From assembly GCA_022827685.1 (NCBI GenBank), contig JAJEIH010000134.1:1-35881 (forward strand): a stretch of 35,881 nucleotides of DNA, written 5' to 3'. A model generated the notes under the pieces. That model was not told the origin of the DNA and did not search any database. It saw only the letters and a list, made by a program, of their open reading frames with translations. Source of the stretch: Alphaproteobacteria bacterium (GTDB taxonomy: Bacteria; Pseudomonadota; Alphaproteobacteria; Bin95). Made by a program: the position numbers and the translations under genes. Position 1 is the stretch's first letter; every line of letters begins with the position of its first letter. This document shows positions 1-35,881 of the stretch, piece after piece.

Positions 1-129
1 GCATGGGTCTGCGCACGCCTCGGAGGATGGACCGGATACTATGGAAAACCCGGACCCGTCGTCATGCTCCATGGCCTCTACCAGTTCCGAGCCATACAAC
101 GCGGATACCGACTCAAACACGATGTGTGA
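1..129 (+). CDS. IS4-type transposase, 3' end only
   Basis: Frame 1 is open from the window edge to a TGA at 127-129 and gives 42 residues. They contain a leucine-glycine-glycine-tryptophan run followed by a Tyr-Tyr-Gly-Lys-Pro-Gly-Pro segment. Next come hydrophobic residues, a Gly-Leu and a tail ending Lys-His-Asp-Val. This resembles the conserved C-terminus of IS4-family DDE transposases, where a Leu-Gly-Gly-(Trp/Phe) motif closes the catalytic domain. The catalytic residues would lie upstream, outside the window. The other reading frames here give arginine-rich, low-information translations. The family call rests on memory of the motif, so another DDE family is possible. The gene is cut by the window edge and may be intact beyond it. 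Confidence 0.62.
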   Translation, partial: AWVCARLGGWTGYYGKPGPVVMLHGLYQFRAIQRGYRLKHDV

Positions 130-270
130 ATCCGGTAGGCTTGCGGGGGAGGCCGGGAGGGGGCCAGCGGCCGTGCGGCCCGGCAAAGGCCCGGGAGGTT
201 GGGAGGGGGCTGTGGCGGCGGGTACGGCAATGTGTTCATTATATGCAGGTAATATTTCTCCCTCAGGGGC

Positions 271-297
271 TTGCATTCTCAGAAACAGTGATATGAT
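271..297 (+). promoter_or_regulatory. Possible extended -10 promoter
   Basis: TTGCAT at 271-276 and TATGAT at 292-297 resemble -35 and -10 boxes. The 15-base spacer is short, but a TG one base upstream of the -10 box gives an extended -10. It lies in an AT-richer patch. No gene follows closely on the plus strand, so it may be fortuitous or may drive an unrecognised small RNA. Confidence 0.25.
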
Positions 298-394
298 GGG
301 TCCGAGGGAAGAGGCATCCGGAGCCGCTTCCCGCCCGCGCCGGCCCGGTGCGGAACGACCCCGATTCAGCCGACAGGCGAAGTGCGTCTTGCGT

Positions 395-420
395 CTCGCG
401 CGCGCAATCAGGCGCGCGAG
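395..420. repeat. Hairpin, 9-bp stem
   Basis: CTCGCGCGC at 395-403 and GCGCGCGAG at 412-420 are perfect reverse complements around an 8-base loop. The flanks (about 348-372 and 480-500) are weakly complementary too, suggesting a larger imperfect palindrome. There is no T tract, so it is more likely a repeat than a terminator. Confidence 0.55.
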
Positions 421-700
421 CCGCGCCGCCGCGATACGCCCGCCCCCGCCGGCACAGGCGCGCGCGCAGGATACGCGCGAAACAGGGTCGCTCCGGTGCC
501 GGGGCGGCAGGGCCGTCGAACCGAAACGGAATGAAGGAGTTGCCATGCCCTTTCCCGACCCGACCCTCTCCCTCTCCACCCGCCCGGAGACGGCGGTTCC
601 GCCCCCGACCATGACAAAACATGACATTCCATGACACGGCGCGAGAAGGCCGCCGGCGCCCCGGCCCTCTTCCCGTCATGCCCGTCCCCGCATCGTCTGC

Positions 701-727
701 CCGGACTTGTTCCATTGTTGTCCGGTT
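701..727 (+). repeat. Left arm of inverted 27-base repeat
   Basis: This arm matches the reverse complement of 1059-1085 at 24 of 27 positions. It is itself a small dyad: CCGGAC at 701-706 and GTCCGG at 720-725. The core resembles dispersed intergenic repeats commonly seen in alphaproteobacterial genomes, with a pattern like GTCATGCCCGGACTTG. Confidence 0.65.
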
Positions 728-768
728 CAGCCATTGGACGAAGCCGATTGGGGGTCGGCCGGGCTTCC

Positions 769-791
769 CCCCTCCCGCTCGGCGGGAGGGG
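769..791. repeat. REP-like hairpin, 10-bp stem
   Basis: CCCCTCCCGC at 769-778 pairs perfectly with GCGGGAGGGG at 782-791 around a TCG loop. It lies between the two inverted 27-base repeats and resembles the CTCCCGC/GCGGGAG hairpins scattered in GC-rich proteobacterial intergenic DNA. Confidence 0.65.
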
Positions 792-915
792 TCGGGGGAG
801 GGCCTCGCGGCGCGCGGACGGTTGCCCGGCTTCGCCCGCCGCCGCGCTGGACGCGGCGAACGCTGCAAATGGCGGCGTTGGCGCCGCCGGCCTGGCGGCC
901 GGCGCCCTCTCCCGG

Positions 916-939
916 CCTCTCCCCGCGAGCGGGGAGAGG
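916..939. repeat. REP-like hairpin, 9-bp stem
   Basis: CCTCTCCCC at 916-924 and GGGGAGAGG at 931-939 pair perfectly around a 6-base loop. Sequence style is similar to the hairpin at 769-791, so both probably belong to the same repeat family. No T run follows. Confidence 0.65.
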
Positions 940-1058
940 GGATTTGCGGCCGGCGCTGCTCAGGATGAGGGACGCCGGGCGCCGATCCGGGTCTCCATTC
1001 CACCGGACCCTTCGAAACCCGGTTGAATCCAGGCCATGCGCCTTGTCCGCAAAAGCTA

Positions 1059-1085
1059 AACCGGACAGCAGCGGAACAAGTCCGG
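1059..1085 (-). repeat. Right arm of inverted 27-base repeat
   Basis: This is the partner of 701-727 in opposite orientation, with three mismatches. It contains the same internal CCGGAC/GTCCGG dyad. The two arms enclose about 330 bases that contain two further hairpins and no gene. Confidence 0.65.
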
Positions 1086-1180
1086 GCATGACGGAAGAGC
1101 CCGTCGAAGGGAGCGTTCAGGCCATGATGGAAAGGCAGCGGACGGGAGGGCCCCGCCGTTTCAACCGCGGCCGGTCAGGC

Positions 1181-2206
1181 CTAAGCCGCGCGGCTCACCG
1201 GCGGCGCGGACGCGGCCTCGCGCGCGGCCCGGCGCTGGCGGCGTTCCTCGCGCGGGCAGACGCCGAAGAACTGGCGGTAGTTCTTGGAGAAATGCGAGGT
1301 CGAGCCGAAGCCGCAGGCGACCGCGATCCAGGTCACCGGCATCTGCGTCTCGATCAGCAGCTGGCGCGCCCGCGTCAGCCGCATGCGCAGATACCAGCGC
1401 GCCGGGGTCGAATCGAGATAGCGCCGGAACAGCCGCTCGAGCTGGCGCGGCGACACATTGGCCTCCCGGGCGATCTCGACCAGGGACAGGCGCTCTTCCC
1501 GATTGGCGGCCATGGCGGTCAGCGCCTTGACCAGCACGGGATGGCTGGTGCGGAGCCAGGCCTGGTGCGGCAGGTAGCGCTCGTCGCGCCCGCTGCGCAC
1601 GCGGTCATGCAGGAGCTGGCCGGCCACCGCCGCCATGATGTCCCCGCCGTGGCGCCAGGCGATGTCCTGCAGGACCATGTCGCAGGCCGCCTCGCCGCCG
1701 GTGCATGTGAACCGGTCGCGGTCCACCTCGAACAGCGCCGCGCGCAGGTCGATATCCGGGAACCGCTCGGCGAACCCGTCGAGGCTTTCCCAATGGATGG
1801 TGCAGCGCCGGTCCCGCAGCAGGCCGGCCCGCGCCAGCACATAGGCCCCGGTGCATGCCGCGCCCACATGGGCGCCGTCCCGCGCCCAGCGGCGCAGCAG
1901 CGCAAGCGCGGCCTGGTCCTCGTAGGCCCAGCCGTCCACGCCGCCGCAGACGACGATGTTCTCCGGCCGCCGGATGCGCTCGGCCGGCTCGTCCGCCGCC
2001 ACCGCCACCCCGCAGCTGGAGCGCACCGGCGCGCCTTCCGGCGTCACGACCCGCCAGCTGTAGAGCGGGCGCTCCGCAACGTAGTTCGCGAGGCGAAGGG
2101 GCTCGACCAGCGCCGCGAAACTCGAAAGGGAGAAGTTCGGAATGGGCAGGAGCGTCACCTCGACAGGTGCGCCGTCGCTCCCGCGGAATACCTGTTCGCC
2201 AGCCAT
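1181..2206 (-). CDS. GlxA/AraC-family transcriptional regulator
   Basis: The 341-residue protein has the GlxA layout. A DJ-1/PfpI-like amidotransferase fold fills roughly residues 15-195, with an Ala-Cys-Thr-Gly-Ala-Tyr elbow. A C-terminal AraC helix-turn-helix pair fills roughly 225-325, including the second-helix segment with Cys-Gly-Phe-Gly-Ser-Thr-Ser-His-Phe. This subfamily includes GbdR and CdhR, which control glycine-betaine and carnitine breakdown; the N-domain senses the ligand rather than acting as an enzyme. ATG at 2204-2206 has a GGAG about 8 bases upstream. It diverges from the DmdA-like gene across ~190 bases and is the obvious candidate regulator of that operon. The effector cannot be read from the sequence. 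Confidence 0.88.
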   Translation of the reverse strand: MAGEQVFRGSDGAPVEVTLLPIPNFSLSSFAALVEPLRLANYVAERPLYSWRVVTPEGAPVRSSCGVAVAADEPAERIRRPENIVVCGGVDGWAYEDQAALALLRRWARDGAHVGAACTGAYVLARAGLLRDRRCTIHWESLDGFAERFPDIDLRAALFEVDRDRFTCTGGEAACDMVLQDIAWRHGGDIMAAVAGQLLHDRVRSGRDERYLPHQAWLRTSHPVLVKALTAMAANREERLSLVEIAREANVSPRQLERLFRRYLDSTPARWYLRMRLTRARQLLIETQMPVTWIAVACGFGSTSHFSKNYRQFFGVCPREERRQRRAAREAASAPPVSRAA

Positions 2207-2395
2207 GGGCCGACTCCGGCAATATGACGCTGAAGTTGCAAATGCCGCCGCGTTGCCTGCTTGTCAATCCGTTCCGGCGCCCCGGAAGCAAAATTCTGTC
2301 GCACATGCCGCGAAAATCGTCGCGAACGGGCGCATCCGCCCCGGACTCCGCGCCGATTCTGGGATTCCTGTCCCTGCTGCGGAGGCGCGAAGCCC

Positions 2396-3739
2396 ATGCC
2401 CCTCGACAATTCCCCGAGCCTCGATTCCCGCTACCGCAGGGAACAGGCGACAAGCGTGGACCAGTCCGACCGCGTCGTGCCCTACAACCTGCGCCAGAGC
2501 GGGCCGACGAAGACGGAGCTGCTGATCTCGACCCGGGTGCGCAAGTCGCCCTACTGGCACCTCAGCCACGAGGCCGGCTGCTGGCGGGCGACGGTCTATA
2601 ACCGCGTCTATCACCCGCGCGGCTATGTGCGCCCGGAGGACGGCGGCGCTTCGGTGGAATACGAGGCGCTGACCAGGCATGTGACCATGTGGAATGTCGC
2701 GGTCGAGCGCCAGATCCGTGTGAAGGGCCCGGACGCCGAGCGCTTCGTCAACTATGTCATCACCCGCGACGCCTCCCGCATCGAGCCGATGCACGGCAAA
2801 TACGTCATCCTCTGCAACGAGAAGGGTGGCATCCTCAACGACCCGGTGCTGCTCCGGCTGGCCGAGGACGAGTTCTGGTTCTCGCTGTCCGACAGCGACA
2901 TCCTGTTCTGGCTCCAGGGCGTCAACACCGGCGCGCGGATGAATGTCGAGATCGACGAGATCGACGTCTGCCCCGTCCAGATCCAGGGGCCGAAGTCGGA
3001 AGCCCTGATGGCCGACCTCGTGGGGCCCGCGGTCCGCGACATCCCCTTCTACGGCATCATGGAGGCCGAGGTCGGCGGCTGCTCCGTCGTCATCTCGCAG
3101 ACGGGATTCTCCGGTGAGAAGGGCTACGAAATCTACCTGCGCGACGCGACCCTGCACGCCAACGCCATGTGGGAGGCGGTTCTGGAAGCAGGCAAGGCGC
3201 ACAAGCTGATGGTGATTGCGCCCGGCCACCAGCGCCGCATCGCGGCCGGCATCCTCTCCTGGGGCCAGGACCTCGACCACGAGACCAACCCCTTCCAGTG
3301 CAATCTCGGCTACCAGGTGCCGCGCAAGAAGACCGCCGACTATATCGGCAAAGCAGCACTGGAGCGGATGCGCGCCGGGTTGGAAGCCGGCAACCCGCCC
3401 TGGCGCCAGCAGCTTGTGGGCCTGCGCATGGGCGGCAAGCCCATCGACGACTATGCGCCCGACTTCTGGCTGGTGTCGGAGCCGGGCGGCGGCGAGCCGG
3501 TCGGCTACCTCACCTCGCCCTGGTACTCGCCCGAGCTCGGCTGCAACATATCCATGGGCTATGTGCCGGTGGAGAAGGCGGGCATCGGCACGGAATACGC
3601 CGTCTGGCTGCCGGACCGCTACGCCGAGCAGCCGGGGCAGCCGGTGGCGGCGGAAGTGTGCGAGATGCCGTTCCGCCCCTCCGTCAACCCCAATGCCCGC
3701 GAGGTCGCCAGGGCCGACGGCCGCGACGCCGCGTTCTGA
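2396..3739 (+). CDS. DmdA/GcvT-like aminomethyltransferase (demethylase)
   Basis: The 447-residue protein matches the folate-binding GcvT superfamily and looks closest to DmdA, the tetrahydrofolate-dependent dimethylsulfoniopropionate demethylase. Shared landmarks are the N-terminal Arg-Val-Arg-Lys-Ser-Pro and Thr-Val-Tyr-Asn-Arg, then His-Val-x-x-Trp-(Asn/Asp)-Val-Ala, Asn-Asp-Pro-Val-Leu-Leu, Ser-Asp-Ser-Asp and Ile-Gln-Gly-Pro-Lys-Ser-Glu. The expected role is transfer of a methyl group from a substrate to tetrahydrofolate. A TTG-initiated form from 2261 is less likely: ATG 2396 has GGAGG at 2381-2385 with a 10-base gap, and upstream residues look unstructured. True DmdA is only one member; related proteins act on other N-, S- or O-methyl substrates. 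Downstream partners argue against a plain DMSP role. Confidence 0.82.
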   Translation: MPLDNSPSLDSRYRREQATSVDQSDRVVPYNLRQSGPTKTELLISTRVRKSPYWHLSHEAGCWRATVYNRVYHPRGYVRPEDGGASVEYEALTRHVTMWNVAVERQIRVKGPDAERFVNYVITRDASRIEPMHGKYVILCNEKGGILNDPVLLRLAEDEFWFSLSDSDILFWLQGVNTGARMNVEIDEIDVCPVQIQGPKSEALMADLVGPAVRDIPFYGIMEAEVGGCSVVISQTGFSGEKGYEIYLRDATLHANAMWEAVLEAGKAHKLMVIAPGHQRRIAAGILSWGQDLDHETNPFQCNLGYQVPRKKTADYIGKAALERMRAGLEAGNPPWRQQLVGLRMGGKPIDDYAPDFWLVSEPGGGEPVGYLTSPWYSPELGCNISMGYVPVEKAGIGTEYAVWLPDRYAEQPGQPVAAEVCEMPFRPSVNPNAREVARADGRDAAF

Positions 3740-3868
3740 CGGCCCGCGCCGCATGGCCGTTCTTTGCGCCCGCTTCGCCGGCATTTCGTTGTCGAGCGCC
3801 GGGATCGGTCGCATACTGGCGCCGCGCGGCCGGACACGCGATTCCGGGCGCATCGGAGACCGCGGGCC

Positions 3869-4843
3869 ATGGACTATCGCCGGAGTGAAGCCAAGGACTA
3901 TGCGCGCGCCCGCATGAAGGGGATCTGGGCCGCCGCCCTGCAGCCCTTCCGGGAAGACCTGTCGATAGACGAGGCGGGCCTGCGCGCCAATATCCGCCAC
4001 TGGGTCGAAGACCTCGGCATCGACGGCCTGTTCATCGCCGGCAAGCAGGGCGAATATTTCTCGATGTCGGTCGAGGAGCGCAAGCGCGTCTTCGAGATCG
4101 CGGTCGACGAGACGCGCGGCACCGGCGCCGGCACGATCATGTCCTGTTCCGACCAGAACATGGATACGGTCATCGGTCTGGCCCGCCACGCCCAGGCCGT
4201 GGGCGCGGACTACATCGTCGTGCATGCGCCGGTGCTGAGTTTCGTGACGGACCGCGACGACCTGCTCTTCGAGTATTACCGGACGGTCAGCGAGGCGGTC
4301 GAGATCGGCATCGCCATGTGGAGCCATCCCGACAGCGGCTACCTGATGAGCCCCGGACTCTGCGCCCGGATCGCCGAGCTCCCCAATATCGTCGCCATCA
4401 AATACAGCGTGCCGCGCGAGATGTATGCCGAACTGACGCGCCTTGCAGGGGACCGGCTCCTGGTCAGCACGGCGTCCGAGGAGGAGTGGCTGGACAACAT
4501 CCTGGAGCTCGGCTGGCAGCTCTACCTGTGCTCCTCGCCGCCCTATCTGCTGCAGACGGCGACAGACCGGCGGATGCGGACCTACACCGACCTTGCCTTC
4601 GCCGGGGAGGCGGAAGAGGCCAGGCGCGTGCGCGACAGTCTGGACCCGGTGCGCGGCGCCCTGAAGCGGACCCGTCCCGGCGCCAAGCCGCATGCGCACC
4701 AGAAATACTGGCAGGAACTGCTGGGCCAGGCCGGCGGGCCGGTGCGCCCGCCCATGCTTGAGCTGACGGAGGCCGAGAAGCAGGCCACACGGCTGGCTTT
4801 CGAGAGCTGCGGCCTGGAGCTGATGCGCAGCGCCGCCGAGTGA
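3869..4843 (+). CDS. DapA-superfamily lyase/aldolase, atypical active site
   Basis: The 324-residue protein has the dihydrodipicolinate synthase/N-acetylneuraminate lyase barrel. The Schiff-base lysine is K178 in Ile-Val-Ala-Ile-Lys-Tyr-Ser. The usual Gly-Thr-Thr-Gly-Glu loop is Gly-Lys-Gln-Gly-Glu (58-62), and the usual Tyr-Asn-x-Pro segment is Trp-Ser-His-Pro (151-154). The Thr/Tyr proton relay of true DapA is therefore missing, so lysine synthesis is unlikely and an aldolase or dehydratase acting on a 2-oxo acid is more plausible. ATG 3869 has GGAG at 3855-3858; a 35-residue upstream extension is arginine-rich and was dropped. The next gene, 3-hydroxyanthranilate dioxygenase, starts 13 bases after the stop, implying co-transcription. 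Confidence 0.83.
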   Translation: MDYRRSEAKDYARARMKGIWAAALQPFREDLSIDEAGLRANIRHWVEDLGIDGLFIAGKQGEYFSMSVEERKRVFEIAVDETRGTGAGTIMSCSDQNMDTVIGLARHAQAVGADYIVVHAPVLSFVTDRDDLLFEYYRTVSEAVEIGIAMWSHPDSGYLMSPGLCARIAELPNIVAIKYSVPREMYAELTRLAGDRLLVSTASEEEWLDNILELGWQLYLCSSPPYLLQTATDRRMRTYTDLAFAGEAEEARRVRDSLDPVRGALKRTRPGAKPHAHQKYWQELLGQAGGPVRPPMLELTEAEKQATRLAFESCGLELMRSAAE

Positions 4844-4856
4844 GGAGGAACCGGCG

Positions 4857-5417
4857 ATGACCGGCTATCTGGAGCACCCGCGCCTCAGGCCCTTCGATTT
4901 CCGCCGCTGGATCGACGGGCACCGCGACCTGCTGAAACCGCCGGTCGGCAACAAGCTGGTGTTCGAGGAAGCCGGCATGACCGTGATGGTGGTGGGCGGG
5001 CCGAACCGGCGGGTGGACTTCCACGACGACCCGGTCGAGGAGTTCTTCTACCAGCTGGAGGGCGACATGGTCCTCAAGGTGGCGGAAGAGGGCCGCATCT
5101 ACGATGTGCCGATCCGGGCGGGCGAAGTGTTCATGCTGCCGCCCCATGTGCGCCACTCGCCGCAGCGCCCGGTGCCGGGCTCGGTCGGGCTCGTGGTGGA
5201 AGCGCCGCGCGTCGGCGGCATGCTGGACGGGTTCGAGTGGTTCTGCTTCGACTGCGGCGCGCTGGTGCACCGGGTGGAGCTGCCGGTCGGCAACATCGTC
5301 ACGGACCTGCCGCCGCTGTTCGAGGCGTTCTACTCGGACGAGGCGGCCCGCACCTGCCCCGAATGCGGCGCCATCCATCCGGGCCGCGAGCCGCCTCCCG
5401 GCTGGGCGGAGGTATAG
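4857..5417 (+). CDS. nbaC: 3-hydroxyanthranilate 3,4-dioxygenase
   Basis: This cupin enzyme opens the ring of 3-hydroxyanthranilate to 2-amino-3-carboxymuconate semialdehyde, a kynurenine/nitrobenzoate pathway step. The 186-residue protein has the catalytic iron ligands H56, E62 and H100. R52, R104 and E115 sit where the substrate-binding residues of the Cupriavidus enzyme (R47, R99, E110) are expected, each offset by five. The bacterial second iron site is present as C130, C133, C167 and C170. It starts at ATG 4857 after a GAGGAG-type ribosome site. No decarboxylase or semialdehyde dehydrogenase for the next steps lies nearby, so the product may be used differently or elsewhere in the genome. 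Confidence 0.93.
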   Translation: MTGYLEHPRLRPFDFRRWIDGHRDLLKPPVGNKLVFEEAGMTVMVVGGPNRRVDFHDDPVEEFFYQLEGDMVLKVAEEGRIYDVPIRAGEVFMLPPHVRHSPQRPVPGSVGLVVEAPRVGGMLDGFEWFCFDCGALVHRVELPVGNIVTDLPPLFEAFYSDEAARTCPECGAIHPGREPPPGWAEV

Positions 5418-5486
5418 CGGGCACCGGGCTTCCGGGAGAGGCTGCGCCGTGGCATAAGGCGGCGCTGAATCAACGACCTGCGGACT

Positions 5487-6002
5487 ATGGCGAAACTCGA
5501 CATCCTGATCGCCCCCGACCGGCGGCTGCGGACGAAATGCGCGTCCCTGGGCGCGGTGGACGACACGGCCCGACGCCTGCTCGACGACATGCTGGAGACC
5601 ATGTACGACGCGCCCGGCATCGGCCTGGCGGCGCCGCAGGTCGGCGTGCTGAAGCGCCTCGTGGTGATCGACTGCGCGCGTGACGAGGAAGAGCCGGCCC
5701 CGCTGAAACTGGTCGATCCCGAAGTCGTCTGGCGCTCGGAGGAACTCGTCACCGGCAATGAGGGCTGCCTCTCGCTGCCGGAGGTCTTTGTGGATGTCGA
5801 GCGGCCGGAAGCGGTACGGGTCGCCTATCTCGACGAGAACGGCGAGCCGCAGGAAATCGAGGCCGGGGGCCTGCGCGCCCGCTGCCTCCAGCACGAGATC
5901 GACCACCTCAACGGCGTGCTGCATGTGGACTATCTCTCGGCGGTCAAGCGCGGCGTGATCCTGCGACGGCTGGACAAGTCGAAGCGCCGCAAGAAGGACT
6001 GA
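5487..6002 (+). CDS. def: Peptide deformylase
   Basis: Cytosolic metalloenzyme that removes the N-formyl group from nascent proteins. The 171-residue protein carries all three family motifs: Gly-Ile-Gly-Leu-Ala-Ala-Pro-Gln (44-51), Glu-Gly-Cys-Leu-Ser (92-96, metal ligand C94) and Gln-His-Glu-Ile-Asp-His (135-140, ligands H136 and H140, catalytic E137). Length is typical. It precedes fmt by 7 bases and so is co-transcribed with the formyltransferase that makes its substrate, an order common in alphaproteobacteria. The ribosome site before ATG 5487 is weak. Confidence 0.97.
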   Translation: MAKLDILIAPDRRLRTKCASLGAVDDTARRLLDDMLETMYDAPGIGLAAPQVGVLKRLVVIDCARDEEEPAPLKLVDPEVVWRSEELVTGNEGCLSLPEVFVDVERPEAVRVAYLDENGEPQEIEAGGLRARCLQHEIDHLNGVLHVDYLSAVKRGVILRRLDKSKRRKKD

Positions 6003-6009
6003 GGGCGCC

Positions 6010-6954
6010 ATGCGCCTCGCCTTTCTGGGCACGCCGGAATTCGCCCTGCCGGCGCTTGAAGCATTGCTGGATGCGGGCCACGAGGTCGTGCGCGCCTATG
6101 CACAGCCGCCCCGCCCCGCCGGCCGCGGGCAGCGGCTCAGGCTCTCCCCGGTGCAGGCCTTTGCCGAGGCGCGCGGCATTCCGGTCGCGACGCCCGCAAG
6201 CCTCCGGGATCCTGCGCTCCAGCGGGATTTCGAGGCGCTCCGGCTCGACGCCGCCGTGACCGCCGCATACGGGCTGTTGCTGCCGCCGGCGATCCTGGCC
6301 GCGCCGCGCTTCGGCTGCCTGAACCTTCATGCCTCGCTGCTGCCGCGCTGGCGGGGCGCGGCGCCGATCCAGCATGCGATCCTCGCCGGCGACCGCGAGA
6401 CCGGCATCTCCGTCATGGCCATGGACGAGGGCCTGGACACGGGGCCGGTGCTTCTTGTGCGGCGCACCCCCATCGGGCCGGAAACCACCGGCGGGGCGTT
6501 GCATGACCGGCTGGCGCAGATCGCCGGCGAGGCGGCGGTGGCGGCGCTGGAGGGGCTGGAGAACGGCAGCCTCGAACCGGTCCCGCAGCCGGAGGACGGC
6601 GTTACCTGGGCAACCAAGATCGCCCGCGAGGACAGCCGGCTTGACTGGACCTGCCCGGCGGCCGAGCTGGAACGGCGGGTGCGCGCCTTCGCGCCGCGGC
6701 CGGGCGCCCGTTTCTCCTTCCGGGGCGAGAGCATCAGGGTCGAGGCGGCCGCGGTCGAAGCCGGCGGCGGACCGCCCGGCCGCGTGCTGGACGACGGCGC
6801 CGCCATTGCCTGCGGCGAGGGCGCATTGCGCCTGCTTCGCCTGCAACGGCCAGGGCGCTCGGCCATGGATGCCGCCGCCTTCCTGCGCGGCTTCCCACTG
6901 CCGGCGGGAACGGACCTGCTCGATGCCGCGATACCGCATCCTTGTCGAGTATGA
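6010..6954 (+). CDS. fmt: Methionyl-tRNA formyltransferase
   Basis: Uses 10-formyltetrahydrofolate to formylate initiator Met-tRNA. The 314-residue protein begins with the hallmark Leu-Gly-Thr-Pro-Glu-Phe. Catalytic residues are N105, H107 and D143, each one position before the Escherichia coli equivalents, in the segment Asn-Leu-His-Ala-Ser-Leu-Leu-Pro-Arg-Trp-Arg-Gly. The C-terminal RNA-binding domain occupies roughly 205-305. Its last ~11 codons overlap the start of truA by 32 bases in another frame, indicating translational coupling. Confidence 0.97.
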   Translation: MRLAFLGTPEFALPALEALLDAGHEVVRAYAQPPRPAGRGQRLRLSPVQAFAEARGIPVATPASLRDPALQRDFEALRLDAAVTAAYGLLLPPAILAAPRFGCLNLHASLLPRWRGAAPIQHAILAGDRETGISVMAMDEGLDTGPVLLVRRTPIGPETTGGALHDRLAQIAGEAAVAALEGLENGSLEPVPQPEDGVTWATKIAREDSRLDWTCPAAELERRVRAFAPRPGARFSFRGESIRVEAAAVEAGGGPPGRVLDDGAAIACGEGALRLLRLQRPGRSAMDAAAFLRGFPLPAGTDLLDAAIPHPCRV

Positions 6955-7660
6955 CGGCGGGCCGTTCGTCGGCTGGCAGGCCCAGGCGAACGGCCCCTCG
7001 GTGCAATCGGCGCTGGAGGAGGCCGTGTTCCGCTTCTGCGGCGAACGGGCGCGCGTCCAGGGCGCGGGCCGGACCGATGCTGGCGTCCATGCCGAGGGCC
7101 AGGTGGCGCATCTGGACCTCGACGGCGCGAGGGCGCCGAAGGTGCTGCGCGACGCGGTCAACCACCATCTGGGTCCGCTGCCCGTCTCCGTGCTTCACGC
7201 CGAAGAGGCTGCGTCGGACTTCCACGCCCGCTTTTCAGCTATCGGCCGCGCCTACCGCTACCGCATCCTGAACCGCCGCGCGCCGCCGGCGCTGGACCGC
7301 GGCCGGGTCTGGCATGTCGGCACGCCGCTCGACGCCGGCGCGATGAACGAGGCCGCCAAACGCCTGCTCGGCCGGCACGACTTCAGCAGCTTCCGGTCCT
7401 CGGAATGCCAGGCGAACTCACCGCTCCGCACGCTCGACCGCCTCGATGTCCGCCGCCAGGGCGACGAGGTTGTCTTCCAGGCCGAGGCGCGCTCCTTCCT
7501 GCACCACCAGATGCGAATCATCGCCGGCACCTTGCGCGAGGTCGGCATCGGCAAACGCACGCCTGACGACGTGTCCGCGGCGCTCGAAGCCGCCTCGCGC
7601 CCCGCCGCCGGCCCGACCGCCCCGCCCCACGGCCTCTGCCTCACCCGCGTTTGGTACTGA
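6923..7660 (+). CDS. truA: tRNA pseudouridine(38-40) synthase
   Basis: Isomerises uridines 38-40 in the anticodon stem-loop of many tRNAs. The 245-residue protein starts at ATG 6923, inside fmt; it opens Tyr-Arg-Ile-Leu-Val-Glu-Tyr-Asp-Gly, the usual TruA N-terminus. Catalytic aspartate D52 is in Gly-Ala-Gly-Arg-Thr-Asp-Ala-Gly-Val-His. The C-terminal motif Phe-Leu-His-His-Gln-Met-Arg-Ile is also present. It ends 6 bases before the convergent htpG stop, with no obvious terminator between them. A longer frame from 6329 is only the read-through of this frame inside fmt. Confidence 0.96.
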   Translation: MPRYRILVEYDGGPFVGWQAQANGPSVQSALEEAVFRFCGERARVQGAGRTDAGVHAEGQVAHLDLDGARAPKVLRDAVNHHLGPLPVSVLHAEEAASDFHARFSAIGRAYRYRILNRRAPPALDRGRVWHVGTPLDAGAMNEAAKRLLGRHDFSSFRSSECQANSPLRTLDRLDVRRQGDEVVFQAEARSFLHHQMRIIAGTLREVGIGKRTPDDVSAALEAASRPAAGPTAPPHGLCLTRVWY

Positions 7661-7666
7661 GTCCCG

Positions 7667-9520
7667 TCACTCGGCCGGCAGGCTGTCCGCCAGCGCGTCG
7701 GCGAGGCGGCGGGCGAAGGCAGCGGGGTCCTCCGGCGTCTCGCCCTCGGCGATGCGCGCCTGGTCCAGCAGCAGGGGCGCCAACTGCGCGGCCCGGTCCT
7801 CGCCCGCGGCCATGGAGCGCGCGAGCCCCTGCACCAGCCGGTGCCGGGGATTGAGTTCCAGCACGCGGCGCGACGCCCCGCCGTCGATCTGGCCGTGGCG
7901 GCGCAGCATCCGCTCCAGATGCAGGTCCATGTCGCCCTCGTCCGCCACCAGGCGCACGGCGCTTTCGGTCAGCGCCTCGGAGCCGCGCACGTCCTTGACC
8001 GCCTCTCCCAACGTCACCTTGAAGAGCGCGACCAGCGAGGCGATGTCGGCTTCCGGCTCGTCCTCCTCCTTCGGCGCCTCATTCTCGGCCAGAGGAATGG
8101 CGCCGAGGTCGATGCCGCCGCGCGAGACCGAGACGAACTGCTTGCCGTCATACTCGCCGACGGCCGGCACCCAGAAATCGTCCACCGGGTCCTGCAACAG
8201 CAGCACCTCGACCTTGCGGGCCCGGAAGCCCTCCAGATGCGGGCTGCCGGCGAGCGCTGTGCCCTCCTCGCCGGCGATGTAGTAGATCGCCTCCTGGCCC
8301 TCGCGCATCCGCCCGGCATAGCCGGCGAGCGTCGTCCAGTCCTCCGACGCGGTCGAGCGGAAGCGCGCCAGCTCCAGCAGCGCCTCGCGCTGGCCGGTGT
8401 CCTCGTATAACCCCTCTTTCAGCACCGGCCCGAAGGCCTCCCAGAAGGTCTCGTAACCGTCCTTGTCGTTCTCGGCCTTCGTCTTGAGTTCGCCCAGCAC
8501 CCGGCGCACCAGCCCGTCGCGGATGCGCCGCAGCACGGGGTTTCGCTGGAGCATCTCGCGCGAGAGGTTGAGCGGCAGGTCCTCGCTGTCCACGACCCCG
8601 CGCAGGAAGCGCAGCCAGGCCGGAACCAGCTCCGGCGCATCGTCGGTAATGAACACGCGCTTCACATAGAGCTTGAGCGCGGATTTGCGGTCCGGATTGA
8701 AGAGGTCGAAGGGCCGCGATGTCGGCACGAACAGCAGGCCCGAATACTCGATCACGCCCTCGGCGCGGAAATGCAAAGTGAGCCACGGCTCGTCGAAGGC
8801 ATGGCCGACATGGCGGTAGAACTCGGCATATTGCTCCGGCTCGATCTCGTTCCGCGGCCGGGTCCAGAGTGCGGAGGCTTCGTTGACGGTCTCGCCGTCT
8901 ATCTTGACCGGGACGGCAATGTGGTCCGAATAGGTCTTGACCACCGAGCGGAGCCGGGCCGGCTCCAGGAACTCGTCCTCGCCCTCCTTCAGATGCAGGC
9001 GGACCTCGGTGCCGCGTGGCTCCCGCTCGGCCTCCGAGACCGTGAACTCGCCGCGCCCGTCCGACTCCCAGGCAAACGCCGCCTCCGCTCCAGCGGCGCG
9101 CGAGACCACCTGCACCCGCTCGGCAACCATGAAAGCCGAGTAGAAGCCGACGCCGAACTGCCCGATCAGCGCCACGTCGTTCCTTGCGTCACCGGTCAGC
9201 CTCTCGGCGAAGGCAGCGGTACCGGAGCGCGCGATGGTGCCGAGATTCTCCGCCAGTTCCTCCCGGCTCATGCCCTCGCCATTGTCGACGACGGCGATGG
9301 TGCGCGCCTCCTCGTCCACATCGATGCGGATGCGGAATTCGGAGTCGCCTTCCAGTAATTCCGGCTCGGCGATGGCGCGGTAGCGCAGCCGGTCGCAGGC
9401 ATCCGCCGCGTTGGAAATCAACTCGCGCAGGAAGATTTCCTTGTCCGAATAGACCGAGTGAACCATGAGGTCGAGGATGCGCCCGACCTCCGCCTGAAAC
9501 GCCCGGCGCTCTTCGCTCAT
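7667..9520 (-). CDS. htpG: Molecular chaperone HtpG (Hsp90)
   Basis: ATP-dependent cytosolic chaperone of 617 residues, close to the usual ~625. The N-terminal GHKL ATPase shows Arg-Glu-Leu-Ile-Ser-Asn-Ala-Ala-Asp (E33, N37), Asp-Asn-Gly-Glu-Gly-Met (79-84) and Gly-Gln-Phe-Gly-Val-Gly-Phe-Tyr-Ser (120-128). The middle domain includes the Asn-Leu-Ser-Arg-Glu segment bearing the gamma-phosphate-sensing arginine. ATG at 9518-9520 follows a strong GGGGGAGGAA site. A CTTGAA box lies ~60 bases upstream (separate entry), consistent with heat-shock control. It is monocistronic and divergent from the enolase-family gene. Confidence 0.97.
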   Translation of the reverse strand: MSEERRAFQAEVGRILDLMVHSVYSDKEIFLRELISNAADACDRLRYRAIAEPELLEGDSEFRIRIDVDEEARTIAVVDNGEGMSREELAENLGTIARSGTAAFAERLTGDARNDVALIGQFGVGFYSAFMVAERVQVVSRAAGAEAAFAWESDGRGEFTVSEAEREPRGTEVRLHLKEGEDEFLEPARLRSVVKTYSDHIAVPVKIDGETVNEASALWTRPRNEIEPEQYAEFYRHVGHAFDEPWLTLHFRAEGVIEYSGLLFVPTSRPFDLFNPDRKSALKLYVKRVFITDDAPELVPAWLRFLRGVVDSEDLPLNLSREMLQRNPVLRRIRDGLVRRVLGELKTKAENDKDGYETFWEAFGPVLKEGLYEDTGQREALLELARFRSTASEDWTTLAGYAGRMREGQEAIYYIAGEEGTALAGSPHLEGFRARKVEVLLLQDPVDDFWVPAVGEYDGKQFVSVSRGGIDLGAIPLAENEAPKEEDEPEADIASLVALFKVTLGEAVKDVRGSEALTESAVRLVADEGDMDLHLERMLRRHGQIDGGASRRVLELNPRHRLVQGLARSMAAGEDRAAQLAPLLLDQARIAEGETPEDPAAFARRLADALADSLPAE

Positions 9521-9555
9521 TTCCTCCCCCTTACATCTGTTCCGTCCCGGCCCGG

Positions 9556-9585
9556 CATATGCGACGCTTCGCGCCCCGGTTCAAG
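9556..9585 (-). promoter_or_regulatory. Possible RpoH/sigma-70 promoter of htpG
   Basis: On the minus strand CTTGAA (complement of 9580-9585) is followed 18 bases later by CATATG (complement of 9556-9561). Transcription would start near 9549 and leave a leader of ~28 bases before htpG. A CTTG-type -35 box is the hallmark of alphaproteobacterial heat-shock promoters, but the -10 box fits their consensus only partly and the spacing is slightly long. Confidence 0.4.
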
Positions 9586-9608
9586 ACGGCAGGAGGGCAC
9601 GCCGCCCC

Positions 9609-10718
9609 ATGAAGATCGACGATGTAACCCTTACCCTGTTCGCCTGGGACGACATCCCGGCGACCACCTATGGCAGCCATACGGGGACCTTCCAGGGCCG
9701 CAGCGAACTCGGCCTGCTGACCTTGCGCACCGATGATGGCATCGAGGGCCATGCCTTTCTCGGTTCGGCCAGCCGGGGCGCGGCGAGTGATGCCGAGTCG
9801 CTCATCCGCTTCCTCAAGCCGCAGGTGATGGGCGAACACCCGCTCGACCGGGAAAAGCTCTATCTCCGGCTGACGGCGCGCAACCGCAACACGACATGGC
9901 GGGCGATCGGCGCGGTCGATATCGCGCTCTGGGACATCGCCGGCAAGGCGGCGGGCCTGCCGATCCACCGGCTGATGGGCACGGTCCGGACGAGCGCGCC
10001 TGCCTATGCCAGCTCCGCCGTGCTCTCCTCGCCCGAAGCCTATGCCGAGGAGGCTGTCTCCTTCCGCGACGGAAACTGGAAGGCCTACAAGATCCACCCG
10101 CCGACCGACCCGGACGAGGATATCCGCGTCTGCGAGGCGGTGCGCAAGGCGGTCGGCGACAACTACCGCATCATGCTGGACAGCACCTGGTCCTACGACT
10201 ATCCGGCGGCGATGCGTGTCGGCCGGGCGGCGGAGCGGCTCGGCTTCCATTGGTACGAGGACCCGCTCGCCGACGACGACATCACCAACTACATCAAGCT
10301 GCGCCAGAAGCTCGACATCCCGATCCTTGCGACGGAATACAGCCCCGGCGGCTTCCAGGCCTATGCGCCCTGGCTGCTCCTGCAGGCGACCGACTATCTG
10401 CGCGGCGACGTGGCGGTGAAGGGCGGGCTCACCGCCTGCCTCAAGACCGCCCATCTCGCCGAGGCGTTCCACATGTCCTACGAGGTCCATCACGGCGGCA
10501 ATTCGCTGAACAACATGGCGAACCTGCATCTCATCTGCTCGATCCCGAACACGGAGATGTTCGAGGTGCTGATGCCGGACGGCGCCCACCGCTACGGGCT
10601 TGCCGAGGAAATCGTCGTGGACGGCGACGGCCGCGTGCATGCGCCGGAAGCGCCCGGCCTCGGCGCCGTCATCGACTTCGACCTCATCCGGGCGAAGACG
10701 ATCTCCGTGCTCTCCTGA
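9609..10718 (+). CDS. Mandelate racemase/enolase-superfamily acid-sugar-type dehydratase
   Basis: The 369-residue protein lines up with mandelate racemase almost residue for residue. Metal ligands are D191, E217 and E243. The His-Asp dyad is D267 with H294 or H295, and the electrophilic Glu is E319. K161 matches the first lysine of the Lys-x-Lys motif, but the second lysine is histidine (H163). Such enzymes abstract the alpha proton of a carboxylate and then racemise or dehydrate it; most relatives are sugar-acid dehydratases. GGAGGG at 9592-9597 precedes ATG 9609. It opens a six-gene operon with a decarboxylase, a hydratase, two VOC proteins and a CoA transferase, which suggests an organic acid other than a simple aldonate. 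Confidence 0.85.
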   Translation: MKIDDVTLTLFAWDDIPATTYGSHTGTFQGRSELGLLTLRTDDGIEGHAFLGSASRGAASDAESLIRFLKPQVMGEHPLDREKLYLRLTARNRNTTWRAIGAVDIALWDIAGKAAGLPIHRLMGTVRTSAPAYASSAVLSSPEAYAEEAVSFRDGNWKAYKIHPPTDPDEDIRVCEAVRKAVGDNYRIMLDSTWSYDYPAAMRVGRAAERLGFHWYEDPLADDDITNYIKLRQKLDIPILATEYSPGGFQAYAPWLLLQATDYLRGDVAVKGGLTACLKTAHLAEAFHMSYEVHHGGNSLNNMANLHLICSIPNTEMFEVLMPDGAHRYGLAEEIVVDGDGRVHAPEAPGLGAVIDFDLIRAKTISVLS

Positions 10719-10790
10719 CCGCCCTGCCCGCTTGAGCGCGGGGCGGGAATGGGCTTTGCTGCGGGGGACCGAAACGGAGCGAACACGACC

Positions 10791-11192
10791 ATGGACCTCA
10801 GCAGCTACAACCGCACGCCGGGCTTCGAACAGGGCCTGGCGGCCCGCCGCCGGGTGCTCGGCGAAGAGTATGTCGGCCCCTCCATCGCCCGGGGCGCGGA
10901 GGACGATTTCGCCCACCAGCTCCAGCAATTCGTCACCGAATATTGCTGGGGCACGGTGTGGTGCCGCGACGGCCTGCCGGACAAGACCCGCAGCATCATG
11001 AACCTGACCATGCTCGCCGCCCTCGGCCGCACCCACGAACTCCGCTTGCATACGCGCGGCGCGCTCAACAACGGCGTCACCAAGGAGGAGATCGCCGAGG
11101 TGTTCCTCCAGGTCGGCATTTATGCGGGCGTCCCGGCGGCGGTCGAGGCGTTCCGGGAGGCGTCCAAGGTGTTCGAGGAGATGGGGGTGTGA
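10791..11192 (+). CDS. Carboxymuconolactone decarboxylase-family protein
   Basis: The 133-residue single-domain protein has the all-helical PcaC/AhpD fold. It contains Gly-Ala-Leu-Asn-Asn-Gly-Val-Thr followed by Glu-Val-Phe-Leu-Gln-Val-Gly-Ile-Tyr-Ala-Gly-Val-Pro, as in 4-carboxymuconolactone decarboxylase. The Cys-x-x-Cys of the AhpD peroxidase group is absent, favouring a decarboxylase or isomerase role. ATG 10791 has GGAG at 10776-10779. Its TGA overlaps the GTG start of the hydratase gene by 4 bases. No other protocatechuate genes are present, so the substrate is probably a different lactone or beta-keto acid. Confidence 0.85.
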   Translation: MDLSSYNRTPGFEQGLAARRRVLGEEYVGPSIARGAEDDFAHQLQQFVTEYCWGTVWCRDGLPDKTRSIMNLTMLAALGRTHELRLHTRGALNNGVTKEEIAEVFLQVGIYAGVPAAVEAFREASKVFEEMGV

Positions 11193-11965
11193 CTGTCCAG
11201 GCTGCGGCGGACTTCCTGCTTGCCGCGCACCGCGAGGGCCGGCGCTTCGAGCGCCTGCCCGCCGGCATCGCGCCCGGCTCCGAGGACGAGGCCTACCGGG
11301 TGCAGGCCGCGCTGGTCGCGGGCCTCGGCCTGCCTGTCGCGGGCTGGAAGGTGGCGCTCACCTCCGCCGCCATGCGCCGCGTCGTGCCCGGCATCGACCA
11401 GCCCTGCGCCGGCGCGATCTTCGCCGAGCGCGTCCACCGCTCGCCGGCGAAGCTGCCGCGTTCTTCGCTGATGCGCATCGGGCTTGAATGCGAGGCGATG
11501 GTGCGCCTTGCGGACGACCTGCCGGATGCCGGCCGGCCCTGGACGCGGGAGAGCGTCGCGGACCATGTCGGCGCGGTGGCGGCCGCCTTCGAGCTCATCG
11601 ACGACCGCGAAGCGGATTACAACAACATGAACGCCTTCGAGCTCATCGCCGACAATGCCTGGAACGGCGGCGTGGTGGTCGGGCCCGAGGTCGCGGACTG
11701 GCAGGCGCTCGACCTCGTGGGCGCGCGCGGCAGTCTGGAGATCGACAGCAAGCCCGTGGGCGAGGGCCGGGGCGGCGACGCCATGGGCCATCCCTTCGAG
11801 CCGCTTGCCTGGCTCGCCAACAACGCCATAGCCCGCGGCCGGCCGCTCCGCGCCGGCGAGCTGGTGATGACCGGCTCCATCGTCCCGACCCAGTTCCTGG
11901 AAGCCGGCAACCGCGCCGTCTATACGCACGAGGCGCTCGGCACGGTGGAACTGGAGGTCGTCTGA
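11189..11965 (+). CDS. 2-keto-4-pentenoate hydratase (MhpD-type, FAH superfamily)
   Basis: Hydratases of this type add water to 2-hydroxypenta-2,4-dienoate-like products of meta-cleavage; close relatives decarboxylate 4-oxalocrotonate. The 258-residue protein has the metal ligands E100, E102 and E135, matching E106, E108 and E139 of MhpD. The start is GTG 11189, overlapping the previous stop as GTGA, which signals translational coupling; a longer frame from 10943 runs inside the preceding gene. Its presence beside a decarboxylase-like protein suggests that an unsaturated 2-oxo acid is an intermediate of this operon. Confidence 0.85.
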   Translation: MTVQAAADFLLAAHREGRRFERLPAGIAPGSEDEAYRVQAALVAGLGLPVAGWKVALTSAAMRRVVPGIDQPCAGAIFAERVHRSPAKLPRSSLMRIGLECEAMVRLADDLPDAGRPWTRESVADHVGAVAAAFELIDDREADYNNMNAFELIADNAWNGGVVVGPEVADWQALDLVGARGSLEIDSKPVGEGRGGDAMGHPFEPLAWLANNAIARGRPLRAGELVMTGSIVPTQFLEAGNRAVYTHEALGTVELEVV

Positions 11966-11995
11966 GGCCTGTCTCAACGGTTGCATGGAGGACGC

Positions 11996-12922
11996 ATGAC
12001 CGCTCCCGACCTTGCCTATGTGGCGCTCGCCGTCGATGAGCCGGAGGCCAGCGCGGCGATCTTCGAGAAGGATTTCAACCTGCTGCGGCAGGACTTCGCC
12101 TGCGGGCGGTCGAGCGTGCCGGTCATCTCGGTCGGGCGCTCGGCGCTGGCCCTCTTCCGCCCGGACGACCCGTTCCTCGGTCCGGGCGCGAAGAAGGGCG
12201 TCCACCATATGGCGATTGCCGCCGCCGACCCGGAGGCCGCGGCCGATGCCTCCGGTATCGCCAAGGCGGGCGGCGTCTCGGAGGGCCTTGGCGGCGGGCC
12301 GCAGGTAGAGCTTTCGCCCGACGCGACCGGCGGGGTGCGCACGCGCCTTGCGGCGCCGCTCGGCCTGGGTCCCGGTTCGTCCGAAATGGTCGAGCGAATC
12401 GATCATCTCGGCGTCGCGTCCGCCGACAACCGGGCGGCGCGCGAGACGTTCATCGACAGGCTGGGCTGCGTCTATGAAAGCCAGCAGACCGACAGCGAAA
12501 CCGAGACGGTCTCGGAGAATTTCACCTCCGACACCTACAACTACATTTTCCACACCAGGCCGTCGCACCTCGTCGGCAGCATGCGGGTGACCTTCATCAC
12601 CGTCGGCGATACGGAGCTGGAGTTCATCCAGGACCTGACGACGGGGAACGAGGCCGATGCCGCGCGGCACGACGCGGCCGGCAACACGCGCGGCGACCGC
12701 AGCGCCATCGCGCGCTACATCGCGGCGCGCGGCGCGGGGCTGCACCACATCGCCTTCAAGACGCCGGACGTGGCCGGATCGCTGGCGACGCTCCGGGCGG
12801 CGGGCCACCGGACCATAGACACGGTGGGCCGGCCGGGCTCCCGCCGTGCGCTCATCGGCTTCATGCACCCCACCATGATCGGCGGCGTGCTGATGCATTT
12901 CGTCCAGCGCGAGGAGGTCTGA
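11996..12922 (+). CDS. Two-domain VOC-fold protein (methylmalonyl-CoA epimerase/HPPD-like), copy 1
   Basis: The 308-residue protein contains two vicinal-oxygen-chelate modules. The C-terminal module (from about residue 130) resembles methylmalonyl-CoA epimerase: Ile-Asp-His-Leu-Gly-Val, Glu-Leu-Glu-Phe-Ile-Gln, Gly-Leu-His-His-Ile-Ala-Phe and a final strand Gly-Val-Leu-Met-His-Phe-Val-Gln. In epimerases the last strand supplies a glutamate ligand; here that position is histidine. The two-module build also recalls 4-hydroxyphenylpyruvate dioxygenase. ATG 11996 follows GGAGG at 11987-11991. It lies 3 bases before a paralogue with the same build, so the two may form a heteromer or act in successive steps. 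Confidence 0.8.
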   Translation: MTAPDLAYVALAVDEPEASAAIFEKDFNLLRQDFACGRSSVPVISVGRSALALFRPDDPFLGPGAKKGVHHMAIAAADPEAAADASGIAKAGGVSEGLGGGPQVELSPDATGGVRTRLAAPLGLGPGSSEMVERIDHLGVASADNRAARETFIDRLGCVYESQQTDSETETVSENFTSDTYNYIFHTRPSHLVGSMRVTFITVGDTELEFIQDLTTGNEADAARHDAAGNTRGDRSAIARYIAARGAGLHHIAFKTPDVAGSLATLRAAGHRTIDTVGRPGSRRALIGFMHPTMIGGVLMHFVQREEV

Positions 12923-12925
12923 CCC

Positions 12926-13873
12926 ATGGCCGGTTACGCGCTCAACTACCTGGCGCTGGCGGCCCGCGACGTGGAGGCCGCCTGCCGGTTCCTCGGCGGC
13001 TCGCTCGGCCTGGAGCGGACCGATGTCGCGCTCGGCGGCGGCACCGTGCCGTTCTTCGGCGTCGGCAGGTCGGCGGTCGCGCTGTTCGACCCCTACGACC
13101 CCTATCTGGATGAGCCGCAATTCCCGGGCGTCCACCATATGGCGCTGGCCGCGCCGGACCCCGCCGCCACCGCGGCCGCGCACAGCCTCACGGTCACGGC
13201 CGAGGGCGCGGGGCCGGACGGCAGGCGCTTCGTTGTCATCGACCCGCGGGAGACCGTCGGCATCCGCACCCGCTTCATCGAGCCGCTGGACATCCCGTCC
13301 GCCGACGGTCCCGCCTACAAGATCGACCATCTCGGCATCGCGACCGACGACAATGACGCCACGGTGCGCGTGTTCTCGGACAATCTCGGCTGCCCCGTCG
13401 AAAGCACGCAGACCGACGTGGAGATCCGCAACGTGACGGAGAGTTTCGTCTCCGACAAATACGGCGCGGTCTATCATTCGCGCCCGGCGGAGATCCTGGG
13501 CGGCCTGCGGGACGTCTTCATCACCATCGGCGACTGCGAGCTTGAAATGCTGATGGACTACGACCCGGCGCTGAAGCCGAGGGACGGACTCGGCGAGGAG
13601 AAAGGCAACACCAAGGGCGACCAGAGCGCGATCGCCAAATTCGTGGCGCGGCGGGGCCCCGGCCTGGCGCATGTCGCCTTCGCCACGCGGGATATCGACG
13701 CGCTGCTGCCGAAGCTCGCCGATGACGGCTGGCGCATGATCGACCTGGAAGGCCGCCCCGGCGGCCGCGGCTCGCTTATCGGCTTCGTGCATCCGTCCAA
13801 TTTCGGCGGCGGCCTGCTGATCCATTTCGTCGAACCGCAGGCCGACGGCGGCTATACGGCGAAATTCGGTTGA
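12926..13873 (+). CDS. Two-domain VOC-fold protein, copy 2
   Basis: The 315-residue paralogue of the preceding gene has the same two-module order. Matching landmarks are Ile-Asp-His-Leu-Gly-Ile, Glu-Leu-Glu-Met-Leu-Met, Gly-Leu-Ala-His-Val-Ala-Phe and Gly-Leu-Leu-Ile-His-Phe-Val-Glu. It also has histidine where epimerases have the glutamate metal ligand. The tail is about 10 residues longer than in copy 1. The tandem arrangement looks like an old duplication kept by selection, because both copies retain the candidate ligands while the rest has diverged. Possible chemistry is an isomerase, lyase or non-haem iron dioxygenase step; the sequence does not decide. Confidence 0.8.
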   Translation: MAGYALNYLALAARDVEAACRFLGGSLGLERTDVALGGGTVPFFGVGRSAVALFDPYDPYLDEPQFPGVHHMALAAPDPAATAAAHSLTVTAEGAGPDGRRFVVIDPRETVGIRTRFIEPLDIPSADGPAYKIDHLGIATDDNDATVRVFSDNLGCPVESTQTDVEIRNVTESFVSDKYGAVYHSRPAEILGGLRDVFITIGDCELEMLMDYDPALKPRDGLGEEKGNTKGDQSAIAKFVARRGPGLAHVAFATRDIDALLPKLADDGWRMIDLEGRPGGRGSLIGFVHPSNFGGGLLIHFVEPQADGGYTAKFG

Positions 13874-13900
13874 GGCCGCGCAACCGACCGGAGACACGCC

Positions 13901-15103
13901 ATGCCGCTGCCGCTTGAGACCATTCGTGTGCTGGACCTGACGCGCGCCGCTGCAGGCCCGTTCTGCACCATGATCCTCGCCGATTTCGGCGCCGACGTGG
14001 TGAAGGTCGAGCCCTTGCCGAACGGGGACCTGACGCGGCTCTGGGGTCCTTACGACCACGATATCGGCGTCTATTACCTCTCCATCAACCGTAACAAGCG
14101 GGGCCTCGGCGTCGATTTCCGCAACGAGGCGGGCCTGGAGACGGTGCGCCGGATGGCAGCGGAAGCCGATGTCGTGGTGGAGAACTTCAAGCCCGGGACG
14201 ACAGCAGCGATGGGCCTCGACTACGAGACCGTCAGCCGGGCCAACCCCGGCGTCATATACGGCAGCATCACAGGCATGGGCAGCTCCGGGCCCTATGGAA
14301 GCTGGCCCGGCCTCGACCAGATCGCGCAGGGCATGTCCGGCATGATGAGCCTGACGGGCGAGCCCGGCGGCGCGCCCACCCGCTACGGCGTTCCCATCGG
14401 CGACTTCACGGCCGGCATGTGGTGCGCGCTCGCCATCACCGCCGCCGTCGCCCAGCGGCATGTGACCGGAAAGGGCCAGCGGGTGGAGACCTCGCTGCTG
14501 GCGGCGCTTGTCGGCCTGCTGAGCGTGCAGGGCCAGCGCTACCTGTCGAACGGCGAAGTGCCCGGCCAGGCTGGCAACGACCATCCGACGATTTATCCGT
14601 ACGGCCTGTTCGAGGCGAAGGACGGGCCGCTCAATGTCGCTACGCCGAGCGACAAGCACTGGCAGTGGCTCTGCCGGGTGCTCGGTTGCGAGGAGTTGCT
14701 GGCGGAGGAGAAATACAGCACGAACGACCTTCGCCGGGCGAACCGGGACGAACTGCGCGAGCTTTTGAACGTCCGATTCCGGACCCGCGATGCCATCGAC
14801 TGGACAAAGGAGCTGATGGAAGGCGGCATCCCGACCGGCCCCGTCTATTCCCTCGACAGGGTGTTCGCCGACCCGCAGGTCCGCCAGCAGGGCATGGTCG
14901 AGGAGATCGACCACCCGACCGTCGGCGCGCTGAAGCTGCTCTCGAACCCGATCCGCATGGACGCGTTCGAGGGCCGGACCGTACGCACGCCGCCGCCGCT
15001 GCTGGGCCAGCACAATCGCGACGTGCTGGAGGAATACGGCTTCCCGCCCGACGCCATCGCGGAACTGGAGGCCGCCGGCGCCATAGGCGGCGAGACCGCG
15101 TGA
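13901..15103 (+). CDS. CaiB/BaiF-family (class III) CoA transferase
   Basis: The 400-residue protein opens with the family signature Val-Leu-Asp-Leu-Thr-Arg and the run Gly-Ala-Asp-Val-Val-Lys-Val-Glu-Pro. It carries the catalytic aspartate D139 in Pro-Gly-Leu-Asp-Gln-Ile-Ala-Gln-Gly-Met-Ser-Gly. Class III enzymes move CoA from a donor acyl-CoA to a carboxylic acid, or racemise or eliminate on the thioester. It is the last gene of the operon, 27 bases after the VOC pair. Its likely job is to activate the pathway acid, or to recycle CoA from its end product, for the epimerase-like VOC proteins. Donor and acceptor are unknown. Confidence 0.9.
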   Translation: MPLPLETIRVLDLTRAAAGPFCTMILADFGADVVKVEPLPNGDLTRLWGPYDHDIGVYYLSINRNKRGLGVDFRNEAGLETVRRMAAEADVVVENFKPGTTAAMGLDYETVSRANPGVIYGSITGMGSSGPYGSWPGLDQIAQGMSGMMSLTGEPGGAPTRYGVPIGDFTAGMWCALAITAAVAQRHVTGKGQRVETSLLAALVGLLSVQGQRYLSNGEVPGQAGNDHPTIYPYGLFEAKDGPLNVATPSDKHWQWLCRVLGCEELLAEEKYSTNDLRRANRDELRELLNVRFRTRDAIDWTKELMEGGIPTGPVYSLDRVFADPQVRQQGMVEEIDHPTVGALKLLSNPIRMDAFEGRTVRTPPPLLGQHNRDVLEEYGFPPDAIAELEAAGAIGGETA

Positions 15104-15167
15104 CGCTCCGCACTGCCCGGCAGCGCCAGCCCCGTGGAGGAGGTTCGACCGGATGAGGGCCGGTCCG

Positions 15168-15198
15168 GTTCGAACAGGGTCCGTTTCCGCTCTATACT
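15168..15198 (+). promoter_or_regulatory. Putative promoter/operator of the ArsR-type gene
   Basis: TATACT at 15193-15198 is a good -10 box. An imperfect -35 (TTCGAA, 15169-15174) lies 18 bases upstream and is covered by the perfect 8-base palindrome GTTCGAAC (15168-15175). Transcription would begin about 15205, almost at the ATG of 15207, so the message may be leaderless. The palindrome is a plausible repressor site. Confidence 0.4.
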
Positions 15199-15206
15199 CC
15201 GGGCCC

Positions 15207-15530
15207 ATGACGCTTGGAGAAATCGCCGTCCGGCTGGAGGTGCTCGGCAACGAGACGCGGCTTGCCGTTTTCCGCCATGTGGTGCGGGCGGGCGAGCGGG
15301 GCCTCGCCGTCAACGACATCCACGAGCGCACGGGCGTGCCCCGCTCCACGCTCTCCCACCATCTGCGCCGGCTGGTCGATTGCGGCCTGATGCAGCGGGA
15401 GCGGCGGGGCACCACGCTCATCTGCCGCGCCAATGCGGAGGCGATGACAGAGACGCTCGGCTTCCTGCTGAAGGAATGTTGCGCGGACGAGGTTGACAAT
15501 CTTTCCAGGCATCAGCATATTTCTATTTAG
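15207..15530 (+). CDS. ArsR-family metalloregulator with vicinal cysteines
   Basis: The 107-residue winged-helix repressor has a recognition region Arg-Ser-Thr-Leu-Ser-His-His-Leu (46-53). The classical Cys-Val-Cys site of plasmid ArsR is absent; instead adjacent cysteines C91-C92 lie near the C-terminus, with C59 and C73 elsewhere. C-terminal cysteine pairs occur in ArsR proteins that respond to arsenite (Acidithiobacillus) or selectively to methylarsenite (Shewanella). ATG 15207 has no clear ribosome site, but a -10 box lies just upstream, consistent with leaderless translation; a longer frame from 15153 would overlap the promoter. The next gene encodes an ArsP-like permease, supporting a metalloid role. 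Confidence 0.82.
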   Translation: MTLGEIAVRLEVLGNETRLAVFRHVVRAGERGLAVNDIHERTGVPRSTLSHHLRRLVDCGLMQRERRGTTLICRANAEAMTETLGFLLKECCADEVDNLSRHQHISI

Positions 15531-15538
15531 TTAGAAAT
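15519..15538. repeat. Inverted repeat across the ArsR-type stop codon
   Basis: ATTTCTA at 15519-15525 and TAGAAAT at 15532-15538 are perfect reverse complements with a 6-base spacer. The AT-rich dyad contains the TAG stop of the regulator gene and ends about 8 bases before the AAGGA ribosome site of the permease. It could be a second operator or a hairpin controlling permease expression. Confidence 0.5.
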
Positions 15539-15560
15539 ACCGAAATAAGGAACGGTCCCA

Positions 15561-16595
15561 CTGACCGCCCTCGCCGCTGCCCTGCAACGCCTGGACCTGC
15601 CGAAAGTCGGCCGCGTCTGGCTCGCCGTGCTCGTCATTCTGGCCTCGGTGGCGCTGCTCGATCCGGCGCAGTTCCGTCCGTCCGTTTCCTTCACGCTGGG
15701 CGCGCTCGCGAACACGCTCCCCTTCATCGCCTTCGCGGTGCTGGCAGTTGCGGTGCTGAAGGCGACGGGGGCCGATGCGCTGGTGGCGCGGGCCTTCGTG
15801 GGGCGGGAGAGCCGGATGGTCGTGCTGGCGGCGCTGGTCGGCGGCCTGGCGCCCTTCTGCTCCTGCGAGGTGATCCCGTTCATCGCCGCGCTGCTGGCGC
15901 TCGGCACGCCGGTCTCGGCGGTGATGGCGTTCTGGCTGTCCTCGCCGCTGATCGACCCCGCCGCCTTCCTCATCACTGCGGGCGCGCTCGGCTGGCCCTT
16001 CGCCATCGGCAAGACGGCCGCCGCCGTCGGCGTCGGCCTTCTGGGCGGGTTTGCCATGCAGGCCGCCGTCCGTGCCGGCTTCTTCGCCGCCCCGGTGAAG
16101 CCTCGCGATTCGGGCGGGTGCTGCAGCGCGCCGAGCGCCTTCGGCGGCACGCCGGAATGGCGCTTCTGGGGCAAAGCGGAGCGCCGGCGGGTCTTCGCCG
16201 ACGAGACGAAGGCGAACGCGCTCTTCCTGCTCAAATGGCTGACGCTGGCCTACCTGCTGGAGAGCCTGATGCTGGCATGGCTGCCGGCGGAGGCGATCGC
16301 GGGCGCGGTCGGCGGCGAGGGCCTGCTGCCGATCGTCACCGCGGCGCTGGTGGGCGCGCCCGCCTATCTGAACGGCTATGCCGCCCCGGCGCTGGTCGCA
16401 GGGCTCATCGAGCAGGGCATGACCAACGGCGCCGGCATGGCCTTCATGGTGGCGGGCGCGGTCAGCTGCATCCCGGCCATGACGGCCGTCTATGCGCTGG
16501 TGCGGCGTCCTGTCTTTGCGGCCTATGTCGGACTCGGATTTGCCGGCGCGGTCCTCTCCGGTATCGTCTTCGGAGTGCTGTTCCCGACACTCTGA
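15561..16595 (+). CDS. ArsP-like permease (COG0701/UPF0718), probable CTG start
   Basis: Integral membrane transporter of the family containing ArsP, which exports trivalent organoarsenicals. Several hydrophobic helices are visible. The conserved Pro-Phe-Cys-Ser-Cys-Glu-Val-Ile-Pro-Phe motif is present, and a second cysteine cluster Gly-Gly-Cys-Cys-Ser lies in the central loop. No ATG, GTG or TTG occurs between the in-frame TAA at 15546 and GTG 15627, and starting at 15627 would cut the first membrane helix in half. CTG 15561 has AAGGA at 15547-15551, 9 bases upstream. It restores an amphipathic segment (Leu-Gln-Arg-Leu-Asp-Leu-Pro-Lys) before the helix, giving 344 residues. The substrate is inferred from family and partner. 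Confidence 0.8.
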   Translation: MTALAAALQRLDLPKVGRVWLAVLVILASVALLDPAQFRPSVSFTLGALANTLPFIAFAVLAVAVLKATGADALVARAFVGRESRMVVLAALVGGLAPFCSCEVIPFIAALLALGTPVSAVMAFWLSSPLIDPAAFLITAGALGWPFAIGKTAAAVGVGLLGGFAMQAAVRAGFFAAPVKPRDSGGCCSAPSAFGGTPEWRFWGKAERRRVFADETKANALFLLKWLTLAYLLESLMLAWLPAEAIAGAVGGEGLLPIVTAALVGAPAYLNGYAAPALVAGLIEQGMTNGAGMAFMVAGAVSCIPAMTAVYALVRRPVFAAYVGLGFAGAVLSGIVFGVLFPTL

Positions 16596-16605
16596 GGAGA
16601 ACCCG

Positions 16606-17700
16606 GTGCCCCGCATACCGGTCGAAACCGCCGAATCCCTGATCGGCGAAGCCTTCGCTGCGGCGGGCTGTTCCGACGCCGAGGGCGCGCGCATCGCCGC
16701 CTCCCTCGTCTCGGCCAACCTCGCCGGCCACGACAGCCACGGCATCGTGCGCGTGCCGCGCTATCTGGACATGCTGCACGACGGGCGGGTCGTGGCCGAC
16801 CGGGAGGTGGAGGTGGTGTCGGATACGGGCGCGATGGCCGTGCTCGACGGATGCCTCGGCTTCGGCCAGACCATCGGTCCCCAGGCGGTACAGTGCGGCA
16901 TCGAGAAGGCGCGAGAGGGCGGCGTCGGCGTGGTGGCGCTGCGCAATACCGGCCATCTCGGCCGCATCGGCGAATGGGCCGCGATGGCGGCCGAAGAGGG
17001 GCTGGTCTCGGTCCATTTCGTCAATGCGCGCGGCAGCATCCTGGTCGCCCCCTACGGCGCGCGCGAGCGGCGGTTCTCGACGGCGCCCTTCTGCGTGGCC
17101 GTGCCGCGCGAGGGCCGCGAGCCGCTGGTGCTCGATTTCGCGACTTCCGTGGTCGCGGAAGGCAAGGTGCTGGTCGCGGCCAAGGGCGGCAAGCCGGTGC
17201 CGGACGACGCACTGATCGACGGCGAGGGACGGCGCACGAACGACCCGGCCGCGCTCTACGGCTCCGCCGGGCCCGACGCGCCGCCGCAGTTCCGCGACGG
17301 CAAGGGCGCCATCCGCGCGATGGGCGAGCACAAGGGCTCGGGCCTCGCGCTGATGTGCGAACTGCTGGGCGGCGCGCTCACCGGCAACGGTGTCTGCGGG
17401 CCGACCGACCGGCCCTTCGCCAACGGCATGTTCTCGCTCTATGCCGCGCCGGATGCCTTCGGTTCGGGCCGGGCTTTCGCTCAGGCCGTCGAGGACTATG
17501 TCGAGTGGCTGCTCTCCGCCCGGCCCGCCGACCCGGACATGCCGGTGCTGGTGCCGGGCGATCCGGAGCGCATCACCGCTGCCGAGCGCCGGGCGAACGG
17601 CCTGCCGCTCTCCGGCGACGCCTGGGACGCCATCACCGCATCCGTCCGCGCCACGGGCCTCGCGCCCGAGCGCATCGACGCCCTGCTCGCCAACGACTAG
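16606..17700 (+). CDS. Malate/L-lactate dehydrogenase-family NAD(P)H oxidoreductase
   Basis: The 364-residue protein belongs to the Ldh_2 family (YlbC/YiaK/DpkA type), whose members reduce 2-oxo acids, diketogulonate, ureidoglycolate or cyclic imino acids. Family markers are Gly-His-Asp-Ser-His-Gly-Ile-Val-Arg-Val-Pro, Asn-Thr-Gly-His-Leu-Gly-Arg with the probable catalytic His, and Gly-Glu-His-Lys-Gly-Ser-Gly-Leu-Ala. The start is GTG 16606, with AGGAG at 16595-16599 overlapping the permease stop. The 10-base gap suggests co-transcription with the ArsR/ArsP pair, although the function looks unrelated. Substrate is not determined. Confidence 0.88.
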   Translation: MPRIPVETAESLIGEAFAAAGCSDAEGARIAASLVSANLAGHDSHGIVRVPRYLDMLHDGRVVADREVEVVSDTGAMAVLDGCLGFGQTIGPQAVQCGIEKAREGGVGVVALRNTGHLGRIGEWAAMAAEEGLVSVHFVNARGSILVAPYGARERRFSTAPFCVAVPREGREPLVLDFATSVVAEGKVLVAAKGGKPVPDDALIDGEGRRTNDPAALYGSAGPDAPPQFRDGKGAIRAMGEHKGSGLALMCELLGGALTGNGVCGPTDRPFANGMFSLYAAPDAFGSGRAFAQAVEDYVEWLLSARPADPDMPVLVPGDPERITAAERRANGLPLSGDAWDAITASVRATGLAPERIDALLAND

Positions 17701-17749
17701 ATTCATCCGGCGAGTCCGTAGCGCAAAAAACCGGGGGAGAACGGCCTAA

Positions 17750-18373
17750 ATGATCCATCTGCATAGCTGGAATACGTCCAACGGGCGCAAGATCTCGATC
17801 ATGCTGGAGGAGCTGGGGCTGGAATATCAGTGGCATCCGGTCAATATCGGCAAGGACGAGCAGTTCCATCCCGACTTCCTGAAGATCAGCCCGAACAACC
17901 GCATCCCGGCGATCATCGATCCCGACGGGCCGGACGGCGGGCCGATCTCGCTGTTCGAGAGCGGCGCCATCCTGATCTACCTCGCCGAGAAGACCGGCAG
18001 CGCGCTCTGGCCGACGGAGCCGCGCCGGCGGCTCGAGGTGCTGCAGTGGCTGATGTGGCAGATGGGCGGCGTCGGGCCGATGCAGGGCCAGGCGCACCAT
18101 TTCCGCCGCGCCGCCAAGGTCGAGGTGCCCTACGGCGTCGAGCGCTACACCCAGGAGACCTACCGGCTCTACGGCGTGATGGACCGGCGGCTGGAGGGCC
18201 GTGACTTCCTCTGCGACGACTATTCCATCGCGGATATCGCCGTCTATCCCTGGGCCTGCCGCTATGAGTGGATCGACCTCGACTTCGACCGCTTCCCCAA
18301 TGTGAAGCGCTGGTTCGACATCGTGACCGCGCGCCCCGCCGTCCAGCGCGGCCTCAAGGCGCAGGAGGTCTGA
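17750..18373 (+). CDS. Glutathione S-transferase family protein (Nu/YfcG type)
   Basis: The 207-residue protein has an N-terminal thioredoxin-like domain (1-80) and a C-terminal helical domain. The motif Thr-Ser-Asn-Gly-Arg-Lys and the run Asn-Asn-Arg-Ile-Pro-Ala-Ile match YfcG/YghU-type enzymes, which work as glutathione-dependent disulfide reductases rather than classical conjugating transferases. The Phe-Glu-Ser-Gly-Ala-Ile segment binds the glutathione gamma-glutamyl group. It follows the dehydrogenase by 49 bases and converges with the CoA ligase, whose stop is 14 bases away. Confidence 0.92.
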   Translation: MIHLHSWNTSNGRKISIMLEELGLEYQWHPVNIGKDEQFHPDFLKISPNNRIPAIIDPDGPDGGPISLFESGAILIYLAEKTGSALWPTEPRRRLEVLQWLMWQMGGVGPMQGQAHHFRRAAKVEVPYGVERYTQETYRLYGVMDRRLEGRDFLCDDYSIADIAVYPWACRYEWIDLDFDRFPNVKRWFDIVTARPAVQRGLKAQEV

Positions 18374-18387
18374 CCGGTAGAGGCCGG

Positions 18388-20025
18388 CTAACCCGGCGGG
18401 CGCAGGCGAAAACGCTGGATCTTGCCGGTGGCCGTCTTCGGCAGGGCGTCGGTGAAGACGATGGAGCGCGGATATTTGTAGGGGGCGATCGCCGCCTTGA
18501 CATGCTCTTGCAGGCAGCGGGCCATGGCCTCGTCCGGCTCGGCGCCCTCCGCCAGCACGACATGCGCCTGGACGATCTGGCCGCGCTCGGGGTCCGGGGC
18601 CGCCACGACGGCGCATTCCAGCACCTGCCCGTGCGCCAGCAGCACCGCCTCCACCTCGGGGCCGGCGATGTTGTAGCCGGAGGAGACGATCATGTCGTCA
18701 TTGCGGGCGACGAAGGTGAAATACCCTTCCCCGTCCTGGACGAACCGGTCGCCCGTGACGTTCCAGCCATCGACGACATAGTCCCGCTGGCGGTCGTCGG
18801 CGAGATAGCGGCAGCCCGTCGGCCCGCGCACCATGAGGCGCCCCGGCTCGCCCCTCGGCAGCTCGCGGAAGCGGCCGTCCACCACCTTCGCCTCGTAGCC
18901 GGTGACGGGCCGCCCGGTGCAGCCCGGCCGGGCGTCGTCCAGCCGGTTGGAGATGAAGATGTGCAGCAGTTCGGTCGCGCCGATGCCGTCGAGGATCGGC
19001 TTGCCGGTCTTCTCCACCCACTCCTCGAAGACGGGCGCAGGCAGCGTCTCGCCGGCCGATACCGCGCAGCGCAGCGAGGAGAGGTCCGCGCCCCGGTCCA
19101 TCTCGCGCAGCATCACGCGGTAGGCGGTCGGCGCCGTGAAGCAGATCGTCGCCCTGTACTGCTGGATGAGCTCGATCAGGTTCGGCGGCGAGGCGGTTTC
19201 GAGCAGCGCGGCCGCCGCCCCGAACCTGAGCGGGAAGATCGCGAGCCCGCCGAGTCCGAAGGTGAAGGCGAGCGGCGGCGAGCCGACGAAGATGTCCGCC
19301 GGGGTCACGCCCAGAACCTCCTTCGCATAGCCGTCGGCAACCGCCAGCAGGTCGCGGTGGAAGTGCATCGTCGCCTTGGGTGCGCCGGTGGTGCCGGAGG
19401 TGAAGCCGAGCAAGGCCACGTCGTCCCGCCCGGTCGGTGCGGCCTCGAAGGTCACCGGCTTGTCGAGCGCGGCGCGGTCGAGCTCCGCATCGTGGTTGGC
19501 GGTGCCGTCGAAGCCGACTACCTGGCGGAGGAACCGGCTCTCCTTGGCGCAGAGCGCGAGCTCGTCCATCAGGCGCGTATCGCAGAGCGCAAGGCTGAGC
19601 TCGCATTTGTCCACGATCTGCCCGAGCTCGGCCGCGCGCAGCAGCGGCATGGTGTTGACCGCGACCGCGCCCGCCTTGGTCGCCGCCAGCCAGCAGGCGA
19701 CCATGGCCGGGTTGTTGGCCGAGCGGATCAGCACGCGCTCCCCCGGCTTCAGGCTGAAATCCTCGACGAGGGCGCGGGCGAGCCGGTTGGTCCAGTCGGA
19801 GAGCTCCTTGTAGGTGCGGCGGCGCCCGTTGCCGATCAGCGCAATGCTGTCGCCGAACCCCCGCTCCACCATCCGGTCGGTCAGCTCGACGGCCGCGTTG
19901 AGCCGGTCGGGATAGTCGAGCCCCTCCAAGCTCAGGTTCGGCCATTGCTCCAGGGGCGGCAGCCGGTCGCGGGAGAAGGTGTCCTCGTGCCCGCTCGGGC
20001 CGAGATGCGGGCCGGCGGCAGTCAC
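18388..20025 (-). CDS. abmG: 2-aminobenzoate-CoA ligase (benzoate-CoA ligase family)
   Basis: ATP-dependent acyl-CoA synthetase of 545 residues, predicted to turn anthranilate into anthraniloyl-CoA. The adenylate motif Thr-Ser-Gly-Thr-Thr-Gly-Ala-Pro-Lys spans 209-217, the A5-type segment is Gly-Ile-Gly-Ala-Thr-Glu, and catalytic K535 sits in Thr-Ala-Thr-Gly-Lys-Ile-Gln-Arg. The His-Phe-His-Arg-Asp stretch after the P-loop is typical of aryl-CoA ligases. The start is GTG at 20023-20025, overlapping the MarR stop by 4 bases. Substrate assignment rests on the co-transcribed fused monooxygenase/reductase; benzoate or salicylate remain possible by motif alone. Confidence 0.85.
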   Translation of the reverse strand: MTAAGPHLGPSGHEDTFSRDRLPPLEQWPNLSLEGLDYPDRLNAAVELTDRMVERGFGDSIALIGNGRRRTYKELSDWTNRLARALVEDFSLKPGERVLIRSANNPAMVACWLAATKAGAVAVNTMPLLRAAELGQIVDKCELSLALCDTRLMDELALCAKESRFLRQVVGFDGTANHDAELDRAALDKPVTFEAAPTGRDDVALLGFTSGTTGAPKATMHFHRDLLAVADGYAKEVLGVTPADIFVGSPPLAFTFGLGGLAIFPLRFGAAAALLETASPPNLIELIQQYRATICFTAPTAYRVMLREMDRGADLSSLRCAVSAGETLPAPVFEEWVEKTGKPILDGIGATELLHIFISNRLDDARPGCTGRPVTGYEAKVVDGRFRELPRGEPGRLMVRGPTGCRYLADDRQRDYVVDGWNVTGDRFVQDGEGYFTFVARNDDMIVSSGYNIAGPEVEAVLLAHGQVLECAVVAAPDPERGQIVQAHVVLAEGAEPDEAMARCLQEHVKAAIAPYKYPRSIVFTDALPKTATGKIQRFRLRPPG

Positions 20026-20483
20026 GGCCGGTCCTCGCGAATGGAAGAGAGGGTGTCGATCACGGTCTGCGCTTCGTCATGGCCGATGGCCGCAAGCCGC
20101 CGGTCCACCCAGTCCTCATGCTCGGCTGCCATCGCGGCGAAGGCGGCGGCGCCTGCCTGCGTCAGCCGGACGAGGATCGCGCGGCGGTCGCCCTCCACCG
20201 CCAGGCGCTCCACCAGCCCGTCCGAGACCAGCCGTTCGACGATCCCGGTGACATTGCCGTTGGAGACCATGAGATGGCGCGACAGCTCGCCCATCAGCAG
20301 GCCGCCGGCGTGCCGTTCGAGCGCGGAGAGGACATCGAAGCGGGGCAGCGTCGTGCGATAGGCCGTCCGCATCTCCTCGCGCAGGTCCGCCTCGATCAGG
20401 CGCGTGGTGCGCAGCAGGTTCACCCAGAGGCGCAGGCGCTGCTTGCTGAGGCCGTTTCCGGCCTTGCCGTCCGGACCGCTCAT
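20022..20483 (-). CDS. MarR-family transcriptional regulator
   Basis: The 153-residue winged-helix protein has the recognition region Leu-Met-Val-Ser-Asn-Gly-Asn-Val-Thr-Gly-Ile-Val-Glu-Arg-Leu followed by the wing Val-Glu-Gly-Asp-Arg-Arg-Ala. MarR proteins in aromatic-CoA clusters usually repress until the CoA-thioester substrate binds. ATG at 20481-20483 overlaps the SDR stop as ATGA, and its own stop overlaps the ligase start. It is thus the third of four coupled genes. The AT-rich dyad at 23579-23613, upstream of the operon, is its best candidate site. Confidence 0.92.
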   Translation of the reverse strand: MSGPDGKAGNGLSKQRLRLWVNLLRTTRLIEADLREEMRTAYRTTLPRFDVLSALERHAGGLLMGELSRHLMVSNGNVTGIVERLVSDGLVERLAVEGDRRAILVRLTQAGAAAFAAMAAEHEDWVDRRLAAIGHDEAQTVIDTLSSIREDRP

Positions 20484-21247
20484 ATCTCGCCTCCCGAAAG
20501 CGCGATGGCCTGGCCGTTGACCGCGGCCGTCCCGTCCCGGCACAGCCAGAGCGCCGCCGCGGCGACCTCCTCCGGGTCGATCAGGCGCTGCTGGGGATTG
20601 GACGCGGCAAGGCGTGCGCGGGCGTCCCCGGGGGTCATGCCGGTCGCCTCCGCAATCGTCGCGATGCTGCGTTCGGTCATCTCCGTGTCGAGGAAGCCCG
20701 GGCACAGCGCGTTCACGGTTACACCCGTCCGGGCAACCTCCAGGGCCAGCGCGCGGGTCAGCCCGACCACGCCGTGCTTGGCCGCCGTGTAGGCGGAGAC
20801 ATAGGGATAGCCCTTGAGCCCGGCAGTCGATGAAACGGCGATAAGCCGACCCCATGCGGGATCGCGCATCGCCTTGAGGCCGACCCTCAGCGTCAGGAAC
20901 ACCCCCGTCAGGTTCAACGCGATCATGCGGTCCCAAAGGTCGCGCCCGGTCCGGGTGAAGGGCGCGCTCTCGGCCGCGCCCGCATTCGCGACGACGATAT
21001 CGACGGGGCCGGCCCGGTCGAACAGCGCTTCCACGGACGCCTCGTCGGTCACGTCCGCCACCGTCCAGGCGATCTTCTCATGGCGCGCGGCGACGGCCTT
21101 GAGCGCGTCCGCCCGTCGCCCGGCGATGCGGACCCCGGCGCCCGCATTCGCGAAGGCGAGCGCCATCGCCGCGCCGACCCCGGAGCCGCCGCCCGTCACC
21201 ACCGCGCTCCTGCCGGCAAGCGGCGCGTTGTCGGTCCCGTTCGTCAT
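20480..21247 (-). CDS. SDR dehydrogenase, 3-hydroxyacyl-CoA type
   Basis: Classical short-chain dehydrogenase of 255 residues: Thr-Gly-Gly-Gly-Ser-Gly-Val-Gly cofactor loop near residue 18, Asn-Ala-Gly-Ala, a catalytic Ser in Val-Ser-Ser-Thr-Ala and Tyr-Thr-Ala-Ala-Lys. It sits between the anthraniloyl-CoA monooxygenase/reductase and the regulator, overlapping both neighbours by 4 bases. This suggests oxidation of a cyclic or ring-opened hydroxyacyl-CoA intermediate of the same pathway. The exact substrate cannot be inferred from sequence. Confidence 0.9.
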
Positions 21248-23529
21248 ACACGCATTCCCATGCCTTCACCGCGCCCGGCGAGGCGGCGCAACTGGTCCCG
21301 CCCGGCGAGGTAGGGGACCGGCCATTCCGCCATCTCGTCGCCGAGCGCGGCGGCGGCGTGCAGCGTCCAGTAGGGATCGGTCAGATGGGGCCGGCCCAGG
21401 CAGACAAGATCGGCCCGGCCGGCGAGAAGGATCGTGTTCACATGGTCCGGGGCGTAGATGTTGCCGACCGCCATGGTCGGGGCGCCGGTCTCGTTGCGGA
21501 TGCGGTCGGAGAAGGGCGTCTGGAACATGCGCCCGTAGACCGGCACCGCCTCGGTCGAGGTCTGTCCGGCGGAGACATTGACGATATCGACGCCGGCCGC
21601 GACGAACATCGAGGCGACCGCGACCGCCTCCGCCGGCGTGACGCCCCGCTCCCCGACCCAGTCGTTCGCGGAAATGCGCACCGACATCGGCTTCTCCCCG
21701 GGCCACACGGCGCGCATCGCGGAGAAGACCTCCAGCGGATAGCGCATCCGGTTCTCGAGCGTCCCGCCATAGGCGTCCGTGCGCACATTCGACAGCGGCG
21801 AGATGAAGGACGAAATGAGATAGCCGTGGGCGGCGTGCAGCTCGATCATGTCGAAACCGGCCCGGTCCGCCATGGCGGCGGCGGCCGCGAACCGGTCCCG
21901 GACCGCGTCCATGTCGGCCCGGTCCATGGCGCGGGGGACCGCATTGCGGGGCGACCAGGGGATCGCCGAGGCGGAAATCAGGGGCCAGTTGCCGTCTGGC
22001 AGCGGCGCGTCCATCTCCTCCCAGCCGAGTTGCGTCGAGCCCTTGCGGCCCGAATGGCCGATCTGGCAGCAGATCCGGGCCTGCGTCTCCGCGTGGACGA
22101 AATCGGTCAGCCGCCGCCAGGCCGCCTCGTGCTCCGGCGCATAGAGGCCGGTGCAGCCGGGCGTGATCCGGCCTTCGGGGCTCACGCAGGTCATCTCGAC
22201 CGTGACCAGCCCCGCACCCCCCTTCGCCCGCTCGGCGTAATGCGCGAAATGCCAGTCGGTCGGCCGGCCGTCGACCGCCTTGTACTGGGCCATCGGGGAC
22301 ACCGCCACGCGGTTCGCGAGCGTCATGTCCCTGAGCTTGAACGGCGCGAACATCGGCGCGCGGCGGGCATTGGAGCCCGCCTGCCTCTGGAACCAGGTCT
22401 CCGCCGATTCCAGCCACTTGCCGTCGCGCAGGCGCAGGTTCTCGTGGCCGATCCGCTGGCTGCGGGTCAGCAGCGCATAGTTGAACTGCACGGGGTCGAG
22501 ATGGAGATAGCGCTCAAGCTCCTCGAACCATTCCGTCGAGTTGCGCGCCGCCGACTGCAGCCTCAGCACCTCCAGCCGGCGTTCTTCCTCGTAGCGCGCG
22601 AAGGCCTGCGCCAGGTCCGGCTCGGCGTTCACCAGCTCCGCCAGCAGGATCGCGCTCTCCAGGGCCAGCTTGGTGCCGGAGCCGATGGAAAAGTGGGCGG
22701 TGGCGGCGGCGTCGCCCAGCAGCGCCAGGTTCCCGTGGCTCCAGCGCCCGCAGAGCACCCGGTTGAAGTTGAGCCAGGCCGAGCCGCGCAGATGGCGCGC
22801 ATTGGAGACCAGCCGGTTGCCGCCGAGATATTTCCCGAAGACCGCCTCGCAGACCCCGATGCTCTCCTCCTGCGTCATCCCGTCGAAGCCCCAGGCGGAC
22901 CAGGTCTCCTCCGAGCATTCGACGATGAAGGTCGCGGTGTCCTCGTCGAACTGGTAGGCATGCGCCCACATCCAGCCCCTGGCTGTCTTCTCGAACAGGA
23001 AGGTGAAGGCGTCGTCGAACTTCTGGCGCGTGCCGAGCCAGACGAACTTGCAGGCGCGCACGTCGATCTCGGGCCTGAAGATGTCGGCGAAGGCGGCGCG
23101 CGCCTTCGAGTTGACCCCGTCCGCCGCCACGACGAGATCGTATTCCGCCATGAGCGCCGGAATGTCGTCGATTTCCGTCTCGAACCGGAGCTCGACCCCG
23201 AGCGCCCGCGCGCGCTCCTGCAGCAGCATGAGGAGCCGCCTGCGCCCGATGCCGCAGAACCCGTGGCCGCCGGAGACCGTCGTCACGCCCCGGTAGTGAA
23301 CGGCGATATCGTCCCACCGGGCGAAGTGCGAGCGGATCGCCTCGGCGCTTTCCGGGTCGTTTCCTGCGAGATTGTCGAGCGTCTCGTCGGAGAGGACCAC
23401 GCCCCAGCCGAACGTGTCGTCGGGGCGGTTGCGCTCGAAGACGGCGACCTCGTGCGAGGGATCGCGCAGCTTCGTGCTTATCGCGAAATACAGTCCCGCC
23501 GGACCGCCGCCGAGGCATGCCGTCTTCAT
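21244..23529 (-). CDS. abmA: 2-aminobenzoyl-CoA monooxygenase/reductase (fused flavoprotein)
   Basis: The 761-residue fusion has two parts. Residues 1-~385 are a group A FAD monooxygenase: Gly-Gly-Gly-Pro-Ala-Gly at 7-12, Asp-Gly near 137-138 and Leu-Gly-Asp-Ala at 271-274. Residues ~393-761 are an old-yellow-enzyme FMN reductase starting Phe-Ala-Pro-Phe-Lys-Leu and including His-Ala-Ala-His-Gly-Tyr-Leu. This architecture is that of the Azoarcus enzyme that hydroxylates and then reduces the ring of anthraniloyl-CoA to 2-amino-5-oxocyclohex-1-enecarboxyl-CoA. Database entries often call it salicylyl-CoA 5-hydroxylase, but the C-terminal half favours anthraniloyl-CoA. ATG at 23527-23529 has an AGGGAGA-type site; a TTG 30 bases upstream is less likely. 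It is the first gene of the operon. Confidence 0.92.
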
Positions 23530-23578
23530 GCCTCTCTCCCTTGCCGATACGCCGGACAAGAATGCGCTGCCCGGGATT

Positions 23579-23613
23579 TTATTTCAAGTATAAATTATAT
23601 AAAGTTGAAATAA
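23579..23613. promoter_or_regulatory. AT-rich dyad, putative MarR operator and divergent promoter
   Basis: TTATTTCAA (23579-23587) and TTGAAATAA (23605-23613) are perfect 9-base inverted repeats around a 17-base AT-only-rich spacer holding TATAAAT/TATATAA, suitable as -10 boxes in either direction. It is by far the most AT-rich spot of the neighbourhood and lies in the 107-base gap between the monooxygenase/reductase and RidA genes. A MarR repressor is encoded in the adjacent operon. Confidence 0.65.
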
Positions 23614-23636
23614 TTCACGAGCAGGGGAGAACCACC

Positions 23637-24038
23637 ATGACGGGCATCGCAGTGCATCCCGAGGGCTGGAAGCCCACCAGGGGCTATTCCAGCGGCATGA
23701 TCGCGGAGGGCCGCACGCTCCATGTCGCCGGACAGATCGGCTGGAACGCCGAACAGCGCTTCGAGCACTATGACTTCGCCGGCCAGGCAGCGCAGGCGCT
23801 CCGGAACGTCGTCACGGTCGTGGAGGCGGCCGGGGGCAAGGCGGAGGACATCGTCCGCCTCAACTGGTACGTCACCGACAAGCGCGGCTATCTGGCGAAG
23901 CAGAGAGAGCTGGGCGAAGCCTACCGCGCCGTCATGGGCCGCCACTTCCCGGCGATGACCCTGCTGGTCGTGTCGGGCCTCGCGGAGGACGAGGCGCTGG
24001 TGGAGATCGAGGCGACGGCGGTGCTGGACCGGCCCTGA
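23637..24038 (+). CDS. RidA-family enamine/imine deaminase, arginine-less subgroup
   Basis: The 133-residue protein has the YjgF/RidA chorismate-mutase-like fold, with Val-Ala-Gly-Gln-Ile-Gly-Trp and Val-Glu-Ile-Glu-Ala-Thr-Ala-Val near the end. The arginine of canonical RidA (R105 in Escherichia coli) aligns with glycine in Val-Val-Ser-Gly-Leu, so classical 2-aminoacrylate deamination is unlikely. It diverges from the anthraniloyl-CoA monooxygenase/reductase operon across a shared dyad. That enzyme makes a cyclic enamine thioester, and hydrolytic removal of its amino group is a fitting task for this protein. ATG 23637 has AGGGGAG upstream; a longer frame would cover the operator. The 2-aminomuconate deaminases also belong here but need partners absent nearby. 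Confidence 0.9.
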   Translation: MTGIAVHPEGWKPTRGYSSGMIAEGRTLHVAGQIGWNAEQRFEHYDFAGQAAQALRNVVTVVEAAGGKAEDIVRLNWYVTDKRGYLAKQRELGEAYRAVMGRHFPAMTLLVVSGLAEDEALVEIEATAVLDRP

Positions 24039-24057
24039 CGGCGGCGGAAAATCCGCA

Positions 24058-25341
24058 CTACAGGCCGACCCTGTCCTTGAATTCGTACCAGCCGACCATG
24101 AGGGGCAGGAACCAGGGGCGGCCGTAATAGAGCGGGCGGGTGGCGAAGTCGCCGGCGGCGAAGGCTGTCTCCGGCGGCCGGTTGCCGGCGATGCTCTGCG
24201 CCGCCTTCATGCCGAGCCACCGCGCCCAGACGACGCCCGAGCCACAGAAGCCGGCGGCGTAGTGCACGCCGTTATGCACCACCAGCTTCGGCATGAAGTC
24301 GAAGGTGAAGCCGGTATAGCCGAACCAGCAATGGGTCATGCCGATGCCGGCGAGCTCCGGGAAAATCTGCGCGAGGCCCGCGCCCAGCCGCTGCGCCTTG
24401 CGCGATTCGTCGTCGGTGAGCGCGCCCGCCCTGCCGCCGAAGACGATACGGCTGTCGTCCGGCGCAGGGCGGAAATAATGGTAGAGGTTGCGCGTCTCGC
24501 CCAGCATCCGGCGTTTCGGCATCAGCCGGTCGAGAGTGTCCTTCGGGATCGGGTCGGTCGCCACGATCTGGCTCGGGATCGGCACGATGCGCCGGCGGAG
24601 CCACGGCGTCGCGCGGCCGGTATAGCCGTTGGTCGCGACGATGACATGCGGGGCGGCGATGCTGCCGCGGCCGGTGCGGACGCGCTTCAGGCTGCTGTCG
24701 TCCTCGACCGCTTCGACCGCCGTGTGCGCATGGACGGCGACGCCCGCCTCCAGCGCCCGGCCGAGCATTCCCTGGTGGAATTTGCCCGGATGCAGCCCGC
24801 CAATGTCCTCGCGCACCATGCCGCCGTGATAGAGGTCCGAGCCGATTTCCTTGTGCTGCTCCGCCTTCGGCACCATCCAGGCGCCATAGTCCAGATGGCG
24901 GTTTAGCAGCTCGCATTCGGCGGCCATCGCCTCGTAGTGCTTCGGGCGCACCGCGCCGGTGAAACGCCCGGTCGCCTTCCAATCGCAGTCGATGCCCTCG
25001 TCCTCGATGAAGCGCGCGAGGTCGGCGCGCGCGGCCTGCCCCTCGGCCTCCATGGCCCTGGCCCGCTCGAGTCCCCAGGCGCGGATCATGCCGCCGAAGC
25101 TGCGACGGAGATTGCCGCTGGCGATGCCGCCATTGCGGCTGGAAGCGCCCTCCCCCGGCCTGTCCTTCTCCAGCACCACGACCTTGCGCCCGGCTCGGGC
25201 AAGCGTCAGTGCGGCGCTGAGGCCCGTGAAGCCTGCGCCCACCACCACCGCATCGGCGCGCGCCGGCAGGTCCTCCGGCTCCGGGTCGGGACGCGGCGCC
25301 GCTTCCCACCAAAAGGGGTCGGTCTTGAGGGCTCTCTCCAT
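24058..25341 (-). CDS. FAD-dependent amine/amino-acid oxidase (DAO family)
   Basis: The 427-residue protein has a Rossmann FAD site (Val-Val-Gly-Ala-Gly-Phe-Thr-Gly-Leu-Ser, about residues 32-41) and the Glu-Lys ribose-binding end of strand 2. The Ser-Ser-Arg-Asn-Gly-Gly segment and the C-terminal Gly-Phe-Cys-Gly-Ser-Gly motif resemble gamma-glutamylputrescine oxidase (PuuB) and other DAO proteins. It probably oxidises a secondary amine or amino acid to an imine plus hydrogen peroxide. ATG at 25339-25341 has GGGAGG 7 bases upstream; a TTG 51 bases earlier falls in the putative operator. It diverges from the pyrimidine/hydantoin-type cluster and converges with RidA. Confidence 0.86.
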   Translation of the reverse strand: MERALKTDPFWWEAAPRPDPEPEDLPARADAVVVGAGFTGLSAALTLARAGRKVVVLEKDRPGEGASSRNGGIASGNLRRSFGGMIRAWGLERARAMEAEGQAARADLARFIEDEGIDCDWKATGRFTGAVRPKHYEAMAAECELLNRHLDYGAWMVPKAEQHKEIGSDLYHGGMVREDIGGLHPGKFHQGMLGRALEAGVAVHAHTAVEAVEDDSSLKRVRTGRGSIAAPHVIVATNGYTGRATPWLRRRIVPIPSQIVATDPIPKDTLDRLMPKRRMLGETRNLYHYFRPAPDDSRIVFGGRAGALTDDESRKAQRLGAGLAQIFPELAGIGMTHCWFGYTGFTFDFMPKLVVHNGVHYAAGFCGSGVVWARWLGMKAAQSIAGNRPPETAFAAGDFATRPLYYGRPWFLPLMVGWYEFKDRVGL

Positions 25342-25379
25342 CGACGGCCTCCCGTTCGCGGCGGATGGCCCGGAGGCCA

Positions 25380-25422
25380 GCTTGGCGGACAAACCGCCTA
25401 TACACTACCATTCCCGCCAAGC
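25380..25422. promoter_or_regulatory. Inverted repeat in divergent promoter region
   Basis: GCTTGGCGG (25380-25388) and CCGCCAAGC (25414-25422) are perfect 9-base inverted repeats separated by 25 bases that contain TATACA (25399-25404). The dyad sits in the 136-base gap between the FAD oxidase and flavin oxidoreductase genes, as expected for an operator shared by divergent promoters. No regulator gene is adjacent. Confidence 0.5.
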
Positions 25423-25477
25423 CGGTCGGCGGTTGCCGGTCCGAGGCGCCGGACGCCAAACTGCCCGGGAGGAAAAG

Positions 25478-26479
25478 ATGGAATTCGGCATCACTTTCAA
25501 GGGATTCATCGAGCCCGACCGCGCGCGCGCCCTGGTGAAGCAGGCCGAGGACGCGGGGTTCGCCTATTGCTGGTTCTACGACAGCCACATCCTCTGGCGC
25601 GAGAGCTACCCGGCGATGGCCATGTGCATGGAGCACACCGAGACGCTCCGGTTCGGCCCCTGCGTCACCAACCCGAACACGCGGGACTGGTCCGCTGCGG
25701 CCTCGCTCTTCGGCTCGCTGGCGCTCCAGTCGAATGACCGCTTCGACATCGGCGTCGGCCGCGGCGACAGCGCCGTGCGCGTGATGGGCAACAGGCCCTC
25801 CTCGCTCGCCCGGATGGAGGAGTTCATCCAGGTCGTGCGCGCGCTCGTGCGCGGCGAGGAAGTCCAGTACGGCAATGTGCCGAACCCGATGCAATTCCCC
25901 TGGGCGACGGGCTACGAGCTCCCGGTCTGGGTGGCCGCCTACGGCCCCCGGGCGCTGAATTCGGCAGGGCGCGTGGGCGACGGGCTGATCCTCCAGATCG
26001 CCGAGCCCTCGATCTGCAAATGGCTGGCCGACCAGGCGATCGCCGCAGGCAGGGAAGCCGGGCGGGACATGTCGAATTACCGTGTCATGTCCGCCGCGCC
26101 CGCCTTTTTCGGCGACAGGAAAACCTGCCGGGAAGCCACCCGCTGGTTCCCGGCAATGGTCGGCAATCATGTGGCGGACATCGTCGAGAGATACGGCACG
26201 GACCGCGAGGACATCCCGCCGGCGCTGACGGCTTATATCAAAGGCCGCAGGGGTTACGACTATTCGCGGCACGGGCAGAGCGACAACCCGTTTCTCGACT
26301 TCATCACAGACGACATCATCGACGGGTTCAGCGTGCTCGGAACGCCGGACGAGCATGTCGCCAAGCTGGAGGAGCTCCGGGCGGCGGGCGTCACCCAGTT
26401 CAACATCTACCTCGACAATGGCGACGAGGAGGAAATCATCGCCGAATACGGCCGGTCGATCATTCCCGCATTCCGGTAG
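25478..26479 (+). CDS. Luciferase-like (LLM class) flavin-dependent oxidoreductase
   Basis: The 333-residue TIM-barrel protein starts Met-Glu-Phe-Gly-Ile-Thr-Phe-Lys-Gly-Phe and contains Asp-Ile-Gly-Val-Gly-Arg-Gly-Asp-Ser and Pro-Val-Trp-Val-Ala-Ala-Tyr-Gly-Pro. These are typical of bacterial-luciferase-like enzymes often annotated as F420-dependent. Few alphaproteobacteria are known to make F420, so FMN is an equally good guess. ATG 25478 has GGGAGG just upstream. It heads a cluster with an N-carbamoyl amidohydrolase and a dihydropyrimidinase. The flavin enzyme RutA of this superfamily attacks uracil, so a role in opening or reducing an N-heterocycle is plausible but unproven. Confidence 0.87.
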   Translation: MEFGITFKGFIEPDRARALVKQAEDAGFAYCWFYDSHILWRESYPAMAMCMEHTETLRFGPCVTNPNTRDWSAAASLFGSLALQSNDRFDIGVGRGDSAVRVMGNRPSSLARMEEFIQVVRALVRGEEVQYGNVPNPMQFPWATGYELPVWVAAYGPRALNSAGRVGDGLILQIAEPSICKWLADQAIAAGREAGRDMSNYRVMSAAPAFFGDRKTCREATRWFPAMVGNHVADIVERYGTDREDIPPALTAYIKGRRGYDYSRHGQSDNPFLDFITDDIIDGFSVLGTPDEHVAKLEELRAAGVTQFNIYLDNGDEEEIIAEYGRSIIPAFR

Positions 26480-26582
26480 TCGAACAGGGGACCCGGCCTT
26501 GCCCGGCCCCACTTTCCGCTTGACCGGCCCAAGGAGCTTGATAGCGTCCGGTTCGCCCGGCGATCCAGAGAGTGAGGTGCCC

Positions 26583-27833
26583 ATGCCCGCCCCCGGTGAG
26601 AACCTGAAGATCAACGGCGAGCGGCTCTGGGACAGCCTGATGGAGATGGCGAAGATCGGTCCCGGCGTGGCCGGCGGCAACAACCGTCAAACGCTGACCG
26701 ACGAGGACGGCGTAGGCCGCGCGCTGTTCCAGCAATGGTGCGAGGCGGCCGGCTGCGAGATGGGCCTCGACCAGATGGGCAACATGTTCGCAACGCGGGC
26801 CGGAACCGACCCCGACGCATTACCGGTCTTCGTGGGCAGCCATCTCGATACGCAGCCGACCGGCGGCAAGTATGACGGCGTGCTCGGCGTGCTCGGCGGG
26901 CTCGAAATCGTGCGGACCCTCAACGAGCTGGGAATCAGGACCAGGCGCCCGATCGTGGTCATCAACTGGACCAATGAGGAAGGGACGCGCTACGCGCCGC
27001 CCATGCTGGCATCGGGCGTGTTCGCCGGCGTCCATACGCAGGACTGGGCCTACGGCCTGACGGACGCGGACGGCAAGCGCTTCGGGGATGAACTCGAGCG
27101 CATCGGCTGGCGCGGCGAGGAAGAGACCGGCGCGCGGAAGATGCACGCCTATTTCGAGCTGCATATCGAGCAAGGGCCGATCCTGGAGGCCGAGGAGTGC
27201 GATATCGGCGTCGTCACCCACGGCCAGGGGCTCCGCTGGATCGAATGCCGGATAACCGGCAAGGAAAGCCATACCGGCTCCACGCCCATGCGGATGCGCC
27301 GCAATGCCGGGCGCGGGCTCGCACAGATAACCGAGCTGGTCCACGAAGTCGCGATGAAGCACCAGCCCAACGCGGTCGGCGCCATCGGGCATGTCGATGT
27401 CTATCCGAACTCGCGCAACATCATCCCGGGCCGGGTCGTGTGCACGATCGACTTCCGCAGCCATGTGCTGGAAACGCTCGAGGGCATGGTGGCCGAGGTG
27501 ATGGAGAAGGCGCCCGCGATCTGCGAGGCGCTGGGCTGCGGGGTCGAGACGGAGATCGTCGGCAGCTTCGATCCGCCCGAGTTCCACCACGGCTGCGTCA
27601 AGGCGGTGCGCGATGCGGCCGAGCGGCTCGGCTATTCCCACATGGATATCGTCTCGGGCGCCGGCCACGACGCTTGCTGGATCAACAATATCGCGCCGGC
27701 GGCGATGGTGATGTGCCCCTGCGTGGACGGGCTGAGCCACAACGAAGCCGAGGAGATTTCGCCGGAATGGGCCGCCAGGGGCTGCGACGTACTCTTCCAT
27801 GCGGTGGTGGAGACAGCGGAGCTTCTGGAGTAG
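26583..27833 (+). CDS. N-carbamoyl amidohydrolase / beta-ureidopropionase (M20 type)
   Basis: Zinc-dependent amidohydrolase of 416 residues that splits N-carbamoyl amino acids to amino acid, CO2 and ammonia. Metal ligands visible are H87 and D98 (Ser-His-Leu-Asp-Thr ... Gly-Gly-Lys-Tyr-Asp-Gly), E132/E133 (Asn-Glu-Glu-Gly), H194 (His-Ile-Glu-Gln-Gly-Pro) and a C-terminal His in Gly-Ala-Gly-His-Asp-Ala. Alternative family members are allantoate amidohydrolase and L-carbamoylase. Pairing with a dihydropyrimidinase favours beta-ureidopropionase (PydC) or hydantoin-derived N-carbamoyl amino acids. ATG 26583 lies ~100 bases after the flavin gene, with a GTGAGG ribosome site. Confidence 0.9.
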   Translation: MPAPGENLKINGERLWDSLMEMAKIGPGVAGGNNRQTLTDEDGVGRALFQQWCEAAGCEMGLDQMGNMFATRAGTDPDALPVFVGSHLDTQPTGGKYDGVLGVLGGLEIVRTLNELGIRTRRPIVVINWTNEEGTRYAPPMLASGVFAGVHTQDWAYGLTDADGKRFGDELERIGWRGEEETGARKMHAYFELHIEQGPILEAEECDIGVVTHGQGLRWIECRITGKESHTGSTPMRMRRNAGRGLAQITELVHEVAMKHQPNAVGAIGHVDVYPNSRNIIPGRVVCTIDFRSHVLETLEGMVAEVMEKAPAICEALGCGVETEIVGSFDPPEFHHGCVKAVRDAAERLGYSHMDIVSGAGHDACWINNIAPAAMVMCPCVDGLSHNEAEEISPEWAARGCDVLFHAVVETAELLE

Positions 27834-27902
27834 GCCGACCCCGGCGGCCGCGGGCGGGCCGGGCCGGCTCGCACAGGGAACGAGATGTAGCGGAGGCCTC
27901 GA

Positions 27903-29363
27903 ATGAGCAAAGTCATCAAGGGCGGCACCGTCCTGACTGCGGATCGGACCTGGAAGGCCGATGTCCTGATCGAAGGCGAGAAGATCGCCGCCATCGGCGA
28001 GAGCCTGACCGGCGACGAGGTCGTCGATGCCTCGGAGGCCTATGTCATCCCCGGCGGGATCGACCCGCACACGCATCTGGAAATGCCGTTCATGGGCACG
28101 ACCGCCGCCGAGACCTTCGAGTCCGGCACCTGGGCGGCGGCGACCGGCGGGACCACCATGCTGGTCGATTTCGTCCTGCCCGGCGAGGACGGATCGCTGT
28201 TGAGCGCCGTCGATTCCTGGGACGCCAAGTCGAAGGACCAGATCTGCGTCGATATCGGCTATCACTGCGCGATCGTGGACTGGAACGAGCAGATCCACAA
28301 CGAGATGGCCGAGGTCGTCCGGCGCGGCATCAACACCTTCAAGCATTTCATGGCCTACAAGGGCGCGCTGATGATCGACGACGACGAGATGTTCGCGTCG
28401 TTCCGCCGCTGTGCCGCGCTCGGCGCCATGCCGCTCGTCCATGCCGAGAACGGCGACGTGGTGGCGGCGCTCCAGGAAAAATACATGGAGGAGGGCCTCA
28501 CCGGGCCCGAGGGGCACGCCTATTCGCGGCCGCCGGAGGTCGAAGGCGAGGCCGCCAACCGCGCCATCATGATCGCCGATGCCGCGGGCGTGCCGCTCTA
28601 CATCGTGCATGTGTCCTGCGAGCAGGCGCACGAGGCCATCCGGCGCGCGCGCCAGAAGGGCATGCGGGTCTATGGCGAGCCGCTGATCCAGCATCTCACG
28701 TTGGATGAGTCGGAGTATTTCGACCAGGACTGGGACTATGCGGCTCAGCGGGTCATGTCGCCGCCCTTCCGCGGCAAGCAGCACCAGGACGGGCTCTGGG
28801 CCGGGCTGGCGGCCGGGTCGCTGCAAGTGGTGGCCACCGACCACGCCGCCTTCACCACGGGCCAGAAGCGCATGGGGCTGGCCGGATTCCCGATGATCCC
28901 GAACGGGACCGGCGGGCTTGAGGACAGGATGCCGGTGCTCTGGACCAAGGGCGTCGATACCGGGCGGCTGACGCCCAACGAGTTCGTCGCGGTCACCTCC
29001 ACCAACATCGCCAAGATCCTCAATGTCTATCCGAAGAAGGGCGCGCTGGTGGAAGGGGCGGACGCCGATGTCGTGGTCTGGGACCCGAAGATCAAAAAGA
29101 CGATCTCCGCCACCACCCAGAAGTCGATCATCGACTACAACGTCTTCGAAGGTGTCGAGGTCTCGGCCCAAGCGCGCTATACGCTGAGCCGTGGCGAGGT
29201 GATCTGGGAATACGGCAAGAACTCGCAGCCGCGCCCCGGCCGCGGGCGGTTCGTGCGGCGCCGGGCGTTCCCCGCCGTGCATGAGGCGCTCGCCCGCTGG
29301 AAGGAGCTGACCGCGCCGCGCAAGGTGCAGCGCGACCCATTGAACATCCCGAGCGGGGTTTGA
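27903..29363 (+). CDS. hydA: Dihydropyrimidinase / D-hydantoinase
   Basis: Cyclic-amide hydrolase of 486 residues that opens dihydrouracil, dihydrothymine or hydantoins to N-carbamoyl acids, the substrate of the preceding gene product. The binuclear metal site shows His-Thr-His (H56, H58), carboxylated lysine K153 in Phe-Met-Ala-Tyr-Lys-Gly, H180 in Leu-Val-His-Ala-Glu-Asn, a further His in Val-His-Val-Ser and an Asp in Ala-Thr-Asp-His. Length fits the family. ATG 27903 is 69 bases after the amidohydrolase. No dihydropyrimidine dehydrogenase (PreA/PreT) is found in the window, so the reductive first step is elsewhere or the natural substrate is a hydantoin. Confidence 0.95.
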   Translation: MSKVIKGGTVLTADRTWKADVLIEGEKIAAIGESLTGDEVVDASEAYVIPGGIDPHTHLEMPFMGTTAAETFESGTWAAATGGTTMLVDFVLPGEDGSLLSAVDSWDAKSKDQICVDIGYHCAIVDWNEQIHNEMAEVVRRGINTFKHFMAYKGALMIDDDEMFASFRRCAALGAMPLVHAENGDVVAALQEKYMEEGLTGPEGHAYSRPPEVEGEAANRAIMIADAAGVPLYIVHVSCEQAHEAIRRARQKGMRVYGEPLIQHLTLDESEYFDQDWDYAAQRVMSPPFRGKQHQDGLWAGLAAGSLQVVATDHAAFTTGQKRMGLAGFPMIPNGTGGLEDRMPVLWTKGVDTGRLTPNEFVAVTSTNIAKILNVYPKKGALVEGADADVVVWDPKIKKTISATTQKSIIDYNVFEGVEVSAQARYTLSRGEVIWEYGKNSQPRPGRGRFVRRRAFPAVHEALARWKELTAPRKVQRDPLNIPSGV

Positions 29364-29405
29364 GACCGCCCGGACGGGCGCTTCGCCGGCGCCGGAGCGG
29401 CGGTC
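29364..29405 (+). other. Intercistronic stem-loop before the ABC genes
   Basis: GACCGCC (29364-29370) and GGCGGTC (29399-29405) pair perfectly and enclose a GC-rich inner segment with further pairing (GGCGC/GCGCC type). The structure starts right after the hydA stop and ends 4 bases before the ATPase start, which lacks a clear ribosome site. It may act as a processing or attenuation element that lowers or uncouples transporter expression. Confidence 0.4.
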
Positions 29406-29409
29406 TTCG

Positions 29410-30195
29410 ATGACCCGCGCAGGAGCGATCGTCGCGTCTTCGCTCGACCTGGTCTTTCAGACCAATGACGGGCCCGTGCATGCGCTGTCGAACGTCGATC
29501 TGGAGGTGGCGCCGGGCGAGTTCATCAGCTTCATCGGGCCCTCGGGCTGCGGGAAGACGACATTGCTGCGCGTGATCGCGGATCTGGAGCAGCCGACCGG
29601 CGGCACGATTGCCGTCAACGGGATGACGCCGAGGGAGGCGCGGCTCAACCGCGCCTATGGCTATGTGTTTCAGGCGGCGGGGCTGTATCCCTGGCGCACC
29701 ATCGAGAAGAATGTGCGCCTGCCGCTAGAGGTCATGGGCTACCCCGCGCAGGAACGGGCGGAGCGGGTGAGCCGCGTTCTCGACCTCGTCGGCCTCGGCG
29801 ATTTCGGCCGCATGTTCCCCTGGCAGCTTTCGGGCGGCATGCAGCAACGGGCGTCGATTGCGCGCGCGCTCTCATTCGACGCGGACCTGCTGCTGATGGA
29901 CGAGCCTTTCGGCGCGCTCGACGAGATCGTGCGCGACCACCTGAACGAGCAGTTGCTGGCGCTGCATGCGCGAACAGGCAAGACCGTCTGCTTCGTCACC
30001 CACTCGATCCCGGAAGCGGTTTACCTCTCGACCAAGATTGTGGTGATGAGCCCGAGGCCCGGACGGATCATCGACGTGATCGAGAGCCCGTTGCCGACCG
30101 AGCGCCCGCTCGACATACGCGAAAGCGCGGCCTTCCTGGAACTGGCCGGAAGGGTGCGCGAGGGCCTGCGCGCAGGACACAGCTATGATGAATGA
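29410..30195 (+). CDS. ABC transporter ATPase (SsuB/TauB/ThiZ-like)
   Basis: The 261-residue nucleotide-binding subunit has Walker A Gly-Pro-Ser-Gly-Cys-Gly-Lys-Thr-Thr (43-51), Q-loop Q88, signature Leu-Ser-Gly-Gly-Met-Gln-Gln-Arg (140-147), Walker B ending Met-Asp-Glu-Pro (163-166) and switch H198. The Phe-Gly-Ala-Leu-Asp D-loop and overall size match the nitrate/sulfonate/taurine importer class. It is followed by two permeases and a THI5-like binding protein, making a complete importer placed behind the dihydropyrimidinase gene; uptake of pyrimidines or hydantoin-like solutes is the natural inference. Confidence 0.94.
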   Translation: MTRAGAIVASSLDLVFQTNDGPVHALSNVDLEVAPGEFISFIGPSGCGKTTLLRVIADLEQPTGGTIAVNGMTPREARLNRAYGYVFQAAGLYPWRTIEKNVRLPLEVMGYPAQERAERVSRVLDLVGLGDFGRMFPWQLSGGMQQRASIARALSFDADLLLMDEPFGALDEIVRDHLNEQLLALHARTGKTVCFVTHSIPEAVYLSTKIVVMSPRPGRIIDVIESPLPTERPLDIRESAAFLELAGRVREGLRAGHSYDE

Positions 30196-30240
30196 GGCGG
30201 CGGTCGGCGTCGCATCCCGGCCGGCGGCGCGGCGGGGCTG

Positions 30241-31104
30241 ATGCGCAGCATCCTTCCCATAGCAGCAATCTGCTTTGCCATCGTGACGGTCTGGTATGTC
30301 GGCGCCGTTGGCCTGAACGCCAAGTGGGAGCGCGACCAGGCCTCGCGCGCGGGCGTCGAGATCGGCTGGGCGGAGATTATTCCGGCCACGATGTCGCAGG
30401 ACCGCCCCGTCCTGCCGGCCCCTCACCAGGTCGCCGTCGAGATCTGGAAGACCACGGTTGAGAAGCGCATCACCTCCAAGCGCAGCCTCGTCTATCACGG
30501 CTGGATCACGCTGTCGGCGACTCTGCTGGGCTTCGTCATGGGCGTGGGCCTCGGGATCCTGCTAGCGGTCGGGATCGTCCACAACCGGGCGATGGACCTC
30601 TCCGTCATGCCCTGGGTCATCTCCAGCCAGACCGTGCCCATCCTGGCGGTCGCGCCGATGATTATCGTGGTGCTCTACAATGTTGGAATCTCGGGGATCG
30701 TCGCGAAGGCCGCGATCTCGGCCTATCTCAGCTTCTTCCCGGTGGCGGTCGGCATGGTGAAGGGGCTGCGCGCACCCGACGACATGCAGCTCGACCTGAT
30801 GCGCACCTACAATGCGTCCGCCTGGCAGGTCTTCTGGAAGCTGCGCTGGCCCTCCTCCCTGCCCTATCTCTTCGCATCCCTCAAGGTCGCCATCGCTATT
30901 GCGCTCGTGGGCGCGATCATCGGCGAGCTGCCCACCGGCAGCCAGGGCGGCTTCGGGGCGCGGATGCTGAACGGCAGCTATTACGGCCAGGTGCTCATCA
31001 TCTGGTCCGCGCTCTTCGGCGCCGCGATCTGCGCAGCGCTGATGGTCGGCGCCATCGGAGTGGCGCAGCGCGCGGTGCTCGGCCGGACGGGGCAGGCGCG
31101 ATGA
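30241..31104 (+). CDS. ABC transporter permease, first subunit
   Basis: Inner-membrane permease of 287 residues with an N-terminal hydrophobic segment, a periplasmic stretch of about 60 residues and the SsuC-type core of five or so helices. The cytoplasmic coupling (EAA-type) loop is seen near Ala-Ser-Ala-Trp-Gln-Val-Phe-Trp-Lys-Leu-Arg-Trp-Pro. Its stop overlaps the start of the second permease as ATGA, so the two are translationally coupled and probably form a heterodimer. ATG 30241 is 45 bases after the ATPase gene; ATG codons closer to it are in other frames. Confidence 0.92.
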   Translation: MRSILPIAAICFAIVTVWYVGAVGLNAKWERDQASRAGVEIGWAEIIPATMSQDRPVLPAPHQVAVEIWKTTVEKRITSKRSLVYHGWITLSATLLGFVMGVGLGILLAVGIVHNRAMDLSVMPWVISSQTVPILAVAPMIIVVLYNVGISGIVAKAAISAYLSFFPVAVGMVKGLRAPDDMQLDLMRTYNASAWQVFWKLRWPSSLPYLFASLKVAIAIALVGAIIGELPTGSQGGFGARMLNGSYYGQVLIIWSALFGAAICAALMVGAIGVAQRAVLGRTGQAR

Positions 31105-31937
31105 GCTGGGTCGGGGTCGCTATCGCCGCGTGGCTTGGCGGATGGGCCGCCAACATTCTTCTCGTGCGGCACACAGGCCAGGTAACGCGCCTGCTGGTGC
31201 CCGCGATCTTCGGCGTTTCGCTGCTGGCGATCTGGGAGGGGTTGGTCCGCGGACTGGGGGTGCCGGCGGTCATCCTGCCGGCGCCTTCCGCGATCTCCGG
31301 GGCGTTCGCGGGGAACCTGCCGGTCCTCTGGGCCGATTTCGTGCAGACGGTGATCCGCTCGGTGCTGCCGGGCTATGTCATGGGGTGCGGAGCGGCGTTC
31401 CTGATGGCGGTCGCCGTTGACCGCTCGCCGTTCCTGCAAAGGGGCCTCCTGCCCATGGGCAACCTTGCCGCGGCGCTGCCCATTGTCGGCATCGCCCCCA
31501 TCATGGTGATGTGGTTCGGCTTCGACTGGCAGTCGAAGGCGGCCGTGGTCGTGGTGATGTGCTTTTTCCCGATGCTGGTGAACACCATAGAGGGGCTGCG
31601 CATGGCCGAACCCATGCAGCGGGACCTGATGCGCACCTATGCGGCGGGCTACTGGCAGACGCTCTGGAAGCTGCGCCTGCCCGCGGCCGGACCCTTCATT
31701 TTCAACGGGCTGAAGATCTGCACCACCCTTGCGCTTATCGGCGCCATCGTTGCAGAGTTTTTCGGGACGCCGATTGTGGGGATGGGATTCCGCATCTCGA
31801 CCGAGATCGGCCGCATGGCGCTCGACATGGTCTGGGCCGAGATTGCGGTTGCGGCCTTCGCAGGATCGGCATTCTATGGTTGCGTAACGCTGGTCGAGCG
31901 GACCGTCACCCATTGGCATCCGTCGATCCGGGGATAG
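31101..31937 (+). CDS. ABC transporter permease, second subunit
   Basis: The 278-residue membrane protein resembles the first permease. Its coupling loop reads Ala-Gly-Tyr-Trp-Gln-Thr-Leu-Trp-Lys-Leu-Arg-Leu-Pro, and the preceding Met-Gln-Arg-Asp-Leu-Met-Arg-Thr-Tyr run parallels the Asp-Leu-Met-Arg-Thr-Tyr of its partner. Two different permease genes, rather than one used as a homodimer, are unusual for simple SsuC systems but occur in pyrimidine/riboflavin-type importers. It precedes the binding-protein gene by 36 bases. Confidence 0.92.
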   Translation: MSWVGVAIAAWLGGWAANILLVRHTGQVTRLLVPAIFGVSLLAIWEGLVRGLGVPAVILPAPSAISGAFAGNLPVLWADFVQTVIRSVLPGYVMGCGAAFLMAVAVDRSPFLQRGLLPMGNLAAALPIVGIAPIMVMWFGFDWQSKAAVVVVMCFFPMLVNTIEGLRMAEPMQRDLMRTYAAGYWQTLWKLRLPAAGPFIFNGLKICTTLALIGAIVAEFFGTPIVGMGFRISTEIGRMALDMVWAEIAVAAFAGSAFYGCVTLVERTVTHWHPSIRG

Positions 31938-31973
31938 CGGCAACCGCAACGCTTCATTGCCAGGGAGAGTGAC

Positions 31974-32963
31974 ATGAGAAGGACAGCAATCTTTGCAGCG
32001 GCGGCGATGTTCGCCCTGTCGGCCGGCCTTGCGCAGGCGGCCGACAAGGTCACGCTTCAACTCAAATGGGTCACGCAGGCCCAGTTCGCCGGCTACTATG
32101 TGGCCGCGGACAAGGGCTTCTACGGCGAGGAAGGGCTGGAGGTCGAGATCAAGGCGGGCGGTCCCGACATCGCTCCTCCCCAGGTGCTGGCCGGCGGCGG
32201 TGCGGACGTGATCCTCGACTGGATGCCCTCGGCGCTCGCCACGCGCGAGAAGGGCCTGCCGCTCGTCAACATCGCCCAGCCGTTCAAGCGGTCCGGCATG
32301 ATGCTGACCTGCCGCAAGGACACCGGCATCAAGACGCCGGAGGATTTCCGGGGCAAGACCATCGGCGTCTGGTTCTTCGGCAACGAGTATCCCTTCCTGT
32401 CCTGGATGAGCCAGCTCGGCATCCCGACCGACGGCAGCGCCGAAGGCGTGACCGTCCTGAAGCAGGGCTTCAACGTCGATCCGATCCTGCAGGGCCAGGC
32501 CGCCTGCATCTCGACCATGACCTACAACGAATACTGGCAGGTCATCGACGCCGGCCTCTCGGCCGACGACCTCGTGGTGTTCAAATACGAGGACCAGGGC
32601 GTCGCCACGCTGGAGGACGGCATTTATGTGCTCGAGTCCGCGCTGGAAGACGCGGCGTTCCAGGACAGGATGGTCCGCTTCGTGCGCGCCTCGATGAAGG
32701 GCTGGAAATGGGCCGAGGCGAACCCGGACGCGGCCGCCGAGATCGTGCTGGAGAACGACGCGACCGGCGCCCAGACCGAGAAGCACCAGAAACGCATGAT
32801 GGGCGAGATCGCCAAGCTCACCGCCGGCAGCAGCGGCGCGCTGAACCCCGCCGACTATGAGCGCACCGTCCAGACGCTGCTGAAGGGCGGCTCGGACCCG
32901 GTGATCACCAAGGCTCCGGAAGGCGCCTGGACCCACGCGATCACCGACGAGGCCCTGAAATAG
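31974..32963 (+). CDS. ABC transporter substrate-binding protein (NMT1/THI5-like)
   Basis: Periplasmic binding protein of 329 residues. A signal peptide with Arg-Arg start, alanine-rich core and Ala-Gln-Ala cleavage site after residue 22 is clear. The mature N-terminus (Val-Thr-Leu-Gln-Leu-Lys-Trp-Val-Thr-Gln-Ala-Gln-Phe-Ala-Gly-Tyr) is typical of the NMT1/THI5 group, which binds hydroxymethylpyrimidine precursors (ThiY), riboflavin or other aromatic heterocycles. It is the last gene of the transporter set and is followed by a strong terminator. The family and the neighbouring dihydropyrimidinase together suggest a pyrimidine-like ligand. Confidence 0.94.
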   Translation: MRRTAIFAAAAMFALSAGLAQAADKVTLQLKWVTQAQFAGYYVAADKGFYGEEGLEVEIKAGGPDIAPPQVLAGGGADVILDWMPSALATREKGLPLVNIAQPFKRSGMMLTCRKDTGIKTPEDFRGKTIGVWFFGNEYPFLSWMSQLGIPTDGSAEGVTVLKQGFNVDPILQGQAACISTMTYNEYWQVIDAGLSADDLVVFKYEDQGVATLEDGIYVLESALEDAAFQDRMVRFVRASMKGWKWAEANPDAAAEIVLENDATGAQTEKHQKRMMGEIAKLTAGSSGALNPADYERTVQTLLKGGSDPVITKAPEGAWTHAITDEALK

Positions 32964-32972
32964 GGTCGCTTT

Positions 32973-32998
32973 CGGGAGCGGGCTTCGGCCCGCTCCCG
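32973..32998 (+). terminator. Rho-independent-type terminator
   Basis: An 11-base perfect stem, 32973-32983 with 32988-32998, closes on a TTCG tetraloop. It begins 9 bases after the binding-protein stop. Only a short T run (catttc) follows, which is common in GC-rich genomes. It also faces the end of the convergent monooxygenase gene. Confidence 0.85.
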
Positions 32999-33056
32999 CA
33001 TTTCACCCCGTCGCCAATCGGTCCGGACCGGCTCCCGGCGGCTCAACCCCGAGGAG

Positions 33057-34370
33057 TTATGCCGATGGCCGCTGCAGGCCGTAATGGTCCCGCAGCGTCG
33101 CGCCGGCATACTCCGTGCGGAAGCGCCCGCGGCGCTTGAGGATCGGCACGACCTTGTCGGCGAATACGTCCAGCATGTGCGGCAGAAGCAGCGGCATGAC
33201 GTTGAAACCGTCGGCCGCGCCGTCATCGACCCACTCTTCGATGGTGTCGGCGACCTGCTCGGGCGTTCCTGCCATGACGAAGTGCCCGCGCGCGCCGGCC
33301 AGTTTCCCCAGCAGCTGGCGCATCGTCAGCGTCTCCCGCTCGACGGCGCCCACGATCAGTTCCGTGCGGCCGCGCGAACTCTGGTTCTCCGCCGGGTCGG
33401 GGAAATCTCCGGCCGTGAGCACACGGTCGAGGGGGATATGCGAGAAGTCGTGCCCGTCGAAGCGCTGGGAGAGGCGGGAGAGGCTCGACTCGACGTCGGC
33501 CATCTCGTTGAGCTCCCGCTCCATTCGCTTCGCTTCGGCCTCCGTGCCGGCTATGACCATGCTGATGCCGGGCAGGATCAGGCACTGGTCCGCGGATCGT
33601 CCGCAGGCTACCGTTCGCGCCTTCAGGTCCTTGTAGAACTCCTGCGCGGTCGCCTTGGTCATGTGGGCGGTGAAAACCGCCTCGGCGTGCCTTGCCGCGA
33701 AGGTCTTGCCGGTGTCCGAGGACCCGGCCTGAACCAGCACCGGCCACCCTTGGGGGCCGCGCGGGATATTCAGGGGTCCCGCCACGTCGTAGTAGGGGCC
33801 GTGGTGGTCGATGGGCCTTACCCGTTCGCGGCGGTAGTAATAGCCGGCCTCGCGGTCGTCCAGGATGGCGTCGTCCGCCCAGCTGTCCCAGAGTTTCCGG
33901 GCGACCTCCACGAACTCTTCCGCCCGCTCATAGCGGTCGGCATGGGGGCGTCGGCCCCGGCTGTCGAAATTGTTGGCCCCGGCAATGCTGAAGGACGTCA
34001 CGATGTTCCACCCCGCCCGGCCCCGGCTGATGTGGTCCAGCGAGGTGAACATGCGCGCGATATTGAAGGGCTCGGAGTGCGTCGTCGAAGCCGTGCCGAT
34101 GAGCCCGATGCGGCTTGTCGCCATGGCGGTCGCCGCCAGGGTGGTGAGCGGGTCCAGATACATGCGGGCCGTGCGGTCCGCGTCGGGCGCCAGCCCCAGC
34201 GTGTCGGCGAGGAAGATCGAGTCCATGTGCGCCGCTTCCGCCTTCCGCGCGCAGTCGACGACATGGTCGATGTCCAGCAACTCGCGCTTGGGAGCCCTGG
34301 GGTGCCGCCAGGCCGCCTCATGGTGGCCGCGGGCATAGATGAACAGGTTCAGGTGGAGCTGGCGTTTCAT
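33057..34370 (-). CDS. NtaA/SnaA/DszA-family FMN-dependent monooxygenase
   Basis: The 437-residue luciferase-superfamily enzyme belongs to the group of nitrilotriacetate monooxygenase component A and dibenzothiophene-sulfone monooxygenase DszA. Markers are the N-terminal Leu-His-Leu-Asn-Leu-Phe, Ala-Trp-Arg-His-Pro, the Gly-Arg-Ala-Gly-Trp-Asn-Ile-Val-Thr-Ser segment and Gln-Ala-Gly-Ser-Ser-Asp-Thr-Gly. These enzymes need FMNH2 from a separate reductase, which is not seen nearby. ATG at 34368-34370 has GGAGG 5 bases upstream; the longer frame to 34439 reaches towards the tRNA gene. It appears monocistronic. Substrate could be a C-N or C-S compound; not resolved. Confidence 0.9.
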   Translation of the reverse strand: MKRQLHLNLFIYARGHHEAAWRHPRAPKRELLDIDHVVDCARKAEAAHMDSIFLADTLGLAPDADRTARMYLDPLTTLAATAMATSRIGLIGTASTTHSEPFNIARMFTSLDHISRGRAGWNIVTSFSIAGANNFDSRGRRPHADRYERAEEFVEVARKLWDSWADDAILDDREAGYYYRRERVRPIDHHGPYYDVAGPLNIPRGPQGWPVLVQAGSSDTGKTFAARHAEAVFTAHMTKATAQEFYKDLKARTVACGRSADQCLILPGISMVIAGTEAEAKRMERELNEMADVESSLSRLSQRFDGHDFSHIPLDRVLTAGDFPDPAENQSSRGRTELIVGAVERETLTMRQLLGKLAGARGHFVMAGTPEQVADTIEEWVDDGAADGFNVMPLLLPHMLDVFADKVVPILKRRGRFRTEYAGATLRDHYGLQRPSA

Positions 34371-34471
34371 CCTCGCCTCCGTCGAGTCGGCCAAGCCGCG
34401 TCCAGCCGAAGGGTCCGGCCGGGCAAAGAAGGAGGGCAACTCCCTGGAATGGCATCAAAATATCAGCGCGA

Positions 34472-34547
34472 TGGTGACCCCTACGGGACTCGAACCCGTG
34501 TTTCCGGCGTGAGAGGCCGGCGTCCTGGACCGCTAGACGAAGGGGCC
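34472..34547 (-). tRNA. tRNA-Glu (anticodon CTC)
   Basis: The minus strand folds into a complete 76-base cloverleaf including an encoded CCA. The acceptor stem pairs GGCCCCT with AGGGGTC (one G-U pair). The anticodon stem CCGGC/GCCGG holds the loop CTCTCAC with anticodon CTC, and the T arm has the normal GGTTCGAGTCC. The anticodon assigns it to glutamate. The gene lies between the monooxygenase and SDR genes and has its own promoter. Confidence 0.96.
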
Positions 34548-34562
34548 GCGCGGCAGGAGCGC

Positions 34563-34590
34563 ATAATGGACGAGGGTGCGCGGAAATCAA
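34563..34590 (-). promoter_or_regulatory. Promoter of tRNA-Glu
   Basis: On the minus strand TTGATT (complement of 34585-34590) and CATTAT (complement of 34563-34568) are separated by 16 bases. They place the transcription start about 8-9 bases before the tRNA 5' end, typical for a tRNA gene. Confidence 0.6.
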
Positions 34591-34656
34591 GCGCGTCGAA
34601 AGCGGCAGCCGGTTGTGGCAGAGTCCGCCGGTTTCCGAACGTGGAGGGGGAAGCGC

Positions 34657-35424
34657 ATGGAAGCGAAGGGCGAAGCGGCGCTGGTGACCGGCGGGGCGTC
34701 GGGGCTCGGGCGCGCAACGGCGGCGGCGCTCGTGGCGGCCGGCGCGCGGGTGGCGCTGCTGGACCGCAATGCGGAGCTGGCCGAAGAGACCGCGCAGGAG
34801 ATCGGCGCGCTCGCTGTCCCCTGCGACGTGACGAGCGAGGAAGGGGTGTCGGCCGCCATCGCGACCGCCCGCGAGGCGCACGGCATCGCGCGCATCTGCA
34901 TCAATTGCGCCGGCGTCGGCGGCTCCCAGCGCATCGTGGACCGCGACGGCCGGCGCATCCCGTTCGAGAACTACAAGCGCATCGTCGATATCTGCCTCTT
35001 CGGCTCCTTCAACATGCTCTCCCAGGCGGCGGAGGACATGGCGAAGCTGGAGCCGGCGGACGGCGAGGGCCTGCGCGGCGTGGTCGTCAACACCGCCTCG
35101 GTCGCGGGCTATGAAGGCCAGATCGGCCAGATCGCCTATGCGTCCGCCAAGGCCGGCATCGTCGGCATGACGCTGCCGGCGGCGCGCGACCTCGCCGGCT
35201 GGGGCGTGCGGGTGTGCACCATCGCGCCCGGCATCATGGACACGCCCTTGCTCGCCGGCCTGCCGGACGCAACGCTCGACCTGCTCGGCAAGCAGGTGCC
35301 CTTCCCGAAGCGCACCGGCCGCGACCGCGAATTCGCCTCCCTCGTCATGGAGATCGTCCGCAACGACTACATGAACGGCGAAACCATCCGCCTCGACGGC
35401 GCCATCAGGCTCGCGCCGCGGTAG
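34657..35424 (+). CDS. SDR dehydrogenase, HSD10-type 3-hydroxyacyl-CoA dehydrogenase
   Basis: The 255-residue short-chain dehydrogenase has Thr-Gly-Gly-Ala-Ser-Gly-Leu-Gly (12-19), Asn-Cys-Ala-Gly-Val, a catalytic serine in Asn-Thr-Ala-Ser-Val-Ala and Tyr-Ala-Ser-Ala-Lys. The C-terminal Phe-Pro-Lys-Arg-Thr-Gly-Arg and Asn-Gly-Glu-Thr-Ile-Arg-Leu-Asp-Gly-Ala-Ile-Arg segments are characteristic of HSD17B10-like type II 3-hydroxyacyl-CoA dehydrogenases, which act in beta-oxidation of short or branched chains. ATG 34657 follows GGAGGGGG. It stands alone between the divergent tRNA gene and the repeat-rich right end. Confidence 0.92.
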   Translation: MEAKGEAALVTGGASGLGRATAAALVAAGARVALLDRNAELAEETAQEIGALAVPCDVTSEEGVSAAIATAREAHGIARICINCAGVGGSQRIVDRDGRRIPFENYKRIVDICLFGSFNMLSQAAEDMAKLEPADGEGLRGVVVNTASVAGYEGQIGQIAYASAKAGIVGMTLPAARDLAGWGVRVCTIAPGIMDTPLLAGLPDATLDLLGKQVPFPKRTGRDREFASLVMEIVRNDYMNGETIRLDGAIRLAPR

Positions 35425-35536
35425 GAGGCCCGGCGCCGCTCTACCCTATTTCGACAGCGCGTCCGCCACCTCTTTCAGTTGCGTCCGGACTGCAAGGTCG
35501 TTGACGGTCCCCCGCACCGCACCTATCCTCATTATC

Positions 35537-35664
35537 GCTAACGAACACGGGTTTCCCGCTCCGTCGGGTCGCCCGCCGAATACAACAGCCCACCGACCCG
35601 GCAAGGGGTAGCTCCCCGTGCCCGGCGAATAGGCGGGAAACAACACCACCCGTGTGTCGTTAGC
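35537..35664. repeat. 128-base element with terminal inverted repeats
   Basis: The 16 bases at 35537-35552 (GCTAACGAACACGGGT) are the reverse complement of 35648-35664 apart from one extra G on the right. The interior also pairs: TTCCCGC on the left matches GCGGGAA on the right, and GGGG/CCCC close a small central hairpin. The whole could fold into one long cruciform. No matching direct repeats flank it. It may be a MITE, a repeat-family member or a recombination site. Confidence 0.6.
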
Positions 35665-35667
35665 AAC

Positions 35668-35687
35668 GGCCCGGCACCAGCCGGGCC
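35668..35687. repeat. Hairpin, 8-bp stem
   Basis: GGCCCGGC (35668-35675) pairs perfectly with GCCGGGCC (35680-35687) around ACCA. It begins four bases after the 128-base element. No T tract follows on either strand. Confidence 0.6.
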
Positions 35688-35738
35688 ACGGTGCACGATG
35701 AACGGGGAACCGAATCCATGAAGCGAGGATTTGTTGTC

Positions 35739-35881
35739 GTAACGTATGCGTCCGCCGAAGACCGCAGGGGTAGGCAGGCCGTTCTTTGCGGCGAGTGCGT
35801 GCGGAGCGGAGTGGTTTTGAGCGTGAGCCGGCTTATGCGGCTTGATCGAGCCTCTGCTCCGGAACCCAGTTCCACGGCAGG
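35739..35881 (-). mobile_element. Putative right end of an IS66-type element
   Basis: The sequence from 35739 begins GTAACGTATGCGTCCGCC, reminiscent of IS66-family ends, which often start GTAAGCG. The interval between it and the transposase stop at 35833 has no reading frame of note. The element would continue past the window edge. The assignment depends on the transposase tail and this end, so it is tentative. Confidence 0.42.
35833..35880 (-). CDS. IS66-type transposase, last 15 residues
   Basis: The minus-strand frame entering from the edge reads Leu-Pro-Trp-Asn-Trp-Val-Pro-Glu-Gln-Arg-Leu-Asp-Gln-Ala-Ala then TAA (complement of 35833-35835). A Leu-Leu-Pro-Trp-Asn-Trp-like motif is typical of the extreme C-terminus of IS66 TnpC proteins. 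Only 15 residues are visible, so the family call is provisional. Confidence 0.45.
   Translation of the reverse strand: MPWNWVPEQRLDQAA

Follow-up and report, generated by a model that had tools for sequence, protein, structure and literature searches.

Three putative catabolic modules behind htpG in an alphaproteobacterial draft genome, among them a recurring VOC–CoA transferase unit

Gene layout and coding status

The window analyzed here, a stretch of 35,881 nucleotides, belongs to a 4.3 Mb alphaproteobacterial draft genome (G000, contig C66). Gene calls on the window showed that positions 9609–15103 are filled by six intact open reading frames, all running in one direction, which for ease of description are divided into modules A, B and C (Table 1). 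The three modules are stacked behind htpG, which is the usual neighbor of the module A enolase in the genus. The six gene families named in a preliminary description of the locus were confirmed by the reading frames and by Pfam assignments above the curated cut-offs. The spacing of −4 to ≈72 bases given there also agrees with the intergenic gaps measured here, which are 72, −4, 30, 3 and 27 bases in the 5′ to 3′ direction; the negative value corresponds to a 4-base overlap between the CMD gene and the hydratase gene, which starts with GTG.

Table 1. Genes of the six-gene segment and the basis of their assignment. CMD, carboxymuconolactone decarboxylase family protein; CoAT, CoA transferase.
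Gene (module)	Description	Position	Strand	Basis
Enolase (A)	Mandelate-racemase-subgroup enolase; KxH motif K161/H163	9609–10718	+	Pfam MR_MLE_N and MR_MLE_C; structures 1rvk, 4hcd
CMD (B)	PcaC-like carboxymuconolactone decarboxylase family	10791–11192	+	Pfam CMD; TIGR02425
Hydratase (B)	MhpD-like 2-oxo-alkenoate hydratase, FAA hydrolase family	11189–11965	+	Pfam FAA_hydrolase; relatives of 1sv6/2wqt
VOC1 (C)	Two-module VOC protein	11996–12922	+	Glyoxalase_4 match; C-terminal half methylmalonyl-CoA epimerase-like; alignment
VOC2 (C)	Paralog of VOC1	12926–13873	+	Alignment; AlphaFold2 model; fold match
CoAT (C)	Class III (CaiB/BaiF) CoA transferase	13901–15103	+	Full-length Pfam match; candidate catalytic Asp168

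The coding status of the frames was assessed by comparison with G004, a relative from the same genus that holds all six genes. Differences at codon positions 1/2/3 amounted to 9/4/78 for the enolase, 1/1/20 for CMD, 11/9/42 for the hydratase, 8/15/40 for VOC1, 13/7/45 for VOC2 and 11/8/57 for CoAT. Since the differences fall mostly at third positions in each of the six, we consider all of them to be genes under selection. A scan with the sigma-70 consensus gave no promoter-like sites between the six genes, the sole match being at 15493, downstream of the set. This result is compatible with a single transcript, although it is weak evidence in DNA that is this GC-rich, and in the window genome co-transcription of the six genes is possible.

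Other parts of the window also contain catabolic genes. On the minus strand, positions 18388–23529 hold an AMP-dependent ligase, a MarR regulator, an SDR and a 761-residue FAD/old-yellow-enzyme fusion (assigned by Pfam, with the remainder read by eye), which together read as a 2-aminobenzoyl-CoA monooxygenase set. Together with a 3-hydroxyanthranilate dioxygenase at 4857–5417, this suggests tryptophan or anthranilate catabolism. Farther along, a carbamoylase, a dihydropyrimidinase-like gene and an ABC transporter (ATPase, two permeases and a binding protein) lie in a row at 26583–32963, and look by eye like a set for the uptake and breakdown of pyrimidines or hydantoins.

The enolase and the CMD–hydratase pair

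The enolase contains the Pfam MR_MLE domains, with scores above the cut-offs, and residues D191, E217, E243, D267 and H294/H295 could be located in its sequence. By analogy with the family, we take the acidic residues D191, E217 and E243 to be metal ligands, and the histidine and D267 to form the His-Asp dyad. This combination of domains, three acidic ligands and dyad places the protein in the mandelate racemase subgroup, and its domains, ligands and KxH motif are common to two members of that subgroup, 1rvk and 4hcd, which are the closest solved structures. None of the named acid-sugar dehydratases (galactarate, arabinonate, rhamnonate and others) was matched, the best score being 120.9 bits against an NCBIfam equivalog cut-off of 500. 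The enolase is most likely a dehydratase or racemase of a hydroxy acid or sugar acid.

Enolase orthologs (68–71%) were found both in further genera of the family and in a single second family. In these genomes outside the genus, matches to VOC2 were either short and of the epimerase type or missing, and in two of them the enolase comes after a different VOC-like gene of ≈290 residues. A further ortholog, on a Polaromonas plasmid (67%), has IlvD, D-glycerate dehydrogenase, SSADH, other hydroxyacid dehydrogenases and TTT binding proteins as its neighbors, a context that points to the catabolism of hydroxy or sugar acids. (These neighborhoods were read from loci other than L105, L106 and L110, for which the gene caller gave no genes.)

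In module B, CMD scored about 143.2–143.8 bits against TIGR02425 (PcaC), for which the equivalog cut-off is 155.7, and the hydratase scored 104.6 bits against the NCBIfam equivalog for MhpD/DmpE (2-hydroxypentadienoate hydratase), which has a cut-off of 350. While the two proteins have the fold and most conserved positions of PcaC and MhpD, respectively, both remain below the equivalog cut-offs, and both lie outside pca or mhp clusters. Motif positions E100, E102, E135 and K54 are present in the hydratase; going by the family, the three glutamates presumably bind the metal and K54 is the active-site lysine. The pair occurs in each of the eight genus members, with an identical overlap at every readable junction, and CMD and the hydratase travel as a pair.

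We considered the possibility that CMD is the PcaC of a scattered protocatechuate (β-ketoadipate) pathway, and that the remaining genes are unrelated neighbors. CMD is the top PcaC match of the genome, well ahead of a runner-up at 79.7 bits; a PcaGH-like pair and a PcaB that exceeds its cut-off are encoded elsewhere in the same genome, and the presence of CMD–hydratase throughout the genus also speaks for a scattered pathway. However, the CMD score falls short of the PcaC cut-off, and the β-ketoadipate pathway has no role for a constant hydratase partner. Furthermore, relatives of CMD on plasmids (≈55–61% identity) lie among GntR regulators, NAD(P)-dependent oxidoreductases and TTT/TRAP or ABC transporters instead of pca genes, and because of these neighbors we retain the PcaC step of a scattered pathway only as a rival explanation, and as a somewhat unlikely one.

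The VOC proteins, the CoA transferase and a crotonase-fold partner

VOC1 and VOC2 are 44% identical in the alignment. An AlphaFold2 model of VOC2 (pLDDT 88.4, pTM 0.85) has a predicted VOC fold with two VOC modules, and by extension each of the two proteins is expected to consist of two such modules. Against TIGR03081 (methylmalonyl-CoA epimerase), VOC1 scored 78.6 bits and VOC2 scored 85.7 bits, both under the cut-off of 114.95. The likeness to the epimerase lies in the sequence of the C-terminal module and in the positions of two His and one acidic ligand. In contrast to the epimerase, VOC1 and VOC2 have an added, degenerate N-terminal module, and the Glu of the epimerase is replaced in them by an invariant His. 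The candidate metal ligands of VOC2 are four residues, H135, E207, H249 and H300, that show no variation among 23 VOC relatives; H300 is the residue that aligns with the catalytic/metal Glu on the last strand of the epimerase. Since the N-terminal module retains just H71 and has lost the other ligand positions, each VOC chain would have a single metal site.

The best fold matches to the VOC2 model in the PDB were hydroxymandelate synthase and HPPD (Foldseek, TM ≈0.6, E 8e-14). These enzymes also consist of tandem VOC modules, with the catalytic site expected in the C-terminal module, and the match raises the possibility that VOC1 and VOC2 are oxygenases of this type rather than enzymes resembling a CoA-thioester epimerase. 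HPPD-type enzymes use a Glu to complete a 2-His-1-Glu iron site. However, when read through the epimerase alignment, the corresponding last-strand position in VOC2 appears to be occupied by the invariant His, the TM-scores are only ≈0.6, and the identity to HPPD and hydroxymandelate synthase is ≈15%. Moreover, the C-terminal half resembles methylmalonyl-CoA epimerase in sequence, and the CoA-linked gene context, with a CoA transferase as constant partner, points to acyl-CoA substrates. We consider an oxygenase function very improbable. The favored assignment, an epimerase-like reaction on a CoA thioester, would follow from a remote resemblance to an epimerase whose catalytic Glu is missing here.

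VOC2-like proteins were rare among the 385 Alphaproteobacteria and 398 Pseudomonadota genomes searched, and no VOC2 relatives were found in plasmid records. A Prevotella locus (L054) was rejected as a VOC relative, as the match covered 32 residues and was taken to be due to chance.

CoAT matches the full Pfam model (CoA_transf_3) with 414 bits and is a full-length member of class III (CaiB/BaiF), in which Asp168, within a GDFTAG motif, is the candidate catalytic Asp. It has both the full-length family match and this Asp in common with class III CoA transferases of the succinate-glutarate and succinyl-CoA:mesaconate types, and its best solved relative is the human-type succinate-hydroxymethylglutarate CoA transferase 9br6. 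Because it scored well under every one of the equivalog cut-offs of the named class III enzymes, the substrate was left unassigned. In its 4.3 Mb, the window genome has 45 CaiB/BaiF family matches, which we take to be an unusually high number.

Outside the genus, VOC1–VOC2 recur in MAGs of Rhodospirillaceae and Burkholderiales, with a CoAT and/or a crotonase-fold gene nearby. CoAT is found near the VOC genes in L044, L045, L048, L050, L051 and L053, while the crotonase-fold gene directly follows VOC2 in L042, L044–L046, L048 and L049 and is located further on in L050 and L051. CoAT is combined with a single VOC and a crotonase in three genomes (L068–L070) that belong to the same order as G757 (Burkholderiales). 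The neighbors of these genes, read by eye, include GntR and TRAP genes in L068, and in L069 and L070 they include TTT binding proteins. Beside the VOC/CoAT loci outside the genus, neither the enolase nor the CMD of the window type was found. In L048, a partial second copy of VOC1 (positions 2748–2987; 61% over residues 1–80) lies between the CoA transferase and TRAP transporter genes.

The crotonase partners carry a GGGxE...PQ signature in 11 of 11 loci, at positions that we take to be those of Glu144 and Glu164 in rat enoyl-CoA hydratase. Since Gln replaces the second catalytic Glu, ordinary hydratase activity appears unlikely for these proteins. No close copy of the crotonase was found in the eight genomes of the window genus, where the best matches were generic paralogs with 33–38% identity, and module C of the window genome has neither a close crotonase copy nor an adjacent TRAP/TTT transporter.

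Gene order in relatives and proposed chemistry of module C

Gene order was compared within the window genus. The relatives used throughout are mostly draft MAGs, several gene separations fall at contig ends, and absences depend on the search thresholds and on these ends. Genes in the relatives were called with our own codon-usage script, and neighbors were named by eye unless a database match is given. The enolase adjoins CMD in the window, in G002 and in G006, whose enolase copy is truncated at the end of the contig. G004 has the enolase beside htpG, apart from CMD; the next gene lies on the opposite strand and looks like a LysR-type regulator. The contigs of G003 and G005 stop 0.64 and 0.33 kb past the enolase without a CMD, and a different contig carries CMD–hydratase, upstream of VOC1. 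The hydratase and VOC1 are ≈30 bases apart in G004 and G007, as they are in the window, but ≈440 bases apart in G005 and ≈850 in G003; in G002, the two genes are on separate contigs with other neighbors. A predicted opposite-strand ORF separates the hydratase from VOC1 in G005 (L039). The extra DNA at this junction (L039, 8634–9071, ≈440 bases; L041, 1080–1930, ≈850 bases) is missing from the window and possibly represents insertions.

In G006, enolase–CMD–hydratase is followed by ArsR–permease–Ldh2–GST genes with VOC1–VOC2–CoAT absent between them; in the window, the same ArsR–permease–Ldh2–GST genes come after the six-gene set. The G006 hydratase ortholog (L103, 9114–9817), with module C missing beside it, is in pieces in different frames, reflecting either decay or an assembly error. 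G001 has CMD–hydratase, and neither an enolase nor a VOC2 was found there.

The preliminary description had matched the gene set to no pathway, and this still holds: no paper describing this gene combination was found in the open-access literature. It had also proposed that the six genes constitute one undescribed catabolic route. In such a route, the enolase would dehydrate or racemize a hydroxy acid, CMD would decarboxylate the product, the hydratase would hydrate a 2-oxo-alkenoate, and CoAT and the VOC proteins would complete the acyl-CoA chemistry, the scattered copies being rearranged parts of one pathway. The tight co-directional spacing without a predicted internal promoter is in keeping with this proposal, as are the enolase–CMD–hydratase order in G002 and G006 and the position of the hydratase upstream of VOC1 in G003, G004, G005 and G007. 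Indeed, because junctions persist in G002–G007, the gene order of the window may be old in the genus. However, the gene-neighborhood comparison split the six families into three separable modules: these occur independently outside the genus, G001 has CMD–hydratase without a detected enolase or VOC2, G006 lacks module C where the window has it, and the predicted ORF in L039 interrupts the hydratase–VOC1 junction. Because of this synteny, we dropped the single pathway as the best account and regard it as improbable.

The segment is better described as a stack of three catabolic modules behind htpG that are separable from each other, with module C as the true recurring unit. We assign this reading a probability of roughly 0.6. 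Against it stand the adjacency and common direction of all six genes in the window and the retention of enolase–CMD or CMD–hydratase–VOC1 junctions in three relatives from the genus, and some functional link among the six genes is conceivable.

Module C probably processes a carboxylic acid. Its gene content, gene order and conserved residues are observed and its VOC fold is predicted, while the reactions that follow, and their sequence, are proposals. Based on its family and candidate catalytic Asp, the CaiB protein would transfer CoA to the acid. The VOC pair could then shift the α proton of the CoA thioester with the assistance of a metal, by enolization, epimerization or related enolate chemistry; as judged from the fold and the invariant residues, this step would be similar to that of methylmalonyl-CoA epimerase, with His replacing the Glu that serves as fourth ligand. 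In other bacteria, the crotonase-fold enzyme, whose two catalytic positions hold a Glu and a Gln, may take the product onward, and in several of these loci genes for a GntR regulator and for TRAP/TTT transporter proteins are located nearby. More speculatively, these components (CaiB, a two-module His-for-Glu VOC, a single-Glu crotonase and TRAP/TTT uptake) could form an undescribed CoA-dependent route for an environmental carboxylic acid, in which the VOC proteins carry out a new acyl-CoA reaction such as C–C bond cleavage or a skeletal rearrangement; we consider this unlikely.

A comparable gene repertoire is known from SAR202, for which the available portions of two descriptions (PMC5395668, PMC6946804) report an expansion of CaiB and MR-type enolases and propose the catabolism of carboxylates. 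The many CaiB paralogs and MR-type enolases are shared with the window genome; however, SAR202 belongs to another phylum, and the VOC–VOC–CaiB unit is absent from these portions of the descriptions.

The analysis reduces an apparent six-gene pathway to a smaller, testable unit, and shows that, where modules reshuffle within a genus, the close spacing of genes in a single MAG says little about whether they share a pathway. Among unrelated Alpha- and Betaproteobacteria, VOC–CaiB is found repeatedly with a crotonase, and both active sites deviate consistently, with His for Glu in the VOC proteins and Gln for Glu in the crotonase, which suggests chemistry outside the named families.
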